A stretch of DNA of 64,000 nucleotides from Rhodobium orientis (lineage in GTDB: Bacteria > Pseudomonadota > Alphaproteobacteria > Rhizobiales > Rhodobiaceae), in the NCBI RefSeq assembly GCF_003258835.1, contig NZ_NPEV01000025.1, forward strand, positions 1-64,000, in the 5' to 3' direction. Below the pieces are notes generated by a model, which was given only the letters and a program-made list of their open reading frames with translations, searched no databases and had not been told where the DNA came from. Positions 1 through 64,000 of the stretch are shown piece after piece (the first letter of the stretch is position 1; every line of letters begins with the position of its first letter). A program made the position numbers and the translations under genes.

Positions 1-91
1 CGGCCCACCAGATGCCGTAAAGCATCTCCAGATAGTCGGCGGAGTTTTTCGAGACGATGGCGACCCGGTCGCCTGCCCCAAGAAACGAAAG
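1..91 (-). pseudogene. 5'-truncated AMP-dependent acyl-CoA synthetase/ligase fragment
   Basis: Read leftward, this edge encodes a peptide ending GAGDRVAIVSKNSADYLEM and then LYGIWWA. This matches the early N-terminal region of AMP-forming acyl-CoA synthetases, which comes before the P-loop. The frame can be followed back only to a TGA at 136-134. No ATG, GTG or TTG lies between that stop and the conserved peptide, and the first 40-50 residues of the family are absent. The divergent isomerase gene starts at 101, inside the same stretch. The gene therefore looks broken at its 5' end, although the rest lies outside the window. A base error near 91-134 or an unusual start codon could also explain it. 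Confidence 0.5.
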
Positions 92-100
92 CCTGAGCCG

Positions 101-694
101 ATGAGCGAACCGGCGGACCTCCTGTTCTTCTTCAACTTCCGCAGCCCCTACTGCTATCTGGTGACCAAGTCGGTCTGGGACATCTTCGAGGATTACCGCG
201 TCACGCTGCGCTGGAAGCCCCTCGGCGGCTGGAACGGCCGGTCCGATCCCGACCGCGCCAAGGTCAAGATCCCCCTGGTCCGCCAGGACGTCGGCCGCTG
301 GGCCAAGAAACTCGGCATCCCCTACACCCCGCCGCCGATCACCACCGACCCGACGCGGGCCGGCGCCGCCAGCCTGCTGGCTGAAAAGGAAGGCAGGCTC
401 CGCGACTATGTGGTGGAGGTGATGCGGATCGAATGGGCGGAGGGACAGGACATCGGCGATCCCGACGTGCTGCGCGACGTGGCACGGCGCATCGGCATGG
501 ACCCCGAGGCCGTCATCACCGCCAGCGAGGACGCGGACAACCTCGCGATGCTTGAGAAAAACGCGGCGGAAGCCAAGGAACGCGGCGTCTTCGGCGTCCC
601 CACCTTCATCACCGGGGACGCCATCTTCTGGGGCAACGACCGCCTGGATTTCCTGCGCGATCATCTGCGCGAGGCTCGGCTGAGGAATATCTGA
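101..694 (+). CDS. DsbA-fold 2-hydroxychromene-2-carboxylate isomerase-like protein
   Basis: A 197-residue protein of the DsbA-like thioredoxin superfamily, HCCA isomerase branch. The N-terminus has the family signature FNFRSPYCYL at residues 10-19. Here a Ser-Pro-Tyr-Cys replaces the CXXC of true disulfide oxidoreductases. The C-terminal half has the cis-proline motif GVFGVPTF near residue 162, followed by FWGNDRLDFL. Family members isomerise aromatic side-chain intermediates using glutathione or act as glutathione S-transferases of the kappa type. The substrate cannot be told from sequence. The gene stands alone, converging on the GntR regulator gene 15 bases downstream. The ATG at 101 is the only start that keeps the complete first beta strand. 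Alternative: a general DsbA family oxidoreductase. Confidence 0.85.
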   Translation: MSEPADLLFFFNFRSPYCYLVTKSVWDIFEDYRVTLRWKPLGGWNGRSDPDRAKVKIPLVRQDVGRWAKKLGIPYTPPPITTDPTRAGAASLLAEKEGRLRDYVVEVMRIEWAEGQDIGDPDVLRDVARRIGMDPEAVITASEDADNLAMLEKNAAEAKERGVFGVPTFITGDAIFWGNDRLDFLRDHLREARLRNI

Positions 695-709
695 GGGCGG
701 CGCTCGCCC

Positions 710-1438
710 CTACTCCGCTGCCTCCGGCCGGCCCTCGAACTGCTTGGCGATGACGCCCACGGTGCGGTCGATGTGGGTGCCGACCAGTTCGGAGGCCTCG
801 TCGGGCTTGCGCGCCATCACTGCCTTGAAGATCGCCTCGTGCTCGGCGTGGACGTTGCGCGGCGCCGTGGTGTCGACCAGCGACAGGCGCAGATAGCGGT
901 TCGACTGGTCGTGCAGGATCTTGCGAAAATTCAGGAGCCAGCGGTTGCCGCAGGCCGAGATCAGCGCATCGTGGAAGGCCTGGTTGAGGTCGCCCCATTC
1001 CGAGGCGACGTCGTCCGGCTTGTCGGCGAGCCGCTCCTCGACCTTGGAGAGTCGGTGGTAGGCGGCGACGATCCCCGCCTCCCAGTCGTCGTCGCCGTGC
1101 TCGATCGAGCTTCGAAGGGCGATCGTCTCCAGGATCTTGCGCATCTCGGCAATGTCCCGGAAATCCTGCAGCGACACGGCGGAGACGCGGAAGCCGCGCT
1201 GGCCCTCCGTCGTCACCAGCGATTCCGACATCAGCCGCGACAGCGCCTCGCGGATCGTGCTCGCCCCGACGCCGAACTCCTTGCGGAGCTGCTCCACCCG
1301 CAGGCGCTCGCCGGGCTGGTGCCGCCCGCTCAGGATATCTTCGCGCAGCCGCGAGAAGACGGCTTCGATCATGGTCTTCGCACCGCCGTTCTTGGCGGCG
1401 GTGGCAAGGTCGTAGAGCGGCGGTTCGGCAACAGGCAT
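710..1438 (-). CDS. GntR family transcriptional regulator, FCD subfamily
   Basis: A 242-residue DNA-binding regulator. Residues about 20-90 form the GntR winged helix (FSRLREDILSGRHQPGERLR, then VGASTIREALSRL). Residues about 100-225 form an FCD ligand-binding domain with the expected metal-site histidines in FHDAL and GTHIDRT. FCD regulators usually repress catabolic genes and release DNA when a small carboxylate binds. The gene points left and faces the isomerase gene end to end. Its upstream side is a 250-base AT-rich gap shared with the monooxygenase-fold gene at 1691, which is a plausible target. The ATG at 1438 gives a normal-length N-terminus. Confidence 0.9.
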   Translation of the reverse strand: MPVAEPPLYDLATAAKNGGAKTMIEAVFSRLREDILSGRHQPGERLRVEQLRKEFGVGASTIREALSRLMSESLVTTEGQRGFRVSAVSLQDFRDIAEMRKILETIALRSSIEHGDDDWEAGIVAAYHRLSKVEERLADKPDDVASEWGDLNQAFHDALISACGNRWLLNFRKILHDQSNRYLRLSLVDTTAPRNVHAEHEAIFKAVMARKPDEASELVGTHIDRTVGVIAKQFEGRPEAAE

Positions 1439-1690
1439 GGGACGATTTCAACCAGCGACTAGGAGTTCAGGATTGGTAATATGATCCAGAAAAACGTAAT
1501 CCGCAACGATTCTCAGATATTCTAGAAACGTTTAAATGAAGTGTATATTCACGTTATTTTTTGATAAAAACGATATTTCATGCTATCGAAGACCGAGTTT
1601 GAAACCGGACCGCGAATGCGACCACCGTGCTTGCCGGGGCGGCGTCCATGCCACCCGGAACGGCGGAATTCGCGGATAGAGGCAAGTGTC

Positions 1691-2254
1691 ATGAGCGAAC
1701 CGGAACCGCAAGAGCCCGTCACCGTCAGCGTCGCCCGCAAGGTCCTGCCCGGAAGGGAGGCCGCCTATGAGGAGTGGATCAAGGGCATCTCCGCCGCCGC
1801 TTCATCCTTTCCCGGCCACCTCGGCCTCAACGTCCTGCGACCATCTGCCCGGACCAACCACGAATACGTGCTGATCTACCGCTTCGACACCTACGAGCAC
1901 GGCCGGGCCTGGGAAGAATCGGAGGAGCGCGCCCGCTGGCTGGAACGGCTCGCCGACATCACCGCCGGCGAGGCCAGGATGAAGAAGGTCACCGGCCTGG
2001 AGTTCTGGTTCGACCTGCCGGACGTTCCCGCCGCCGCCAAGGCGCCGCAGTGGAAGATGGCGCTGGTGCTGATCGCCGTCGTCTTCGTGCTGGTCTATCC
2101 GCTGCAGCTCACCGTCGGTGAGTGGCTGTCCGGCGGCCCGTTCTGGGTCCGGGTGCTCGCCATCGTCGTGCTTCAGGTGCTGCTGATGACCTATCTGGTC
2201 ATGCCCCGCGTCACCGCGCTCCTGAAGGGCTGGCTCTTCAAACCGGCGAAATAG
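1691..2254 (+). CDS. Membrane-anchored antibiotic biosynthesis monooxygenase (ABM) domain protein
   Basis: A 187-residue protein. Residues about 8-100 form an ABM ferredoxin-like fold (VTVSVARKVLPGREAAYEEW, PGHLGLNVLRP, YVLIYRFDTYEHGRAWEES). The C-terminal part has two hydrophobic helices, at about 118-138 (MALVLIAVVFVLVYPLQL) and 148-170 (VRVLAIVVLQVLLMTYLVM). ABM proteins with this two-helix tail are common and mostly uncharacterised; heme or quinone chemistry is known only for relatives. An upstream in-frame ATG at 1580 would add 37 unconserved residues, so the ATG at 1691, behind an AGAGG stretch, is preferred. It is divergent from the GntR gene and may be controlled by it. Confidence 0.75.
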   Translation: MSEPEPQEPVTVSVARKVLPGREAAYEEWIKGISAAASSFPGHLGLNVLRPSARTNHEYVLIYRFDTYEHGRAWEESEERARWLERLADITAGEARMKKVTGLEFWFDLPDVPAAAKAPQWKMALVLIAVVFVLVYPLQLTVGEWLSGGPFWVRVLAIVVLQVLLMTYLVMPRVTALLKGWLFKPAK

Positions 2255-2273
2255 CCCTCTCCCCGGCAAAGAG

Positions 2274-2304
2274 AAACGGCGGAGCGTTGGCCGCCCCGCC
2301 GTTT
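2274..2304. terminator. Bidirectional hairpin between convergent genes
   Basis: Arms AAACGGCGG (2274-2282) and CCGCCGTTT (2296-2304) are exact complements around a 13-base loop. The hairpin lies between the ends of the ABM-domain gene and the cold-shock gene, which converge here. The T-tracts are short on both sides. A second perfect hairpin, TGCCGGG/CCCGGCA, follows at 2315-2332, closer to the cold-shock stop codon. Together they would separate the two transcripts. Confidence 0.6.
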
Positions 2305-2349
2305 CAAATCGTGATGCCGGGCGCACCCGGCACGGCGCCAGAACGCCGC

Positions 2350-2559
2350 TTACTGAGCCTGCAGATTGACGGCCGAGGACTTGCCACGGCGCTGATCAAC
2401 CTCGATCTCATAGCTGATCTTCTGGCCCTCGTTCAGGGTCGACATGCCGGCACGTTCCACCGCGCTGATATGCACGAAGACGTCGTTGCCGCCATCATCC
2501 GGCTGGATGAAACCGTAACCCTTGGTGGCGTTGAACCATTTGACCGAACCCGTCTGCAT
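2350..2559 (-). CDS. Cold-shock protein, CspA family
   Basis: A complete 69-residue single cold-shock domain. Both RNA-binding motifs are intact: KGYGFIQ (RNP1, residues 13-19) and VFVHISAVE (RNP2, residues 27-35). Such proteins bind single-stranded RNA or DNA and melt mRNA structures. The start at 2559 is preceded by a strong AGGAGA site. It lies 145 bases downstream of a DEAD-box helicase gene on the same strand. The 145-base gap could hold its own promoter and the long 5' leader usual for csp genes. Whether it is cold-inducible cannot be read from sequence. Confidence 0.95.
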
Positions 2560-2704
2560 TTCGAAATCTCCTCTTAAGACGTGACAGGGGATGCTGGTTT
2601 TTTATGTTCGAGATGCGGGCCCGACGACAAACCGCCGTTTGCCGGCGCGCCCCATCCGATTGGTCGGATGCGGCGCCCGAAGCCGGACGCCGCACCGCGT
2701 GTTG

Positions 2705-4102
2705 TCAGGTATTCGTGGAAGCGGATGCACCGGCATCCGACCGCGAACCGATATTGCCGAGCATGCGGGAAAGCCCGTCGCCGGCGCTTTCCGGACCGGA
2801 CTTGGCGAAGCGCCGCGATTGCGGCACCGCCTGGCCCTTGGCCGAAGACTTGCCGTTGCGGGCGCGCCTGCGCCGCCGCGGCGGTTTGTCGCCAGACAGC
2901 GGGTCGGCGGAACGGGCCTCCGACGCGCGCTTCGGCTTGCGGTCGCGCCGCTCGGCCGGCGGGGCATCGCCCTCAGCGCCGATCGCGCGTCCGATCAACC
3001 GCTCGATGTCGCGCAGCAGCCCGCGCTCGTCCGGATCGCACAGCGACACCGCAATGCCGCTCTTGCCGGCACGCGCCGTCCGCCCGATCCGGTGCACATA
3101 GGCCTCCGGCACGTTCGGCAGCTCGAAATTGATGACATGGGAGACGTCGTCGACGTCGATGCCGCGCGCCGCGATGTCGGTGGCGACGAGAATGCGCACC
3201 CGGTCGTTGCGGAACGCCTTCAGCGCCTGCTGGCGCTGGCCCTGGCTCTTGTCGCCATGGATCGCCGCGGCGGACAGGCCGGCATCGAGCAGATGCTTGC
3301 TGACCCGGTCGGCGCCGCGCTTGGTGCGGGTGAAGACGATCGCCCGCTCCACCTCGGCACCGGCCAGAAGGTCGACCAGCGCGCCGCGCTTTGCGGCCTT
3401 GGCCATGTGCATCACCGACTGGTCGATGCGCTCGATCGGCCGCGCCGTCGGGGCAACGGAAATTTCCGCCGGACGGTTCAGGAAGTCGCTGGCGAGGCCG
3501 CGGATCTGCTTCGGCATGGTCGCCGACAGGAGCACGGTCTGGCGCTCCCGGGGCAGCTTGCCGAGGATGCGGCGAACGGCCGGCATGAAGCCGAGGTCGA
3601 GCATCTGGTCGGCCTCGTCGAGGACGACGGCCTCGGTGGCGTCGAGGCGGATGGCGCGGCCTGAAAGATGATCCTCAAGCCGGCCCGGCGTTGCGATCAC
3701 GATGTCGACGCCATTGGACAGCGCGCGGATCTGCGGGCCCGGCTTGACGCCGCCGACGATCACCGTGGAGGTGACCCGGGCGAAGCGCCCGTAGGTGCGC
3801 ACGCTGTCGGCGACCTGGGCGGCGAGTTCGCGCGTCGGCACCAGGATCAGCGCCCGGCAGCTCTTCTTGTCGGCGCGGCGCTTGTCGCCTGCGATCGCGT
3901 GTAAGAGCGGCAGCACGAAGCTCGCGGTCTTGCCGGTGCCGGTCTGGGCGATGCCCAGAACGTCGCGGCCGTTGAGAATTTCGGGAATGACTTTCGACTG
4001 GATAGGGGTCGGATCGGTATAGCCCTCGGCCTCGACGGCACGAAGGAAAGGCTCGGCAAGGCCGAGATCGGAAAAAGTTGTCAAAGGAAGACTTTCGTTC
4101 AT
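2705..4102 (-). CDS. DEAD-box ATP-dependent RNA helicase (RhlE-like)
   Basis: A 465-residue RNA helicase with all core motifs: Q motif TPIQ, Walker A AQTGTGKT, PTRELA, TPGR, DEAD, SAT, ARGID and HRIGRTARAG. The last ~90 residues are a basic, disordered tail (KPPRRRRRARNGK) typical of RhlE/DeaD-type proteins that bind rRNA or mRNA nonspecifically. It probably acts in ribosome assembly or RNA turnover. An upstream in-frame ATG at 4141 would add 13 residues not seen in the family, so MNESLPLTTF at 4102 is preferred. The neighbouring cold-shock gene suggests a shared role in low-temperature RNA handling, which is inference. Confidence 0.93.
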   Translation of the reverse strand: MNESLPLTTFSDLGLAEPFLRAVEAEGYTDPTPIQSKVIPEILNGRDVLGIAQTGTGKTASFVLPLLHAIAGDKRRADKKSCRALILVPTRELAAQVADSVRTYGRFARVTSTVIVGGVKPGPQIRALSNGVDIVIATPGRLEDHLSGRAIRLDATEAVVLDEADQMLDLGFMPAVRRILGKLPRERQTVLLSATMPKQIRGLASDFLNRPAEISVAPTARPIERIDQSVMHMAKAAKRGALVDLLAGAEVERAIVFTRTKRGADRVSKHLLDAGLSAAAIHGDKSQGQRQQALKAFRNDRVRILVATDIAARGIDVDDVSHVINFELPNVPEAYVHRIGRTARAGKSGIAVSLCDPDERGLLRDIERLIGRAIGAEGDAPPAERRDRKPKRASEARSADPLSGDKPPRRRRRARNGKSSAKGQAVPQSRRFAKSGPESAGDGLSRMLGNIGSRSDAGASASTNT

Positions 4103-4493
4103 CGTCCGGCGGACCAAGGCCTCTCGCCCGTCACGCGGCACGATCTAGTTTCTATGAGCGGACTTGCGTAGTTCAGTCGCTGGCTTTCGCGCCTTGCGGC
4201 ACCTTTTCATGGCAACGATCTTCTACGACGGCTGCTCAGAAGCACGCCCCCGCGTTCAACCTGTTGGTCGTCTACGCGCGGCAGCGTTGCCGTCAATGAC
4301 CACAGTTTGCGTCGAAAAGCAACAGGTTTCGCGTCGGACGGCCGGCGCGGAGTGCATTTCGCCACGCCCCGCGACCCGCCGAGCGACGGCGCAGAACCCC
4401 GCCGGCTTGGACGTTTTCTCCTCAACAGCCTCTTCCCATTCCCGCGCCGGCCGGCTCAACTGCCCGGAAAGCGACCGCGCGGAGGAAAAACGG
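4103..4493. other. Intergenic region between divergent genes, no gene recognised
   Basis: About 390 bases separate the helicase start from the dehydrogenase start. Open frames run through it, but they have no recognisable domain and are overlapping fragments. No tRNA-like cloverleaf or strong inverted repeat is evident. It presumably carries the divergent promoters and possibly a long helicase 5' leader. Confidence 0.5.
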
Positions 4494-5417
4494 ATGACGG
4501 AGAAATTGACGACGGCGGTAATCGGCGCCGGCCTTATGGGCCATGGCATTGCCTGGATTCTTGCCGATGCGGGCCACGCCGTCCGCGTCTATGACCGCAG
4601 CGAAGACGCCCTTCAAAGCCTGCCGGACCGGCTCGCCGCCATCGCCGATCTGTTCGGCACCGACGAGACGATCGCCGCACGGGTGACGGCCGTCACAAGC
4701 CTTGCCGAGGCCGCCGCCGGCGCCGACCTCGTCGTCGAGGCGGCGGCGGAAAATGTCGGCCTCAAGCAGGCGCTCTTTGTCGAATTGGAGCGTGCGGCGC
4801 CCGACGACGCCATCCTTGCCTCCAACACCTCGTCGATCCCGATCCGCATCATCGCGGACCGCGTGGCCCGAAAGCAGCGGGTCGTCGGCACCCATTTCTG
4901 GAACCCGCCCCATCTCGTTCCGCTGGTGGAGGTGGTTCAGATCGGGCCGGAGAACGGTGCGGCCGTGGAACGCACCATGGATATCCTGCGCGCGGCCGGA
5001 CGCAGCCCGGTTCACGTGAAAAAGGACGTGCCCGGCTTCATCGGCAACCGCCTCCAGCATGCCCTGAAGCGCGAGGCGATCGCGCTCGTTGCCAGCGGCG
5101 TCTGCGATGCCGAAACCCTCGACGAGGTGGTCAGGCTCGGCTTCGGCCGGCGCATGGCGGTGCTCGGACCCATGGAGCAGTCCGATCTCGTCGGCCTCGA
5201 CCTCACCGAGGCGATCCACGAGACGATCATGCCGGCGCTGGACACGACACCCGAGCCGCACCCCTATCTGCGCGCCCTGGTGGCCAAGGGCCGTCTCGGC
5301 ATGAAGACCGGCGAGGGGTTTCGCAAGTGGCCGCCCGGAGAAGCCGATGCGGTGCGCGGTCGGCTGCGCGATTTCCTCGCCGCCCAGGCGCAGATCGAGC
5401 GCAAGGGCAAGGGTTAG
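4494..5417 (+). CDS. 3-hydroxyacyl-CoA dehydrogenase (NAD-dependent)
   Basis: A 307-residue enzyme with an N-terminal Rossmann domain (VIGAGLMGHGIAWILADAGH, residues about 7-26) and a C-terminal 3HCDH helical domain (GFIGNRLQHALKREA onward). The active-site region GTHFWNPPHLVPLVEVV contains the catalytic histidine near residue 140, and the NTSS element precedes it. It oxidises a 3-hydroxyacyl-CoA (or a related hydroxy acid) to the 3-keto form with NAD. The length fits stand-alone 3-hydroxybutyryl-CoA or L-carnitine dehydrogenase-like members rather than the fused FadB type. The start at 4494 follows a GGAGG site; longer in-frame extensions upstream have no conserved sequence. No partner gene is adjacent, so the substrate is unknown. 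Confidence 0.88.
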   Translation: MTEKLTTAVIGAGLMGHGIAWILADAGHAVRVYDRSEDALQSLPDRLAAIADLFGTDETIAARVTAVTSLAEAAAGADLVVEAAAENVGLKQALFVELERAAPDDAILASNTSSIPIRIIADRVARKQRVVGTHFWNPPHLVPLVEVVQIGPENGAAVERTMDILRAAGRSPVHVKKDVPGFIGNRLQHALKREAIALVASGVCDAETLDEVVRLGFGRRMAVLGPMEQSDLVGLDLTEAIHETIMPALDTTPEPHPYLRALVAKGRLGMKTGEGFRKWPPGEADAVRGRLRDFLAAQAQIERKGKG

Positions 5418-5465
5418 GTCAATGACTGCAACATGCGACGAATGGCAGGAGCCCCGCGCCGCACG

Positions 5466-6590
5466 TTACTCCGGCCGGCCCGCCGCCACGGCATGGCGTC
5501 GCTCCGCGTCGCCGATTGCGGCCGGCGCGCCGTCCTCGGCCCCTGTCCAGATCTCTTCCTGCGGCTGGCGGGCCTTTTGCTTCGAAACCGGCCACGGCAG
5601 GTAGGATTTGCGTCGGATCTCGACCTTTTCGTAAACCGGAAAGATGCCCGGATCGGTGAGCCGGATGCGCGCGAGCTGGTTGCGGTCGCGCGGCTTGAAG
5701 GTGTTCTGGAACTCGCGCGGCAGGGCATCGGAGACCGGCAGGATGTCGGTAATGACGCCGTCGCTCGTGTGACGTCCGCTCGACACGGTGACCTCCATGC
5801 CCGTCTCGATCGGCAGCAGGTAGCGCCGCGGCAGGTAGGTCAGCACATAGGCCTCGCCGGAATAGACCGACAGGATCGGATCGCCGGCGCGAAAGACGCT
5901 GCCGAGGGAGGGAACGCGTGCGCCGACGGTGCCGCCGGCCGGCGCCCGGATGACGCCCGCGGCATAGTGGGACATGAGGTCGGCAACGGCCCTTGCGGCA
6001 TCGGCCCTGGCGTCCTCCAGCGCCGATATCTGCTCCGACAGGGTCTCGGTTTCCGTCGCCAGCTTCACCCGGTCCTGGCGGGCGTCGAAATTGGCCCGCA
6101 AGGCTTCCTCGTAGCGCGTCGAGGTCAGCAGGCCGCGATCCGACATGGCGTCGAAGCGGACGAGCACCTTGCCGGTTTCCGTCTCGCGCCGCGCCGCCAG
6201 CGGCAGGAGCTGGCTGGCGACCTCGGACCGGAGCCGGAAGGTCGCCGCCTGCTGGGCGAGCTCGGCCTGGCGGATCGACAGGTCGGCCAGCCGCTCCAGC
6301 ACTTCGGTCGACTCGATCCGCATCAGCGTGTCGCCCTCGCCGACCGTTTGCCCCTCGGTGACATCCACCTCCGCGACACGGGCGACGAAGGTGGCGGCGA
6401 TCACCGTCTTGTCGCGCAGCACCAGCCCGCCGCCGCGCAGCATGACGAGATCGCCCCAGACGTAATTCGTCGCCGCGATCGCAAAGATCGCCAAGAGGGC
6501 GAAATAGATGTGCCGGCCCGGACGGACCCGCCCCTTGCGCTCCTGGTTGGCGATGGTGTCGGCGCGCGGGCGTTTTTTCAGACTGCGCAT
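5466..6590 (-). CDS. HlyD-type membrane fusion protein, probably polysaccharide export
   Basis: A 374-residue periplasmic adaptor. One transmembrane helix lies near residues 25-45 (IYFALLAIFAIAATNYVWG). It is followed by a biotinyl-lipoyl-like half (VIAATFVARVAEVDVTEGQ), a long coiled-coil region at about 100-210 and the returning half (AAGVIRAPAGGTVGARVPSLG). The layout is that of HlyD/Alg44-type subunits, without a PilZ domain. It begins four bases after the stop of the glycosyltransferase gene, so the two are co-translated. This suggests it carries the polymer made by that enzyme across the periplasm. The start at 6590 is preferred over one 60 bases upstream, which would overlap the glycosyltransferase end. 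Confidence 0.8.
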   Translation of the reverse strand: MRSLKKRPRADTIANQERKGRVRPGRHIYFALLAIFAIAATNYVWGDLVMLRGGGLVLRDKTVIAATFVARVAEVDVTEGQTVGEGDTLMRIESTEVLERLADLSIRQAELAQQAATFRLRSEVASQLLPLAARRETETGKVLVRFDAMSDRGLLTSTRYEEALRANFDARQDRVKLATETETLSEQISALEDARADAARAVADLMSHYAAGVIRAPAGGTVGARVPSLGSVFRAGDPILSVYSGEAYVLTYLPRRYLLPIETGMEVTVSSGRHTSDGVITDILPVSDALPREFQNTFKPRDRNQLARIRLTDPGIFPVYEKVEIRRKSYLPWPVSKQKARQPQEEIWTGAEDGAPAAIGDAERRHAVAAGRPE

Positions 6591-6594
6591 GGCG

Positions 6595-7860
6595 TTACTC
6601 CCGAACCTTGTGGACTTTATCCGGCACATAGGGGTCGAAATAAGAGGCATCGACGACCCATTCCTGGAGATAGGCGGCGAGCCGGATCATCCGCATCACG
6701 ACCCCGTTGAAGAGGCTGTAGCCGGGCACCAGCGGCATCAGGGCAAGCCCGTTCGCCTGCGGCGTCGCATGGGCCGCCATCAGGAAAACCACCGTATCGA
6801 CCACAAACAGCCCGGCCTGGGCGGCGAGCAGGATCGCCGGCGCCAGGTCGCCATAGGTGGCGAACAGCCAGACGACGTAGAACGGCAGCGCGGCGGCCCC
6901 GATGACGTTGAAGAACAGGAACTCGAACTGATGCACCAGTTCCACCGGACGAAAGCCGGCGGCGAACGGATTGAGGACGTCGGAGTGCTTGCGATAGCGC
7001 AGGCGCACCGCGTCCCGCTCCCAGCGGAAGCGCTGGTGGGTCAGCGTCGACAGCGTGTCCGGCACGGCCGTGTAGCAGATCGCGTCGGCGGCAAAGGTCG
7101 TCGCCCAGCCGGCCCGGCGCAGCCGCAGCGTCACGTCGAGGTCTTCGCCGCCCCCGGCATCGAGCCCGCCGACGGCGCGCAGCGCGCTGCGGCGGAAGGC
7201 GGAGAACGCGCCGGAGGCGCAGCTCACCTGGCCGACGAGGTCGAGTGCGGCCTTGCCGAGCGAAATGCTGATCAGATACTCGATCGCCTGGAACCCGGCG
7301 ACGAGGCTCTTTGAATGGTTGGACACCAGGATGTTGCCGCACACGGTGCCGACGCCCGGATCGGCAAACGGCTGCACGATGCGCTGCAACGCGTGGCGAT
7401 CGAACAGGCAGTCGCAGTCGACATTGACGACGATGTCGCCGGAACACAGCCGTTCGGCGAGGTTGATCGCCGCTGCCTTGCCGGCCCGCAGCGCCGTCCC
7501 GTGGGCACGCTGGATCAGCCCCTCGCGCTTCAGGTCCCTCAACCGCGCGGTCATGGCGTCGGTCGAACCGTCGCTGACGACGACGATCTCGTCCGGCGGC
7601 AGGGTCTGCTCCCAAAGACCGCGCACGCAGGCCTCGATCACATCGGCCTCGTTGTTGCCGGCGATGACGACGCTGATGCGCCCGAGACTGCGCAGCCGTT
7701 CCGGCGCCATATCGACCGGCCGGCGGCGCAGGACAGCGGCGGCAAAGGAGAGCGTATAGCGCGGCACGTCGAAAATCAGCACGAACCAGAACAGGCTGAC
7801 GATGGAGCCGAAGCTCTGGGCCTTGAGAAAATCGAGCCCGTCCGCAAGAACTGCCATCAT
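6595..7860 (-). CDS. Processive family-2 glycosyltransferase (exopolysaccharide synthase type)
   Basis: A 421-residue membrane enzyme. An N-terminal membrane helix near residues 17-40 is followed by a GT2 domain with VVIAGNNEADVIE, the UDP-sugar aspartate in VSDGST (D97), the DXD-type VDCDC (D148/D150), the catalytic GEDLD (residues 238-242) and QRFRW (276-280). The last motif marks processive synthases such as cellulose, hyaluronan and NodC enzymes. Three or more C-terminal helices follow after residue 310. It should polymerise and extrude a beta-linked polysaccharide. Its ATG overlaps the TGA expected for the upstream regulator gene, and a HlyD-type gene follows four bases downstream. Confidence 0.87.
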   Translation of the reverse strand: MMAVLADGLDFLKAQSFGSIVSLFWFVLIFDVPRYTLSFAAAVLRRRPVDMAPERLRSLGRISVVIAGNNEADVIEACVRGLWEQTLPPDEIVVVSDGSTDAMTARLRDLKREGLIQRAHGTALRAGKAAAINLAERLCSGDIVVNVDCDCLFDRHALQRIVQPFADPGVGTVCGNILVSNHSKSLVAGFQAIEYLISISLGKAALDLVGQVSCASGAFSAFRRSALRAVGGLDAGGGEDLDVTLRLRRAGWATTFAADAICYTAVPDTLSTLTHQRFRWERDAVRLRYRKHSDVLNPFAAGFRPVELVHQFEFLFFNVIGAAALPFYVVWLFATYGDLAPAILLAAQAGLFVVDTVVFLMAAHATPQANGLALMPLVPGYSLFNGVVMRMIRLAAYLQEWVVDASYFDPYVPDKVHKVRE

Positions 7861-9727
7861 CACGACAGGTCCCCGGCCCGAAGACGACGATGACGGCCTG
7901 GGGATCGACGGCCAGGTGTGCGCCGGCACCGGCGACGATGGCCTCCACCTCACCGCGCACGGCATCCGGATCGGTCTGCCGCAGGAGCGCGAAATCGTAG
8001 GCCTGGCCCTTGACCACCCTGGCGTCGGCCCCGAGCACGTGGCGCAGGTTTTCAAGGAACTGGCCACGCAGCTCGGCGAACCGCCGCGGCCCGTGCTCGC
8101 GCTCGATCTCCCGCTGGGCGGGATAGGAAATGTCGAGGAGCGCAAACGGCGTGCCCTCTTCGTTGAAGCGCCTGGCCTCGTCGTTGAGCGCGACGACCAG
8201 TTCCAGCGGCAGTTCGGCGAACCGCAGGGTCTGCTGGGCAAAGCCGAGGAACGCCCGGCCCGCTTCGACGAAGCCGCTGGCCTGGTCGGTGAAGCGGAAG
8301 CTCTCGACGTCGCGCGTGCGCACCGTATCGCCGTCCGCATGGGCCCCGCACGAAAGGCAGACGAACCCGACCGACGGTTCGGAGGTGGTGTGGCCGCACC
8401 CGCCGCAGACCACCATCGTTCCCGGCTTGTCGTAGTCGCGTCCGAACGAGGTCAGTTCGCGCCGGCATTTCGGGCAGACCAGCGCGTCGCCGCGGCGGAA
8501 ATCCGCCTCCGGTCCCTGATAGGCGCAGCGGTAGTGGTGCAGATAGGCCTCGTCGGAAAGGTTCGACGACCGGCACTCGGGGCACTCCTCGCGAACGTTG
8601 AAATGGGCCGAGCCGCAGGACGTGCATTCGTGGACGCGGTCGAAGAACGCCGCCGCCAGGAGGCCGCGCTCGACCAGCTTGCGGGCGGTCCCGGTAAGCC
8701 GCACCGGGTCCATCGTGCAATTGTAGGCGACCAGCATTGGCGAGCCGACGTCGTAGGACGGCGTCAGCGGCGCGTCGGCAACGAACATCCGGCCGAGCAA
8801 TTGCTCGCCCGGGTCCTCCGTATGGCGCAGGTCGGCATGCATCGAAGCGCGCCGGTCGTGGAACCCCTCGACGAGATCGCGCACGAGGTCGAGCCGGTCG
8901 CGGCCCAGCTTGGAGCAGTCGATGTCGGCCTTGCCGGAAAGCGTGCCGACCATGTCGATGACCGGCAGCAGATGCAGCGCCTGTGCCTGCCAGAGGGGAG
9001 CAAGGTCGGCCGGCGTCGCGGCGGCGCGCACCAGGACGGCATCGAACTCCCGGTCCCCGAGGCGCGCCTGAAGGCTGCGCGCGGCGAACCGACCGGCACC
9101 GAAATCGTCGGGCCAGCGAAGGAAATTGTAGCCGAGACCGTAGATCGGCGAGCTGTCGTCCTCGGCCGGCGGCGCCGGCGGGGGCGCCTCCGGCGCCAGC
9201 GCGGCCCCGGCTCCGTCCCGCCCCGCCGCGGAGGGGGACAGCGACCCGCCGCCCTCCACGACCTTGCAGATATCCTGGATATTAACGGGCTTCGGCACCA
9301 CCGCGTCGAAGCGCTCGCAATTGGCCTGGTGGGCCAGAAGACCCTCGATGTCTGCGGTGATGGCGACGAACCGGGGATGCGGCGCCTCGCCCGCCTCGTC
9401 GAGGAACCGCGAGACCACTTCCAGGCCGTTCATCTCCGGAAGATGGAAATCGAGCAACGCAACGTCATAGCTGCCCGACAGCAGGGCCTTGAGCGCGGCC
9501 GCTCCGTCGCCGGCGATGGTGACGCGGTGGCCGCGTTGCTCCAGGACCAGCTTAAGGAGGTCCTGGGTAATCGAACTGTCCTCTGCAATCAGAACGTTCG
9601 CCGCTGTCGCCGGCTCCGGTCGATCGTCTCCCCCGGTCAGCACCCCAGACTGTTCTACCAACTCAATCACCCCTTGCACGGCACCGTAATCGTCAGCGAC
9701 AAACTGACATGCAGCGCTTATGCCCAT
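7860..9727 (-). CDS. Response regulator with TackOD1-like zinc-ribbon and degenerate GGDEF domain; 3' end frameshifted
   Basis: About 622 residues. Residues 43-155 are a receiver domain with phosphoacceptor D93 (ALLDFHLPEMNG) and a C-terminal KP. A low-complexity proline/alanine linker follows. A middle domain then holds zinc-ribbon pairs near residues 363-455 (HECTSCGS, EECPECRS, LVCPKCRR, VVCGGCG, FVCLSCGA). The last part, about 500-620, resembles GGDEF, but the signature is GQAYD, so it should not make c-di-GMP. The set matches the TackOD1-type output module as I remember it. The frame lacks a stop: it runs out of phase through the glycosyltransferase gene. One extra G in the GGGG at 7871-7874 would give a C-terminus GPGDLS and a TGATG overlap. 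The start could also be TTG at 9808. Confidence 0.7.
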
Positions 9728-9949
9728 GTATAAAACGGATGCGCATATGCCTTGTATCCGTTCAATATAATTGTTTACAACTATAAGATGCCATTTTTGG
9801 GTAAACAAAACATGTAAGAATGCAACTATCAGAAGTAAGATATATTTAAAGACTTAATCATAATATCAATTTGAGTCATTTTTACTGCGAAGAAGAACAA
9901 TGCCGATTAGAGTGAATGAATTGACAGAGCGTCAAACGAGGAGAACACC
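9728..9949. promoter_or_regulatory. AT-rich divergent promoter region
   Basis: This 222-base AT-rich gap lies between the leftward polysaccharide genes and the rightward sensor-kinase genes and must hold both promoters. An inverted repeat TTGAC-AGAGC-GTCAA sits at 9921-9935, 15 bases before the kinase ATG and just ahead of the AGGAG site. At that position it could be an operator or a small translation-control hairpin. No clear sigma-54 or sigma-70 pair could be assigned with confidence. Confidence 0.4.
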
Positions 9950-12900
9950 ATGAAGGCACCCGCCCCCCGGCGCATTCCGCTGCTATCTGGAATTGCGACG
10001 AAGGTCGCCGTGTTCGCTGCCACGCTGGTGGTATTCACGGCGGTGACAGTGGGTGTCCTGCAATATCGCCAGCACGCCGCCTATTGGCAGGATCACGAGC
10101 GCCAGCGGCTCGACTTCGGGCTCAGGCAGGCCGCCCAGAACCTTCTCAACCTGGTCGAGACCGCCCGCCGGCAGGCGCTGGTCCTGGCCGGCACCCCGCC
10201 GATCCAGCGCATTGCCAGCGCCACGAAATTTGACGGCGTCGATCCGTTCAGCGGCGACGGCATCGAAACCTGGAAGGATCGCCTGACGCAGATCTTCCTG
10301 TCCCTGGCGCGCAGCAATCCCGAGCTCCTGCAGATCCGCTACATCCAGTTGGCCGATAACGGCAGGGAACTGGTCCGGGTCGACCGGATCGGCCCGAAGG
10401 TGGTGGCGATCCCCGACGAGAAGCTTCAGCAAAAGGGTGACAGGGACTACGTCACCGGAACCTTTGACGCGCCGCTCGGCTCGGTGCGTCTCTTCGGCAT
10501 AGACCTCAACCGCGAGCATGGGGCGGTCGAGATTCCGAAAAAGCCGGTGCTGCGCGTCGGAACGCCGATCTATGATGAAACCGGCCGCGCGTTCGGCCTC
10601 ATCGTCCTCAATATCGACATGCGCCCCGTGCTGGCCAAACTCCCGACCAATTTCGCGTCCGGGCGCACCTTTTACGTCACCAATGAGCGCGGCGACTACC
10701 TCGTCCATCCCGACGCGGAAAAGACCTTCGCCTTCGACTTCGGTGGCCAGAACCGGCTTCAGAACGATATCCCGCAGGTCGGCGCCCTGTTCGATCCGGT
10801 CGGCGGCGGCGGCCAGGAAAAGCCGGGCCAGGTGTCCGGCATCCTCAACGACAGCATCGCCGCCTTCCACAAGGTGTATTTCGACGCCTCGGACCCGGAC
10901 CGGTTCCTGATGATGGCCGCGTTCACGCCGGTCTCGCGCGTCTTTGCCGAGGACGCCGCCTCCCGCAACAAGACGATCGCCATCTCCGGGGCCTTGGCCA
11001 TTGTTGGCGCATTGCTGGCGATCTTCGCCGCCAGCCTGATCGTGCGGCCGCTGAAGCGCCTGACCGGCGCCACCGGGCAACTCGTTCAAGGCCACGCCCT
11101 GGAAGAAATCGACATTCCGACGGACAGGCCCGACGAGGTCGGCGAGCTCGGCCGCGCGTTCCGCAAGATGGCGGTGACGCTGCGCTTTCGCGAGGAAATG
11201 CTGACGGAAAAGCAGGAGAACATCCAGGCCATCCTGGAGACGGCCGTCAGCCCGATCATCGTCATCGACGAGAAGGGACGGATCGTCGACGCCAATCCGG
11301 CAACGACCACACTCTTCGGATATCCCTCCGAAACGCTCCTTGGATCGAATGTGTCCATGCTGATGACCGCCGAAGACCGCGCGGCCCATGACGGCCATCT
11401 GGAGCGCTATTGCAAAGGCAGCAAGCCGAACATCATGTCAAGCGGCCGCGAGGTGCTGGCCAGGCACGCCGACGGCAGGACCGTTCCGATCCACCTCGCC
11501 GTCAGTGAGGTACGGCGCGACGGATGCAGGCTTTTCGTCGGCATCCTCACCGATCTTTCCGAACGCTACCGCTCCGAACGCCTGAAGGACGAGTTCGTCT
11601 CCACCGTCAGCCACGAACTGCGCACGCCGCTGACCTCGATCAAGGGCTCGCTCGGACTGTTGAAGGCCGACGTTCTCGGCGATCTCTCGCCGCAGGCCAA
11701 GTCGATGATCTCCATTGCCCATGCCAATTGCGACCGGCTGGTGCGGCTGATCAACGACATGCTCGACATCGAGAAGATCCAGGCCGGCAAGATCACCTAC
11801 GACTTCAAGCGGATCGACCTGATCCCGTTCCTGGAACGCACGATCGAGGCCAACCGCTCCTATGGCGAGGAGTTCAACGTCGTCGTCCGCCTCGAACCCG
11901 GCGCACCCTGGGTCCAGGTCCAGGCGGACCGCGACCGCCTCGCCCAGGTCCTCACCAACCTGTTGTCGAATGCGGTCAAGCACTCCCCGTCCGGCGGCAC
12001 GGTGGAGGTCCGGGTCGCCGTTGACGGCGATCAGGTCCGGGTCAGCGTCGTCGACGATGGGCCCGGCATTCCGGCCGATTTCCGCGGCAAGATCTTCGGC
12101 AAGTTCTGCCAGGCCGACAGCGCCGACAACCGCCAGCGCGGCGGCAGCGGCCTCGGCCTGTCCATCGCCAAGGCGATCGTCGAGGACCATGGCGGCACGA
12201 TCGGCTACGACACCGAGACCGGCAAGGGAACGGAATTCCATTTCGACCTGCCGGCGCTGCCGCCCTCGATCGCGGGCCTGCCGCAACCGGGCGGCAACGA
12301 GGACGCCGCGCGCATCCTGATCTGCGAAGACGAGCCGGACATGCGCGCCCTCCTCAAGCTGATCGTGGAACGCATGGGCTTCAGCACCCAGACCTGCGCC
12401 AACGCGGCCGAGGCCAAGGAACTGCTGCAACAGCACCGGTTCGCCGCAATGACCCTGGACCTGGAGATGCCCGGCCAGAACGGGCTGCACCTGTTGTCGG
12501 AACTGCGCCGCGACTCCAAGACGCGGAACCTTCCGGTCATTGTCGTGTCGGCCTTCGCCGACGGGTCGGCGAGCGATACCGCCGAGAACCGGATGGATCA
12601 CGTCGACTGGCTGGCCAAGCCTATCGACGTCGCCCAGTTGAAGCTGTTCGTCGGCCGCGCCGCCAATCCCCGTTCCGACCTGGCGCCGCGCATCCTCCAT
12701 GTCGAGGACAACGAAGATCACCGCAGCATCATCGAGGCGGTGATCGGCGACCGGGCGCAGGTGGATTTCGCGTCCAGCATCCGCCAGGCGCGCCAGAAGC
12801 TTCTCATCAACGGCTATGACATCGTCATTCTCGACCTGGAACTGCCCGACGGGCACGGCCAGGAACTGCTGCCGATGATCGAGGCGATCGGTGAGGAGCG

Positions 12901-13099
12901 GCCGCATGTCCTGGTGTTCTCCGGCAGCGACCTGCCGGTCTTCCTCAGAGAGGACATCGACCAGAGCTTCGTCAAGTCGCAGGCGACCACGACGGCGATC
13001 CGCGAGGGCATAGCCGCGCTGCTGCACTCCCGGAACGGCTTCGATGAGACCGAAACAGACGCCGATCGACGGGTCGGCGAACACATGGCTGGGGAATGA
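9950..13099 (+). CDS. Hybrid sensor histidine kinase with two receiver domains
   Basis: A 1049-residue inner-membrane kinase. Order: transmembrane helix at about 17-39, large periplasmic sensor (about 40-340, dCache-like, with LVRVDR and YVTNERGDYLVHP), second helix at 343-366, HAMP 366-420, PAS 425-535, HisKA with phosphorylated H555 (VSHELRTPL), HATPase with NLLSNAVKH and GSGLGLSIAK, receiver 1 (787-905, D837 in TLDLEMPG) and receiver 2 (912-1030, D962 in ILDLELPD). The start follows a GAGGAGA site. It is followed after one base by a response regulator gene and then an Hpt gene, so a multistep His-Asp-His-Asp relay is likely. The divergent genes encode a receiver-type protein and polysaccharide enzymes, which are the likely output. 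Confidence 0.92.
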   Translation: MKAPAPRRIPLLSGIATKVAVFAATLVVFTAVTVGVLQYRQHAAYWQDHERQRLDFGLRQAAQNLLNLVETARRQALVLAGTPPIQRIASATKFDGVDPFSGDGIETWKDRLTQIFLSLARSNPELLQIRYIQLADNGRELVRVDRIGPKVVAIPDEKLQQKGDRDYVTGTFDAPLGSVRLFGIDLNREHGAVEIPKKPVLRVGTPIYDETGRAFGLIVLNIDMRPVLAKLPTNFASGRTFYVTNERGDYLVHPDAEKTFAFDFGGQNRLQNDIPQVGALFDPVGGGGQEKPGQVSGILNDSIAAFHKVYFDASDPDRFLMMAAFTPVSRVFAEDAASRNKTIAISGALAIVGALLAIFAASLIVRPLKRLTGATGQLVQGHALEEIDIPTDRPDEVGELGRAFRKMAVTLRFREEMLTEKQENIQAILETAVSPIIVIDEKGRIVDANPATTTLFGYPSETLLGSNVSMLMTAEDRAAHDGHLERYCKGSKPNIMSSGREVLARHADGRTVPIHLAVSEVRRDGCRLFVGILTDLSERYRSERLKDEFVSTVSHELRTPLTSIKGSLGLLKADVLGDLSPQAKSMISIAHANCDRLVRLINDMLDIEKIQAGKITYDFKRIDLIPFLERTIEANRSYGEEFNVVVRLEPGAPWVQVQADRDRLAQVLTNLLSNAVKHSPSGGTVEVRVAVDGDQVRVSVVDDGPGIPADFRGKIFGKFCQADSADNRQRGGSGLGLSIAKAIVEDHGGTIGYDTETGKGTEFHFDLPALPPSIAGLPQPGGNEDAARILICEDEPDMRALLKLIVERMGFSTQTCANAAEAKELLQQHRFAAMTLDLEMPGQNGLHLLSELRRDSKTRNLPVIVVSAFADGSASDTAENRMDHVDWLAKPIDVAQLKLFVGRAANPRSDLAPRILHVEDNEDHRSIIEAVIGDRAQVDFASSIRQARQKLLINGYDIVILDLELPDGHGQELLPMIEAIGEERPHVLVFSGSDLPVFLREDIDQSFVKSQATTTAIREGIAALLHSRNGFDETETDADRRVGEHMAGE

Positions 13100-13100
13100 G

Positions 13101-13529
13101 ATGAGCGACGAGCTGAAACGCATCACCTATGTGGAGGACGAGCCCGACATCCGGGCCGTCGCAGAACTCGCCCTGACGCAGATCGGCGGCTTCGAGCTCG
13201 ACGTCTGCGTCGACGGCTTCGACGCCCTGCGCAGGACACCCGACTTCCGTCCCGACCTGATCCTGCTCGACGTCATGATGCCGGGCATGGACGGCACCGA
13301 AACCCTCGCCAAGCTGCGCGAAATACCGGAACTGGCCGATGTGCCGGTCGTCTTCATGACGGCCAAGGCGCAGCGCCACGAAATCGCCGCGTTCCTGAAA
13401 CTCGGTGTTCTCTCCGTCATCCCCAAGCCGTTCGATCCGATGACGCTGTCCAGCGAACTGAGGGACATCTGGAACATGCGGATACTGAAAGACCAAGGAG
13501 CCCCGGACCATGCAGAACGAACTGCGTGA
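13101..13529 (+). CDS. Single-domain response regulator
   Basis: A 142-residue CheY-like protein consisting only of a receiver domain: acidic pair VEDEPD at residues 11-16, phosphoacceptor D57 (LILLDVMMPGMDG), FMTAKA and the conserved lysine-proline IPKPFD. It has no DNA-binding output, so it likely works through phosphotransfer or protein contact within the relay. It starts one base after the kinase stop codon, and its 3' end overlaps the Hpt gene by 20 bases. This indicates one transcript and coupled translation. Confidence 0.92.
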   Translation: MSDELKRITYVEDEPDIRAVAELALTQIGGFELDVCVDGFDALRRTPDFRPDLILLDVMMPGMDGTETLAKLREIPELADVPVVFMTAKAQRHEIAAFLKLGVLSVIPKPFDPMTLSSELRDIWNMRILKDQGAPDHAERTA

Positions 13530-13866
13530 ACTGATCAGCCGTCACTGCCTGACGCTGACGGTCGAGCTTGAGGACATCAGCCTGTGCCTCGCCCGGCTAG
13601 ATGCCCCGAACGCCCGTCCCGGTCCGGTCGTCGCCGAAGCGATCGGCCTGTCGCACAAGATCAAGGGCAGCAGCGGATCGCTCGGCTTTTCCAGCATCAG
13701 CGCCGCGGCCTCGCTGCTGGAACACTACCTGAAGGGCATCAACCCGGAGGCCGCGGCCTTGAGCAGAGAAGAGCAGGAGGGGATCCAGGACCACCTGTCC
13801 TGCCTCAACCGGCTGATCCACTCCGCCTCGCCGCAGGATTCCGCACTCTACAACGTGCAGATCTAG
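13510..13866 (+). CDS. Hpt (histidine phosphotransfer) domain protein
   Basis: A 118-residue, mostly helical protein with the Hpt signature LSHKIKGSSGSLGF; H49 is the expected phosphohistidine. It would pass phosphoryl groups between the receivers of the upstream hybrid kinase and the response regulators in this locus, including the receiver protein at 7860-9727. It overlaps the preceding regulator gene by 20 bases and is the last gene of the three-gene operon. The next gene, on the opposite strand, belongs to a different function. Confidence 0.88.
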   Translation: MQNELRELISRHCLTLTVELEDISLCLARLDAPNARPGPVVAEAIGLSHKIKGSSGSLGFSSISAAASLLEHYLKGINPEAAALSREEQEGIQDHLSCLNRLIHSASPQDSALYNVQI

Positions 13867-13887
13867 CCCGCCTCAGGGAACGCCCGC

Positions 13888-14670
13888 TCAGGCGACGTCC
13901 TTCATGAAGTCGCGGAACCGGTCGGACGGCGGATTGGCGAACATCTCCGCCGGATCGCCGTCGTGGGCGATACGGCCGTCGTCCATGAAGATCAGCCGCG
14001 TGCCGACGCTGTTGGCGAACGCCATCTCGTGGGTGACGACGATCATCGTCATGCCTTCCAGCGCCAGCGCCCGCATCACGCCCAGCACCTCGCCGCGCAG
14101 CTCCGGATCGAGCGCCGAGGTCGGCTCGTCGAACAGCATCAGTTTCGGTCCGACGGCGAGCGCCCGGGCAATCGCCACGCGCTGCTGCTGGCCGCCGGAG
14201 AGTTCGTCCGGATAGTGGCCGCCGCGGTCGGCGAGCCCGACCCGGGCGAGCAGCTCGTCGGCCGTGGCGAGCGCCTCGTCCTTGGCCTTGCCGCGGGCGC
14301 GCCGGGCGCCGAAGGCAACGTTCTCGCGCGCCGTCATATGCGGGAACAGGTTGAACTGCTGGAACACCATGCCGGCCTCGACCCGCACCTTGCGCAGGTC
14401 CGTCTTCGGATCGGACATGTCGAACTGGTTCTCGATGATGAGCCGGCCGGCGCTGATCGTCTCAAGCCCGTTGATGCAGCGCAGCAGCGTCGACTTGCCG
14501 GAGCCGGACGGGCCGACGATGACCACCACCTCGCCCTGGTCGATGGTCAGCTCGATGTCTTTCAGGACCTTCACCTCGCCGAAATTCTTGTCGACGTGCT
14601 GGAAGCGCACCAGGCCCTTCATCTTCGCGCCGTTGCCGGCGGCCTCAATGGTCGTCTCAGTATCTGTCAT
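13888..14670 (-). CDS. Polar amino acid ABC transporter ATP-binding protein
   Basis: A 260-residue ATPase of the GlnQ/HisP type. It has Walker [10 protein letters not shown], the Q-loop [11 protein letters not shown], the signature [15 protein letters not shown], Walker [12 protein letters not shown] and the H-loop histidine in VTHEM. It powers import by the permease encoded just upstream. Its start codon at 14670 overlaps the permease stop (ATGA), so the two are translated together. A second possible start, MKGLVRFQ, lies 16 codons in and would remove a non-conserved leader. Confidence 0.92.
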
Positions 14671-15323
14671 AGGATCCGGATCCGCCTTTCGAGCAGCCGC
14701 AGCAGATAGGCGAGGATGGTGGTGACGGCGAGATAGATCAGCGCCACGGAGGTCCACACTTCCAGCGCCCGGAAATTGGTGGCGATGATCTCCTGGCCCT
14801 GGCGGGTCAGTTCGCCGACGCCGATGACGATGAACAGCGAGGTGTCCTTCAGGCTGATGATCACCTGATTGCCGAGCGGCGGCACCATGCGCCGGAACGC
14901 CAGCGGGCCGACGATATAGACGATGTTCTGCCAGGAGCTGACGCCGAGCGCCTTGCCGGCCTCGATCAGCCCCTTGTTGATGGACAGCACCGCGCCGCGC
15001 ACGATCTCCGCGATATAGGCGCCGGAGTTGAGCACGATCGCGAAGATCGCCGCATAGAGCGCCGCGACCCGAAGGCCGGTCGCCAGCGGCAGCGCGAAAT
15101 AGATGAACATGACCTGGACCACCAGCGGCGTGCCGCGGATGACCTCGATATAGATCATGGCGATGCCGTTGATGAGGACATTGCCGTAGACCCGGGCCAG
15201 GCCGGCAAGCACGCCGAGCGCGATGCCGCCGACGACCCCGAGGAAGGTGATCTGCAGCGTCAGCGCCAGCCCCTCCATCAGGACGGGGATCGAGTCGACG
15301 ACGACGTCGAATTGGAAATCCAT
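14667..15323 (-). CDS. Polar amino acid ABC transporter permease (HisM/GlnP type)
   Basis: A 218-residue inner-membrane permease with about five helices and the EAA loop [20 protein letters not shown] that docks on the ATPase. The segment [12 protein letters not shown] is a hallmark of the amino acid subfamily. Only one permease gene is present, so it probably works as a homodimer. The ATG at 15323 lies five bases after a GAGG site and is preferred over a GTG two codons upstream. It is separated from the binding-protein gene by a 164-base gap containing a stable hairpin. Confidence 0.9.
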
Positions 15324-15449
15324 CAGCACCTCGCCGGAAAATGGGCGTCGGGCCGGACGGGCGCCTTAGGGGAGGCAGGCGCCGGGCCGGCCGGTGGGCA
15401 TCGGGGTGGGGCCTCGGGCCGCAACCCTTCGGGACGCGCGGCCGAAAAG

Positions 15450-15477
15450 GCCGGCGGCGAACATGTCCGCCGCCGGC
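15450..15477 (-). terminator. GC-rich hairpin between binding-protein and permease genes
   Basis: Perfect 10-base arms GCCGGCGGCG (15450-15459) and CGCCGCCGGC (15468-15477) enclose the loop AACATGTC, 10 bases beyond the binding-protein stop codon. There is no long T-tract. Such hairpins usually stabilise or partly terminate the transcript so that the abundant binding protein is made in excess over the membrane subunits. Confidence 0.6.
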
Positions 15478-15487
15478 TGAGGTTACA

Positions 15488-16240
15488 TTACGAAGGGTCC
15501 TTGCCGAACCACTTCTTGTAGATCTTGGCGTAGGTGCCGTCCTCGATGATCTCCAGGAGGGCGATGTTGAACTTCTCGCGCAGCTCGCTGCCGGCCGGGA
15601 ACGCCATGCCGTAGGTCTGGGCTTCCATCTCCGGGCCAACCGCCTTCATGGCGTCGCCGCCGGCGGTCTTGATGTAGTAGAGGATGTTCGGCGCGTCGTA
15701 GAGGGTGACGTCCGCATTGCCCGAGCGCACCTCCAGATAGGCGCCGTCGATGTTCGGGAACTGCTTGATCTCGCCGGCGCCGAACTTCTTGGCGATGTCG
15801 ACGCTGGTGGTGCCGGTCTTAACGGCGACGATCTTGCCCTTCATGTCTTCCGGCGCGTTGATGTCGTCGGTTTCCGACCGCACCATCATCAAGACGGAGG
15901 TGTTGTAGTAGGGATGGGAGAAGTCGATCGCCTTCTCACGCTCCGCCTTGATGGTCATGCCGGCGATCGCCATGTCGATATTGCCGGTCTGCAGCGCCGG
16001 GATGATGCCGTTGAAGTCCATCGGCTTCAGCTCGTAGGTGATGCCGATGCGCTTGGTCAGCTCGTCGATCATGTCGATGTCGAAGCCGACATATTCGCCG
16101 TCCTTGCTGAACTCGAACGGCACGAAGGCGGTGTCGGTGGCGACCGCAATATCGGCGGCCGCGGCTCCGCCGATCATGGTCGCGGAAAGGGCCGCCGCGG
16201 CGAGCGCGGTACGGGAGCGGGATAGAAGTTTTTTCAGCAT
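15488..16240 (-). CDS. Periplasmic amino acid-binding protein of the ABC transporter
   Basis: A 250-residue family 3 solute-binding protein. It starts with a Sec signal peptide (MLKKLLSRSRTALAAAALSA, cleaved after GGAAAA). The mature domain then has VPFEFSKDGEYVGFDIDMID, the ligand arginine region IAGMTIKAEREKAIDFSHPYY and a second-lobe aspartate in NADVTLYD. It captures a polar amino acid or similar compound for the permease and ATPase downstream. The ATG at 16240 follows an AGGAGA site; an in-frame ATG 60 bases upstream would spoil the signal peptide. A hydrolase acting on N-carbamoyl amino acids is encoded immediately upstream, so the ligand may be a carbamoyl or D-amino acid. That is inference. 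Confidence 0.88.
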   Translation of the reverse strand: MLKKLLSRSRTALAAAALSATMIGGAAAADIAVATDTAFVPFEFSKDGEYVGFDIDMIDELTKRIGITYELKPMDFNGIIPALQTGNIDMAIAGMTIKAEREKAIDFSHPYYNTSVLMMVRSETDDINAPEDMKGKIVAVKTGTTSVDIAKKFGAGEIKQFPNIDGAYLEVRSGNADVTLYDAPNILYYIKTAGGDAMKAVGPEMEAQTYGMAFPAGSELREKFNIALLEIIEDGTYAKIYKKWFGKDPS

Positions 16241-16296
16241 CCGGATGGTTCTCCTGTGGTTCGTTCGGCGAAGAAGGACCGTTCGGTCCTCCGGTC

Positions 16297-17289
16297 TCAA
16301 AATTCCGGCTTCGTCAGCGGCCGGTTCTCATTGGCAGGCACCGGCTCCGGGTCCGGAGGCGCGACGGTGCCGGCCGTGGACGTGATCAGCGAATAGTGTT
16401 CGGGTCGCCGGTGGCGGGCAAAATCGAAGACGGCGGTCTTCGACAGCCGCGTCAGGTCGAGGTCGCAGCGGCAAAAGGCGATCTCGTCGCCGTCGGTGGC
16501 GCACATGGCGACGATCTCGCCGGTCGGCGAGATGATCGCGCTCTGGCCGACCATCGCCCAGTCGTCCTCGACGCCGGCCTTGGCGACGCCGACGACCCAG
16601 GTCCCGTTCTGGTAGGCGCCGGCCTGCATCGGCAGGTGGTTGTGGAAGTTGGCGAGGTGGTCGTGCTCAGGCGCCATCGGATTGTGGACGCAGGTGTTGT
16701 AGCCGCAAAGGATCATCTCCGCGCCCTGCAGGCCGAGCACCCGGTAGGATTCCGGCCAGCGCCGGTCGTTGCAGATGATGACCCCGAAGACGCCGCCCTC
16801 GTGCCGGAAGGCGCGGAACCCCTTGTCGCCGACCTCGAAATACATCTTCTCAAGGTCCTGGATCGGATAGTCCGGCCGGTAGTCCTCGTGGCCCGGCAGG
16901 TGCACCTTGCGGTATTTGTGGACGATGCGGCCGGTCCGATCGACGACGATCGCCGTATTGTAGCGCCGCTTCCTGCCGCCCTCATGGGCGATTTCCGCAT
17001 AGCCGAGGTGAAAGCCGATGCCGAGCTCAGCGGCCGTCTCGAACAGCGGCCTTGTGACCTCGCTCGGCATCTCCGTCTCGAAATAGGTGGCTTCCAGCTC
17101 CGCTTCGTCGGCGATGTACCATTTGGTGAAGAAGGCCGTCAGCGCCAGCTCGGGAAAGACAACGAGGTCGGCCTTGAGCGAGTGGGCCTCGCGCATGAGC
17201 GCGACCATCCTTGCGACCGTCTTCGGCTTTGCGTCGTTCCTGGAGACCGGGCCCATCTGGGCGGCGGCGACGCGGACGATCCTCGACAA
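16297..17289 (-). CDS. N-carbamoyl-D-amino acid hydrolase (nitrilase superfamily)
   Basis: A 330-residue carbon-nitrogen hydrolase. The catalytic triad is visible: E47 (VVFPELAL), K128 (RKVHLPGHED) and C173 (IICNDRRWPES). The surrounding sequence and spacing match D-carbamoylase of Agrobacterium, in which E47, K127 and C172 act. It releases CO2 and ammonia from N-carbamoyl-D-amino acids to give D-amino acids, a step in hydantoin use. No hydantoinase gene is in view. It heads a leftward operon with the amino acid ABC transporter, 56 bases upstream of the binding-protein gene, and is divergent from an RpiR regulator. The C-terminal extension of about 25 residues is proline-rich. Another N-carbamoyl or amide substrate is possible. 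Confidence 0.85.
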   Translation of the reverse strand: MSRIVRVAAAQMGPVSRNDAKPKTVARMVALMREAHSLKADLVVFPELALTAFFTKWYIADEAELEATYFETEMPSEVTRPLFETAAELGIGFHLGYAEIAHEGGRKRRYNTAIVVDRTGRIVHKYRKVHLPGHEDYRPDYPIQDLEKMYFEVGDKGFRAFRHEGGVFGVIICNDRRWPESYRVLGLQGAEMILCGYNTCVHNPMAPEHDHLANFHNHLPMQAGAYQNGTWVVGVAKAGVEDDWAMVGQSAIISPTGEIVAMCATDGDEIAFCRCDLDLTRLSKTAVFDFARHRRPEHYSLITSTAGTVAPPDPEPVPANENRPLTKPEF

Positions 17290-17404
17290 GCTTTACCCCC
17301 GGCGCATTGACTGCTGGTGCACAATTTATAGACAGATTAAATTGCGCTCATCGTTTGGGCACTGTATGACGCAGACGTTCCATGAGTCAAAGGCAAAAGA
17401 AACG

Positions 17405-18313
17405 ATGGTTTCAGACAGCCCCTCACGGGCTCCGGGAAATGGTCCAGGAAACGCCGGCCCGCCGCGGCGCATCGACTACCGCATCTTCGACGTCTATTCG
17501 GAGCTGCCGGACACCCAGAAGCGGCTCGCCGACGCCGTGCTGGAATGCCGCGGCAATTTCTCCAGCTATTCCGCGGCCGAGCTTGCCCGCATGGCCGACG
17601 TTTCCAAGGCGACCGCGGCGCGGTTCTTCCGCCGGCTCGGCTACGAGAGCTACGAGGCCGCCCGCATCGAGGCCCGCGAGACGCCGCATTGGGGCTCGCC
17701 CCTCTATGACGACAGCCATGCAGGCCAGGAACCGGAAGCGCATGCACGACCGGCCTCGGCCCTTGCCGACCATTTCCAGCGCGATATCGACAATCTGAGC
17801 GCCACCCGCTCCTTCCTCTCCGAGGCCGACATCGCCGCCGCCGTGGAACGGCTGGTGAGGGCTGAGACGGTCTGGGTCGTCGGCTTCAGGAACAGCTTCG
17901 CCCTCGCCCACTATGCCCGCGGGCTCTTGCTCAACGTGCGCGGCGGCATCCGCCAGATGCCGAGCCAGGCCTTCGACCTTGCCGAGGACATGGCCGGCAT
18001 CGGCACAAACGATCTGGTGCTGGTCGTCGGGTTCAGGCGCTGGCCGCGCATGCTCTCCGGCATCCTGGCGCTGCTATCGGCGCGCGGCATCCCGACCGTG
18101 CTGATAACCGACAAGACCGCGGCGGGAACCGAACTGCCCGCCGACATCACCCTGCGCTGCCAGAACCGCGGCGCCGGCATGTTCGATTCCTACGCCGCCG
18201 GCATCAGCCTGTTGAATTATCTGGTGACCCAGGCCGGCGAAGCGCTGGGCGGCAAGGCGCGCCGGCACCTGGAAGAGGTCGAAGACCTCCACGATGCGCT
18301 CGGGGATATCTGA
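17405..18313 (+). CDS. MurR/RpiR family transcriptional regulator
   Basis: A 302-residue regulator. The N-terminal HTH_6 domain spans about residues 22-100 (YSAAELARMADVSKATAARFFRRLGY). A SIS domain spans about 150-285 (VWVVGFRNSFALAHYARGLL, LVVGFRRW, VLITDKTAAG). SIS domains usually sense phosphosugars, but RpiR members also control amino acid and nitrogen catabolism. It is divergent from the N-carbamoylase/ABC transporter operon across a 115-base gap and probably controls it. The ATG at 17405 is chosen because an AAGG site precedes it; an ATG 39 bases upstream is possible. Confidence 0.87.
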   Translation: MVSDSPSRAPGNGPGNAGPPRRIDYRIFDVYSELPDTQKRLADAVLECRGNFSSYSAAELARMADVSKATAARFFRRLGYESYEAARIEARETPHWGSPLYDDSHAGQEPEAHARPASALADHFQRDIDNLSATRSFLSEADIAAAVERLVRAETVWVVGFRNSFALAHYARGLLLNVRGGIRQMPSQAFDLAEDMAGIGTNDLVLVVGFRRWPRMLSGILALLSARGIPTVLITDKTAAGTELPADITLRCQNRGAGMFDSYAAGISLLNYLVTQAGEALGGKARRHLEEVEDLHDALGDI

Positions 18314-18322
18314 GGCTTCGGC

Positions 18323-18820
18323 TCAAACCCCGCCGCTATGGACGATCTCGTAATAGATCGCCTCAAGCTCGTTCTTGTGCTTGGTCTCTTCGTTGGCAAG
18401 GAACAGGAAGAGGTCGTGCACCGGCCCCGGCGGCGTCCGTTCGGCAAGCGCCGTGTACTGCTCCATCGCCGCGTGCTCGCGCATTAACGCATATTGCAGC
18501 ACCGCCTGGTCGTCGGGGTTCTCGCCGAGGTCGGGCAAGTGCACGCAGTCGGAGAATTTGCGGTCGCTCGCCGGCCGCTCGATTTCATGCCTGACGAGAT
18601 CGCCGAGGTCGTCGCGTCTGGCGAGGTCGGCAAAGAGGTCGAAGTGCTCCTGCTCCTCCTCGGCCAGTTCCTCCACCAGATAGCGGATGTTCTTGGAGAC
18701 CTTCGGCACCAGGTCCTTGTAGAAATCCCGCGCCGTGCGCTCGAACTCCGTCGCAACGTCGAGAATGTCCTGGAGGTTGGTGAGCGGCTTCAGCCGCTGG
18801 TAGCCGCGTCCTTCCGGCAT
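18323..18820 (-). CDS. Ferritin-like (rubrerythrin-type) diiron protein
   Basis: A 165-residue four-helix protein with paired carboxylate/histidine motifs spaced as in ferritin-like diiron sites: TEFERTARDFY, EEEQEHFDLF, REHAAMEQY and NEETKHKNELE. It lacks the rubredoxin domain of classical rubrerythrins. Relatives scavenge peroxide or oxygen or store iron. It is the last gene of the complex-I-like operon: its ATG overlaps the stop of the ferredoxin/oxidoreductase gene (TGATG). It may protect or supply the many Fe-S clusters of that complex, which is inference. Confidence 0.78.
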   Translation of the reverse strand: MPEGRGYQRLKPLTNLQDILDVATEFERTARDFYKDLVPKVSKNIRYLVEELAEEEQEHFDLFADLARRDDLGDLVRHEIERPASDRKFSDCVHLPDLGENPDDQAVLQYALMREHAAMEQYTALAERTPPGPVHDLFLFLANEETKHKNELEAIYYEIVHSGGV

Positions 18821-20619
18821 CACGACAGCTCCTTTGCCTTCAACACCGCATCCATGCTCGCCGCCACCCGGTGGCCGTCGGCAACGGCGTGGACGACGTC
18901 CGGGCCGTTGACGCAGTCGCCGGCGGCCCACAGCCACGGCTCGGAGGTCCGCCCGTCGGCATCGACGGTGATGCGGCCGCGGTTCCATTCCAGCTTTTCG
19001 GTCAACGCCTCGCCGAGGAGAGCGACATCCGCCGCCTGGCCGATGGCCTCGATCACCATCGTACCTACGTGGATGCGCTCGTCGCCCTCGTCATAGGTCG
19101 GCGCAAAGCGGCCCTTGTCGTCGAAGATGGAAACGACCTTCCAGGTCTTCAGGCCCGTGACGTTGCCCACCTCGTCGACCAGCACCTCGCGCGGACCACG
19201 GGCATCAAAGATCTCGATCCCCTCCTCAAAGGATTCCTTGACCTCCTCCGGGTCGGCGAGGAAATGCGAAAAATCTTCCAGCGCCGTCACCGTCATGCCG
19301 ACTTCGCCATGGATCTGCTTCTGCAGCCGGGCGAGGCTGCGGGCGATGTCCATGGCGACGTTGCCGCCGCCGATAACGACGGCGGTCTTCGGCACGTCGA
19401 TGGTCTCGCCGTCGGTAATGGCGCGAAGGAGATCGACGGCCTTTGCCACCTTCGGATGGTCGGACCCCGGAATGCGGGTCGAGCGGCCGAGATGGAGGCC
19501 GATGGCGACCAGCACCGTGTCGAAGTCTTTCTCAAGCCCCGTCATAGTGACCTTGTCGCCGATGGGCGTGTCGCACTTGATATCGACACCCATCGCCCGG
19601 ATGACGTCGACATCGGCGTCGAGCGCGTCATAGGGCAGCCGGTACTCCGGAATGCCGTAGCGGGTCATGCCGCCGGCATGCTTTCGTGCCTCGAAGACGG
19701 TGACCGCATGGCCCATGCGGGCAAGGTCGAAGGCCGCGGTGAGCCCCGCCGGACCGGCGCCGACGACCGCCACCTTGTGGCCCGTCTCGCCCGCCGGCCG
19801 GCCGATGATGTCGACGTAGCGGTCGCGGTCGACCTGGTCGGTGATGTGCCGCTTCAGCCAGCGGATGGCGATGGGATCGCCCTCGTGGTGGACGGCGCAG
19901 ACGGTCTCGCATTTGTGGGTGCAGACCCGACCGCAGACCTGGCTGAACGGGTTGGTCTCGTAGAGAAGCTTGAGCCCCGCCTCATAGTCGCCCTCGCGGA
20001 TGGTGGCGATATAGTCCGGGATCGACATGTGCGCCGGGCAGGTGGCAACGCAGAGCCCGCAAGCAACGCAGCGCTCGGCCTCCGCCCGCGCTTCCTCGAC
20101 CGAGTAGCCGTCGACGATCTCCTCGAAATTCCCGATGCGCCGCTCCGGGTCCATCTCGCGCATGACGATGCGCTCCGGCGGCGTCAGCCGGTGGCCGTCC
20201 GGCCGGTGATAGCCGAGTTCGGCGTCGTCCCAGGACTTGTGGTCCACGCCCGGGACGAAGCGGAACGCGTCCGGGTCGCTGTCGATCCAGGTGTACTCGT
20301 TCGACATGGTCAGCGAGCCGGTCATGCAGACATCGACGCAGAGCGCGCACCAGCAGCAGCGGCCGTAGTCGATCTGCGGGCGCAGTCCGGAATCGCCTTC
20401 TTTGGTCTCGATGCCGTCCACCGGCACCATGTCGATGGCCGCGTTCTGGCAGATCGCCTCGCAGGTGCCGCAGCCGATGCATTCCGCGACATCGTTCTTG
20501 TGGAAGCCACGATAGCGCGCCGCGCCCGGCCGCTCGGTCAGCGGGTCGCGCACCGTCACCGGATCGCGAAAGAGGTTCTTCCAGGCGGTGAAGGGGGAAA
20601 GGACGTCCTGAACGGTCAT
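18820..20619 (-). CDS. NuoI-type ferredoxin domain fused to GltD-type NAD(P)H/FAD oxidoreductase
   Basis: A 599-residue fusion. Residues about 1-130 resemble NuoI/MbhN, with two [4Fe-4S] motifs: C47-C50-C53-C57 (CIGCGTCEAIC) and C88-C91-C94-C98 (CWCALCVDVC). Residues about 185-270 carry two more cysteine clusters as in GltD/NfnB (CVACGLCVATC and CGRVCTHKCETVC). FAD binding (VAVVGAGPAGLTAAFDLARM) and NAD(P) binding (AVVIGGGNVAMDIARSLARL) follow, then a C-terminal FAD motif WLWAAGDC. It would move electrons between NAD(P)H and the membrane-bound Nuo/Mbh-like module encoded upstream, replacing NuoEFG. It starts 13 bases after the NuoD-like gene and overlaps the ferritin-like gene. Confidence 0.85.
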   Translation of the reverse strand: MTVQDVLSPFTAWKNLFRDPVTVRDPLTERPGAARYRGFHKNDVAECIGCGTCEAICQNAAIDMVPVDGIETKEGDSGLRPQIDYGRCCWCALCVDVCMTGSLTMSNEYTWIDSDPDAFRFVPGVDHKSWDDAELGYHRPDGHRLTPPERIVMREMDPERRIGNFEEIVDGYSVEEARAEAERCVACGLCVATCPAHMSIPDYIATIREGDYEAGLKLLYETNPFSQVCGRVCTHKCETVCAVHHEGDPIAIRWLKRHITDQVDRDRYVDIIGRPAGETGHKVAVVGAGPAGLTAAFDLARMGHAVTVFEARKHAGGMTRYGIPEYRLPYDALDADVDVIRAMGVDIKCDTPIGDKVTMTGLEKDFDTVLVAIGLHLGRSTRIPGSDHPKVAKAVDLLRAITDGETIDVPKTAVVIGGGNVAMDIARSLARLQKQIHGEVGMTVTALEDFSHFLADPEEVKESFEEGIEIFDARGPREVLVDEVGNVTGLKTWKVVSIFDDKGRFAPTYDEGDERIHVGTMVIEAIGQAADVALLGEALTEKLEWNRGRITVDADGRTSEPWLWAAGDCVNGPDVVHAVADGHRVAASMDAVLKAKELS

Positions 20620-20632
20620 TTGATGCCCTCCC

Positions 20633-21811
20633 CTAGCGCTCGATTTCCGGCGGATAGGTGTGCAGCGACACCATCAGCCCGGCGACGTCGGAAATGTTGG
20701 CGTTGACGATGAGCTTTTCCAGCAGCGCCATGGCATGGGTGTAGGACGGCCCGCGCACATTGACCCGGCGCGGATAGCCGGAGCCGTCGGTGACGAGGTA
20801 GTAGCCGTATTCGCCGCGCGAGCACTCGCCGCGGATATAGGTCTCGCCTTCAGGGATCTTCCAGTTGAGAACGTTCGGGAGCCTGGTCATCACCGGCCCG
20901 TCCTTCGGCATTTTTTGGAGGATCTGCCGGATCAGGTCGATGGAGACATGGACGTCCCGGCGGCGCACATCGGCGCGGGTGTAGATATCGGACACTGATC
21001 CGGTGACCGGCTCGAAGTCGAGCTCGGGGTAGACCAGATAGGGCTGGTCCTTGCGCACGTCCTTGGCAACACCGGCAGCCCGGGCGTTCGGGCCGGTAAC
21101 GCCATAGGGCTCGATCATCTCCGGAGTGATCACTCCGACCCCGACCGTGCGCTTCTTGAAGACGGCATTGCAGTACATGACATCGTTGATGTCTTTCAGG
21201 GCCCGTTCGACCTCCCTGAGCGTTTCCTCCATTCGTACTGCAAAGCCTTCCGGCAGGCCGTCGCGGACGCCGCCGGGCAGGATGAACATGTGGTAGATGC
21301 GCGCCCCGGTCATCTCCTCGAACCGGTCGAGCATCAGGTCGCGGACATAGGTCGCCCACTGGCCGATGACGCCCATGCCAAAGCTTCCCGCCTGGCCGCC
21401 GAGATACATCATGTAGCTGTTGATGCGGCCCATCTCGAGAATGAGCGTGCGGATCCAATGCGCCCGTTCCGGAACTTCCAGGCCGGCCAGTTCCTCGACC
21501 GCGGCGGCGTAGCAATATTCGTTGAAATCCGGCTCCGGCACGCAGATGCGGCAGACGATGGGGAAGCACTGGATGAAGGTGCGCCGCTCCATCAGCTTCT
21601 CAAAGCCGCGGTGCAGATAGCCCACATGGGTCCGCCCCTCGACGACCTCGTCGCCGCATACGGTCAACTCCACCGACATGTTGCCGGTGATGCCGGGATG
21701 CTGCGGGCCCTGCCAGAGCTTCAGGTACTTGCCCGAGGCAAGATCGATGTCGAGGCTGCCGTCGGCCTTCGCCTCCGGATACTGGCTGCGGTCGAGTTCG
21801 AAAAGCGCCAT
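20633..21811 (-). CDS. NuoD/MbhL-like large catalytic subunit of a complex-I-like complex
   Basis: A 392-residue protein of the 49-kDa/hydrogenase large-subunit family: GPQHPGITGNMSVELTVCGD, VGYLHRGFEKLMERRTF, GRINSYMMYLGGQA, IYHMFILPGGVRDG and RGECSRGEYGYYLVTDGSG. It keeps one CXXC (C87-R-I-C90) where NiFe hydrogenases have their first metal-binding pair. NuoD lacks these cysteines, and this protein has no second CXXC: it ends AGLMVSLHTYPPEIER. A full NiFe site is therefore not expected. The pattern recalls archaeal MbxL/MbsL. It lies one base after the NuoC-like gene. Confidence 0.88.
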   Translation of the reverse strand: MALFELDRSQYPEAKADGSLDIDLASGKYLKLWQGPQHPGITGNMSVELTVCGDEVVEGRTHVGYLHRGFEKLMERRTFIQCFPIVCRICVPEPDFNEYCYAAAVEELAGLEVPERAHWIRTLILEMGRINSYMMYLGGQAGSFGMGVIGQWATYVRDLMLDRFEEMTGARIYHMFILPGGVRDGLPEGFAVRMEETLREVERALKDINDVMYCNAVFKKRTVGVGVITPEMIEPYGVTGPNARAAGVAKDVRKDQPYLVYPELDFEPVTGSVSDIYTRADVRRRDVHVSIDLIRQILQKMPKDGPVMTRLPNVLNWKIPEGETYIRGECSRGEYGYYLVTDGSGYPRRVNVRGPSYTHAMALLEKLIVNANISDVAGLMVSLHTYPPEIER

Positions 21812-21812
21812 C

Positions 21813-22346
21813 TCAGGAGGCCTCGCCCGGGTAGAGTTTGTCTTTCATGTGCGTCGCCGGATCGAAGGTCTCCCGGCCCGGCCGGTGGAAGTAGGTTTCC
21901 TCGGCGTATTTCTTGGTGTCGAAGTCGCGCCGGTAGGGCGGGATGTCGGTCCAGCCTTCCAGGATGAACTCCTCGTCGATGCGCGGGCTGCCCGGAAAGT
22001 CGATGCCGAACATCTCCTTCAGCTCGCGCTGATAGGTCGCCGCCGTCGGCCACAGGTCGTGGATGCCCGCCATCGTCGCCTCCTCGCGGTCGATGAAGAC
22101 GCGAAGGCCGATGTCGCGGGCTCTTGTGCGGTTGTGGACCAGATAGGTGAGCTGAAACTGCCCGCCCTCGATCCAGTCGACGGCCGTAAGCAACACCAGA
22201 TGAGTGAAGCCCTCCACGTCGCGCAAATGCGTGATGACGGCGCGAAGGAGATCCGGCGCAACCGAGACGAAGGCGAGGTCGTCGCGCTTTTCGGTGATGT
22301 CGCCGAGCGAAAACAGTGTGCCCAGCCGGTCGGTAAGGTCTTTCAT
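21813..22346 (-). CDS. NuoC/MbhK-like 30-kDa subunit
   Basis: A 177-residue protein with the 30-kDa subunit signature around ATYQRELKEMFGIDFPGSP (residues about 100-118) and an N-terminal alpha/beta domain. It has no cofactor and bridges the large catalytic subunit to the small Fe-S subunit in the peripheral arm. The C-terminus ends soon after YRRDFD, without a fusion to NuoD. It starts six bases after the NuoB-like stop codon, in the gene order B-C-D of classical complex I. Confidence 0.88.
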   Translation of the reverse strand: MKDLTDRLGTLFSLGDITEKRDDLAFVSVAPDLLRAVITHLRDVEGFTHLVLLTAVDWIEGGQFQLTYLVHNRTRARDIGLRVFIDREEATMAGIHDLWPTAATYQRELKEMFGIDFPGSPRIDEEFILEGWTDIPPYRRDFDTKKYAEETYFHRPGRETFDPATHMKDKLYPGEAS

Positions 22347-22352
22347 CGCATG

Positions 22353-23054
22353 CTACCAGCTATAGTCCGGCATATCCCAGTCGTGGATCACCTGTTTCTG
22401 GTTGGCCTTGTACCAGTCGAAGTTCTCCGCGTAGCGGTTGGCGCCCTCGCCCTTGCCGGCCTTGATGATCTTCTTCAGCTCCAAAAAGCCGGCGAGCAGG
22501 GCCTCCGGTCGCGGCATGCAGCCGGTGATGTAAAGGTCGACCGGCAGGTAGCGATCGAGCCGCTTGATGGTGTTGTAGCTGTCCCAGTACATGCCGCCAT
22601 TGATGGTGCAGGAGCCGAGCCCGACGACGTATTTCGGGTTCTGCATCTGCTCGTAGGAGCGGATCGCCCGCTTCAGCGTCTTCACCGAGAGATAGCCGGA
22701 GATGACGAAGAGGTTGGCCTGGCGCGGCGTCGGCCGCCACTGGATGCCGTAGCGATAGGCATCGAAGCGCGGCGTCATCAGCGGCCGCATCTCGATGGCG
22801 CCGCAGCCGGTGCCGAAGCCGAGGATCCAGAGCGATTCCGCCCGCGCCCAGTTGAAGAGGTCTTCGACGATCTTGGCATAGGCCGGCGGATGGACGCGCG
22901 GCGGCGCCTCGCAATAGTAGTCCTTCAGCGGCTCGACGGTGATTTCCTGCCCGTCCGGCGTTTTGACCACGCGCGGCTGCAGCTCTTGCTTGACCGGCCG
23001 CTCGGGCCGCTCCTTCAGGCGGTTCTTCTCGCCCGGCTTGACGAAGGCTTCCAT
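22353..23054 (-). CDS. NuoB/MbhJ-like small Fe-S subunit with an altered N2-type site
   Basis: A 233-residue protein of the 20-kDa PSST family: GFGTGCGAIEMRPLMTPRF, PTPRQANLFVISG, GLGSCTINGGMYWDSYN and VDLYITGCMPRPEALL. Complex I binds cluster N2 with two adjacent cysteines plus two later ones. Here the adjacent pair is C84-G85, so only three canonical ligands (C84, C149, C179) remain. C48 is the nearest other candidate. The N-terminal 65 residues are an extra charged extension. The gene sits between the NuoH-like and NuoC-like genes and starts ten bases after the former. Confidence 0.87.
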   Translation of the reverse strand: MEAFVKPGEKNRLKERPERPVKQELQPRVVKTPDGQEITVEPLKDYYCEAPPRVHPPAYAKIVEDLFNWARAESLWILGFGTGCGAIEMRPLMTPRFDAYRYGIQWRPTPRQANLFVISGYLSVKTLKRAIRSYEQMQNPKYVVGLGSCTINGGMYWDSYNTIKRLDRYLPVDLYITGCMPRPEALLAGFLELKKIIKAGKGEGANRYAENFDWYKANQKQVIHDWDMPDYSW

Positions 23055-23064
23055 CGTTGACCCC

Positions 23065-23970
23065 TCACACGATGAGAATGGCGGCGATGCCGATCGGCAC
23101 GGCCCAGACCATGAACCAGCGGATCGACTGCTCGACCCGGAAACGCGGAAAAACGACGCCGACCAGCACCGAGACCATGTAGATCGCGAAGACTTTCACG
23201 AAAAACACCGGCCAGTTCGACGCGCCGCCGAAGAAGAGGTTCATGAAGATGACGATCTTGGCGATCGGAAAGATCACCCGGTTGGTCTGCATCAGCGCCA
23301 GATAGGCCGAGTGGTACTCGGTCGGCGGCCCGATCGGGATTTCCTGCGGCGCCAGCACCACGTCGAAGGGCGGGCGCATCATGGAGCCGAGGAAGGAGAG
23401 CATGGCGGCAATCACGGCGAGCGGATTGGTGAAGAGCGTCCAGTGCAGGAACCCGCCCTGCTGGGCCGCGACGATCTCCGTGATCGACAGCGTCTGGTAC
23501 TGCACGGCGATGGCAAAGACCGCGAGCGCCAGCGGCAGTTCGGCCATCGTCACCTGCGACAGGCCGCGGGAGACGCCGATCGCCGAATAGGGATGGCCGC
23601 TCTCGCCGGCGCCGAGCGCCATGCCGAGCGAGCCGAAGAAGATGAAATAGAGCGCAAGGATCAAATCGCCGGCGAACGACATGTTGGAGAACATCGCCGA
23701 GCCATAGATCGTCGGCACGAACAGCAAGAGCCCGACGCCGCCGGTCAACCGGAACACCGGTCCGAGATAGAACATGAAGCCGTGGGTGATGGCGCTACGG
23801 AGCGCGTAGTTCTTCAGAAGGTCGATGTAGTTCTGGTAGATCGGGATGCCGTAGCGCCCGCCGACCCGTGCCGCGATCTTCTGCATCAGGGCAGTGAGCA
23901 ACAGCCCGTAATTGACGACGATGAAGAGCGTCAAAAGGGCGAAGGGGATCTTCATCCACTCGAAGGTCAT
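23065..23970 (-). CDS. NuoH/MbhM-like membrane subunit
   Basis: A 301-residue membrane protein with about eight helices. It has the NuoH-family loops RVGGRYGIPIYQNYIDLLKN (first cytoplasmic loop), GESGHPYSAIGVSRGLSQ, EIPIGPPTEYHSAYLAL and RPPFDVVLAPQE. It anchors the peripheral arm to the membrane and links quinone-site or cluster redox changes to ion translocation. Its ATG overlaps the stop codon of the double antiporter-module gene (ATGA). It is shorter and less acidic in the E-channel loop than NuoH of ordinary complex I, as in hydrogenase-type relatives. Confidence 0.88.
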   Translation of the reverse strand: MTFEWMKIPFALLTLFIVVNYGLLLTALMQKIAARVGGRYGIPIYQNYIDLLKNYALRSAITHGFMFYLGPVFRLTGGVGLLLFVPTIYGSAMFSNMSFAGDLILALYFIFFGSLGMALGAGESGHPYSAIGVSRGLSQVTMAELPLALAVFAIAVQYQTLSITEIVAAQQGGFLHWTLFTNPLAVIAAMLSFLGSMMRPPFDVVLAPQEIPIGPPTEYHSAYLALMQTNRVIFPIAKIVIFMNLFFGGASNWPVFFVKVFAIYMVSVLVGVVFPRFRVEQSIRWFMVWAVPIGIAAILIV

Positions 23971-26900
23971 GGCCGCACCCCCATGGAGAGCAGGTAGACG
24001 ATGACGACGAAGCCGACGAAGTGGAAGGCGTAGACCTGGCCGTCACCGGTATAGAAGCGTCGCGTGAGGTCCGCGGTGCCGTGCAGCGTGCCGGTGATGC
24101 CGCCCCAGAAGCGGGTGACCAGCGGTTCGGTCAGGAAGCCCAGCGCCTTGCGGTAGGGCGCAAAGAAATTCCAGGCGAAATGGGTGGTCTCGGGGCGGTA
24201 GGGCCGTTCCGCGGCAAAGACGATGTTGAACTGCTTCACCTTCTGGGCCCGGTGGTTGAGGAAGACGAGCCAGGCGAGCAGCACGACGAAGATGACGGCG
24301 ACGACGATCATGATGGAGACCGGGCTCCAGTAGCCGTACTCGCTGGTGATCGTCAGGCCCTCCCAGGCAAGGCCGTGGCTCGGGAAGAACGAGCCGAGAT
24401 AGGCATCGACGCGGCGGAGCGCCAGGCCCGGGAAGATCGCGAACCCGATCAGGAAGGCGACGAACAGCATCTGCGGCAGGACGATCCAGAACGGGGCTTC
24501 CTTCAGGCGCCGGTGCTCGTCCTTGAGCTGGCCGAGGAAGATCGTGTGGATCAGCCGGAAGAGGTAGAGGAAGGCGATCGGGCCGGAGAGGAAGATGATC
24601 ACCATCGGCAGCCGGGCGTCCGAACTCATGATCGCGTTGTAGAAGATCCACCGGCCGCCGAAGCCTGAGAGCGGCGGCACGCCGGACATGGCGATGATGC
24701 CGACGAGGACGGCGATGAAGGAGAGCGGCATCAGGGTGATGAGCCCGCCCATCCGGTACATCAGCTTGGTGCCGGTGCGCTTTGCGATGCCGCCGACGGA
24801 GAGGAACAGCATCGATTTGTAGACATAGTGGTTGATGACGAACATCAGCGCCATCAGCCAGCCGAGATGGTTCATCAGGGCAAGGCCGAAGAGCGCATAG
24901 CCCATCTGGCCGATGGAGGAATAGGCAAGCAGCCGCTTGGCGTCCTCCTGGAAGATCGCCATGAGGTTGCCGAGGAGCGCGGAGAGCGCGCCGATCCAGA
25001 GCAGCACATAGGTGAGCTCGACACCGTAAAACTGGGTCTTGCCCATGGTCATAAGCAAGATGAAGAAACCGTAGAGCCCGGCCTTCAAAAGGATGCCGGA
25101 GACCATCGGCGAGACGTCCGTCTCCGCCTCCGCATGGGCGCCCGGCAGCCAGATATGGAGCCCGATCGCCGCCGTCTTGGTCATGAAGCCGGCGGCAAGG
25201 AGGATGAAGACGTAAGGAGCAAAGGTCGCCGAGACGTCGGCAAGGCCTTGGAGGGCGAAGGGCTGGGTGCCTTGCGCGGCGACGGCAAAGCCGGCGAGGA
25301 TCGCAAAGGCGCCGCCGAGGGAAAAGACGATGTAGGAGAGCGCGTGCGGTTCCGACTTCTTGCCCCTGAGGATCAGGAAATAGGAGCCGAGGGTGAGGAT
25401 TTCCCAGGCCGCAAAGAAGCCGAACGAGTCTTCCGCGACGATCAGCATGGCGAGCCCGGCATACATCAGCATGGCGGACGGGTAGAAGCCGATGCGGCGG
25501 CCGTGCGTTTCGAAGCTCGCCAGCAAAATGACCGCGCCGCCGATCAGGATGATGACGCCGAAGATAAGCCTCAGCGGGTCGTAACCCGGATAGCTGACCA
25601 GGAACCAGGCGACGAGACCGGCAATCGCAATCGCGTTCTTGACCTTCGCCGGTAGCCAGTCGAGGGCAAGGAAGGAAAGCGCAAAGAGCAGCGGCAGCGC
25701 CGTCAGCACATTGCCGAGACCGGAGAGGTCGCCCCAGAGGTAACCGAGCCCCCAGCCGGCGGCGACGGCGATGAGCACCACGCCGATCTTGTGCAGCGAC
25801 AGATCGACCTGCTGCGCCGGTGCCTCGCGCTTCAGGGCATAGCCGAACCACCTGAACAGGTAGCCGGCCTCGATGAGGGCGCCGAGGAGGATGAGCCCGA
25901 GCACCAGATAGCGGCCGTCGGCGGCGAGCGCATGGGCGAGCTGCCACTTCGCATAGAAGCCCGGGAAGGGCGGCAGGCCGACGAGCATCGCAACGAAGGA
26001 GGCAAAGGCGAACAGCAGCACCGGGTGGTGCTTCAGCTCGGCCCAGGACGTCAGCGCCCGCTCCGGCAGGGTGCCGGAGAGCCAGTAGAGCCCGGCCTTG
26101 GCGACGGCATGCGCCAGAAGGATGCCGCCGGCGATGAAGAGATACTGGTCGCCCAGAAGGTCCTTCTGGCCGATGACGGCGAAGACGAGCCCGATCTGGG
26201 CAACGGACGAATAGCCGAGCAGCCGCCGGTCGCTGGTTTGCGACAGCGCCAGCACATTGGCGGCAACGAAGGTGGAAAGCCCGATGGCGGTTGCCACCGG
26301 CAGCCAGGCCGGCCCGCCGATGAGGAGCGCCTTGTCGACCGCGTAGAGCGATGCCGCGCCGGCAGCGGCGGAAAAGATCGCGGAGAACGCCGGATGGGCG
26401 GACTCGTAGATATCGAGCGCCCAGCCATTCGCCGGGAACGGCTTCAACTCGGCAACGAGGGCGATAAAGAGAAGGAAGAAGGCGAGCGCACCGGACTTCA
26501 GGAGCACCGTCGAATTGCCGGCGGCGGACGCAGCCGCGAGGTCGTCGATATTGAGCGACCCGCCGGCGTGGTAGAGGAAGATGATGCCGATGAGGAGCAG
26601 GATCGAGATCACCTGCGAGACTATCAAATATTTGAAGCCGGCAGACAGCGCCCGCGCGTCGTCGGACAGGAGCACCAGGCCGCCGGTGGAGATGACGGCA
26701 AGCTCGAAGAAGACGAAGAGGTTGAAGACGTCGCGGGTGAGCACGATGCCGGCGAACGACATGGTGGCGATGAGGAGCACCGCCATCGACCGCCGCCCGA
26801 GCCGCATCATCGGCTCTTTGAGGAACACGGCCGCAAGGAGGCCCGTGACCGTGATCAGCAGCGTCAGCGCGGCTTCCGCCAGCCCCATGCGCAGATTGAT

Positions 26901-27110
26901 GGCAAAGGGCGGCTTCGTGCCGGCGGTGAAGATCTCGACCGGGCCGGTCGAGCCGGAGGACAGGGCGAACAGCCAGTCGGCCGCGATCCAGCTCATGACG
27001 GCGAGCGCGACAAGCGTGATCGCGTAGGCCGTAGCGCGCAGCCGATTGTCGAGGAAGGCCAGCAGGAACGCGGTGCCGAGGCCTATGGCGATGATCAGGA
27101 TCGGGCTCAC
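23967..27110 (-). CDS. Fused double MrpD/NuoM-type antiporter subunit
   Basis: A 1047-residue polytopic membrane protein containing two proton-pump modules in tandem. Module 1 covers about residues 1-500 (TRDVFNLFVFFELAVISTGG, ELKPFPANGWALDIYESAHP, RLLGYSSVAQIG). Module 2 covers about 520-960 (FFAAWEILTLGSYFLILRG, IGLHIWLPGAHAEAETDVSP, LLKAGLYGFF, RLLAYSSIGQMGYALFG, MSGVPPLSGFGG). A C-terminal tail of ~90 residues with one more helix follows. Usual MrpD/NuoM subunits are about 480-500 residues. Archaeal Mbx/MBS complexes have two such subunits encoded separately. The start is a GTG overlapping the MnhC-like stop; the end overlaps the NuoH-like start. Confidence 0.85.
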   Translation of the reverse strand: MSPILIIAIGLGTAFLLAFLDNRLRATAYAITLVALAVMSWIAADWLFALSSGSTGPVEIFTAGTKPPFAINLRMGLAEAALTLLITVTGLLAAVFLKEPMMRLGRRSMAVLLIATMSFAGIVLTRDVFNLFVFFELAVISTGGLVLLSDDARALSAGFKYLIVSQVISILLLIGIIFLYHAGGSLNIDDLAAASAAGNSTVLLKSGALAFFLLFIALVAELKPFPANGWALDIYESAHPAFSAIFSAAAGAASLYAVDKALLIGGPAWLPVATAIGLSTFVAANVLALSQTSDRRLLGYSSVAQIGLVFAVIGQKDLLGDQYLFIAGGILLAHAVAKAGLYWLSGTLPERALTSWAELKHHPVLLFAFASFVAMLVGLPPFPGFYAKWQLAHALAADGRYLVLGLILLGALIEAGYLFRWFGYALKREAPAQQVDLSLHKIGVVLIAVAAGWGLGYLWGDLSGLGNVLTALPLLFALSFLALDWLPAKVKNAIAIAGLVAWFLVSYPGYDPLRLIFGVIILIGGAVILLASFETHGRRIGFYPSAMLMYAGLAMLIVAEDSFGFFAAWEILTLGSYFLILRGKKSEPHALSYIVFSLGGAFAILAGFAVAAQGTQPFALQGLADVSATFAPYVFILLAAGFMTKTAAIGLHIWLPGAHAEAETDVSPMVSGILLKAGLYGFFILLMTMGKTQFYGVELTYVLLWIGALSALLGNLMAIFQEDAKRLLAYSSIGQMGYALFGLALMNHLGWLMALMFVINHYVYKSMLFLSVGGIAKRTGTKLMYRMGGLITLMPLSFIAVLVGIIAMSGVPPLSGFGGRWIFYNAIMSSDARLPMVIIFLSGPIAFLYLFRLIHTIFLGQLKDEHRRLKEAPFWIVLPQMLFVAFLIGFAIFPGLALRRVDAYLGSFFPSHGLAWEGLTITSEYGYWSPVSIMIVVAVIFVVLLAWLVFLNHRAQKVKQFNIVFAAERPYRPETTHFAWNFFAPYRKALGFLTEPLVTRFWGGITGTLHGTADLTRRFYTGDGQVYAFHFVGFVVIVYLLSMGVRP

Positions 27111-27463
27111 CCTTTTAGCTCCGTGAATTTGGAGATATCGAGCGTGCGTTTGGTCTCGTAGAGCTTGAAGGCGTAGGCGAGCATCAGCGCAGTGATGCCG
27201 AGGCCGATGACGATCGCCGTCAGCACCAGGGCCTGCGGCACCGGATCGATGATCCGCTCGGCGGCGTCGGCCACCGGCACGGCCGCGTCGAGGATCGGCG
27301 CGGTGCGCCCGGCGAGGTAGCCGACCGAGACCAGCACCAGGTTGACGCCGGTGCTGGCGATAGTGAAGGCGACGATCATCCTCAGGATGTTGCGGTTGGT
27401 GAGCGCGCCGTAGAGCCCCATCAGGATCAGCAGGAACCCGGCCGCCATGGAAACGAGGATCAT
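27107..27463 (-). CDS. mnhC: Na+/H+ antiporter MnhC/NuoK-like subunit
   Basis: A 118-residue protein with three transmembrane helices and the family element DPVPQALVLTAIVIGLGITAL, characteristic of MrpC/MnhC and NuoK. The conserved glutamates of NuoK are not evident, which is normal for MrpC. It forms part of the membrane arm next to the MrpD-type modules. It overlaps both neighbours by four bases, so translation of the whole operon appears coupled. Confidence 0.9.
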   Translation of the reverse strand: MILVSMAAGFLLILMGLYGALTNRNILRMIVAFTIASTGVNLVLVSVGYLAGRTAPILDAAVPVADAAERIIDPVPQALVLTAIVIGLGITALMLAYAFKLYETKRTLDISKFTELKG

Positions 27464-28164
27464 TGCGGCTTCTCCGTCTCGGAAAGATTGACCAGCATGG
27501 AGCTGAACTCCGCCCCGACCTTAAGGCCGACCAGCGAATAGATGATCGGGATGGCGCCGGCCGAGAACAGCGATCCGAAATCGCCGAGCGGCAGGATGCG
27601 GTTGTCGAGGAAGCCGCCGGCGAGCACCAGGCCGAGGACGCCGATGGCCACGTAGAAGAGCCCCGACAGCGACTCCACCCGCGCGATCATGCGGTGGCCG
27701 AAGCGACGCAGGGGGTCGGTGAGGAGCAGCAAGAGCATCGACGAAGCGACGATGGCACCGCCCTGGAAGCCGCCGCCCGGCGTCAGATGGCCGTTGACGA
27801 AGACATAGACGCCGAAGAGGACGATCAACGGCACCAACAGCCGGCTGCCGGTATGCAGCAACTCGCCGGAGGGCGGCAGCACCCGCTGCGGCGTGCCCGG
27901 CTGATGGCGTGATTGAGCGAGTACCAGCGCGACGATCGCCGCCGTCAGGAACAGCACCGTCACCTCGCCGAGGGTATCGAGGCCGCGATAGGTGACGATG
28001 ATCGCGGTGACGATGTTGGCGGCGCCGAGGTCATTGGCCGTGTTCTCCGCGTAGTAGCGCGCCGTCAGGTTCAGCTCCGTGTCGGGCGAATAACCCAGCA
28101 GCAGCCCGGCGAACACCGTGCCGAGGCCGAGCAAGAAGAAAACAGCGAGGGCGTGCCTAATCAT
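27460..28164 (-). CDS. mnhB: MbhE-like domain fused to MnhB Na+/H+ antiporter subunit
   Basis: A 234-residue membrane protein in two parts. Residues about 1-90 resemble MbhE or the MrpA C-terminal region (ENTANDLGAANIVTAIIVTY, RGLDTLGEVTVLF). Residues about 100-230 are the MnhB domain (VNGHLTPGGGFQGGAIVAS). In archaeal Mbh-type operons these are separate mbhE and mbhF genes. In Mrp systems the first part belongs to MrpA. The fusion keeps the usual order. It overlaps the MnhC-like gene by four bases and the MbhD-like gene by eight. Confidence 0.87.
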   Translation of the reverse strand: MIRHALAVFFLLGLGTVFAGLLLGYSPDTELNLTARYYAENTANDLGAANIVTAIIVTYRGLDTLGEVTVLFLTAAIVALVLAQSRHQPGTPQRVLPPSGELLHTGSRLLVPLIVLFGVYVFVNGHLTPGGGFQGGAIVASSMLLLLLTDPLRRFGHRMIARVESLSGLFYVAIGVLGLVLAGGFLDNRILPLGDFGSLFSAGAIPIIYSLVGLKVGAEFSSMLVNLSETEKPQ

Positions 28165-28417
28165 GGTCCTGCTCCCCGCCGCCGACGCGTCCCAGCACGA
28201 AGAAGAAGAGGAAGGTGGTGAGCCCGCTGCCGATCGCCGCTTCGGTCATTGCAACGTCCGGCGCGGCAAGGATCAGAAACAGCACCGAGGCGAACAGCGA
28301 GACGGCGCCGGCCGACAGGATCGCCACCGGCAGGCTGTCGACGCGGATGGCAACGAACGCCGCCCCGATGGTGGCGAGCGCCACGACGACGCTCATGACG
28401 GGCAGGAACGCGCTCAT
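28157..28417 (-). CDS. MbhD-like (DUF4040) membrane subunit
   Basis: An 86-residue protein with two to three helices and the motif AAPDVAMTEAAIGSGLTTFLF, typical of the MbhD/DUF4040 domain that also occurs in the MrpA C-terminal region. It is a small membrane-arm subunit of Mrp- and Mbh-type complexes. It overlaps the MnhG gene upstream (ATGA) and the MbhE/MnhB gene downstream. The C-terminus is short and acidic. Confidence 0.85.
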   Translation of the reverse strand: MSAFLPVMSVVVALATIGAAFVAIRVDSLPVAILSAGAVSLFASVLFLILAAPDVAMTEAAIGSGLTTFLFFFVLGRVGGGEQDHD

Positions 28418-28743
28418 GCCGTCTCTCCCGTATCGTCGGCGAGCCGGTCGACCTGAACCTCATGCGTCTGCGCCACCCTCGTGCGATGCGCCGCGCGCGC
28501 CAGCACCTGGGATGACAGCGGATTGGTGAACAGCAGAAACAGGCCGATGAGGAGCAGCTTCAGCGTCCAGGCCGGCTCAAGGAGGGCGACGCCGGCAAGG
28601 GTCAGGAGCGTGCCGAGGGTCGTCGTCTTGGTGCCGGCCTGGATGCGGTTGAAGGTGTCCGGCATGCGGTAGAGGCCGAGCCCGCCGAGAAGCAGGAACA
28701 CGGTGCCGGCAACGAGCACGAGGGCGCCGAGAAGGTCGAGCAT
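28414..28743 (-). CDS. mnhG: Na+/H+ antiporter subunit MnhG
   Basis: A 109-residue protein with three helices and the MnhG signature GGLGLYRMPDTFNRIQAGTK followed by TTTLGTLLTLAG. The ATG at 28743 overlaps the MnhF stop codon (TGATG); a GTG one codon earlier is possible. The hydrophilic C-terminus of about 30 residues (RTRVAQTHEVQVDRLADD) is longer than the membrane core needs. It is part of the ion-translocating arm. Confidence 0.9.
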   Translation of the reverse strand: MLDLLGALVLVAGTVFLLLGGLGLYRMPDTFNRIQAGTKTTTLGTLLTLAGVALLEPAWTLKLLLIGLFLLFTNPLSSQVLARAAHRTRVAQTHEVQVDRLADDTGETA

Positions 28744-29003
28744 CACGACGCTCCTTCCAGGTAGCGGGCGATGACGATGACGCCGAGGAAGGAGAGAAGC
28801 GCGTAGACCAGCGCCACGTCGAGATAGATGACCCGGCCTTCGACCAGCGCCACCAGCACCATGCCGGTGATGGCGATGATGGTGAGAACGTCGAAGGCGA
28901 TGACCCTGTCGACGGCGCGCGGTCCCTTGACGAAGCGGAACAGCGCCAGGAGGAAGGCCGCGCCGGCGATGACACCGGCGACGGTGATCAGGACCTCAAC
29001 CAT
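28743..29003 (-). CDS. mnhF: Na+/H+ antiporter subunit MnhF
   Basis: An 86-residue three-helix protein with the MnhF motif RFVKGPRAVDRVIAFDVLTI. The start at 29003 is chosen because the longer frame adds 19 basic residues lying within the upstream MnhE gene. MnhE and MnhF overlap by eight bases. MnhF is essential for assembly in studied Mrp systems; here it is part of the Nuo/Mbh-like operon. Confidence 0.9.
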   Translation of the reverse strand: MVEVLITVAGVIAGAAFLLALFRFVKGPRAVDRVIAFDVLTIIAITGMVLVALVEGRVIYLDVALVYALLSFLGVIVIARYLEGAS

Positions 29004-29493
29004 ACATGACCTCAAGATAGCGCTCGAAGCCGGCGACGATCTTTGCCGTCGCCCCCTCATTGTCGGTGGCGTCGACCGTCACCCAGTGCACGTAGAGCCA
29101 TTCGCCGGTGAGCTCGACGGAGAGTGTGCCCGGCGTCAGGGTGATGGAATTGGCGAGCAGCAGCCGGCCCATCGGGCTTTTCAGCTTCGTCCTCACCTTG
29201 ACGATGCCCGGCTTGATCGGCAGCTCCGGCGACAAGACGATGCGGGCAAGCGCGATGTTCGAGCGCACGAGCTCCCGCAGGAAATAGAAAACGAAGAGGA
29301 TGGAGGCGGTGAAGGAGCGCGGCACCGGCTGAAAGTGCGACAGGAACGACAGCCCGTCGGTGTAGAAGAGGACGATGGCAATCGCAGCCGCGGCGCCGAC
29401 GGCGAGCGTTCCGGGCGCCAGCGTTCCGTTCAGAAGAATCCAGAACAGGAGCAGGGTCGCGAAAAGCTCGGCCGAATTGCGCACCCTGCCCAT
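28996..29493 (-). CDS. mnhE: Na+/H+ antiporter subunit MnhE, first gene of the complex-I-like operon
   Basis: A 165-residue protein with two N-terminal helices and a cytoplasmic C-terminal domain carrying the MnhE signature LLANSITLTPGTLSVE and LYVHWVTVDATDNEGA. The ATG at 29493 sits eight bases after an AGGGAGA site. It is the promoter-proximal gene of the twelve-gene leftward operon that ends with the ferritin-like gene, so expression of the complex depends on signals in 29494-29794. Confidence 0.9.
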   Translation of the reverse strand: MGRVRNSAELFATLLLFWILLNGTLAPGTLAVGAAAAIAIVLFYTDGLSFLSHFQPVPRSFTASILFVFYFLRELVRSNIALARIVLSPELPIKPGIVKVRTKLKSPMGRLLLANSITLTPGTLSVELTGEWLYVHWVTVDATDNEGATAKIVAGFERYLEVMYG

Positions 29494-29794
29494 TGCGGCG
29501 TCTCCCTTAAGGCAGCCCCTCTTGCCCGCGCATCGCATCCGGTCGCAAGCCCTTGGACGGGCGGGAACGGCGGCGGATCCGAAAATTCAGTCAGCGGCAA
29601 ACCGGCGGAAGGGGATGGTCAGGAGGAGGTGCCGAGTCGCCCGATGCGAGGATCAGCCTTTGGTATCATCTATTAGAAATCAATAACATTCGGAAATGAT
29701 ACTATATCCTCGGTCAAATTCGCGCGGAAAGGTCAGCACTACAGACGCGAATCCGCGGAAATCCCGGCGGTTTCCACGGGTCACACCGGTGCGC
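29494..29794. promoter_or_regulatory. Upstream region of the Mrp/Nuo-like operon
   Basis: A 301-base gap before the antiporter operon, with no gene. It contains an AT-rich core with a perfect inverted repeat, GTATCAT (29663-29669) and ATGATAC (29696-29702), separated by 26 bases. It must hold the operon promoter on the minus strand and the 3' end of the TRAP operon. No convincing -35/-10 pair could be assigned. Confidence 0.4.
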
Positions 29795-31081
29795 TCAGCG
29801 CCCGAACCCGGAGGTCGCGGGCAGCCAGGTGGCAAGTTCGGGAAAGGCGATCAGGCAGGCCAGCCCGCCGATCATCAGGGCGACGAAGGGCGCCGCGCCG
29901 CGCACGACATCGGAGAGCGGCGCGTCGGTGATGCCCTTGATGACGAAGAGGTTCATGCCGACCGGCGGGGTTATCAGCGCCAGCTCCAGATTGATCATCA
30001 GGAGAACCCCGTACCAGATCGGGTCGATGCCGAGCTCGTGCATGGTCGGCAACAGGATCGGCGTGGTGATCAGGATGATGGAGATCGTCTCCAGGAACAT
30101 GCCGAGGACGAAGACGAGGCCCATCACCGCGACGATGAAGCCGATCGGCCCGAGCCCCAGATTGGCGACCATCTCCGTGACGCCGACCGGCAGGCGGATG
30201 ATGGTGATGGCATGGCCGAACATCGCCGCCCCGGCGATGATCATGAACACCATCACCGAGGTGCGCATGGTCTGCTGCGCGCAGGCCCAGAGATCGGAAA
30301 TGCCGAAATTGCGGTAGGCAAGGACGGCAACGGCAAGCGCATAGACACAGCCGGCGGCGGCGGCTTCCGAAGCGGTAAAGATGCCGAAATAGATGCCGCC
30401 CATGACGACGGGGGGCGCCATCAGCGCCCAAATCGAGCGCTTCGTCGCTGCCACCATCTTTGAGAACGCCGCCATTTCCGGCGCCTTGACGCCGGCGCGC
30501 CGCGTCGCCTGGACGACGCAGAAGATCGAAAACACCAGCGCCATCAGGACGCCGGGGATGATGCCGGCAAGGAACAGCGCCCCGATCGAGACCTCCGAGA
30601 CGATGGCATAGAGGATCATCGGCCCGGACGGCGGGATGAGGATGCCGAGCGTGCCGCCGGCGGCGACGACGCCGAGCGCATCGCGCGTCGGATAGCCGAA
30701 CCGCTTCATCTGCGGCACGGCGCTTGAGCCGACGGAAAGGGCGGTGGCGACCGAGGAGCCGGAAATCGCGGCGAAGATGGTGCAGGACAGCACGGTGGCG
30801 ACACCGAGCCCGCCGCGGATATGGCCGACGACGGTGTGCGCGAACTCGTAGAGGTCGTCGATCACCTTCGCCCGGATCATGATCTGCGCCATCAGCACGA
30901 ACAGCGGGATGGCGGTCAAAAGGTCCTTGTTGAGGTGCGAAAAGACCGTGTCGGCGACCGCCGAGACGTCGCCCTCGAAGATCAGCAGGATCGCCGTCGC
31001 CATCAGGCCGAGGGCGGCGAAGATGGGAATGCCGATGAGAAGCAGGAGGATCAGCCCGGCAAAGACGACAACCGCGGTCAT
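29795..31081 (-). CDS. TRAP transporter large permease (DctM family)
   Basis: A 428-residue membrane protein with about 12 helices and DctM-family motifs: PLFVLMAQIMIRAKV, ISGSSVATALSVGSSAVPQM, GTLGILIPPSGPMILYAIV and LITPPVGMNLFVIKGI. It is the secondary transport subunit that moves a carboxylate with sodium or proton, fed by the periplasmic binding protein. Its ATG overlaps the stop of the small permease gene (ATGA). It is the last gene of the CoA-transferase/lyase/TRAP operon. Confidence 0.92.
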   Translation of the reverse strand: MTAVVVFAGLILLLLIGIPIFAALGLMATAILLIFEGDVSAVADTVFSHLNKDLLTAIPLFVLMAQIMIRAKVIDDLYEFAHTVVGHIRGGLGVATVLSCTIFAAISGSSVATALSVGSSAVPQMKRFGYPTRDALGVVAAGGTLGILIPPSGPMILYAIVSEVSIGALFLAGIIPGVLMALVFSIFCVVQATRRAGVKAPEMAAFSKMVAATKRSIWALMAPPVVMGGIYFGIFTASEAAAAGCVYALAVAVLAYRNFGISDLWACAQQTMRTSVMVFMIIAGAAMFGHAITIIRLPVGVTEMVANLGLGPIGFIVAVMGLVFVLGMFLETISIILITTPILLPTMHELGIDPIWYGVLLMINLELALITPPVGMNLFVIKGITDAPLSDVVRGAAPFVALMIGGLACLIAFPELATWLPATSGFGR

Positions 31082-31608
31082 TCCGCGTCCTTCCCGGCAA
31101 GGTGGCGGATGAGGATGGCGAGCGCGACGAGGATGAGGAGCCCGGCGCCGATCAGCATCGGGAGCTGCGGGATCCAGGTCGCCACTTCCAGATAGCCCGG
31201 TGAATAGGAGCCGAAGTCATAGGCAAAGGAGATGGAGTCCCAGGTGCTGACGGCGAGCACGACCGCAAAGCCGATGACGGCGAGATTGGCGACGACGGCA
31301 AGCAGCCGCTTCAGCCCTGGCCCGACCCGGTCGGTGACGAGGTCGATGGCGATGTGCTCGCCGTGCCGGAGCGTTTCCGCCGCCCCCAGCATGACCAGCG
31401 CGACCAAGAGGTAGCCGGCGAGTTCGTCGCCCCATTTCAGCGGTGTATCGAGGAAATAGCGCTGCAGGATCGCATAGACGACCAGCACCATGACGGCCAG
31501 CACGAGCGCGGAGGCAACGATGCCGCCGAGCCAGGCCGGCCAGGTCAGGAAGCCTTTCGGCAAAGAGGGGGCGTCCTGCGCCCCCTCGCCGTGTTCGTCG
31601 TCGGACAT
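31078..31608 (-). CDS. TRAP transporter small permease (DctQ family)
   Basis: A 176-residue membrane protein with four helices and the DctQ motifs VVYAILQRYFLDTPLKWGDELAGYLLV and RHGEHIAIDLV, the latter in the second-third helix loop. A hydrophilic acidic N-terminus of about 25 residues precedes the first helix. It pairs with the large permease subunit. It is seven bases downstream of the binding-protein gene. Confidence 0.9.
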   Translation of the reverse strand: MSDDEHGEGAQDAPSLPKGFLTWPAWLGGIVASALVLAVMVLVVYAILQRYFLDTPLKWGDELAGYLLVALVMLGAAETLRHGEHIAIDLVTDRVGPGLKRLLAVVANLAVIGFAVVLAVSTWDSISFAYDFGSYSPGYLEVATWIPQLPMLIGAGLLILVALAILIRHLAGKDAE

Positions 31609-31615
31609 GGAGCCC

Positions 31616-32596
31616 CTAAAGCTTGCCGATCAGCTCGATCAGCTTCTTGGCGTCGTCATTGTCGGCGAACTTCTCGTCGAAGGCCGGCCGCATGGCGGCT
31701 TCCAGCGCGTCGATCTCTTCCTCGGTCGCGATGTGCACCTCGGCGCCCTTTTCGCGGAGCTGGTCCGGCGCCTTGGAGGCGGCTTCCGTGGAGGCCTCGA
31801 TGGCCCATTCCGCCGCCTTGTCGCCGGCCGCCTTCAGCGCCGCCTTGTTGGCGTCGGAAAGCCCGTCATAGAATTTCGGGTTCACGTAGCCGTGGAAATA
31901 GACCGAGATCACCGGCAGCACGACGAAGTGGTCCTGCACCTCGTAATATTTGCGCGAGACGGCGGCGGCAATGTCGGTGAGGCCGGCATCGATGACGCCG
32001 GTGGCGAGCGCCTGGTAGACCTTGGAGCCGGACATGGAGCTGGGCGCTGCGCCGAGCGCTTCCAGCGAGGCGTTGAAGGACGGCTCCAGGCCGCGGATCT
32101 TCACGCCGTCGAAGTCTTCAGGCTTCAAGAGGTATTTGTCGTTGGAAGTGAACACCGAGGTATTGGTGGTGAACAGCCAGACGACGTTCTTCAGGCCCTT
32201 GTCCTCAAGCTTTTCATCGAGGAACGCGGCGGCTTCCGACTCCGGCCATTTGCGCCAGATGTCGAGATCGCTGAAGGCGAACGGCGCCATGGTGACGTTC
32301 ATGATCGGCAGGGTCTTGCCCCACTGGAAGTTCACCGAGAACGCGCATTCCACGTCGCCCTTGGCGGTCGCGACGATGTTCTCGCGCGCGCCGACGAGGC
32401 TGCTGGCGCCGAATATCTGCACATCGATATCGCCGTTCGACTGCTTCTCGACCTCTTCGGCCCAGCGGTCGATGACCTTGGCGATGTGGTGGCCCGGCGG
32501 AAGCTGGTGGCTGCAGCGCATGGTCTCCGCCGCCATCGTCGCCGTCGACGTGGCGGCGAGCATGCAGGCGGCGGCGAGAATGTGTGACAGCTTCAT
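31616..32596 (-). CDS. TRAP transporter periplasmic substrate-binding protein (DctP family)
   Basis: A 326-residue exported protein. The signal peptide (KLSHILAAACMLAATSTATMA) is followed by the DctP fold: HQLPPGHHIAKVIDRWAEEV, GKTLPIMNVTMAPFAF, VKIRGLEPSFNASLEALGA and VYQALATGVIDAGLTDI. The arginine in KIRGLE normally makes the salt bridge to a ligand carboxylate, so the substrate is probably a carboxylic acid. The neighbouring CoA-transferase and HMG-CoA-lyase family genes suggest a branched hydroxy dicarboxylate such as 3-hydroxy-3-methylglutarate, which is inference. Confidence 0.9.
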   Translation of the reverse strand: MKLSHILAAACMLAATSTATMAAETMRCSHQLPPGHHIAKVIDRWAEEVEKQSNGDIDVQIFGASSLVGARENIVATAKGDVECAFSVNFQWGKTLPIMNVTMAPFAFSDLDIWRKWPESEAAAFLDEKLEDKGLKNVVWLFTTNTSVFTSNDKYLLKPEDFDGVKIRGLEPSFNASLEALGAAPSSMSGSKVYQALATGVIDAGLTDIAAAVSRKYYEVQDHFVVLPVISVYFHGYVNPKFYDGLSDANKAALKAAGDKAAEWAIEASTEAASKAPDQLREKGAEVHIATEEEIDALEAAMRPAFDEKFADNDDAKKLIELIGKL

Positions 32597-32655
32597 ATGA
32601 TCTCTCCCTGACTGTCGTCCTTATGCATCGGTGGGGTGGGATTGGCTAGAGCCGG

Positions 32656-33600
32656 TCAGTGCCGGTAGGTGACCGTCGCCGGAAGGCCGGCCCTTGCGAG
32701 CGCGCCGTAGAGCGGCTCGTCCGGCATTTCGGTCTTCAGGATCTCGCGTACCGGGAACAATGCCTCAAGGTCGATGCCGGTGGCAAAGCCCATCGTCTCG
32801 CACAGATAGACGAGGTCCTCGAAGACGACATTGCCGGTGGCACCCGGCGCAAAGGGGCAGCCGCCGAGGCCGCCGATGGACCCGTCGAGGATGCGCGCGC
32901 CGGCATTGAGGGCCGCCGCCGCATTGGCGATGCCCATGCCGCGGGTATCGTGCAGGTGCACCGAATAGGGAGTATCGCCGCAGAGTTTGCCGATATCCTC
33001 ACACAGCTCTTCGACCTGCTTGGGACCGCAGAAGCCGACCGTATCGGCGATGCCGACGATGTCGGCGCCGGCCTCGAGGCAGGCCTCCGAAAGCCGCACC
33101 ACCTCGGCGGGGTCGACGGGACCTGCGATGGAACAGCCGAATGCCATGGAGATCGCGGCCATCACCAGCGGCCGCTTCGGCGCGCCGGCGGCCTTTTCGG
33201 CCGTACTGCGAACGAGATCGATCGCCGCCGCGCGCGAGCGGCGCATGTTGGCCTGGCTGTGCTCTTCCGTTGCCGAGACGACGCACACCACCTCGTCGAC
33301 GCCGGACGCCATCGCATCGTCCGCGCCGCGCTCGTTGAGGGCGAGCGCCGCCGAGCGTGCGCCCTCAAGGCCGGCGATGACGCCGATGAGCTCGCGAAGG
33401 TCGGCGAATTGCGGCATCCGGCTGGCGGGCAGGAACGAGCCGACCTCGAAATGCCTCACGCCCGCACCATGCGCCCGCTTGATCCATTCGGCCTTGCCCG
33501 CGGTCGAGGGAAAGGCCTTCACCAGTTGCAGCCCGTCGCGCAAGCCCACCTCGCGCAAGGAGACGCGGGCCCGGGGGTAGATCTCGCTCGCCCGGCTCAT
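32656..33600 (-). CDS. HMG-CoA lyase family protein
   Basis: A 314-residue TIM-barrel enzyme of the HMGL/DRE family: SLREVGLRDGLQLVKAF (catalytic Arg-Asp), VGSFLPASRMPQ, AISMAFGCSIAGPVDPAEV (metal and substrate region), SVHLHDTRGMGIANA (metal HXH) and GGLGGCPFAPGATGN (catalytic cysteine loop). These match 3-hydroxy-3-methylglutaryl-CoA lyase, which yields acetoacetate and acetyl-CoA. It overlaps the upstream CoA-transferase gene by four bases, so the transferase may supply its CoA substrate. Related hydroxyacyl-CoA lyases are possible. Confidence 0.87.
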   Translation of the reverse strand: MSRASEIYPRARVSLREVGLRDGLQLVKAFPSTAGKAEWIKRAHGAGVRHFEVGSFLPASRMPQFADLRELIGVIAGLEGARSAALALNERGADDAMASGVDEVVCVVSATEEHSQANMRRSRAAAIDLVRSTAEKAAGAPKRPLVMAAISMAFGCSIAGPVDPAEVVRLSEACLEAGADIVGIADTVGFCGPKQVEELCEDIGKLCGDTPYSVHLHDTRGMGIANAAAALNAGARILDGSIGGLGGCPFAPGATGNVVFEDLVYLCETMGFATGIDLEALFPVREILKTEMPDEPLYGALARAGLPATVTYRH

Positions 33601-34787
33601 GCCGCCTCCCCCTTGGATGCGCCGCGCGCGGCCGCGATTTCCTCTTCGGAAAGGCCGAGTTCCGTCAGCACCTCGGTGCTGTCGGCGCCGATGTCGGCGA
33701 GGTATTCGCCGTGGCAGGTGAAGGACTGGCCGTCGATCTCCACCGGCAGGCCGGGCGCCCGGAAGGTGGTGCCGTCGGCCATCGTCGTGGTGATGAGACC
33801 GCCGGGCCGGTTGACGTGGGGGTCGTCATACATCTCCGCCGGCCGGGCGATCGGCGAGAACGGAATGCCGGTCTCCTCGAAGGCGACGGCCAGCTCGTCG
33901 AAGTCGCGCTTGGCGATCGCCTTGGCAAAAATCGGCACGGTCCACTCGCGGGCATCGATCTGCGCCATGCGCGACTGCAGGTCGGGATGGTCGAGAAGCT
34001 CCTGCAGCTCCAGGATCCGGCACAGGATGCCCCACTGGCCCTCGGTGACGGCGCCGACGAAGATCTGCCGGCCGCTCACCGTCTCGAAGATGTCGTAGAC
34101 CGGCCAGGAGAAATCCCGTTCCGGCATCGGCGGCGCCTCGCGGCCCTCGATGTCGAACTGCACCATGTGCTGGGCGACGAGCAGCAGGCAGTTCTCGAAA
34201 AGGCCGACGCGCACGGCGCGGCCCTTGCCGTCCTTGTCGCGCTCGAACAGGGCCGCCAGCACCGACAGGGCGCCGAAGAGGCCCGCCATAATGTCATTGG
34301 CGGAGGACCCGATGCGCAGCGGCCGGCCGGTCGGTCCGGTCATATAGGCCATGCCGGTCATCATCTGCACCACCTCGTCGAGCGCCGTGCGCTCCTTATA
34401 GGGGCCGTGCAGAAAGCCCTTGCAGGAGGCAACGACGAGGCGCGGATATTTCTCGCGCAGCATCTCCGGCGCAAAGCCCATCTTGGCGAGCGAGACGTCG
34501 CGAAAGTTTTCCACGAACACGTCGGCGGTCTTCAAAAGCTTGTCGAGGGCGGCGCGGCCGGCGTCGGACTTCAGGTCCAGCGTCACCGACTTCTTGCCGC
34601 GGTTGAAGGTCGGAAAGAACCCCCGGCCCATGCCGGTGAGGTCGCGGGTCTTGTCGCCCTCCGGCGGCTCGACCTTGATCACCTCCGCGCCGAGGAAGCT
34701 TAGGAACATCCCGCAGGACGGTCCGAGAATCATGTGGCTCATCTCCACGACGCGGACGCCGTCGAGCGGTTTGAAAGCTGGTTCCAT
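33597..34787 (-). CDS. Class III (CaiB/BaiF family) CoA-transferase
   Basis: A 396-residue enzyme with the family N-terminus LDGVRVVEMSHMILGPSCGM, EVIKVEPPEGDKTRD, FFPTFNRGKKSVTLDLK and the catalytic aspartate expected in the ALDEVVQMMTG stretch. The formyl-CoA transferase fold moves CoA from a donor such as succinyl-CoA or acetyl-CoA to a carboxylate. It is the first gene of an operon with an HMG-CoA-lyase family enzyme and a TRAP transporter and is divergent from a LysR regulator. The likely role is to activate the imported acid for cleavage. Confidence 0.9.
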   Translation of the reverse strand: MEPAFKPLDGVRVVEMSHMILGPSCGMFLSFLGAEVIKVEPPEGDKTRDLTGMGRGFFPTFNRGKKSVTLDLKSDAGRAALDKLLKTADVFVENFRDVSLAKMGFAPEMLREKYPRLVVASCKGFLHGPYKERTALDEVVQMMTGMAYMTGPTGRPLRIGSSANDIMAGLFGALSVLAALFERDKDGKGRAVRVGLFENCLLLVAQHMVQFDIEGREAPPMPERDFSWPVYDIFETVSGRQIFVGAVTEGQWGILCRILELQELLDHPDLQSRMAQIDAREWTVPIFAKAIAKRDFDELAVAFEETGIPFSPIARPAEMYDDPHVNRPGGLITTTMADGTTFRAPGLPVEIDGQSFTCHGEYLADIGADSTEVLTELGLSEEEIAAARGASKGEAA

Positions 34788-34848
34788 GGGCTCCCTGCCC
34801 TTGTTGCTCTTGTTGACGAGCGGCGGAGTTTAGTGTTGCCGGTTCATT

Positions 34849-34883
34849 TTCGAAATTCTATTGATTCGAACTCATCATTCGAA
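34849..34883. promoter_or_regulatory. Cluster of three TTCGAA palindromes, probable LysR operator
   Basis: Three copies of TTCGAA lie at 34849-34854, 34865-34870 and 34878-34883, all within the 111-base gap between the CoA-transferase gene and the LysR gene. The spacings are 16 and 13 bases. The AT-rich palindromes just upstream of both starts fit a LysR-type binding and activation site. Binding is not shown. Confidence 0.5.
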
Positions 34884-34898
34884 AAAACAGAACGCAAG

Positions 34899-35828
34899 AT
34901 GGACTCCCGCCAGCTCCGTTACTTCGCCGCGATCTTCGAGGCCCGGTCGCTGTCGCGGGCCTCCGAGGCGCTTCATATCGCGCCCTCGGCCCTCAGTCAC
35001 CACCTCGCCAACCTGGAAGAGGAACTGGCGACCGCGCTTTTTGTCCGAAAACCCCGCGGCATGCAGCCGACGGCGGCGGGCGAGCGGCTGTTCGGGCATG
35101 CGCGGGTGATCCTGCGTGCGATCGCCAGCGCCGAGCGGGACGTGCGCGACGCCGGCCGGGAGATCTCCGGCGAGGTCGCCGTCGGCATGGCCTTTTCCGC
35201 GGTCAAGACCATCGGCGTGCCGCTCCTGGAAAAGGTCGCGTGCGACTATCCGAAGCTGCGCCTTGCCTTGTCGGAAAGCCTTTCCGGCGCCACGCTCATG
35301 GAGCTGATGGCCTCGGAGATCGACCTTGCCATGGTCTACAACCCGCCGCTCGATCCGCGCCTGCGCTCCCAGCCGCTCCTTGAGGAGCGTATGGTCTGCA
35401 TCGGCCGGGCCGACGTCATCGGCGATACCGAGGAACCGCTCGCCTTCGACGACCTTCTGGACCTGCCGATCATCCTGTTGCGCCGTGGCAACTCGGCGCG
35501 GGCCATCGTCGACGACGCGGCGCTCCTGAAAAGGCTCGAGGCCCGCGCCCGGCTGCACCTCAATTCGGTGCAGGCGATCACCGGCTCGCTGCTCGCCGGC
35601 CTCGGCTGCGTCATCGGCACCCGGCACCTCATGCGCGAGCACCTGGAGGCCGGCCGGCTGATGGCCCGGCCGATCGTCGCCCCGGAGCTTTCCCGCACGC
35701 TCTGCCTGTGCGAATTGTCGGAGCGCCCCGCCACCTATGCCCGCGAGACCGTGCGCCAGCTTCTTATGCACTTCGTTCTCGATGCCATCGCCCGCGGCCT
35801 CTGGGACGCCCGCGCCGTCGACAAGTAG
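34899..35828 (+). CDS. LysR family transcriptional regulator
   Basis: A 309-residue regulator with an N-terminal winged helix (MDSRQLRYFAAIFEARSLSR, IAPSALSHHLANLEEELATA) and a substrate-binding effector domain at about 90-300 (GEVAVGMAFSAVKTIGVPLL, IDLAMVYNPP). It is divergent from the CoA-transferase/lyase/TRAP operon across 111 bases that hold three TTCGAA sites, and it probably activates that operon when the carboxylate is present. The start at 34899 gives the canonical LysR N-terminus; longer in-frame starts lie within the neighbouring gene. Confidence 0.9.
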   Translation: MDSRQLRYFAAIFEARSLSRASEALHIAPSALSHHLANLEEELATALFVRKPRGMQPTAAGERLFGHARVILRAIASAERDVRDAGREISGEVAVGMAFSAVKTIGVPLLEKVACDYPKLRLALSESLSGATLMELMASEIDLAMVYNPPLDPRLRSQPLLEERMVCIGRADVIGDTEEPLAFDDLLDLPIILLRRGNSARAIVDDAALLKRLEARARLHLNSVQAITGSLLAGLGCVIGTRHLMREHLEAGRLMARPIVAPELSRTLCLCELSERPATYARETVRQLLMHFVLDAIARGLWDARAVDK

Positions 35829-35849
35829 ATTCAAAGGAACGTTCAAGCC

Positions 35850-36317
35850 ATGAAGCTCGACCTCGACCCGATCGGCACCGTGCGCGGCGGCCGCGATGTC
35901 CCCGAAGACGACGACTGGGGCAAAAGCCTCTGCCGGCTGGAACTCGACGCGGAGCGCTTTTCCGAAGACGCGCTTTACGGCCTTGCCGACTTCTCCCATG
36001 CCGAGGTGGTGTTCGTGTTCGACCGGGTGCCGGACGAAAAAATCGTCGCCGGCGCCCGCCACCCGCGCGGCCGCAAGGACTGGCCGCTGGTCGGCATCTT
36101 CGCCCAGCGCGGCAAGAACCGTCCGAACCGCATCGGCGTCTCGGTCTGCGAGATCGTCGCCGTCTCCGGCACCACCGTCGAGGTCCGCGGCCTCGACGCC
36201 ATCGACGGCTCCCCGATCCTCGACATCAAGCCGGTGATGAAAGGCTTTTTGCCCCGCGGTGACGTCCGCGAACCGGACTGGGCGGCGGAGATCATGAAGA
36301 ATTACTGGAAGGCTTGA
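35850..36317 (+). CDS. trmO: tRNA (adenine-N6)-methyltransferase TrmO-like protein
   Basis: A 155-residue protein of the TsaA/UPF0066 family. The core is a small beta barrel with HPRGRKDWPLVGIFAQR, KNRPNRIGVSVCEIV and VRGLDAIDGSPILDIKP. TrmO uses S-adenosylmethionine to N6-methylate threonylcarbamoyl-adenosine 37 of threonine tRNA. This version lacks the C-terminal extension of the Escherichia coli protein, so activity on tRNA is inferred. It starts 21 bases after the LysR stop and could be co-transcribed with it by read-through. Confidence 0.85.
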   Translation: MKLDLDPIGTVRGGRDVPEDDDWGKSLCRLELDAERFSEDALYGLADFSHAEVVFVFDRVPDEKIVAGARHPRGRKDWPLVGIFAQRGKNRPNRIGVSVCEIVAVSGTTVEVRGLDAIDGSPILDIKPVMKGFLPRGDVREPDWAAEIMKNYWKA

Positions 36318-36380
36318 GGCGGGCTTTTTATGGAGGTCGACCTCGTGATCGTCGTTCCGTTGCCGAAGCGTCGGCGCTAT

Positions 36381-36824
36381 TTACGCTGCCTCATCCCATC
36401 GGATGTCCATTCGGCCGAACAAATCGCAACCGACCGCTTTCAGAGCGAGGTCCATCTGGTCCAAACCGGTTCCGTGATCGAGTTTGAACAGGCGGTCCAC
36501 CTGCTCCCTGTGCTTCCATCCCAGTCGGCGCTGCAGCTCAGCTCGCGAGACATTTTGCTCGAAGCAGAGCATGTATAGGACGGTTTTTAGCCAAGTCAGG
36601 GCGGGAAGTTGAACCGTATACTGAGAGGCATCTTCCGGATGCGGGACGGGGATGCGTTGTTTGGCGGCAATCCGCGCGGCGATCGCTTCTTCGAGTGCAT
36701 TTCGCCCGTTGCACATTGCGGAATCGAGGTCTTCGCCAAATGTGGCGACCTCCGGGAAATCCGGTGACGTGACGAAAAACGTTTCGTTGTCGTCCATGGA
36801 GAGGTCCAAGCGGAACCAATTCAT
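36381..36824 (-). CDS. hicB: HicB-type antitoxin with DNA-binding domain
   Basis: A 147-residue protein. Residues about 1-60 form the HicB partial RNase H-like fold (FFVTSPDFPEVATFGEDLDSAM, NALEEAIAARI). Residues about 80-140 form a helix-turn-helix (MLCFEQNVSRAELQRRLGWK, DLALKAVG) that should bind the promoter. It neutralises the HicA toxin encoded upstream and represses the pair. The toxin stop and this ATG overlap (ATGA). It converges with the trmO gene. Confidence 0.88.
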   Translation of the reverse strand: MNWFRLDLSMDDNETFFVTSPDFPEVATFGEDLDSAMCNGRNALEEAIAARIAAKQRIPVPHPEDASQYTVQLPALTWLKTVLYMLCFEQNVSRAELQRRLGWKHREQVDRLFKLDHGTGLDQMDLALKAVGCDLFGRMDIRWDEAA

Positions 36825-37012
36825 AGCTCGATCTCCAAATCCTTCAGAATTTTGTTGACGAGTCTGGTACCCAGCTCCTTTCGGGAGCCGTGCATCGGCA
36901 ACTGGCTCGTGCGATCTCCTCGGCGAATCGTCTTGTGACCGCTACCGCCCTTGTGGGTTTCAAACGAACAGCCATGCTTTTTGAGCAGCTTCTCAAGCTC
37001 TCTTGCATTCAT
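36821..37012 (-). CDS. hicA: HicA-type mRNA interferase toxin
   Basis: A 63-residue double-stranded-RNA-binding-fold toxin: ELEKLLKKHGCSFETHKGGSGHKTIRRGD with the catalytic histidine in GSGHK, followed by QLPMHGSRKELGTRLVNKIL. It cleaves mRNA when free of HicB. It is the first gene of the pair, as in most hicAB loci. The upstream 280 bases carry an inverted repeat and a direct repeat that probably form the operator. The locus has no nearby transposase but interrupts the space between trmO and the SOS cassette. Confidence 0.9.
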   Translation of the reverse strand: MNARELEKLLKKHGCSFETHKGGSGHKTIRRGDRTSQLPMHGSRKELGTRLVNKILKDLEIEL

Positions 37013-37016
37013 AATT

Positions 37017-37101
37017 TAGGCCGTAAAACGTTTTTGTGAAACTCCACAAAAACGTGAACAATCTAATCAAGCATGTCAAGCGTGTATTTGTAGGCCGTAA
37101 A
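37017..37101. promoter_or_regulatory. hicAB promoter and operator repeats
   Basis: A perfect 11-base inverted repeat, ACGTTTTTGTG (37028-37038) and CACAAAAACGT (37045-37055), with a 6-base loop, lies just upstream of hicA. It is a good HicB operator candidate. The 11-base direct repeat TAGGCCGTAAA occurs at 37017-37027 and again at 37091-37101, bracketing the inverted repeat and the AT-rich promoter stretch. Confidence 0.55.
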
Positions 37102-37263
37102 CACCCTGTGATTTTATCGGATTGCTCAATAGGAGACGAGCGTCGTTACCGAGCTTCGCTTTGTCAGTGAGTTCGTGATCGAGTCACACCAACGGCCAAT
37201 TTCAAACGGAAACAGACCCCTAAAACGCCCGCATTGACTCCTTTCAGCGGCGGTGCTTTCATA

Positions 37264-37278
37264 GAACAAAATGGGAAC
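37264..37278 (+). promoter_or_regulatory. LexA (SOS) box of the imuA operon
   Basis: GAAC-N7-GAAC (37264-37267 and 37275-37278) reads GTTC-N7-GTTC on the other strand, the exact alphaproteobacterial LexA site. It lies 21 bases before the imuA ATG, as expected for SOS-induced imuA-imuB-dnaE2. Confidence 0.87.
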
Positions 37279-37299
37279 ATTTAAAACCACGAGCAGGCC

Positions 37300-38142
37300 A
37301 TGCCGACGGAACTCGACCGGCTGCGCGCGAAGCTGTCGGCTTTCGCGCGACACCCCATGCACGACCCTGTCCCCTCGCCCGGCGGAGAAAGGAAAACCGG
37401 GCTCGGCCCGGCCGATCTCGACCGGTTCTTGGAAGGCGGGCTCGGCCGCGGCGCGCTGCATGAGATCTTTGCCGCCGGCCCCCTCGACGCCGGCGCTGCG
37501 GCCGGCTTTGCCGCCGCCCTCACCCGGCGCGTGCTCGACGACGCCTCGGCCGAAAAAAACGGCACGGACAAGACCGTCGTCTGGGTTCGCCAGGCCTTCG
37601 TCAATGTGGAGGCGGGAAGCCTCTACGGCCCCGGTCTTGCCGGCCTCGGCCTCGATCCGGCCGACCTCGTCCTTGTCGAGGCGAAAGATCCCCTCGGCGT
37701 CCTCAAGGCGGGGCTGGAAGCGGCGCGCTGTTCCGCGCTCGGCGCCGTCGTCATCGAGCCCTGGGGGGCGCCGAAGGTGCTCGACTTCACCGCCTCGCGC
37801 CGCCTGGCGCTCGCCGCCTCCGAGGCCGGCACCACCGTCCTCCTGTTGCGCCTGCAGGCGGAGCCCCAGCAGAGCGCGGCCGAGACCCGTTGGCGCGTTG
37901 CCGCCGGCCCCTCCCGGCCGCTCGCCGCCAACGCCCCCGGGGCCGCGGCCTTCACCATCGAGCTGTTGCGCCATCGCACCGGTCCCGCCGGCCGGCGCTG
38001 GCATCTGGAGTGGGATCATGGGCAGTGTCTCTTTACCCAACCCGCGCGCCGCGCGCCGCTACCTCGCCCTGTGGTTTCCCTACCTCAGCGCGGATCGCAT
38101 CCAGCGCCGCTCCCGGCAGAACGCACCCGCACCGGCACGTGA
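37300..38142 (+). CDS. imuA: SOS mutagenesis protein ImuA
   Basis: A 280-residue RecA-like protein without a full Walker A site. It has GGLGRGALHEIFAAGPLDAGA near residue 47, then VVWVRQAFVNVEAGSLYGPGL and the ImuA C-terminal region WRVAAGPSRPL plus RRWHLEWDHG. It helps ImuB and DnaE2 carry out translesion synthesis after DNA damage. The ATG is 21 bases downstream of the LexA box. The 3' end overlaps imuB by 125 bases, so the last ~40 residues are encoded in a dual-frame stretch. Confidence 0.9.
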   Translation: MPTELDRLRAKLSAFARHPMHDPVPSPGGERKTGLGPADLDRFLEGGLGRGALHEIFAAGPLDAGAAAGFAAALTRRVLDDASAEKNGTDKTVVWVRQAFVNVEAGSLYGPGLAGLGLDPADLVLVEAKDPLGVLKAGLEAARCSALGAVVIEPWGAPKVLDFTASRRLALAASEAGTTVLLLRLQAEPQQSAAETRWRVAAGPSRPLAANAPGAAAFTIELLRHRTGPAGRRWHLEWDHGQCLFTQPARRAPLPRPVVSLPQRGSHPAPLPAERTRTGT

Positions 38143-39586
38143 GAAAGGAGCCCCGCTCGTCTTCATCGAAAAGGACCGCAGCGCGCTCCGCCTTGCCGCC
38201 GGTGACGCCCGGGCCGAAAAGCTCGGCCTTTGCCCCGGGCTGGCGCTCGCCGATGCCCGCGCCCGCATTCCGGAGCTTGAGGCCGTGGAGATGGACCGCG
38301 CCGCCGACGCGGCGTTCCTGGAGCGCATCGCCGATTTCTGCGACCGCTATACGCCGCTGGTCGCCCTCGATCCGCCCGACGGCCTTATCCTCGACATCAC
38401 CGGCTGCGCCCATCTCCTGAACGGCGAGGACCGTCTCCACGCGGACATCAAAAAGCGCCTTGCCGCATTGGGGATCACCGTACGGGCAAGCATCGCCGGA
38501 ACGCCCGAGGCCGCAAAGGCCCTCGCCCGCTTCGGCCGCGAAAGAATCGTCCCGGCCGGCGGCGAGCCCGACGCCGTCGCTCCCCTTCCCGCCGCCGCCC
38601 TCGATCTCGCGCCCCAGACCGTCCAGGCGCTGTCGCGGGCGGGCCTGAAGACCGTCGGTGCCCTTGCTGAGCGCCCGCGCCCGCCGCTCGCCGCCCGCTT
38701 CGGTGCCGACCTTGTCGCCCGCCTTGCCGGCGTCCTCGGCGAGCGCGACCTGCGCATCACGCCGCGCCGGCCGATGCCGCCGACCATGGCCGAGCGGAGC
38801 TTTGCCGAACCCATCGGCCTTGAAGCCGACATGCTGGAAGCGCTGCGGAGCCTTGCCAGCCATGTCTGCGGGAGCCTTGAGACCCGCGGCGAGGGCGGGC
38901 GCAGCTTCGAGGCCGCCTTCTTTCGCACCGACGGCCGGGTCTTTCGCATCGGCATCGAGACCGTGGAGCCCCAGCGCGATCCGGCCGTACTGATACGCCT
39001 CTTCAGGGAACGCCTCGGCGCCCTCCCCGACCCGCTCGACCCCGGCTTCGGCTTCGATTTCATCCGCCTTGCGGTCATCGCCAGCGAGCCGGCCGCAATG
39101 CCCCAGACGAGCCTTGACGGCAGCGAGGCGGCCGAGCAGGAGGTGAGCGATCTCATCGACCGGCTGATCGCCCGCTTCGGGCGCGACGCTGTGCGCCGCT
39201 TCGTTGCCGTCGACAGCCACATCCCCGAGCTTGCCGCCCGCACCGTCCCGGCCCTCGGCGCGGCCGAGGACGGCACCCCTTGGATACCACCGGAGGCCCA
39301 AAGCCGCCCGATCCACCTGTTCGATCCGCCCCAGCCGATCGAGACCCTTGCCGAGGTGCCGGACGGCCCGCCCCTGCGCTTCCGCTGGCGCCGCGCCATG
39401 CACGACATCGCCCGCGCCGAGGGGCCGGAGCGCATCGCAGCGGAATGGTGGCGCGCCGACGGCCTGACCCGCGACTACTACCGCGTCGAGGACGGCGCCG
39501 GCCGGCGCTACTGGGTGTTCCGCGAGGGGCTCTACGGGCTGGAGGCGGAGCGGCCGCGCTGGTTCCTGCACGGAATTTTTCCATGA
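38018..39586 (+). CDS. imuB: Y-family polymerase-like protein ImuB
   Basis: A 522-residue protein with a Y-family-like fold (RYLALWFPYLSADRIQRRS, LVFIEKDRSALRLAAGDARA, GLCPGLALADARARIPEL, LILDITGCAHLLNGE). The acidic catalytic triad of active Y-family polymerases is not conserved, as in other ImuB proteins, so it acts as a scaffold that brings DnaE2 to the beta clamp. The C-terminal half ends WFLHGIFP. Its stop overlaps the dnaE2 start (ATGA). Confidence 0.92.
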   Translation: MGSVSLPNPRAARRYLALWFPYLSADRIQRRSRQNAPAPAREKGAPLVFIEKDRSALRLAAGDARAEKLGLCPGLALADARARIPELEAVEMDRAADAAFLERIADFCDRYTPLVALDPPDGLILDITGCAHLLNGEDRLHADIKKRLAALGITVRASIAGTPEAAKALARFGRERIVPAGGEPDAVAPLPAAALDLAPQTVQALSRAGLKTVGALAERPRPPLAARFGADLVARLAGVLGERDLRITPRRPMPPTMAERSFAEPIGLEADMLEALRSLASHVCGSLETRGEGGRSFEAAFFRTDGRVFRIGIETVEPQRDPAVLIRLFRERLGALPDPLDPGFGFDFIRLAVIASEPAAMPQTSLDGSEAAEQEVSDLIDRLIARFGRDAVRRFVAVDSHIPELAARTVPALGAAEDGTPWIPPEAQSRPIHLFDPPQPIETLAEVPDGPPLRFRWRRAMHDIARAEGPERIAAEWWRADGLTRDYYRVEDGAGRRYWVFREGLYGLEAERPRWFLHGIFP

Positions 39587-42500
39587 CCGCCTATGCCGAA
39601 CTGGCCGCGACCAGCAACTTCTCGTTTTTGCGCGGCGCCTCCCACCCCCAGGAACTTGTCGCCGAGGCGCTGCGCCTCGGCCATACCGGCCTCGGCATTG
39701 CCGACCGCAACAGCGTCGCCGGCGTCGTCCGCGCCCATGGCGCCTTCAAGGACCTGGAGGCGAAGCTGCAGGCAAAGACCGGCCGGCCGGTGCCACTCCC
39801 CTTCCGGCTTGCCGTCGGCAGCCGGCTGGTGTTTTGCGACGGCACACCGGAAATCCTCGCCTATCCCCAGAACCGCACCGGCTGGGCCTCCCTCTGCCGG
39901 CTTTTGAGCCTCGGCAAGCTGCGCGCGGAAAAGGGCGACTGCCTCATCCGGATCGACGACCTCCTCGCGGCCCTCGGCGACCTCCTCCTCGTCGTCATGC
40001 CCGGCGAGGGGGCGCTAGAGTCCGATTCAGGACCACACTCGGCCGAAACATCCGCTCCTTCGTCCCAATCTCCCTCAGGCGTCATTGCCGGGCTTGACCC
40101 GGCAATCCATTCGGACTTTCAGAACGCTCCGGCAGCGCCGCGTGGACCACCGGGTCGAAGCCCGGTGGTGACGCAGAGTGGAGAGCAAACGGGCGAGAGG
40201 GACATCCTCTTCTCCACCCTTAGCCGCCTAATCGATGCCGCGCCCGGCGCCGTCTGGCTCGCCGCCTCCATGCTCTATCGCGGCGACGACCGGCGCCGAC
40301 TTATTGGTCTCAAGACACTCGCCGAGGAAGCGGGCGTGCCGCTCCTTGCCGTCAACGACGTGCTCTATCACCGGCCGGAGCGGCGCCCCCTGCAGGACGT
40401 CGTCACCTGCATTCGCGAGGGGTTAAAACTCGCCAGCGCCGGCCGCCGCCTCAACGCCAATGCGGAGCGCCACCTGAAATACCCTGAGGAGATGGCCCGC
40501 CTGTTCCGCGACGCCCCGGAGGCGATCGCCGAGACCGGCCGGCTGCTGGAGCGTATCGACTTCTCCCTCGACGAGCTCTGCTACGAATACCCCGAAGAGA
40601 TGATCCCGCCGGGAAAGAGCCCGCAGGGCTGGCTGGAGGAACTGACCTGGAAGCGCGCGCGCTGGCGCTATCCGGACGGCGTTCCGGCAAAGGTCGAAAA
40701 GCTCCTCATCGACGAACTGACGCTGATTTCCGACCTCGACTACGCCCGCTATTTCCTCACCATCCACGACATCGTCCGCTTCGCCGAGGACCGCGGCATC
40801 CTCTGCCAGGGCCGCGGCTCCGCCGCCAATTCCGCCGTCTGCTACGTGCTCGGCATCACTGCCGTCGACCCGGCCGAGCACGACCTTTTGTTCGCCCGCT
40901 TCATTTCCGCCGAACGCAAGGAGCCGCCCGACATCGACGTCGATTTCGAGCACGAGCGGCGCGAGGAGGTGATCCAGCACATCTACCAGCGCTACGGCCG
41001 CGAGCGCGCCGGCATCGCCGCCACCGTCATCCGCTACCGGCCGAAGAGCGCCATCCGCGAGGTCGGCAAGGTCTTCGGTTTGACCGAAGATGTCACCGCC
41101 CGCCTTGCCGGCACGGTCTGGGGAAGCTGGGGCGACAACAAGGGCGCGCTCCGGGTGCGCGAGGCCGGACTCGATCCGGAAAACCCGCTGATAAAGCAGG
41201 CCGTCGACCTTGCCGGAACCCTGCTCGGCTTTCCCCGCCATCTCTCCCAGCATGTCGGCGGCTTCGTGCTGACCCGCGGCCGTCTCGACGAGCTGGTGCC
41301 GATCGGCAATGCGGCGATGGCGGACCGCACCTTCATCGAATGGGACAAGGACGACATCGACACCCTCGGGCTGATGAAGGTAGATGTGCTGGCCCTCGGC
41401 ATGCTGACCTGCATCCGCAAATGCTTCGAGCTGATGCGGGGCCATTGCGGCCTCGACCATGATCTCGCCAGCATCCCGCAGGAGGACGGGGCGGTCTACG
41501 AGATGCTGCAAAGGGGCGATTCCATCGGCGTCTTCCAGGTCGAAAGCCGGGCCCAGATCGCCATGCTGCCACGCCTGAAGCCGAAAGAGTTCTACGACCT
41601 CGTCATCGAGGTGGCGATCGTGCGCCCCGGCCCGATCCAGGGCGACATGGTGCACCCCTATCTGCGCCGGCGGAACGGCGAGGAGGCGGTGCACTTTCCC
41701 TCGCCCGCCCCGCCGCACGATCCGGACGAGCTTCGCAACGTGCTGAGCCGGACCCTCGGCGTGCCGCTGTTCCAGGAACAGGCCATGAAGGTCGCCATCG
41801 TCGCGGCGGAATTCACCGCCGACGAGGCCAACGGCCTGAGGCGCGCCATGGCCACCTTCCGCCATCTCGGCACCATCCACTCGTTCGAGGAAAAGATGGT
41901 CGAGGGCATGGTCCGGCGCGGCTATGAGCGCGACTTCGCCGAGCGCTGCTTCAACCAGATCAAGGGGTTCGGCGACTACGGCTTTCCGGAAAGCCACGCC
42001 GCCTCCTTTGCCAAGCTGGTCTACGTCTCCGCCTGGATCAAATGCCACCACCCGGCGGTCTTTGCCTGCGGCCTCCTCAACGCCCAGCCCATGGGGTTCT
42101 ATGCCCCGGCCCAGATCGTCCGCGACGCCCGCGAGCACGGGGTCGAGGTGCGCGGCCCCGACATCAACGCCAGCTTCTGGGACAACACCTTGGAGGAGGC
42201 CGCAAGCGGCGCCCTTACGCTGCGTCTCGGCTTTCGCCAGATCGACGGGTTCCGGGAGGACTGGGCAAAGACACTGACGGACGGGCGGGAGGACGGTTAC
42301 GGCGACGTGGAAACGCTCTGGCGCCGCACCGGTCTTCCCCATGGCGCGCTCAAAAAACTGGCCGACGCCGACGCCTTTCGCTCTCTAAAACTCGACCGGC
42401 GCGAGGCGCTGTGGGCCGTGCGGCGCCTGCCGGACGATGCGCCGCTGCCGCTGTTCGCCGCCGCCGAGGCGCGCGAGCTCGGCGAGGAGCCGCAAACGCT

Positions 42501-42996
42501 GCTGCCGGAAATGCCGATGTCGGAGCACGTCGTTACCGACTACCAGACGCTCAGGCTATCGCTGAAGGCGCATCCCTTGTCGTTTCTCAGAAAAAAATTC
42601 GCCGACGAAGGAATCATCCCCTGCGCCGGCCTCGCCGACCTGCCCGATGCCGCCTTTGTGCGCTGCGCCGGCGTCGTCATCATCCGCCAGAGGCCGGGCA
42701 AGGGCAACGCCATCTTCATGACGCTGGAGGACGAGACCGGCATCGCCAACGCGCTCATCTGGGCGCGCCGCTTCGAGCGGTTCCGGCGCGAGATCATGAG
42801 CGCCCGGCTCGCCGTCGTCGAGGGCCGCATCCAGAAGAGTACCGACGGCGTCATCCACCTGATCGCCAGCGCCGTCCGCGACCGCAGCGCCGACCTTGCC
42901 GCCCTGCAGGATGACGAGGTAGCGAGCGGCCCGCCGGCCCGCGCCCGCCACCCGCGCAACGTCCGCGTCATTCCGAAGTCGCGGGATTTCCACTGA
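39583..42996 (+). CDS. dnaE2: Error-prone DNA polymerase DnaE2 (ImuC) with in-frame repeat insertion
   Basis: A 1137-residue C-family polymerase. The PHP domain is N-terminal (YAELAATSNFSFLRGASHPQ, GIADRNSVAG). The polymerase core has GRGSAANSAVCYVLGI, the catalytic aspartates in PPDIDVDFEHERREEV, and FPESHAASFAKLVYVSAW. An OB-fold domain is C-terminal (VVIIRQRPGKGNAIFMTLEDE). It performs mutagenic lesion bypass with ImuA and ImuB. Between the PHP domain and LWLAAS-like segment, about residues 146-206 form a non-conserved insert containing GVIAGLDPAIHSDF, which is a translated palindromic repeat. The ATG at 39583 overlaps the imuB stop. Confidence 0.92.
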   Translation: MTAYAELAATSNFSFLRGASHPQELVAEALRLGHTGLGIADRNSVAGVVRAHGAFKDLEAKLQAKTGRPVPLPFRLAVGSRLVFCDGTPEILAYPQNRTGWASLCRLLSLGKLRAEKGDCLIRIDDLLAALGDLLLVVMPGEGALESDSGPHSAETSAPSSQSPSGVIAGLDPAIHSDFQNAPAAPRGPPGRSPVVTQSGEQTGERDILFSTLSRLIDAAPGAVWLAASMLYRGDDRRRLIGLKTLAEEAGVPLLAVNDVLYHRPERRPLQDVVTCIREGLKLASAGRRLNANAERHLKYPEEMARLFRDAPEAIAETGRLLERIDFSLDELCYEYPEEMIPPGKSPQGWLEELTWKRARWRYPDGVPAKVEKLLIDELTLISDLDYARYFLTIHDIVRFAEDRGILCQGRGSAANSAVCYVLGITAVDPAEHDLLFARFISAERKEPPDIDVDFEHERREEVIQHIYQRYGRERAGIAATVIRYRPKSAIREVGKVFGLTEDVTARLAGTVWGSWGDNKGALRVREAGLDPENPLIKQAVDLAGTLLGFPRHLSQHVGGFVLTRGRLDELVPIGNAAMADRTFIEWDKDDIDTLGLMKVDVLALGMLTCIRKCFELMRGHCGLDHDLASIPQEDGAVYEMLQRGDSIGVFQVESRAQIAMLPRLKPKEFYDLVIEVAIVRPGPIQGDMVHPYLRRRNGEEAVHFPSPAPPHDPDELRNVLSRTLGVPLFQEQAMKVAIVAAEFTADEANGLRRAMATFRHLGTIHSFEEKMVEGMVRRGYERDFAERCFNQIKGFGDYGFPESHAASFAKLVYVSAWIKCHHPAVFACGLLNAQPMGFYAPAQIVRDAREHGVEVRGPDINASFWDNTLEEAASGALTLRLGFRQIDGFREDWAKTLTDGREDGYGDVETLWRRTGLPHGALKKLADADAFRSLKLDRREALWAVRRLPDDAPLPLFAAAEARELGEEPQTLLPEMPMSEHVVTDYQTLRLSLKAHPLSFLRKKFADEGIIPCAGLADLPDAAFVRCAGVVIIRQRPGKGNAIFMTLEDETGIANALIWARRFERFRREIMSARLAVVEGRIQKSTDGVIHLIASAVRDRSADLAALQDDEVASGPPARARHPRNVRVIPKSRDFH
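40080..40173. repeat. Hyphomicrobiales palindromic repeat inside dnaE2
   Basis: A 94-base element bounded by CGTCA (40080) and TGACG (ending 40173). It holds two perfect inverted repeats: ATTGCCGGG/CCCGGCAAT (40084-40106) and ACCACCGGG/CCCGGTGGT (40146-40169). It is translated in the dnaE2 frame as VIAGLDPAIHSD... followed by a proline-rich stretch. Repeats of this sequence type are common between genes of this order. No second copy was noticed in this window. Confidence 0.75.
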
Positions 42997-43061
42997 CACT
43001 CTACAAAGTTGTTATTTTCTAGATTTCAATTAAATTTGAATTTCCAGCTTGGGGGAAGACA

Positions 43062-43550
43062 ATGGACCAGCAAGAATTAATTAGAGAGATCGAATTACAG
43101 AACCTTGAATATAATAATCAGCGTGAAATTCAAAAACAAAAAGATAGAGCAGAAATTTCAAATCAACTAATAAAAGGAAATTTGATAATAAATGGTGGTG
43201 GTGCTGTATCTTTATTGGCATTTATTCAATCATTAATAGACAAAAATTCACCCTCAAATTTGCTTCAATGGGCTAGTTTGTCAATAATAGCATTCTGCTT
43301 AGGATTGGCGTCGTGTGGTGCTTCAAATTACTTAAGAGTCGAAGTTTCTCATCACGATAGAGACCCAGATAGCAAGAAGAAGAATAGGAGAATTTCTTTA
43401 TCAAAATTCCTACAATATTTTCCAATTATATTATTCATGATAGGCTGCTCTCTATTTTCTTATGCAGTAATGTACGAATATAGTTCACCCGAGATCAGTC
43501 CAACACCCGCGGCATTACCAGACGGGCTTCCAGCCCCGGAGACGAATTAA
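43062..43550 (+). CDS. AT-rich orphan membrane protein of unknown function
   Basis: A 162-residue protein not recognised as any known family. A charged, Gln/Asn-rich N-terminal segment of about 38 residues (likely coiled coil, EIQKQKDRAEISNQ) is followed by hydrophobic helices at about 46-61, 70-90 and 118-138. The short tail is proline-rich. Codon use is strikingly different from the rest of the window: many AAT, ATA, TTA and AAA codons in a roughly 35% GC stretch. The last 56 bases overlap the kinase gene on the other strand and return to high GC. It looks acquired. A GGGG-containing stretch near 43050 may be its ribosome site. Confidence 0.6.
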   Translation: MDQQELIREIELQNLEYNNQREIQKQKDRAEISNQLIKGNLIINGGGAVSLLAFIQSLIDKNSPSNLLQWASLSIIAFCLGLASCGASNYLRVEVSHHDRDPDSKKKNRRISLSKFLQYFPIILFMIGCSLFSYAVMYEYSSPEISPTPAALPDGLPAPETN

Positions 43551-44841
43551 CAAGCGTCAGCCCGCCGCCGGCGGCCTCGGCGATTTCCGACGCGATGGCA
43601 AGGCCGAGCCCGCTGCCGCCGCCGGCCTCGTCGAGCCGCCGGCCACGCGCCGTCATCTCCTGAAGCCGCGCTTGCGGAATTCCCGGCCCGTCGTCGCAGA
43701 GCGAAAGGCGCACCATGTCGCCGTCTACGACGGCCTCAATCGCCACCACGCCCGCTGCAAACCGCGCCGCGTTCTCCGCCAGCGCGCCGAGCGCCTCGGA
43801 AAAGTCGCCCTCGTCGAGCGCAACGGCAAGCCCCGGCGCGACGTCGATACGCCAGTCGAGCCGCCCGCCATCGGGCGTCCGCCGCAGCACGGCAACGATC
43901 CGCTCGACCGCCTTCGCCACATCCGCGCGCGCCTTGAAGGCGTGCGCCGCCGCCCGCGCGCGCACCAGCTCGCGCTCCACATGGCGCTGCATGGACCGCA
44001 CCACCTGATCGATGTCCTCGGCCGCCTCAATCTCGCCCCGCGCCCTGAGGCGCTCCGCCTCGCCGAGGAGCGCCTGCAGCGGCGTCTTCAGCCCGTGGGC
44101 AAGGTCGCCGGCCCGCGCCCGGGCCCGGGCAAGGTCCGCCTCGCGGGCATCGAGCAGCGCATCGATCTCGCCGGCAAGCGGGCGCACCTCCAGCGGCCAG
44201 TCGGCGCCCATCCGCCGCGCCGCACCGGAGCGCAGTTCCGTCACCCGGCGCCCAAGGCTCGCAAGCGGCCTGAGGCCGACAGCCATCTGCACCCAGCCGG
44301 CCGCGATCAGCACCAGGGCAAGCAGCGCCAGATAAGGAATGATGTCGGCAAGGAAGGCCTGCTCAGCGGCCTCAAGCTCGCGCGCGTCCATGGCGACCGC
44401 CGCCCGCGCCGGCCCGCCGCCGAGCCGGGCCGGAAGCGTCACGCTCCTCTCCAGCGTCAGCAGCGTCTCGCCGGAGGGGCCGGCAAGGTCGTGCCGGTGC
44501 ACCTGGCCGTCGGCAAGATCGTCTTGTGGCAGCGGCAGCTCGGCGTCCCAGAGCGAGCGCGAGCGCAGCAGCCGGCCGTCGGCAGAAATCTGCCAGTAGA
44601 GCCCGGCATAGGGTTTTGAAAACCGCGGATCGGCCGGCGGCGTCGCCAGCACGAGGGCCCCGTCGCGGAGCGCAAGTCCGGAAAGCACCTGGTCGAGCTG
44701 AACGGAGAGCTCGGCCATGGCGCGCCGCTCCACATGGGTGCCGAAGAGCGCGACGAGGCCGGCCGCGGCCAACGCCAGCGCAACGACGACGGCGACCGCG
44801 CCGGCAAGCACCAGCCGCAGGCGCAGCGACAGCCGCCTCAC
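43495..44841 (-). CDS. Sensor histidine kinase (PhoQ/QseC-like)
   Basis: A 448-residue inner-membrane kinase. Helix 1 is at residues 9-34, the periplasmic domain at 35-165, helix 2 at about 168-190, and HAMP follows. HisKA has H249 in DLAHGLKTPLQALL. The ATPase domain has ENAARFA, DDGPGIP and GGGSGLGLAIA. It pairs with the OmpR-type regulator gene directly upstream: the GTG start overlaps that gene's stop (GTGA). The PepSY protein gene precedes the regulator. Its 3' end overlaps a foreign-looking gene by 56 bases on the opposite strand. Confidence 0.9.
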   Translation of the reverse strand: MRRLSLRLRLVLAGAVAVVVALALAAAGLVALFGTHVERRAMAELSVQLDQVLSGLALRDGALVLATPPADPRFSKPYAGLYWQISADGRLLRSRSLWDAELPLPQDDLADGQVHRHDLAGPSGETLLTLERSVTLPARLGGGPARAAVAMDARELEAAEQAFLADIIPYLALLALVLIAAGWVQMAVGLRPLASLGRRVTELRSGAARRMGADWPLEVRPLAGEIDALLDAREADLARARARAGDLAHGLKTPLQALLGEAERLRARGEIEAAEDIDQVVRSMQRHVERELVRARAAAHAFKARADVAKAVERIVAVLRRTPDGGRLDWRIDVAPGLAVALDEGDFSEALGALAENAARFAAGVVAIEAVVDGDMVRLSLCDDGPGIPQARLQEMTARGRRLDEAGGGSGLGLAIASEIAEAAGGGLTLVNSSPGLEARLVMPRVLD

Positions 44842-45500
44842 GATCCGCCTTCCAGGAAATAGCCGAAGCCCCGCCTGGTGCAGATCGCGCCTGCGCCGAG
44901 CTTGCGCCGAAGGCGCGCGATCACCGCCTCAAGGGCGTTGGCTTCCCGCGCGTCCTCGTCGCCGTAAAGGTGTTCCAGGAGTTCGGACGCCGGCACGACC
45001 CGGTCGCGGTTCAGCATCAGATAGGCGACGAGCCGGTATTCCAGCGCCGTCAGCGACAGCGGAACGCCGCGCCGCGACACGGTCATCCGGTTGGTGTCGA
45101 CGGTGAGGTCGCCGAGGCTGAGGATGGCGCTGCCGCGCCCGGCGGCCCGGCGCATCAGGGCGCGCGCCCGGGCGACCAGTTCCTCCATGCGGAACGGCTT
45201 CGGCAGGTAGTCGTCGGCCCCGGCCTCGATCCCCTCCACCCGCTCGCTCCAGGCGCCCCGCGCGGTCAGCACCAGCACCGGCATCTCCCGCCCGCCGGCA
45301 CGCCAGCGCTTCAGCACGCTGAGCCCGTCCATGCCGGGAAGGCCGAGGTCGAGGACGACGAGGTCATAGTCCTCCGTGTCGCCGAGGAACCAGGCGTCTT
45401 CGCCGTCGCCGCAGGTCTCCACGCGGAACCCCGCGCCCTCCAGCGCCGCTTTCAGATCGGCCGCGATGCGGGCGTCGTCCTCGACGGCAAGCGCCCGCAT
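44838..45500 (-). CDS. OmpR-family response regulator
   Basis: A 220-residue regulator with a receiver domain (acidic VEDD, phosphoacceptor D51 in VVLDLGLPGMDG, PKPFRMEE) and a winged-helix output domain at about 125-218 (VPLSLTALEYRLVAYLMLN, EANALEAVIARLRRKLG, TRRGFGYFLEG). It overlaps the kinase downstream and the PepSY gene upstream by a few bases. The tandem repeat at 45861-45882, in the divergent promoter region, is a plausible binding site. Confidence 0.92.
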   Translation of the reverse strand: MRALAVEDDARIAADLKAALEGAGFRVETCGDGEDAWFLGDTEDYDLVVLDLGLPGMDGLSVLKRWRAGGREMPVLVLTARGAWSERVEGIEAGADDYLPKPFRMEELVARARALMRRAAGRGSAILSLGDLTVDTNRMTVSRRGVPLSLTALEYRLVAYLMLNRDRVVPASELLEHLYGDEDAREANALEAVIARLRRKLGAGAICTRRGFGYFLEGGS

Positions 45501-45838
45501 CAGTCGTCCTCCCCGCCGCGCGAAAGAATCCGGCCGGTCGCCGCATCGACCTTGATCTCGCGCAGCCGGCCGCCCTCACTCAGCACCTCCAGCTCATAGA
45601 CATAGCCCTCGTGGCGGCGCTCGAACTCCACCTCGATGACCCGCCCGCCGAGCTTGTCCCCGACGATCGCAAGGATGCGTGCCAGCGGCAGCACGTCACC
45701 GCGCCGGAGCGCCGCACGCGCTTCGTCGTGGTCGCGCTCCTCGTGGTGGTCGCGGTCGGCGAGCGCCGGAAGACCGATGGCGACCGGGGCGGCGGCGAGC
45801 GCGACAAGGAGCAGAAAGGGCGGGATCAGGCGTTTCAT
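45500..45838 (-). CDS. Exported PepSY domain protein
   Basis: A 112-residue periplasmic protein. A signal peptide (MKRLIPPFLLLVALAAAPVA) is followed by a histidine-rich stretch (DRDHHEERDHDE) that may bind metal. A PepSY domain follows (DVLPLARILAIVGDKLGGRV, YELEVLSEGGRLREIKVDA). PepSY proteins often modulate a sensor or redox enzyme at the membrane. It is first in the leftward operon with the response regulator and kinase, with overlapping stop and start codons (TGATG). Confidence 0.88.
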   Translation of the reverse strand: MKRLIPPFLLLVALAAAPVAIGLPALADRDHHEERDHDEARAALRRGDVLPLARILAIVGDKLGGRVIEVEFERRHEGYVYELEVLSEGGRLREIKVDAATGRILSRGGEDD

Positions 45839-45860
45839 GGCCCGCCATCCTCTACCGCCG

Positions 45861-45882
45861 GCAAGCTGACAGCAAGCTGACA
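45861..45882. promoter_or_regulatory. Tandem 11-base repeat, probable OmpR-type regulator site
   Basis: GCAAGCTGACA occurs twice head to tail (45861-45871 and 45872-45882) in the 137-base gap between the two divergent PepSY genes. An 11-base period, one helical turn, is typical of OmpR/PhoB-family binding boxes. CGTCAG elements follow at about 45888 and 45899. Confidence 0.55.
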
Positions 45883-45975
45883 GAAGGCGTCAGGCCGCCG
45901 TCAGCGCGGCTGGGCGACAAAGACCCCATCGCAGCGGCACGACCGCCGCTGCAACCGGATGAAAAGGAGACCGAC

Positions 45976-46272
45976 ATGATCCGCAAGATGCTTCTGCCCG
46001 TGGCCCTTGCTGCCGCCACCGGCCTTGCCGCCGCCAGCGCTCAAGCGTCCGACGACGGCGACGAGATGGCGGCGTCCGCGCCGCGCGCCGAATGGATGAG
46101 CGTCGATGCCATCGCCGCCAAGCTGAAGGACAAAGGCTACACGGTCCGCGAGATCGAGGCCGAACGCAACGGCTACGAGGTCGAGATGACCAGCGCCGAC
46201 GGCATGCGCGTCAAGGCCTATCTCGACCCGATGACCGGCGAGCCGATGGAGCGCCGGGGTGACCTCGACTGA
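45976..46272 (+). CDS. Exported PepSY domain protein
   Basis: A 98-residue protein with a signal peptide (MIRKMLLPVALAAATGLAAA, cleaved near ASAQA) and a PepSY-like domain (SVDAIAAKLKDKGYTVREIE, GYEVEMTSADGMRVKAYLD). It is the first gene of the rightward arm, and its stop codon overlaps the cytochrome b561 ATG. Together with the leftward PepSY gene it flanks the shared regulatory region. Small PepSY proteins next to cytochrome b561 genes are frequent, but their role is unclear. The start follows an AAGGAGA site. Confidence 0.87.
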   Translation: MIRKMLLPVALAAATGLAAASAQASDDGDEMAASAPRAEWMSVDAIAAKLKDKGYTVREIEAERNGYEVEMTSADGMRVKAYLDPMTGEPMERRGDLD

Positions 46273-46925
46273 TGGCCGCGTCCGAGAGCAACGGCACGAT
46301 CCGGGTCTGGGATCCCCTCATCCGGATCGGCCACTGGATCCTGGTGGCGGCCTTCGCCACCGCCTATCTCACCGAGGGCGAGCCGGAATGGCTGCACACC
46401 TGGGCCGGCTACGCCATCGTCGCGACGGTGCTACTGCGCATCGTCTGGGGCTTCGTCGGACCGAAGCGGGCGCGATTTTCCGATTTCGTCACCGGGCCCG
46501 GCCGCGTTGTCGCCTATCTGAAGGGCCTCGTCTCCGGCAAGGCGGAACGCCATATCGGCCACAGCCCGGCCGGCGGGGCGATGGCCGTCGCCCTCCTCCT
46601 CTGCCTTGCCGTCACCGCGGTGTCGGGCATGGGACGCCTTGCCGCCGAGGAAGGCCGCGGCCCGCTCGCCGGCATCGTTGCCGCCGCGCCCGCCACCGAA
46701 GGCATGCGCGTCCACGGCGAAAAGGCAGAACACGAGGAATATGGCGAGCGCGGAGAGCACGGTGAAGGCGACGAGGCCGAGGGCTTCTGGGCAGGGACCC
46801 ACGAGATCGCTGCCAATTTGACCCTTGCCCTCATCATCCTGCACATCGCCGGCGTTCTTTTCGCCAGCTACGCCCACCGGGAGAATCTGGCCCGGGCGAT
46901 GGTGACCGGCGCCAAGCGAGCCTGA
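46272..46925 (+). CDS. Cytochrome b561 family protein
   Basis: A 217-residue membrane protein with four helices and likely heme histidines in RIGHWILVA, EWLHTWAGY and ILHIAGV. The loop between helices 3 and 4 carries a Glu/His-rich stretch (EKAEHEEYGERGEHGEGDEA). It has the Ni/Fe-hydrogenase-type b-cytochrome fold and probably moves electrons between the quinone pool and a periplasmic partner. It is co-translated with the PepSY gene upstream and probably controlled by the divergent two-component system. Confidence 0.87.
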   Translation: MAASESNGTIRVWDPLIRIGHWILVAAFATAYLTEGEPEWLHTWAGYAIVATVLLRIVWGFVGPKRARFSDFVTGPGRVVAYLKGLVSGKAERHIGHSPAGGAMAVALLLCLAVTAVSGMGRLAAEEGRGPLAGIVAAAPATEGMRVHGEKAEHEEYGERGEHGEGDEAEGFWAGTHEIAANLTLALIILHIAGVLFASYAHRENLARAMVTGAKRA

Positions 46926-47079
46926 TGCCAGAACAACGAGATGTGGCACAGATCGGGGTCGCGGACATCCGCGGCCCCCGCATGCTTTTAGGGGAGCAAG
47001 TCCGGAACCGTCAGTGGTCCGGCGGGCGTTGTGTCACGTATCCGAGGGGACAACGAACCTCCCCTCCCGAAGGTGATCC

Positions 47080-48546
47080 ATGTCCGCCGACACCGGTGCC
47101 CCCGTCCTCCTCTGGTTCCGCCGTGACCTGAGGCTCGCCGACAACCCCGCTCTTGCCGCCGCCATCGACACCGGCCGCCCGGTCGTGCCGGTCTATGTCC
47201 GCGATGACGAGGACGCCGGGGACCGGGCGCCCGGCGGTGCCTCGCGCTGGTGGCTCCATGGATCGCTGAAGGCCCTCGCCGACGATCTGGCCTCGCGCGG
47301 CAGCCGGCTGATCCTGAGGTCCGGCAAGGCAGCCGATGTCCTCGACGACCTGCTGCAAGAGACCGGCGCCACGTCCGTCTTCTGGAACCGCCGTTACGAG
47401 CCCTGGGCGACCGCCCGCGACGAGGCCATCAAGACCTCCCTGAAGGAGCGCGGCATCGCGGCGAAGAGCTTCAACGCCGCCCTCATCCGCGAGCCCTGGG
47501 AGATCCAGACCAAGGACGGCGGCCCCTACAAGGTGTTCACCCCGTTCTGGAAGGCGCTGCGCGGCCTCGGCGACCCAGACCGGCCCGAACCGGCGCCGGA
47601 CCGCATCCCCGCGCCGGACGCCTTGCCCAAAACCGAAAACCTCGATGACTGGAAGCTGCCGCCCGAAAAACCCGACTGGGCCGGCGGCCTGCGCCATACC
47701 TGGACTCCCGGCGAGAAAGGCGCGCAGGAGCAGCTCGCCAGCTTCGTCGACGAGGCGGTGATGGCCTATGACGACAAGCGCAATTTCCCGGGCACCGACG
47801 GCACCTCGCGCCTGTCGCCGCATCTCCATTTCGGCGAGATCGGCCCGCGCCAGGTCTGGCATGCGGCGATCGCCGCCGGCATGTCGGCCACCGGCCAGCC
47901 GATGCCGAAGGGCGTGGAGACGTTCCTCTCGGAGATCGCCTGGCGCGAATTCTCTTATCACCTGCTCTATCACTTCCCGACCATCCCCAAAGAGCCGCTC
48001 CGCCCGGAATTTGCGGACTTCGACTGGAAGGACGACGCGGAAGGTCTGAAGGCCTGGCAGGAGGGGCGGACCGGCTATCCGATCGTCGATGCCGGCATGC
48101 GCGAGCTCTGGGCAACCGGCTGGATGCACAACCGGGTGCGCATGATCGTCGCCTCCTTTCTCGTCAAGGATCTCCTCGTCCACTGGCGCGACGGCGAAGC
48201 CTGGTTCTGGGATACCCTCGTCGACGCCGATCTCGCCAACAACACCGCGAGCTGGCAGTGGGTCGCCGGCTCCGGCGCCGACGCCGCCCCCTATTTCCGG
48301 GTCTTCAATCCGGTCCTCCAGGGCGAGAAGTTCGATCCGGACGGCACCTATGTCCGCCGCTGGGTGCCGGAGCTGAAGGACCTTTCCGGCAAGGCCGTCC
48401 ACGCCCCCTGGACCGCACAGCCGCTCGAACTGAAAGAAGCCGGAATCGCGCTCGGCCGCGACTACCCCGAACCCATCGTCGACCACGCGGTTGCCCGCAA
48501 GCGGGCGCTGGAGCGCTATCAGCGCATGAAGGACGGGAACGACTGA
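47080..48546 (+). CDS. phrB: Deoxyribodipyrimidine photolyase
   Basis: A 488-residue photolyase: N-terminal antenna domain (LLWFRRDLRLADNPAL) and C-terminal FAD domain with TSRLSPHLHFGEIGPRQVW, EIAWREFSYHLLYHFP, GYPIVDAGMRELWATGWMHNRVRM and DLANNTASWQWVAGSG. It repairs cyclobutane pyrimidine dimers using blue light. The sequence is complete. It stands alone; a GGAAC (47004) with CGTT 18 bases later lies upstream and weakly resembles a general-stress sigma (EcfG) promoter. The ATG follows a GAAGGTG site. Confidence 0.93.
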   Translation: MSADTGAPVLLWFRRDLRLADNPALAAAIDTGRPVVPVYVRDDEDAGDRAPGGASRWWLHGSLKALADDLASRGSRLILRSGKAADVLDDLLQETGATSVFWNRRYEPWATARDEAIKTSLKERGIAAKSFNAALIREPWEIQTKDGGPYKVFTPFWKALRGLGDPDRPEPAPDRIPAPDALPKTENLDDWKLPPEKPDWAGGLRHTWTPGEKGAQEQLASFVDEAVMAYDDKRNFPGTDGTSRLSPHLHFGEIGPRQVWHAAIAAGMSATGQPMPKGVETFLSEIAWREFSYHLLYHFPTIPKEPLRPEFADFDWKDDAEGLKAWQEGRTGYPIVDAGMRELWATGWMHNRVRMIVASFLVKDLLVHWRDGEAWFWDTLVDADLANNTASWQWVAGSGADAAPYFRVFNPVLQGEKFDPDGTYVRRWVPELKDLSGKAVHAPWTAQPLELKEAGIALGRDYPEPIVDHAVARKRALERYQRMKDGND

Positions 48547-48638
48547 TCCGGTAACCCTGTCGCGCAAAGAATCGCATTCGGCATGAAACTTTTTTCGCCG
48601 CCGCGAATTGCTCTTGCGACAACCGGAGGAGAAATCCC

Positions 48639-48893
48639 ATGAAGAAAGTGATCCTGCCTGCCCTTGCCGCTCTGATGATCGCCGGCTGCACGACCACCGA
48701 ACAGGGCGCCGTCGTCGGTGGCGCATCGGGCGCCGCGATCGGTGCCGCGACCAGCGGAACCATGGGCGGCGCCGTCGCCGGCGGTGCCATCGGTGCCGTT
48801 GCCGGCGGCCTCATCGGCCGTGCCGCCGAGCCGGGCTGGTGCTACTACCGCGACCGCTACGGCCGCCGCTATCGCGCCCGCTGCGACTACTGA
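48639..48893 (+). CDS. Small glycine-zipper lipoprotein
   Basis: An 84-residue secreted lipoprotein. The lipobox is LMIAGC with the lipidated cysteine at residue 17. A glycine-zipper hydrophobic stretch follows (GGASGAAIGAATSGTMGGAV, then AGGAIGAVAGGLIGRA). The tail is tyrosine/arginine-rich. Such proteins sit in the outer membrane and help envelope stability or stress response. It has a strong GGAGGAG site, and no operon partner is evident. Confidence 0.87.
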   Translation: MKKVILPALAALMIAGCTTTEQGAVVGGASGAAIGAATSGTMGGAVAGGAIGAVAGGLIGRAAEPGWCYYRDRYGRRYRARCDY

Positions 48894-48932
48894 TCGCAAA
48901 GTGGCCGGAGCCGACAAGAGAGATGGGCGCCT

Positions 48933-49517
48933 GTGAGTGAGGGCGCCTATTCCATCACCGCGGTGCTCGACAGGACCTGCGAGATCGCGTCAGGCGAAGA
49001 GGTTTCCGTCGATGAGACGGTGACCTCCCTCGGCGCGGCGTCCCAGAGCGCGTTGATCCTGCTGCCGGCGCTGCTGGCGATCACGCCGCTCAGCGGCATT
49101 CCCGGAGCGTCGAGCTTTTTCGGGCTGACGATCGCCCTCGTTTCCCTGCAGATGCTCATCGGCCGGGACCACGTCTGGCTTCCCGGCTGGATCCTGAGGC
49201 GTCGGATATCCAGCGACAAGCTGAAGAGCGCTCTCGGTTTCTTGCGCCGTCCAGCGCGCTTCGTCGACCGCTACACCAGGGAACGTCTGCACCTGCTGAT
49301 GAGCCCGCCGGCGCGGTCCCTGCTGCAGGCCGCATGCGTTGCCTGCGGCCTCGTCATGCCGTTCCTGGAAGTCATCCCCTTCACCTCGTCGATCGTTGCC
49401 GGGGCAGTCACGTTGTTCGCGGCCGCCCTCGTCGTCCGTGACGGGCTTCTGGCGGCAGGGGGAATTGTCGTCCTGTGCGTCGCCGCGACGGTGGTGGTCA
49501 GCGTCGTTACCCAATAA
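48933..49517 (+). CDS. ExoD family exopolysaccharide-related membrane protein
   Basis: A 194-residue ExoD-family protein. A soluble N-terminal part (EEVSVDETVTSLGAASQSAL) leads into helices LILLPALLAITPLSGIPGAS and later hydrophobic segments, ending VVLCVAATVVVSVV. ExoD in rhizobia affects polysaccharide production and alkaline tolerance; its molecular role is unknown. The start is GTG at 48933, 40 bases after the lipoprotein stop. An exchanger gene follows after 31 bases and may be co-transcribed. Confidence 0.85.
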   Translation: MSEGAYSITAVLDRTCEIASGEEVSVDETVTSLGAASQSALILLPALLAITPLSGIPGASSFFGLTIALVSLQMLIGRDHVWLPGWILRRRISSDKLKSALGFLRRPARFVDRYTRERLHLLMSPPARSLLQAACVACGLVMPFLEVIPFTSSIVAGAVTLFAAALVVRDGLLAAGGIVVLCVAATVVVSVVTQ

Positions 49518-49548
49518 GCTCGCAAAAAAGCGCTCAAGAAAGGCACCC

Positions 49549-50580
49549 ATGCTGGCCGACCTGAGCACTCCCACAATCGCCGCCGTGATGGCCGCTGCCG
49601 CGGCGGTCATTCTGCTGTGCGGCCTGCGCATGACGACGCTTGCCGACCGCATCGCCGACCGCACCGGCCTCGGAGAGGCGCTGATCGGCGGCGTCCTTCT
49701 CGGCGCCGCGACGTCGCTCTCCGGCGCGGTCGTCTCCCTGACCTCCGCGCTCAACGGCCACGCTTCGCTCGCCTTTGCCAACGGCATCGGCGGCATCGCC
49801 GCCCAGACCGCCTTTCTCGCCGTTGCCGACCTCGTCTATCGCCGCGCCAACCTGGAACACGCCGCGGCGGAACTCGCCAACGTCTTCCAGTGCGGGCTCC
49901 TGATCCTGCTGCTGGCAATCCCGTTCCTGGCGTCGACGACGCCGGAAATCACCCTCTTCGCGATCCATCCGCTGTCCTTCGCGATCCCGGCGATCTATGT
50001 CGCCGGCATCGTCGCCACGCGGCGCGTGCGCGAATACCCGATGTGGCAGCCGATCTCGACCGACGAGACGCGTGAGGACAGGCCCGAGGACGAGGACGAC
50101 GCCCGACAGAGCCCGGTCGGCCTCATCGCCACCTTCGCCGTCCTCGTCGTGTTCCTGGCGGGCGCCGGCTGGACCATCGCGCGCTGCGGCGTCACGCTCT
50201 CCGACCGGCTCGGCCTGTCCGAGACCCTCGTCGGCGCCCTGATGACGGCGGTCATCACCTCCCTGCCGGAGCTGGTGACGACGCTGGCCGCCGTGCGCCG
50301 TGGCGCCCTGCAGCTTGCCGTCGGCGGCATCATCGGCGGCAACAGCTTCGACACCCTGTTCCTGACGATCTCCGACGCCGGCTACCGCGAGGGCTCGATC
50401 TACCACGCCGTCGGCAATTCGGACTTCTTCTGGAACGCCGTCGGCCTCGTCATGACCGCCGTCCTGCTCCTCGGCCTGTTGCTGCGCCAGAAGGAGGGCA
50501 CGGCACGCATCGGCTTTGAAAGCCTTTTGCTCTTCCTCATCTTCGGTGGCGCCATCGGCCTGCAGGCGCTGTGGGGGTAG
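49549..50580 (+). CDS. Sodium/calcium exchanger family membrane protein
   Basis: A 343-residue protein with two inverted repeats of about five helices each, as in the CaCA superfamily. Alpha motifs are GGVLLGAATSLSGAVVSLTSA (residues about 46-66) and GALMTAVITSLPELVTTLAAV (about 224-244), plus GGIIGGNSFDTLFLTISD. A charged cytoplasmic loop (TDETREDRPEDEDDARQ) joins the halves. It exchanges cations across the inner membrane; the ion is not certain because the first motif has S-L-S in place of the usual acidic residue. The ATG at 49549 follows an AAGG site; the longer frame overlaps the ExoD gene. Confidence 0.8.
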   Translation: MLADLSTPTIAAVMAAAAAVILLCGLRMTTLADRIADRTGLGEALIGGVLLGAATSLSGAVVSLTSALNGHASLAFANGIGGIAAQTAFLAVADLVYRRANLEHAAAELANVFQCGLLILLLAIPFLASTTPEITLFAIHPLSFAIPAIYVAGIVATRRVREYPMWQPISTDETREDRPEDEDDARQSPVGLIATFAVLVVFLAGAGWTIARCGVTLSDRLGLSETLVGALMTAVITSLPELVTTLAAVRRGALQLAVGGIIGGNSFDTLFLTISDAGYREGSIYHAVGNSDFFWNAVGLVMTAVLLLGLLLRQKEGTARIGFESLLLFLIFGGAIGLQALWG

Positions 50581-50618
50581 CTTTCAGCCATTCCCGATCC
50601 CATGCGTTTCCGCTATTG

Positions 50619-50635
50619 ATCGAAATGCTTTCGAT
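50619..50635. promoter_or_regulatory. Palindrome upstream of the LysR gene
   Basis: ATCGAAA-TGC-TTTCGAT is a perfect 7-base inverted repeat at 50619-50635, 11 bases before the LysR ATG. It fits an autoregulatory operator of the regulator or a site overlapping its ribosome-binding region. Confidence 0.5.
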
Positions 50636-50646
50636 AGGGATCTGCT

Positions 50647-51534
50647 ATGCTCGCCAAGCTGGAAATGCTGCTCGCGCTCGCCAAGGAGCAACATTTCGGC
50701 CGCGCCGCCCACAGCCTCGGCATCACCCAGCCGACCCTGTCGGCCGGCATCCGCCAGCTTGAGGAACAGCTCGGCGTCAAGCTGGTCCAGCGCGGCTCGC
50801 GTTTCGGCGGCCTGACCCCGGAGGGCCAGCGCGCCCTCGTCTGGGCACGCCAGATCGTCGGCGATTCACGGCGCCTGCGCGACGAGATGCGGTTTTCCAA
50901 GGAGGGTCTTTCCGGGCACCTGCGCCTTGCCGCCATCCCGACGGCATTGACCTGGGCCGCCAGGCTGACGTCCCACTTCACCGAAAAGCACCCCAATGTC
51001 AGCTTTACGGTCCTGTCGCGCTCCTCCATCGACATCCTGGCGATGCTGGAAAACCTCGATATCGACGCCGGCATCACCTATCTCGACAACGAGCCGCTCG
51101 GCCGCGTCGCCGCCGCCTCGCTTTACCGCGAGCGCTACGTCGTCATCTGCCCGGCCGACCACGCGCTCGCCATCCGCAGGCGACTGACCTGGAGCGACCT
51201 CTCGGGCGTCCGCCTCTGCCTTTTGACGCCGGACATGCAGAACCGGCGCATCATCAACCGCAACTTCATGGAGGCCGGCGTCGAGCCCGCCGCGCTGGTG
51301 GAATCCAACTCCACCATCGTGCTCGTCAGCCATGTGGTCGAGGGCGGCTTTGCCACCATCCTGCCGACTGACCTCGCCCGCTTCCTCGCCGTCGGCCGCG
51401 ACCTGGCGCTCGTGCCGGTCGCCGACGGCGCCTTCGTGCCGACCGTCGGCCTCGTCGCCCTGCACCACGAACCCTACACGCCGGTGTTCGAGGCATTGCA
51501 GAAAATGGCCCGCTCGATCGCCGATCCGTCCTGA
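50647..51534 (+). CDS. LysR family regulator of the formate dehydrogenase operon
   Basis: A 295-residue regulator with a winged helix (MLLALAKEQHFGRAAHSLGI, TQPTLSAGIRQLEEQLGVKL) and an effector domain (GHLRLAAIPTALTWAARL, DIDAGITYLDNEPLGRV). It is encoded in the same direction just before fdsGBACD; LysR genes at this position regulate formate dehydrogenase in related bacteria. A perfect palindrome in its own promoter and another (51540-51556) before fdsG are good sites. Confidence 0.9.
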   Translation: MLAKLEMLLALAKEQHFGRAAHSLGITQPTLSAGIRQLEEQLGVKLVQRGSRFGGLTPEGQRALVWARQIVGDSRRLRDEMRFSKEGLSGHLRLAAIPTALTWAARLTSHFTEKHPNVSFTVLSRSSIDILAMLENLDIDAGITYLDNEPLGRVAAASLYRERYVVICPADHALAIRRRLTWSDLSGVRLCLLTPDMQNRRIINRNFMEAGVEPAALVESNSTIVLVSHVVEGGFATILPTDLARFLAVGRDLALVPVADGAFVPTVGLVALHHEPYTPVFEALQKMARSIADPS

Positions 51535-51539
51535 CCTTT

Positions 51540-51620
51540 GATAGATATTTTCTATCGATCAACGGAATTCATGTATTGATATTCAAATAATTGATCGGGC
51601 AAATTGTCGCAAAAGACAAT
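51540..51620 (+). promoter_or_regulatory. fds operon promoter region with two inverted repeats
   Basis: GATAGA-TATTT-TCTATC (51540-51556) is a perfect inverted repeat just after the LysR stop. It is a likely LysR site because of its position and AT-rich centre. A second perfect repeat, ATTGTC-GCAAAA-GACAAT (51603-51620), lies directly ahead of the fdsG ribosome-binding site. It contains TGTCGCA, the same heptamer found in three repeats before the OFA transporter gene. Confidence 0.5.
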
Positions 51621-51632
51621 CGGGAGATGAAG

Positions 51633-52109
51633 ATGTCCGAGGAGTACCCGCAGCCGACGGCTGAGGGCGTTCGATCATTGATCGAGGCCCGCATGCATCT
51701 GGAAGGCCCGATGCTGCCGATCGTTCACGCCATCCAGGCTGAGTACGGTTATGTGCCGGAGATGGCGCTGCCGCTGATCGCCGATGCGTTGAACCTGACA
51801 GCCGCCGAGGTCCACGGCGTCGTCTCCTTTTACCACGACTTCCGCCACGCCCCGACCGGACGGCATGTCGTAAAAATCTGCCGCGCCGAGGCCTGCCAGG
51901 CTTCCGGCGGCACGGCGATCGCCGAACATACCCTGAAGAAGCTCGGTATCGACTGGAATGGCACCACGGAGAACGGCGCCGTCACCGTCGAGCCGGTCTA
52001 TTGCCTGGGCCTGTGCGCCTGCGGACCGGCGGCGATGGTCGACGGGACGGTCGTCGGCCGCGTCGACGACGCGCGCATGGACAAGCTCCTGGCGGAGGCC
52101 GGCGCATGA
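51633..52109 (+). CDS. fdsG: NAD-dependent formate dehydrogenase gamma subunit
   Basis: A 158-residue NuoE-like [2Fe-2S] protein: LPIVHAIQAEYGYVPEMALP, HGVVSFYHDFRHAPTGRHVV, cluster cysteines in ICRAEACQASGG and YCLGLCACGPAAMVDG. It passes electrons within the soluble FdsABG complex. The ATG at 51633 lies six bases after GGAG; an ATG two codons earlier overlaps that site. It is first of the five-gene fds operon. Confidence 0.93.
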   Translation: MSEEYPQPTAEGVRSLIEARMHLEGPMLPIVHAIQAEYGYVPEMALPLIADALNLTAAEVHGVVSFYHDFRHAPTGRHVVKICRAEACQASGGTAIAEHTLKKLGIDWNGTTENGAVTVEPVYCLGLCACGPAAMVDGTVVGRVDDARMDKLLAEAGA

Positions 52110-53623
52110 GGATCTACGTTCCCCTTGACGCCGCCGCCAAGGCGCTCGGCGCCGACGACGTCGCCGCCGAAATCCGCCGCGAGGCCGACGCCCGCGGCCT
52201 CGACATCGAGATCGTGCGCAACGGTACCCGCGGCATGGTCTGGCTGGAGCCGCTGGTGGAAATCGAGGACGAGGCCGGCCGGCGCGGCTATGGACCCCTC
52301 ACCACCGACGACGTCCCCGCCCTCCTCGACGGCACGCTAGAGACCCTCGGCGACGTCGAAAAGATCCCCTTCTTTGCCCGCCAGACCCGGCTCACCTTCG
52401 CCCGCTGCGGCCTGATCGATCCGCTCAACATCGAGGATTATGAGGCCCATGGCGGCCTTGCCGGCCTCAGGCGTGCGATTGGCATGAGCTCCGAGGACAT
52501 CGTCGAGGAGGTCAAGACCTCCGGCCTTCGCGGCCGCGGCGGCGCGGGCTTTCCGACCGGCGTAAAATGGGAAACGGTCCTCCACGCCAAGGGCGCCCAG
52601 AAATACATCATCTGCAACGCCGATGAGGGCGACAGCGGCACCTTCGCCGACCGCATGATCATGGAGGGCGATCCCTTCGTCCTCATCGAGGGCATGGTGA
52701 TCGCCGGCCTCGGCGTCGGCGCCACGAAGGGCTATATCTACAGCCGCTCCGAATACCCCGATGCCAACGCCATCTTTGCCAAGGCCATCGACATCGCCCT
52801 TGAGCGCGGCCTCGTCGGACCGGACGTGCTCGGCTCCGGCCGCCGGTTCGATCTGGAACTGCGCATCGGCGCCGGTGCCTATGTCTGCGGCGAGGAAACC
52901 TCGCTGATGAACTCGCTGGAGGGAAAGCGCGGCGTGGTGCGGGCAAAGCCGCCGCTGCCGGCCTATCGCGGCCTTTTCAACAGGCCGACGGTCGTCAACA
53001 ACCTGCTCTCCCTCGCGACCATCCCGGCAATCTTCGAAAAGGGCGCCGAACACTACGCCGATTTCGGCCTCGGCCGCTCCAAGGGCACGATGCCGATCCA
53101 GATCGCCGGCAACGTCAAATATGGCGGCCTCTTCGAGACCGCCTTCGGCATGCCGCTCGGCGAGTTGATCAACGAGATTGCCGGCGGCACCGCCTCCGGC
53201 CGGCCGGTCAAGGCCGTGCAGGTCGGCGGCCCCCTCGGCGCCTACATGCCTCGGGAGAAATTCGACACCCCATTCGGCTATGAGGAATTCGACGGCCAGG
53301 GCGGCCTCATCGGCCATGCCGGCATCGTCGTCTTCGACGACACGGTCGACATGCTACAGATGGCCCGCTTCGCCATGGAGTTCTGCGCCATCGAGAGCTG
53401 CGGCAAGTGCACGCCCTGCCGCATCGGCGCCGTCAGGGGCGTCGAGACCATCGACCGCATCGCCCATGGCGACCCGGACGCGCCTGCGCTCCTGGCCGAC
53501 CTCTGCGAGACCATGCGCGGCGGCTCGCTCTGTGCGCTCGGCGGCTTCACGCCGTTCCCGGTGATGTCGGCGCTCACCCATTTCCCCGAAGATTTCTCAG
53601 CAGCACGGGAGGCCGCAGAATGA
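52106..53623 (+). CDS. fdsB: NAD-dependent formate dehydrogenase beta subunit
   Basis: A 505-residue NuoF-like flavoprotein. An N-terminal thioredoxin-like extension is followed by the FMN/NADH domain with GLRGRGGAGFPTGVKWE, CNADEGDSGTFADRM and GAGAYVCGEETSLMNSLEGKRG. The C-terminal 4Fe-4S motif is ESCGKCTPCRIG. It reduces NAD with electrons from formate. It overlaps fdsG and fdsA by four bases each. Confidence 0.95.
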   Translation: MRIYVPLDAAAKALGADDVAAEIRREADARGLDIEIVRNGTRGMVWLEPLVEIEDEAGRRGYGPLTTDDVPALLDGTLETLGDVEKIPFFARQTRLTFARCGLIDPLNIEDYEAHGGLAGLRRAIGMSSEDIVEEVKTSGLRGRGGAGFPTGVKWETVLHAKGAQKYIICNADEGDSGTFADRMIMEGDPFVLIEGMVIAGLGVGATKGYIYSRSEYPDANAIFAKAIDIALERGLVGPDVLGSGRRFDLELRIGAGAYVCGEETSLMNSLEGKRGVVRAKPPLPAYRGLFNRPTVVNNLLSLATIPAIFEKGAEHYADFGLGRSKGTMPIQIAGNVKYGGLFETAFGMPLGELINEIAGGTASGRPVKAVQVGGPLGAYMPREKFDTPFGYEEFDGQGGLIGHAGIVVFDDTVDMLQMARFAMEFCAIESCGKCTPCRIGAVRGVETIDRIAHGDPDAPALLADLCETMRGGSLCALGGFTPFPVMSALTHFPEDFSAAREAAE

Positions 53624-56517
53624 CCAGACCGACGACGCTCCCCAACGACCGCGACATGAGCACCCCGGAACGGCACGGCGCCCCGGTGACCGTCACCATC
53701 GACGGCTTCGAGATCACCGTGCCGAAGGGCACCAGCGTGCTGCGCGCCGCCGCCGAAGGCGGCATCCAGATCCCCAAGCTCTGCGCCACGGACTCCATCG
53801 AGGCCTTCGGCTCCTGCCGGCTCTGCGTGGTGGAGATCGAGGGCAAGCGCGGCACGCCGTCCTCCTGCACCACTCCCGTCGCCGAGGGCATGGTGGTCCG
53901 CACCCAGACGGAAAAGGTGAAGAAAATCCGTAAAGGGGTGATGGAGCTCTACATCTCCGACCACCCGCTCGATTGCCTCACCTGCTCCGCCAACAACGAC
54001 TGCGAACTGCAGGACATGGCCGGCATGGTGGGCCTGCGCGACGTGCGCTACAAGCCCGCGAACGGCAACGGGCTCGCCAACCATTTCACGCCGCGCGAGG
54101 CCTCCGGCGAGGCCAACGCGCTTTACATCCCGAAGGACGAGTCCAACCCCTATTTCACCTACGATCCGTCCAAATGCATCGTCTGCTCGCGCTGCGTCCG
54201 GGCCTGCGAGGAGGTGCAGGGCACCTTCGCCCTGACCATCGAGGGCAAGGGCTTCGACAGCCGGGTCTCGCCGGGCATGGGCAGCAACGACTTCCTGTCG
54301 TCGGACTGCGTCAGTTGCGGCGCCTGCGTCCAGGCCTGCCCGACCGCGACCTTGCAGGAAAAGTCCGTCGACAAACTCGGCACGCCGGAACGCGCCGTCG
54401 TCACCACCTGCGCCTATTGCGGCGTCGGCTGCTCCTTCAAGGCCGAGCTCAACGGCGACGAACTGGTCCGCATGGTCCCCTATCGCGACGGCAAGGCCAA
54501 TCGCGGCCATAGCTGCGTCAAGGGCCGCTTCGCCTGGGGCTACGCCAACCACAAGGACCGCATCCTCAACCCGATGATCCGCGACACCATCGACGAGCCC
54601 TGGCGCGAGGTCTCCTGGCAGGAGGCCATCGGCTTTGCCGCGGCGCGGCTCCGGAGCCTCCAGGAACGCCACGGTCAGAAGTCCATCGGCGTCATCACCT
54701 CGAGCCGCTGCACCAACGAGGAGACCTTCCTCGTCCAGAAACTCGCCCGCGCCGTCTTCGGCAACAACAACACCGACACCTGCGCCCGCGTCTGCCATTC
54801 GCCGACCGGCTACGGCCTCGGCCAAACCTTCGGCACCAGCGCCGGCACCCAGGATTTCGACAGCGTCGAAGCCTCCGACGTCGTCATCGTCATCGGCGCC
54901 AACCCGACCGACGGCCACCCGGTCTTTGCCTCGCGGCTGAAGAAGCGGCTGCGCCAGGGCGCAAAGCTGATCGTCATCGACCCGCGCCGCATCGATCTGG
55001 TGCGCTCGCCCCACATCAGGGCGTCCCACCACCTGGCGCTCCGCCCCGGCACAAACGTCGCCGTCGTCACCGCCCTTTCCCACGTCATCGTCACGGAAGG
55101 CCTCTTTGACGAGACCTATATCCGCGAGCGCTGCGACTGGGACGAGTTCCAGGACTACGCCGCCTTCGTCTCCGAGGATCGCCACAGCCCGGAGGCCGTG
55201 GAAACCCTGACCGGCGTACCGGCCGAAGAACTCCGCGGCGCCGCGCGCCTGTTCGCCACCGGTGGCAACGGCGCGATCTATTACGGCCTCGGCGTCACGG
55301 AACACAGCCAGGGCTCGACCACCGTCATGGGCATCGCCAACCTCGCCATGCTGACCGGCAATGTCGGCCGCAAGGGCGTCGGCGTAAACCCGCTGCGCGG
55401 CCAGAACAACGTGCAAGGAAGCTGCGACATGGGCTCGTTCCCGCACGAGCTTCCCGGCTACCGCCATGTCAAGCTGCCGGAGGTCCGCAAGATCTTCGAG
55501 GACGCCTGGGGCGTTCCGATCGACCCCGAACCGGGCCTAAGAATCCCCAACATGCTGGACGCCGCCGTCGACGGCTCCTTCAAGGGGCTCTACTGCCAGG
55601 GCGAGGACATTCTGCAGTCCGATCCCGACACGCACCACGTCGCGGCAGGCCTCGCAGCGATGGAATGCGTCATCGTCCACGATCTGTTCCTGAACGAGAC
55701 CGCCAACTACGCCCACGTCTTCCTGCCGGGCTCCACCTTCCTGGAAAAGGACGGCACATTCACCAATGCCGAGCGCCGCATCAACCGCGTCCGCAAGGTG
55801 ATGGCGCCGAAGAACGGCTATGCCGACTGGGAGGTCACCCAGTTGCTGGCGAACGCCATGGGCGGCCGCTGGACCTACCAGCATCCGGCCGAGATCATGG
55901 AAGAAATCGCCGCGACCACCCCATCGTTTGCCAACGTCACCTACGACCTCCTGGAAGAAAAGGGCTCGGTGCAATGGCCCTGCAACGATACAAAGCCGGA
56001 GGGAACACCGCTGATGCATGTGGACGGGTTCGTGCGCGGCAAGGGCCGATTCATCGTCACCGAATACTTGGCGACGGACGAAAAGACCGGGCCGCGCTTC
56101 CCGCTCTTGCTGACCACCGGCCGCATCCTCTCCCAGTACAATGTCGGCGCCCAGACGCGGCGCACCGACAACGTCGTCTGGCACGAGGCGGACGTCCTGG
56201 AGATCCATCCGCACGATGCGGAGCAGCGCGGCGTTGCCGAGGGCGACTGGGTCCGGCTCGCCTCCCGCTCCGGCGAGACGACCCTCAAGGCCAAGATCAC
56301 GGACAGGGTCAGCCCCGGCGTCGTCTACACCACCTTCCACCACCCGGACACCCAGGCCAATGTGGTGACCACCGACTTCTCCGACTGGGCCACCAACTGC
56401 CCGGAATACAAGGTGACGGCGGTGCAGATCGCACCGTCCAACGGCCCGAGCGACTGGCAGGAGGACTATGCGGCACAGGCGGAGCGCGCCCGCCGCATCG
56501 TCCATGCCGCGGAGTAG
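53620..56517 (+). CDS. fdsA: Molybdenum-dependent formate dehydrogenase alpha subunit
   Basis: A 965-residue catalytic subunit. The N-terminal NuoG-like part binds a [2Fe-2S] cluster (CATDSIEAFGSCRLCVVE) and several [4Fe-4S] clusters (CIVCSRCVRACEE, CVSCGACVQACPT, CAYCGVGCSF). The molybdopterin domain follows. The metal ligand is cysteine rather than selenocysteine, in ARVCHSPTGYG, with the histidine needed for formate oxidation beside it. C-terminal bis-MGD segments include TTGRILSQYNVGAQTRR. It oxidises formate to CO2 in the cytoplasm. The ATG overlaps the fdsB stop. Confidence 0.95.
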   Translation: MTRPTTLPNDRDMSTPERHGAPVTVTIDGFEITVPKGTSVLRAAAEGGIQIPKLCATDSIEAFGSCRLCVVEIEGKRGTPSSCTTPVAEGMVVRTQTEKVKKIRKGVMELYISDHPLDCLTCSANNDCELQDMAGMVGLRDVRYKPANGNGLANHFTPREASGEANALYIPKDESNPYFTYDPSKCIVCSRCVRACEEVQGTFALTIEGKGFDSRVSPGMGSNDFLSSDCVSCGACVQACPTATLQEKSVDKLGTPERAVVTTCAYCGVGCSFKAELNGDELVRMVPYRDGKANRGHSCVKGRFAWGYANHKDRILNPMIRDTIDEPWREVSWQEAIGFAAARLRSLQERHGQKSIGVITSSRCTNEETFLVQKLARAVFGNNNTDTCARVCHSPTGYGLGQTFGTSAGTQDFDSVEASDVVIVIGANPTDGHPVFASRLKKRLRQGAKLIVIDPRRIDLVRSPHIRASHHLALRPGTNVAVVTALSHVIVTEGLFDETYIRERCDWDEFQDYAAFVSEDRHSPEAVETLTGVPAEELRGAARLFATGGNGAIYYGLGVTEHSQGSTTVMGIANLAMLTGNVGRKGVGVNPLRGQNNVQGSCDMGSFPHELPGYRHVKLPEVRKIFEDAWGVPIDPEPGLRIPNMLDAAVDGSFKGLYCQGEDILQSDPDTHHVAAGLAAMECVIVHDLFLNETANYAHVFLPGSTFLEKDGTFTNAERRINRVRKVMAPKNGYADWEVTQLLANAMGGRWTYQHPAEIMEEIAATTPSFANVTYDLLEEKGSVQWPCNDTKPEGTPLMHVDGFVRGKGRFIVTEYLATDEKTGPRFPLLLTTGRILSQYNVGAQTRRTDNVVWHEADVLEIHPHDAEQRGVAEGDWVRLASRSGETTLKAKITDRVSPGVVYTTFHHPDTQANVVTTDFSDWATNCPEYKVTAVQIAPSNGPSDWQEDYAAQAERARRIVHAAE

Positions 56518-56521
56518 CGAC

Positions 56522-57358
56522 ATGGCAGCCCGCACAACCCGCAGCCATGCTGCCCGCAGCCTCCCCGGCATCGCCGTGCAGCCGACCGCAAGGCGCGGCG
56601 TGATGCGCAGCCTGCCGGACGAGGAGCCGGTCGCCATGGTCTTCGACGGCACCACCTACGCCGTGCTGATGGCGACGCCGGCCGATATCGAGGACTTTGC
56701 CCTCGGCTTTGCGCTCTCCGAAGGGATCGTCGAGACGCGGGACCAGATCGCCGAACTGACGGTGCTGGAACACGACAACGGCCTGGAAGCCCGGTTCTGG
56801 CTCGCCGCAGACCGCTCGAAAGCCCTCACGGCACGGCGCCGGGCGATGACCGGACCCATCGGCTGCGGGCTTTGCGGCATCGACAGCCTGGAAGAAGCCC
56901 TGCGCCCGCTCCCGGTGCTGCCTGAAGGCGGCCCGGTGTTCTCCGCCGCCGAAGTGGCTGAAGCTACGGAGGCGCTACGCGCTCTGCAGCCGCTGCACGA
57001 CCAGACCCGCGCGGTCCATGCCGCCGGCTTTCTCGTTCCCGGCAAGGGCATCGTCCTCGCCCGCGAGGATGTCGGCCGCCACAACGCCCTCGACAAGCTG
57101 ATCGGCGCGCTCAATGCCGCCGGCATCGATGCCGCCACCGGCGCCGTGGTGCTCACCAGCCGGGTCTCGGTGGAGATGGTGCAAAAGACGGTGGTTGCCG
57201 GAGCGCCGGTTCTCATCGCCGCCTCCGCGCCGACCGCCCGCGCCCTGAAACTTGCCGAGGACGCCGGCCTCACCCTTGCTGCCTTTGCCCGCGCCGGCGG
57301 CTTCGATCTCTACGCCGCGCCAGAACGCATCGTCGACGGAGACCCCGATGTCGCCTGA
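56522..57358 (+). CDS. fdhD: Formate dehydrogenase accessory sulfurtransferase FdhD (FdsC)
   Basis: A 278-residue protein with the FdhD signature GCGLCGIDSLEEAL, REDVGRHNALDKLIGAL and VLTSRVSVEMVQKTVVAG. It moves sulfur from IscS to the molybdenum cofactor so that formate dehydrogenase becomes active. In fds operons this gene is called fdsC. The ATG at 56522 lies four bases after the fdsA stop, and its 3' end overlaps fdsD by 11 bases. Confidence 0.93.
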   Translation: MAARTTRSHAARSLPGIAVQPTARRGVMRSLPDEEPVAMVFDGTTYAVLMATPADIEDFALGFALSEGIVETRDQIAELTVLEHDNGLEARFWLAADRSKALTARRRAMTGPIGCGLCGIDSLEEALRPLPVLPEGGPVFSAAEVAEATEALRALQPLHDQTRAVHAAGFLVPGKGIVLAREDVGRHNALDKLIGALNAAGIDAATGAVVLTSRVSVEMVQKTVVAGAPVLIAASAPTARALKLAEDAGLTLAAFARAGGFDLYAAPERIVDGDPDVA

Positions 57359-57566
57359 AAAAATGGTCCATATGGCCAACCAGATCGCCGGCTTCTTCAA
57401 GAGCCAGCCGAGTGCCGACCGGGCGGAAAAAGTCGCCGCCCATATCAACGATTTCTGGGAGCCGCGCATGCGCTCCCAGCTCGCCGACTACGTGGCATCC
57501 GGTGGCAAGGGCCTCGACCCGCTGGTGCTCCAGGCCATGGAACAGGTGCGGGTTCCCGTCGATTGA
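57348..57566 (+). CDS. fdsD: Formate dehydrogenase delta subunit
   Basis: A 72-residue protein: EKMVHMANQIAGFFKSQPSA, HINDFWEPRMRSQLADYV and ASGGKGLDPLVLQAM, the full FdsD family pattern. It assists maturation or stability of the complex. The ATG at 57348 is inside the fdhD end. It closes the operon; a hairpin follows at 57570. Confidence 0.93.
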   Translation: MSPEKMVHMANQIAGFFKSQPSADRAEKVAAHINDFWEPRMRSQLADYVASGGKGLDPLVLQAMEQVRVPVD

Positions 57567-57569
57567 GAA

Positions 57570-57610
57570 AGGGGGCTGTATCCAGTCCCCTCTTCCGCCA
57601 ATATGGCGGC
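57570..57610 (+). terminator. Tandem hairpins after fdsD
   Basis: AGGGGGCTG-TATC-CAGTCCCCT (57570-57591, one G-T pair) is followed by TCTTCC. A second hairpin, CCGCC-AATAT-GGCGG, lies at 57595-57609. They separate the fds operon from the regulator gene that starts at 57634 and could terminate or attenuate transcription between them. Confidence 0.55.
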
Positions 57611-57633
57611 GGAGGAAACAGGAACCCATACCC

Positions 57634-59004
57634 GTGAGGGACACAAGGAACGATACCAAGACCCAGCTCACCGACAGGTTGGAGCAGGCGAGCGTCCTTG
57701 TCGTCGATGACGAGCCGGGGATGCGCAATTTCCTCGTCAAGACGCTGGCGCCCTATTGCCAGTTCGTGGCCGAGGCCGCCGAGGCCGAGGCGGCGGGCGC
57801 GCTGCTTGCCGAACGGCATTTCGACGTCATGATCCTCGACAACATGATGCCCGGCCGCAAGGGCATCGACTGGCTGGCCGAGCAGCGCTCGAAGGGCGGC
57901 TTCACCGACACCATCATGGTCACCGCCTTCGCCGACCTGGAAACGGCGATCGAGGCGATGCGGGCCGGCGCCGCCGACTTCGTCTTGAAGCCGTTCCGCT
58001 CCAACCAGCTCCTCAACGCGGTGCGCCGCTGCATCCAGATGGCGCAGCTCCGCCGCGAGAACATGTTGTTGAGGCGCGAGCTGGAAAGTGCCGATATCGG
58101 CCGCCGCCGCCGGCACCAGTTGATCGGCAGCTCGCCGGCCATCGTCGCCGTGCGCGAGACGCTTTCCCGCATCAAGGACGTGACGACGCCGGTGCTGATC
58201 ACCGGCGCCTCGGGCACCGGCAAGGAGGTGGCGGCACGGCACCTGCACGCGGCGTCCAACCGCGCCGGCATGCCGTTCGTGCCGATCAACTGCGCGGCGA
58301 TCCCCTCCGACATGATCGAGATCGAGCTGTTCGGCCACGTTCCCGGCGCCTTTCCGGGGGCCAAGGGCCCGCGCGAGGGGCTGCTGCCGTCGGCCCAGGG
58401 CGGCACGGTGTTCCTCGACGAGGTGACCGAGCTCGACGCCTCGGCGCAGTCGGCGCTGCTGCGCGTGCTCGACGACGGCATCGTCCGGCCGGTCGGCACG
58501 GAGCGCACCATCCAGCTCGACCTGCGCTTCGTGCTCGCCACCAGCAAATGGCTGGAACAGGAGGTCGCCGAGGGCCGCTTCCGCGAGGACCTCTTGTTCC
58601 GCATCAACGTTGTCGAGATACGGATGCCGCCGCTCGCCAAGCGTGAGACCGACGTCGTGGAGCTGGCCGAGCTGTTCCTGACCGAGATCGCCGCCCGGCT
58701 CGGCCTGCCGCCGCTTGAGATCGATGCCGCGGCGCGCGCGGCCATGCTGCGCTATGACTGGCCCGGAAACATCCGCGAATTGCGCAATTTCATCGAGCGC
58801 TCGCTGATCTTCGGCCGCTTCCCGCTGGAGACGCTGGCGCCGGTGTCCCAGGACGGCGATCAGATCGAGCCGCTCGACCAGGTCGAGCGCCGCCTGATCC
58901 TGCGCGCCCTGGAAGCCGTCGGCGGCAACCGGTCGGAGGCGGCGCGGCGCCTCGGCGTGTCGCGCAAGACCATCGACCGGAAATGCACGGCCTGGGGGAT
59001 TTAG
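57634..59004 (+). CDS. NtrC-type response regulator with variant GAFTGA loop
   Basis: A 456-residue regulator. The receiver is at about 18-140 (VVDDEPG, D69 in VMILDNMMPG, KPFRSNQ). The AAA+ domain at about 160-390 has Walker A GASGTGKE at 191 and Walker B GGTVFLDEV. A Fis-type helix-turn-helix is at the C-terminus (GGNRSEAARRLGVSRKTIDR). The sigma-54 contact loop reads GAFPGA (residues 238-243, bases 58345-58362) instead of GAFTGA. The start is a GTG at 57634. It is four bases upstream of its kinase partner. It may control the OFA transporter gene downstream. Confidence 0.88.
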   Translation: MRDTRNDTKTQLTDRLEQASVLVVDDEPGMRNFLVKTLAPYCQFVAEAAEAEAAGALLAERHFDVMILDNMMPGRKGIDWLAEQRSKGGFTDTIMVTAFADLETAIEAMRAGAADFVLKPFRSNQLLNAVRRCIQMAQLRRENMLLRRELESADIGRRRRHQLIGSSPAIVAVRETLSRIKDVTTPVLITGASGTGKEVAARHLHAASNRAGMPFVPINCAAIPSDMIEIELFGHVPGAFPGAKGPREGLLPSAQGGTVFLDEVTELDASAQSALLRVLDDGIVRPVGTERTIQLDLRFVLATSKWLEQEVAEGRFREDLLFRINVVEIRMPPLAKRETDVVELAELFLTEIAARLGLPPLEIDAAARAAMLRYDWPGNIRELRNFIERSLIFGRFPLETLAPVSQDGDQIEPLDQVERRLILRALEAVGGNRSEAARRLGVSRKTIDRKCTAWGI

Positions 59005-59007
59005 GCC

Positions 59008-60981
59008 ATGCTGCCGCGGGTGTTCCGCTCGGTACGGGTCCGGCTCCTGGTCATCGCGCTGCTGCCGATGCTGGTGCTGCTGCCGGTGATGCTCGGCAGC
59101 ACGATGCTGCGCTGGTCCGGCAAGATCGACGACATCCTGATCGCCAAGGTCAATGGCGACCTCACGATCGCCGACCAGTATCTCGGCCGGCTGTTGGAAA
59201 ATTCCGGCGAACGGCTCGACGCGCTGGCCCAGTCGGTGGCGCTCCAAGCGGTGCTGGGCGACGCAGCGGCGCGGGCGGCCTTCATCGAGGAAAAGCGCCG
59301 GGCGCTCGGGCTCGATTTTCTTTACCTGACGACGGGGCGCGCCGGCCCCGGCGGCTTTGAGGTCGGCGCTTGGCCTGTGGTGCGCGACGCCCTCGCCGGC
59401 CGGCGCCGCAGCGTCGTCGATATTTTCGGCCCCACCGAACTGGACGCGCTGTCGCCGGGACTTGCCGAGCGCGCGGCGATCCGGCTGGTGGAGACGCGGG
59501 CAGCAGTCCCGACCGAGCGCACGGCGGAGACCCGCGGCATGGTCATCCATTCCGCCGCCCCCGTCGCGCTTGCCGACGGCAGCCGGGCCGCCCTCGTCGG
59601 CGGGCTGCTGCTCAACCGCAACCTCGATTTCATCGACACCATCAACGCCCTCGTCTACCGCGAGCGCAGCCTGCCGGAGGGCAGCCAGGGCACCGCGACC
59701 CTGTTCCTGGAGGACGTGAGGGTCTCCACCAATGTGCGCCTGTTCGAGAACGTGCGCGCGCTCGGCACGCGGGTGTCGGCGGCGGTGCGGGCGCGGGTGC
59801 TGGGCGAGGGACAGGTCTGGCTCGACCGCGCTTTCGTCGTCAACGACTGGTACATCTCAGGCTACGAGCCGATCGTCGACAGCCACGGCAAGCGCGTCGG
59901 CATGCTCTATGTCGGCTTCCTGGAAGCGCCGTTCCAGCAGGCCAAGACCACTTCGGTGCTGGCCCTGACGCTGGTCTTCCTGCTCATCGCGGCGCTGTCG
60001 GTGCCGATCTTCCTGCGCTGGGCCGGCCGCATCTTCCTGCCGCTCGAACGCATGACCCAGACCATTGCCCGGGTCGAGGCCGGCGACCTCGACGCCCGCA
60101 ACAACGTGCATGACGGCGACAACGAGATCACCCGGGTGGCGGGGCATCTTGACGGGCTTCTGGACCAGCTCCAGGAGCGCGACCGGCAGCTTCGCGACTG
60201 GGCCGGCCAGCTCAATCAAAAAGTGGAAGAGCGCACCAAGGACCTCAAGGAGACAAATCGCAAGCTGGAACGCGCGACCGAGCGGCTGATCATGTCAGAA
60301 AAGCTTGCCGCCGTCGGCGAGATCACCGCCGGCGTCGCCCACGAGATCAACAACCCGATCGCCGTCATCCAGGGCAACCTGGAAGTGGCCCGCACCCTGC
60401 TCGGCGACGAGACGGACAAGGTCAAGACCGAATTCCGCCTGATCGACGATCAGGTCTACCGCATCGGCTCGATCGTCTCCAAGCTGTTGCAGTTCGCGCG
60501 GCCGTCGGAATATTCCGGCGCCGCCAACGTCATCTCGCCGGCCGAGGTGGTGCAGGACTGCCTGGTGCTCACCCGGCACCAGACCGAGGCGGCGGAGATC
60601 GAGACGGTGACCGATTTCACCTCGGACCGCTCCGTGCTGATGGCGCGCACCGAATTGCAGCAGGTGGTCGTCAACCTGGTCCTCAACGCCGTCCACGCCA
60701 TGCCGGACGGCGGCCGGCTGACGCTCCAGGTCCGCGATGCCGAAGACGGCGCCAGGGGCGTCGCCATCGTCGTCGAGGACAGCGGTATCGGCATGCCTCC
60801 CGACACGCTGAAGCGCATCTTCGATCCGTTCTTCACCACCAAGCAGGCCCAGGGCACCGGCCTCGGCCTCTCGATTAGCCAGACGCTGGTGTCGCGCGCC
60901 GGCGGACGCATCACGGCGGCCTCGACGCCCGGCCAGGGCAGCCGCTTCACAATTTTTCTCCCCGAAAGCGAAAACGCCTGA
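59008..60981 (+). CDS. Sensor histidine kinase (DctB-like) for the NtrC-type regulator
   Basis: A 657-residue inner-membrane kinase. Helix 1 is at residues 11-32, a large periplasmic sensor (single Cache-like) at about 35-305, helix 2 at about 313-337, HAMP and a coiled coil at 345-435. HisKA has H445 (GVAHEINNP). HATPase has NLVLNAVHAM, VEDSGIGMP and GTGLGLSIS. The ligand is probably a small carboxylate such as formate or oxalate, given the neighbours. The NtrC-type regulator stop lies three bases before this ATG. Confidence 0.9.
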   Translation: MLPRVFRSVRVRLLVIALLPMLVLLPVMLGSTMLRWSGKIDDILIAKVNGDLTIADQYLGRLLENSGERLDALAQSVALQAVLGDAAARAAFIEEKRRALGLDFLYLTTGRAGPGGFEVGAWPVVRDALAGRRRSVVDIFGPTELDALSPGLAERAAIRLVETRAAVPTERTAETRGMVIHSAAPVALADGSRAALVGGLLLNRNLDFIDTINALVYRERSLPEGSQGTATLFLEDVRVSTNVRLFENVRALGTRVSAAVRARVLGEGQVWLDRAFVVNDWYISGYEPIVDSHGKRVGMLYVGFLEAPFQQAKTTSVLALTLVFLLIAALSVPIFLRWAGRIFLPLERMTQTIARVEAGDLDARNNVHDGDNEITRVAGHLDGLLDQLQERDRQLRDWAGQLNQKVEERTKDLKETNRKLERATERLIMSEKLAAVGEITAGVAHEINNPIAVIQGNLEVARTLLGDETDKVKTEFRLIDDQVYRIGSIVSKLLQFARPSEYSGAANVISPAEVVQDCLVLTRHQTEAAEIETVTDFTSDRSVLMARTELQQVVVNLVLNAVHAMPDGGRLTLQVRDAEDGARGVAIVVEDSGIGMPPDTLKRIFDPFFTTKQAQGTGLGLSISQTLVSRAGGRITAASTPGQGSRFTIFLPESENA

Positions 60982-60983
60982 TT

Positions 60984-61175
60984 TGGACAAAATGTCGCAC
61001 TTACGCGCATGCCGTGCGGACGGAATGGACAAGATGTCGCAATTGACCCGGCAGAGCCACTTTCAATCGGCCGTATTGTCCATCTAACCTATTGTATTAT
61101 TTATATAATTTTATTGACAGATCAAGGCATCTCCGGCCAAGAATCCGCCGATGCGTGCAATGACACGTTGTCGCA
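60984..61175 (+). promoter_or_regulatory. Three operator-like repeats upstream of the OFA transporter gene
   Basis: The motif GACA-N3-TGTCGCA occurs three times before the OFA gene: TGGACAAAATGTCGCA (60984-60999), TGGACAAGATGTCGCA (61026-61041) and GACACGTTGTCGCA (61162-61175). The first two are 42 bases apart, four helical turns. Each has GACA/TGTC dyad symmetry. A TATAAT lies at 61104-61109 between the second and third copies; no clear sigma-54 promoter (GG-N10-GC) was seen. Confidence 0.6.
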
Positions 61176-61236
61176 AACGGCAGCCGACGGGCCTCCGCCC
61201 GCCAGGAGCTGCCGATCAACAAGGGAGGAAAGGCTC

Positions 61237-62967
61237 ATGAGCAACGCCCATTCCGGCGGCGCGCCGGGGTTCCTGCGCAAGGAACACATCGTCGCCAAGC
61301 CCGGCTTCAATCGCTGGCTGGTTCCGCCGGCGTCCATCGCCATCCATCTGTGTATCGGGTCCGTCTACGCCTGGTCCGTGTTCAATCCCGCGCTGACCCG
61401 CGAACTCGGCGTCGTCGCCCCGGCGGCAGATGACTGGAACCTGAGTTCGGTGGTCTGGATCTTCTCCGTCGCCATCGTTTTCCTCGGCCTCGCCGCGGCC
61501 TTCGCCGGCAAATGGCTGGAAGACGTCGGCCCGCGCATGGTCGGCGTCGTCGCCGCGTTCCTGTGGGGCGGCGGCTTCGTCATCGGCTCCTTCGGCATCA
61601 TGACGCACCAGCTCTGGCTGATCTATCTCGGCTACGGCGTCCTCGGCGGCTGCGGCCTCGGCCTCGGCTACGTCTCGCCGGTCTCGACCCTGATCCGCTG
61701 GTTCCCGGACCGGCGCGGCATGGCGACCGGCATGGCCATCATGGGCTTCGGCGGCGGCGCCATGATCGCCGCCCCGGTCAAGGGCTGGCTGCTCGCCCTC
61801 TATGCCAAGGCGCCGGAATATCTCGGCGCCCGCGACGCCATCGACACCGTCGTCGAGGGCGGCCGGGTGTTCGCCACGACGGCCGCCGGCAAGGTCGAGG
61901 TGGTGATCGCCTCGGCGCAGCAGGCGGCGAACCTCCCGGGCGGCGGCGAAGCCGGCGTCTATGCCGTCGGCACCGGCAACACCGGGGCGGCGGCGACCTT
62001 CCTGACCCTTGGCATCGTCTATTTCATCGTCATGGTCATCGCCGCCTTCAGCTACCGCGTACCCGCCGAGGGCTGGAAGCCGGAAGGCTGGCAGCCGAGC
62101 CCGGTCGCCTCCGGCATGATCACCCACAAGAACGTCCATATCGACCAGGCGCTGAAGACGCCGCAGTTCTGGCAGCTCTGGATCATGCTGTGCTTCAACG
62201 TCACGGCGGGCATCGGCGTCATCGGCGTCGCCAAGACGATGATGTCGGAGATCTTCGGCACCACGATGCCGCTGGTGGTGACGGCGGCCTTCGCCTCGAC
62301 CTACGTGCTGATGATCTCGGTCTTCAACATGGTTGGCCGGTTCTTCTGGGCCTCGACCTCCGACTATATCGGACGCAAGGCCACCTATATGTGCTTCTTC
62401 GTCCTCGGCACCCTGCTCTACCTGTCGATCCCCTACTTCGCCACTGAGGGAGCGTCGGACCCGTCGATGATCTACCTGATCGGCTTCTACGCGGCGACCA
62501 TGGTCATCTTCTCCATGTATGGCGGCGGCTTTGCCACCGTGCCGGCCTATCTCGCCGACATGTTCGGCACCATGCATGTGGGCGGCATCCACGGCCGCCT
62601 GCTGACCGCATGGTCGACGGCCGGCGTGCTGGGGCCGCTGGCGATCACCTCGCTGCGCCAGATGTCGGTGACCAACGCCATCCAGGATCTGGGAGCCAAG
62701 GTCGATCCGGCCGCCTTTGCCGAGAAGTTCGGCGCGCCGATCGCCCAGCTCGAGGAACTGGTGGCGGCAAAGACGGTGACCATCGCCAAGCTGATGGAAA
62801 TCGCGCCGGCCGGCACCGTCGATCCGACGCCGAGCCTCTACAACACGACCATGTACGTCATGGCCGCGTTGCTGGTGATCGCCTTCTTCGCCAACCTGTT
62901 CCTGAAGCCGGTGAAGGAGCATCACCACCACGACGAGCCCGAGCTCGCCGCCATCCCGGTGGAGTGA
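61237..62967 (+). CDS. OFA (oxalate/formate antiporter) family MFS transporter
   Basis: A 576-residue membrane protein of the OFA family: GFNRWLVPPASIAIHLCIGS, VYAWSVFNPALTREL, GVLGGCGLGLGYVSPVSTLI and GGGFATVPAYLADMFG. It has two six-helix halves. Extra segments of about 50-60 residues lie between helices (GARDAIDTVVEGGRV...) and before the last helix, so it is longer than OxlT (about 420). The histidine-rich tail (EHHHHDEPEL) may bind metal. It probably transports formate, oxalate or another small carboxylate, supporting the fds operon. A strong AGGGAGG site precedes the ATG. Confidence 0.87.
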   Translation: MSNAHSGGAPGFLRKEHIVAKPGFNRWLVPPASIAIHLCIGSVYAWSVFNPALTRELGVVAPAADDWNLSSVVWIFSVAIVFLGLAAAFAGKWLEDVGPRMVGVVAAFLWGGGFVIGSFGIMTHQLWLIYLGYGVLGGCGLGLGYVSPVSTLIRWFPDRRGMATGMAIMGFGGGAMIAAPVKGWLLALYAKAPEYLGARDAIDTVVEGGRVFATTAAGKVEVVIASAQQAANLPGGGEAGVYAVGTGNTGAAATFLTLGIVYFIVMVIAAFSYRVPAEGWKPEGWQPSPVASGMITHKNVHIDQALKTPQFWQLWIMLCFNVTAGIGVIGVAKTMMSEIFGTTMPLVVTAAFASTYVLMISVFNMVGRFFWASTSDYIGRKATYMCFFVLGTLLYLSIPYFATEGASDPSMIYLIGFYAATMVIFSMYGGGFATVPAYLADMFGTMHVGGIHGRLLTAWSTAGVLGPLAITSLRQMSVTNAIQDLGAKVDPAAFAEKFGAPIAQLEELVAAKTVTIAKLMEIAPAGTVDPTPSLYNTTMYVMAALLVIAFFANLFLKPVKEHHHHDEPELAAIPVE

Positions 62968-62974
62968 AACGGAG

Positions 62975-63000
62975 CGGGGCGCCTCTCACGAGGCGTCCCG
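62975..63000 (+). terminator. Rho-independent-type hairpin after the OFA transporter gene
   Basis: An 11-base stem (CGGGGCGCCTC/GAGGCGTCCCG, one G-T pair) with a TCAC loop is followed by TTTCCC, eight bases after the transporter stop codon. It is a good terminator of the formate locus. Confidence 0.75.
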
Positions 63001-63287
63001 TTTCCCATTCGGCCCGGTCTGCCGGACCCTTGGGACCGGTTTTCCCGATCTTGCCCGATCGCAATCCGATGCCGCCGGTTGATCCCGGCGGCATCGCCGT
63101 TTGCGGCGGCGCCCATGCCGGTGCCCCTGGCCCGCTGATGCGTCCGACCACGGAAAAGCTGCGGGTTCCCGCCGAACAGGCCCGAGCCGGCCGCGCGGGT
63201 CGTCGCGTCGCATGTGTCAACATGTTTTGACACTTACCCCCGTTTCTGAGTAAAGCGGATAGGACGCTTTTTCATGCAGCGACGCCG
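63001..63287. promoter_or_regulatory. Upstream region of the isochorismate synthase gene with palindromic operator
   Basis: The 287 bases after the OFA terminator contain no gene. A perfect inverted repeat, GTGTCAA-CATGTT-TTGACAC (63214-63233), sits 55 bases before the gene start. Its right arm includes TTGACA, a consensus -35 box (63227-63232), so a protein on the palindrome would block it. The matching -10 is weak (TAAAGC near 63251). No classic Fur box was recognised. Confidence 0.5.
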
Positions 63288-64000
63288 ATGCCCGTTTCCA
63301 ATCTGCTCGACCGGACCCCTCTGCCCATCCCGCGCGCCGATCCGCTGGCGCCGCTGGAACATGCGATTTCCGCGGCCATGGACGCCATTGCGGCCGTGCC
63401 CGCCGGGCGACTCGTCAGCCTGACCGTCGACCTGCCGAACGGTCTTCCCTCCATCCATCCCGGTGGCGACTGCCGCTGGCTGTCGCCCGATGCCGACTGC
63501 GCGCTATATGCGGCCGGAGAAGCGTTCCGCATCGCCCTTGCCGATCCGGACGCCTTCGAGGCCCATCGCACCGCCTGGACCGCCCTCGGCGCGGTCGACG
63601 CCTCGCCGCTTGCCTTCTGGACCATGCCGCCGGCCCTCGACCCGGCCCTGCCGGAACTCTGGGTGCCACGCGTGCTGCTGCGGCGCGGGCAAGGCCGCAC
63701 GACCCTGACGGTGAGCCTCTTGCGCGGCGCGGTCCCCGTTCCTGTCGCCGCCCTGCGCTGGCTGGAAGACGCCCGCACCCTCCTGGACGGCGGAACTGAG
63801 GGCGGCTTCCCGGCGATTGCCGCCCGCATCCCCGGCTCCGACCTTGCCGACTGGTCCGACCGCGTTTGCCGCACCACGGCTGCGATCGCCGAGGGACGGC
63901 TGGCAAAGGCCGTTCTCGCCAGAAAACTCACGGTCCGCCTCGCCGGCCGCGCCGATGCCAGGGCGCTGGCCGACCGGCTGGCGACGCTGCACCCATCCTG
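63288..64000 (+). CDS. Isochorismate synthase (EntC/DhbC/MenF family), 3' end outside window
   Basis: The first 237 residues of a chorismate-using enzyme. The N-terminal domain includes WLSPDADCALYAAGEAFRIA. The start of the conserved chorismate-binding core is visible as DWSDRVCRTTAAIAEGRLAK plus AVLARKLTVRL, typical of EntC, DhbC and MenF. The enzyme converts chorismate to isochorismate for catecholate siderophores or menaquinone. The palindromic operator upstream favours a regulated siderophore locus, but the rest of the operon is not in the window. The ATG at 63288 is chosen by conservation; the gene runs off the right edge without a stop. Confidence 0.8.
   Translation, partial: MPVSNLLDRTPLPIPRADPLAPLEHAISAAMDAIAAVPAGRLVSLTVDLPNGLPSIHPGGDCRWLSPDADCALYAAGEAFRIALADPDAFEAHRTAWTALGAVDASPLAFWTMPPALDPALPELWVPRVLLRRGQGRTTLTVSLLRGAVPVPVAALRWLEDARTLLDGGTEGGFPAIAARIPGSDLADWSDRVCRTTAAIAEGRLAKAVLARKLTVRLAGRADARALADRLATLHPS

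What the first reader, a model, noticed from the sequence alone, without database searches (positions are those of the whole stretch)
18323..29493. Mbh/Mbx-like Mrp-linked respiratory complex operon in an apparent alphaproteobacterium
Twelve leftward genes with overlaps or gaps of at most 13 bases encode MnhE, F, G, an MbhD-like protein, MbhE/MnhB, MnhC, a double MrpD module, NuoH-, NuoB-, NuoC- and NuoD-like proteins, a NuoI-GltD fusion and a ferritin-like protein. Seen: the order, the family signatures and the absence of NuoE, F, G, J, K, L and N here. Known: archaeal Mbh and Mbx/MBS complexes have this Mrp-plus-hydrogenase-like layout, while bacterial complex I does not. Inferred: this is a sodium- or proton-pumping NAD(P)H (or ferredoxin):acceptor oxidoreductase separate from the cell's complex I. 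Its acceptor, direction and ion are unknown.
Basis: partly seen in the sequence, partly recalled or inferred. Interest (0 to 1): 0.85.

Follow-up and report, generated by a model that had tools for sequence, protein, structure and literature searches.

The report
NADH-linked sulfur-reductase complex in sulfur oxidisers
A 13-gene cluster encodes a membrane enzyme of the sulfur-reductase branch of the complex I family, apparently wired to NADH and, among proteobacteria, found mainly in sulfur oxidisers, so it may be an ion-pumping link between sulfur and the cell's NADH.

Summary
The cluster is real: 13 (not 12) leftward genes, 18323-29493. It is not complex I (the genome has a separate nuo cluster), not a hydrogenase and not a plain Mrp antiporter. 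[quoted passage not shown] Gene order, the MbsE-type fusion, two antiporter subunits, a three-cysteine proximal cluster and loss of quinone and NiFe residues match MBS. Differences: MbsN is fused to a GltD-type NAD(P)H flavoprotein (77 of 83 loci; the rest cut, split or missing), the MbsH half lacks a pump lysine, and a di-iron ferritin-like gene follows in about half the loci. The NAD(P) site occurs in two forms; the window's has Glu where the NADPH-type form has Arg-Arg, so NADH is predicted. In the window's order all 9 genomes found with the complex also carry dsrA, against 17 of 134 tested genomes without it. Best reading: an ion-coupled NADH:sulfane-sulfur oxidoreductase working beside reverse-Dsr/Sox sulfur oxidation. 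Direction is open; backwards it would make NADH from sulfide. Acceptor, donor and ion are inferred, with no biochemistry for this form found.

The parts
28996..29493 (-). mbsA-like (MnhE/MrpE), distal membrane arm
   Evidence: Pfam PF01899, E 1.5e-39
28743..29003 (-). mbsB-like (MrpF)
   Evidence: Pfam PF04066
28414..28746 (-). mbsC-like (MnhG)
   Evidence: Pfam PF03334
28157..28417 (-). mbsD-like (MbhD)
   Evidence: Pfam PF13244
27460..28164 (-). mbsE-like (MbhE+MnhB in one chain, as in MBS)
   Evidence: 6u8y chain E over the whole length, 168 bits, against 63 for MbhF
27107..27463 (-). mbsG-like (MnhC/NuoK family)
   Evidence: Pfam PF00420
23967..27110 (-). MbsH and MbsH' antiporter-like subunits fused, 1047 aa; the MbsH half lacks the K250 lysine
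   Evidence: 6u8y chain X aligned to residues 444-1045, 6u8y chain H to 5-263; residues
23065..23970 (-). mbsM-like membrane anchor (NuoH family)
   Evidence: 6u8y chain M 134 bits, next 59; E203 and E211 kept in 71 of 71 rows
22353..23054 (-). mbsJ-like (NuoB family), three-Cys proximal [4Fe-4S] cluster
   Evidence: 6u8y chain J 223 bits, complex I 138, MbhJ 97; ligands
21813..22346 (-). mbsK-like (NuoC family)
   Evidence: Pfam PF00329
20633..21811 (-). mbsL-like (NuoD family), RICVPEPD motif, no quinone or NiFe residues
   Evidence: 6u8y chain L 323 bits, Nqo4 215, MbhL 141; residues; tree
18820..20619 (-). mbsN-like (NuoI) fused to GltD-type Fe-S flavoprotein with NADH-type site
   Evidence: NF010590 884 bits; 6u8y chain N on 6-114 and GltD-type chains on about 150-596; motif
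18323..18823 (-). ferritin-like di-iron protein
   Evidence: Pfam Rubrerythrin 3e-11; Glu/ExxH residues invariant in 23 rows

Best explanation
[quoted passage not shown] Electrons pass between NADH, at the FAD of the GltD module, and the Fe-S chain of the GltD and NuoI domains, and on to the proximal [4Fe-4S] cluster of the NuoB-like subunit. There the iron without a cysteine ligand cleaves (or forms) an S-S bond of polysulfide or another sulfane-sulfur carrier. The reaction is coupled through the NuoH-like anchor and the MbsH/H' pair to Na+/H+ translocation by the Mrp-type arm. In this bacterium it works beside reverse-Dsr/Sox sulfur oxidation, exchanging electrons between the NAD(H) pool and cytoplasmic sulfane sulfur; the small potential gap allows either direction. 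SHOWN by sequence: clade, gene order, cluster ligands, loss of quinone and NiFe residues, fusion, co-occurrence with dsrA. INFERRED: substrate, NADH preference, ion, stoichiometry, direction, and the role of the ferritin-like protein.
For: MbsL/MbsJ are the best PDB matches by a wide margin and one clade with the family. Three-Cys proximal cluster in 73 of 73 rows with letters at all three sites. Quinone residues replaced: H38 in 84 of 84 rows, Y87 in 84 of 84; second and fourth NiFe Cys replaced in 84 of 84 and 82 of 82. In P. furiosus MBS such a cluster was shown to be the catalytic site (PMC7684303 sections 9-11). NuoI-GltD fused in 77 of 83 loci, its 17 cluster-type Cys kept in 74 of 74. 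dsrA in 9 of 9 genomes with the complex in the order against 17 of 134 tested without it; dsrA or soxB in 27 of 28 pseudomonadotal genomes with it. T. maritima mbxA rose 4.36-fold with S0 (PMC9431562 passage).
Against: No activity is known for this form. Co-occurrence is not function: no sulfur gene was recognised beside the operon and most dsrA-bearing genomes tested in the order lack it. The soxB link is weak: 6 of 9 against 111 of 338 in the order, 3 of 6 against 39 of 293 in the phylum; the three phylum genomes without soxB were not tested for dsrA. Five of 28 pseudomonadotal carriers have no dsrA match, and dsrA was not sought in other phyla. MbsL C385 is lost here (Tyr), and so is MbsH K250. 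The NADH call rests on one motif; the genome's own DsrL was no use as a control.
Confidence: 0.6

Rival explanations
1. An alternative ion-pumping NADH:quinone oxidoreductase, a second complex I with another NADH module.
For: All core subunits are homologous; NCBIfam calls the NuoD-like protein subunit D above cut-off (395 against 360).
Against: Both quinone headgroup residues are replaced in 84 of 84 rows; the tandem Cys of complex I is absent; separate clade; a nuo cluster is already present.
Confidence: 0.1
2. A ferredoxin- or NADPH-centred complex: the flavin module confurcates or bifurcates electrons (NAD(P)H plus ferredoxin) onto the sulfur site, or makes low-potential ferredoxin.
For: GltD-type modules occur in the Nfn enzymes that are among the best PDB matches; 28 of 75 family members have the Arg-Arg site; archaeal MBS uses ferredoxin (PMC7684303).
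Against: Fusion to MbsN puts the flavin module where ferredoxin would dock (inferred); no partner subunit for bifurcation lies in the operon; the window has the Leu-Glu site.
Confidence: 0.17
3. The substrate is an organic or protein-bound S-S (glutathione-type disulfide, DsrC trisulfide) rather than inorganic polysulfide.
For: P. furiosus MBS is assayed with dimethyltrisulfide and its authors extend the mechanism to organic disulfides (PMC7684303); dsrA and dsrC are in the genome.
Against: The active-site chamber of MBS is hydrophobic and lies at the membrane, which suits small sulfanes better than a protein.
Confidence: 0.25
4. Essentially a Mrp Na+/H+ antiporter, the redox genes being secondary.
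For: Complete Mrp-like arm; an 'MrpEFGBBCDD complex' was listed as an antiporter in PMC4287430 (passage).
Against: NuoB, C, D, H and NuoI-GltD genes are kept in the same operon and order with all cluster cysteines.
Confidence: 0.03

Closest known systems
MBS, membrane-bound sulfane-sulfur reductase of Pyrococcus furiosus (PDB 6u8y)
   Same: Subunit set, MbsE fusion, two antiporter subunits, three-Cys proximal cluster, lost quinone residues, lost second and fourth NiFe Cys
   Different: Here MbsN carries a GltD NAD(P)H module, MbsH and H' are one chain, MbsH K250, MbsL C385 and MbsJ C25 are lost, a ferritin-like gene follows, host is a mesophilic-type bacterium with dsr and sox genes
MBX of Thermotoga maritima (PMC9431562, passages)
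   Same: Bacterial 13-subunit MBS homologue, induced by S0
   Different: Described as ferredoxin-dependent, in an anaerobe without quinone; its sequence was not compared here
Putative Mrp-Mbx of the Riftia symbiont (PMC11636981, passages) and 'MrpEFGBBCDD' of the Solemya velum symbiont (PMC4287430, passages)
   Same: Sulfur-oxidising hosts; the gene letters of the second fit this operon
   Different: No donor module is described in the passages seen; the second was listed as an antiporter; sequences not compared here
Respiratory complex I
   Same: Homologous NuoB, C, D, H, I and antiporter subunits
   Different: No NuoE/F/G module in the operon, no quinone residues, no tandem Cys; separate clade
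MBH / formate hydrogenlyase (group 4 [NiFe])
   Same: Shared architecture
   Different: No NiFe site
NCBIfam NF010590 (PRK13984, 'putative oxidoreductase')
   Same: The NuoI-GltD protein belongs near it (884 bits)
   Different: The family carries no function; the window scores under its cut-off of 946

Membership tests
MBS/MBX | Subunit set and order A-B-C-D-E-G-H-H'-M-J-K-L-N | tested here: met
   All present in this order, H and H' fused; subunit table of PMC8415708 (passage)
[quoted passage not shown]
   6u8y_E over the whole length
MBS/MBX | Proximal cluster with three protein Cys | tested here: met
   C28, C93, C123 kept; no CC or CxxC
MBS/MBX | No quinone headgroup residues and no intact NiFe site | tested here: met
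   Of the two residual Cys of P. furiosus MbsL, C85 is kept and C385 is Tyr in the window; both are dispensable for activity in P. furiosus (PMC7684303)
MBS/MBX | NuoD/NuoB-type subunits in one clade with MbsL/MbsJ | tested here: met
   Support 99 and 94; one archaeal row each, long-branch warnings
MBS/MBX | Proton-pump residues in both MbsH and MbsH' | tested here: inconclusive
   MbsH' keeps E128, K217, K248; MbsH lacks K250: why this is called a variant
MBS/MBX | Polysulfide reduction coupled to Na+ pumping, ferredoxin as donor | not testable with these tools
   Biochemistry needed
Complex I | NuoE/F/G NADH module | tested here: not met
   Absent from the operon
Complex I | Nqo4 H38 and Y87; tandem Cys in NuoB | tested here: not met
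MBH / group 4 [NiFe] hydrogenase | Four NiFe Cys in the large subunit; CxxC in the small one | tested here: not met
Stand-alone Mrp antiporter | No redox arm | tested here: not met
   NuoB, C, D, H and NuoI-GltD in the same operon

The most novel reading that the evidence does not exclude
In sulfur oxidisers the complex runs backwards: the membrane ion gradient drives electrons from sulfide or hydropersulfide straight to NAD+, joining sulfur atoms at the site-differentiated cluster and feeding sulfane sulfur to the reverse-Dsr pathway. Such a sulfide:NAD+ reductase would let lithotrophs make NADH over a gap of about 50 mV instead of lifting electrons from the quinone pool by several hundred mV. 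In anaerobes of other phyla the same machine, in its NADH or NADPH form, runs forward as sulfur respiration.
Probability: 0.28. Interest if true: 0.87.

Novelty: new variant of a known kind. Interest (0 to 1): 0.68.

Why it matters
How sulfur oxidisers link stored or cytoplasmic sulfane sulfur to NAD(H), and how they make NADH cheaply, are open questions. A self-contained NAD(H)-linked MBS found together with dsrA in 9 of 9 genomes of one order, and with dsrA or soxB in 27 of 28 pseudomonadotal genomes tested, gives a concrete gene cluster to delete and purify. It raises the question whether operons listed as Mrp antiporters in sulfur-oxidising symbionts are respiratory enzymes. Its two donor forms and the lost pump lysine make a natural test of how pumping stoichiometry follows driving force in the complex I family.

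Tried and rejected
Ordinary complex I, hydrogenase and plain antiporter were tested and rejected. Neighbours as a clue to substrate: clustering of flanking ORFs and the flanks of 14 loci showed ferritin-like genes and, mostly in Bacteroidota, a dihydroorotate-dehydrogenase-like and a CRP-like gene (named by eye), but no shared sulfur gene that I recognised. Plasmid records gave 245 matches to the NuoD-like protein, all under 60% identity, about 33-36% in the 40 rows listed and named nuoD where annotated. The fold search of the ferritin-like model gave no match at E<=0.001; the first rows were a P. furiosus hypothetical protein and Dps proteins. A promoter/terminator scan of the upstream gap was empty. 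ORFs of the dsr region chosen by length fell on wrong strands and were redone on one strand. A Pfam scan of minus-strand ORFs right of 33 kb matched one of ten; of nine plus-strand ORFs seven matched. The own-genome DsrL was no use as a control for the NADH motif. The soxB link alone is weak. The ten literature searches listed no biochemical study of a GltD-fused MBX; subscription reviews on MBX (recalled, not seen) may mention bacterial homologues.

Loci without the gene in reach were left out of each residue count (n stated). Ten loci with too little downstream sequence and six without a fused ORF were left out of the ferritin count. L025 was not held. Of 93 handles meant for the last dsrA search, 80 were searched. 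The genus-level figures were tallied by hand and typed in. Fisher tests ignore kinship.
Full report
WHAT IS THERE. The window is G000:C162:1-64000 of a 5.19 Mb genome in 244 contigs. Thirteen minus-strand genes run from 29493 down to 18323 with overlaps of 4 or 8 bases or gaps of 1-13 bases. TRAP transporter genes (29795-32596) lie upstream on the same strand across a gap of about 300 bases with no promoter-like match. An RpiR-type gene lies downstream in convergent orientation.

NOT COMPLEX I, NOT A HYDROGENASE. The genome has a second NuoD at C233:112064-112888, in a cluster with Pfam matches for NuoA, E, F, G, J, K, L and M and a 4Fe-4S NuoI candidate and with NuoB- and NuoH-like genes. The window's NuoD-like protein matches MbsL of the P. 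furiosus sulfur reductase at 323 bits, Nqo4 at 215 and MbhL at 141. The NuoB-like protein scores 223, 138 and 97 against MbsJ, the best complex I chain and MbhJ. The NuoH-like protein scores 134 against MbsM and 59 against the next. The 1047-aa protein holds MbsH and MbsH' in one chain, MbsH' aligned to its last residue. The MbhE/MnhB protein matches MbsE over its whole length (168 bits); P. [quoted passage not shown]

RESIDUES. On 84 MbsL-type rows (83 loci plus window) aligned with nine references, Nqo4 H38 is Thr in 83 and Glu in 1, and Y87 is Val in 84. The second NiFe Cys is Glu or Asp in 84; the fourth is Glu in 82 of 82. MbsL C85 is Cys in 65, Ala in 17, Ser in 2; C385 is Cys in 29 and Tyr in 53 of 82. 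On 75 MbsJ rows, ligands C28, C93 and C123 are Cys in 73 of 73, 75 of 75 and 75 of 75 rows with letters; position 25 is Gly in 71, Ala in 1, Cys in 1 (L009); no row has the CC of complex I or the CxxC of hydrogenases. In P. furiosus MBS the three-Cys cluster cleaves polysulfide, and the C25A and C85A/C385A enzymes keep comparable activity (PMC7684303, sections 8-11 read). So the catalytic site is MBS-like and the quinone site is gone.

TREES. The MbsL tree (93 rows, quick IQ-TREE) joins the bacterial family with P. furiosus MbsL (SH-aLRT 99), apart from five complex I and three NiFe rows. The window sits with G001 (97% identity, same genus) and G015 (85%) in a 22-row clade (100) of proteobacterial loci and one of unstated phylum. 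The MbsJ tree agrees (94). Both carry long-branch warnings and hold one archaeal MBS row each. G002, of the window's own genus, has a deeper second form (45%).

SPREAD. Frequency is low: 9 of 347 genomes of the order, 1 of 337 of the class, 6 of 299 of the phylum, each count including the window's own genome.

WHAT DIFFERS FROM ARCHAEAL MBS. (a) MbsN is fused to a GltD-type flavoprotein in 77 of 83 loci; in the other six the ORF is cut, split or missing. Seventeen cluster-type cysteines are kept in 74 of 74 loci. (b) The NAD(P) site has two forms: Arg-Arg (28 rows) or Leu/Met-Glu, most with a short insert (47 rows, window included), with three changes on the MbsL tree. By the usual Rossmann rule (established knowledge, not tested here) the first is NADPH-type and the second NADH-type. 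In the AlphaFold model of the fusion (mean pLDDT 79.8) the Glu lies just beyond the strand modelled at 442-445. (c) MbsH lacks K250 in 60 of 61 rows (L009 keeps it) but keeps E138 and E219 (60 of 60 each) and K393 (60 of 61). MbsH' keeps E128 and K217 (60 of 60) and K248 (58 of 61); H336 is mostly replaced, H340 kept in 60 of 61. MbsM keeps E203 and E211 in 71 of 71 but not E104 or E193. I infer a weaker or single pump, which would suit a small driving force. (d) A ferritin-like gene follows in 35 of 67 loci with enough sequence, its Glu and ExxH residues invariant in 23 aligned rows. Its job is unknown; protecting or re-loading the labile iron of the catalytic cluster is a guess.

LINK TO SULFUR OXIDATION. 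SoxB over the family cut-off is in 22 of 26 genomes of the proteobacterial set (L013, of unstated phylum, counted in) and 0 of 21 others. DsrA matches in 23 of 28 genomes of that set (22 over cut-off, one partial). 27 of 28 have at least one of the two; the exception is L013's genome. Of the five without dsrA, three are Roseobacteraceae (L024, L027, L038), the others L013 and L049. Within the window's order, the 9 genomes with the complex in a 347-genome draw all have dsrA. Of genomes without it, 9 of 57 relatives and 8 of 77 picked because they carry soxB have dsrA: one-sided Fisher 6e-8 for 9 of 9 against 17 of 134. By genus it is 5 of 5 against 11 of 78, p 1.5e-4 (hand tally). Finer kinship is ignored. 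The reverse does not hold: 17 of 26 dsrA genomes seen in the order lack the complex. The soxB link is weak: 6 of 9 against 111 of 338 in the order (p 0.04) and 3 of 6 against 39 of 293 in the phylum draw (p 0.04); the three phylum genomes without soxB were not tested for dsrA, nor were genomes of other phyla. The window's genome has dsrA, dsrB, dsrH-like, dsrC-family, dsrM-like (under cut-off), dsrK, dsrO and a GltD-type gene at the place of dsrL in one run on C116.

MECHANISM. NADH reduces FAD in the GltD module; electrons run through its clusters and those of NuoI to the three-Cys proximal cluster, whose open iron cleaves an S-S bond; the change is passed through MbsM and MbsH/H' to the Mrp-type arm. 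These steps are inferred from P. furiosus MBS. NADH (-320 mV) and H2S (-270 mV; values printed in PMC4287430, passages) lie close together, so the complex should be reversible, its direction set by sulfide and NADH levels. Forward, it would reduce stored sulfur under anoxia, or activate it for the Dsr pathway (A. vinosum sulfur is thought to be reductively activated, PMC3368242 passage). Backward, it would make NADH from sulfide.

WHAT IS KNOWN. MBX of T. maritima is named as a 13-subunit MBS homologue, and its mbxA rose 4.36-fold with S0 (PMC9431562 passages). A putative Mrp-Mbx of the Riftia symbiont is co-expressed with the rTCA cycle (PMC11636981 passages). The Solemya velum symbiont's 'MrpEFGBBCDD complex', in a genome with dsr and sox genes, was listed among antiporters (PMC4287430 passages); its letters fit this operon, but its sequence was not checked. 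None of the ten literature searches listed a study of a GltD-fused MBX. So the kind is known; the pyridine-nucleotide-linked variant, its two donor forms, its lost pump lysine and its tie to reverse Dsr are what is new here.

Noticed in passing
window 52001-53623 (+), with a LysR gene at 50647-51534 (+) and a long ORF 53407-56517 (+): A NuoF-type protein (Complex1_51K and NADH_4Fe-4S domains) beside a LysR gene and a 1036-aa ORF; by recall this looks like a NAD-dependent formate dehydrogenase cluster.
   Followed up: no
L009 (G002:C1:20001-39999), operon at about 1872-13542: A member of the window's own genus carries a different, deep form of the complex: 45% identity in MbsL, split MbsH and MbsH', MbsJ C25 and MbsH K250 kept.
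   Followed up: partly
L062:13044-14027 and 11 other loci, Bacteroidota and Chlorobiota: A dihydroorotate-dehydrogenase-like gene (named by eye) near the NuoI-GltD gene, which recalls the GltD-plus-DHOD make-up of dihydropyrimidine dehydrogenase.
   Followed up: no
L057:1243-2085 and relatives in 15 other loci: A CRP-like regulator (named by eye) clusters in 16 loci, mostly Bacteroidota.
   Followed up: no
window 18323-18823 and NCBIfam NF009413: The ferritin-like protein has a weak match to the ferritin part of a UbiB/GltD/ferritin fusion family (E 2e-4), so GltD and ferritin-like domains are joined elsewhere too.
   Followed up: no
G418, G421, G422, G426 (genomes of L028, L043, L047, L056): In these carriers of other phyla all 49-kDa-subunit matches lie in one gene, so the MBX may be their only complex-I-like enzyme.
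   Followed up: no
window 47080-48546 (+) and 57412-60981 (+): A DNA photolyase gene, and a sigma-54 response regulator next to a histidine kinase.
   Followed up: no
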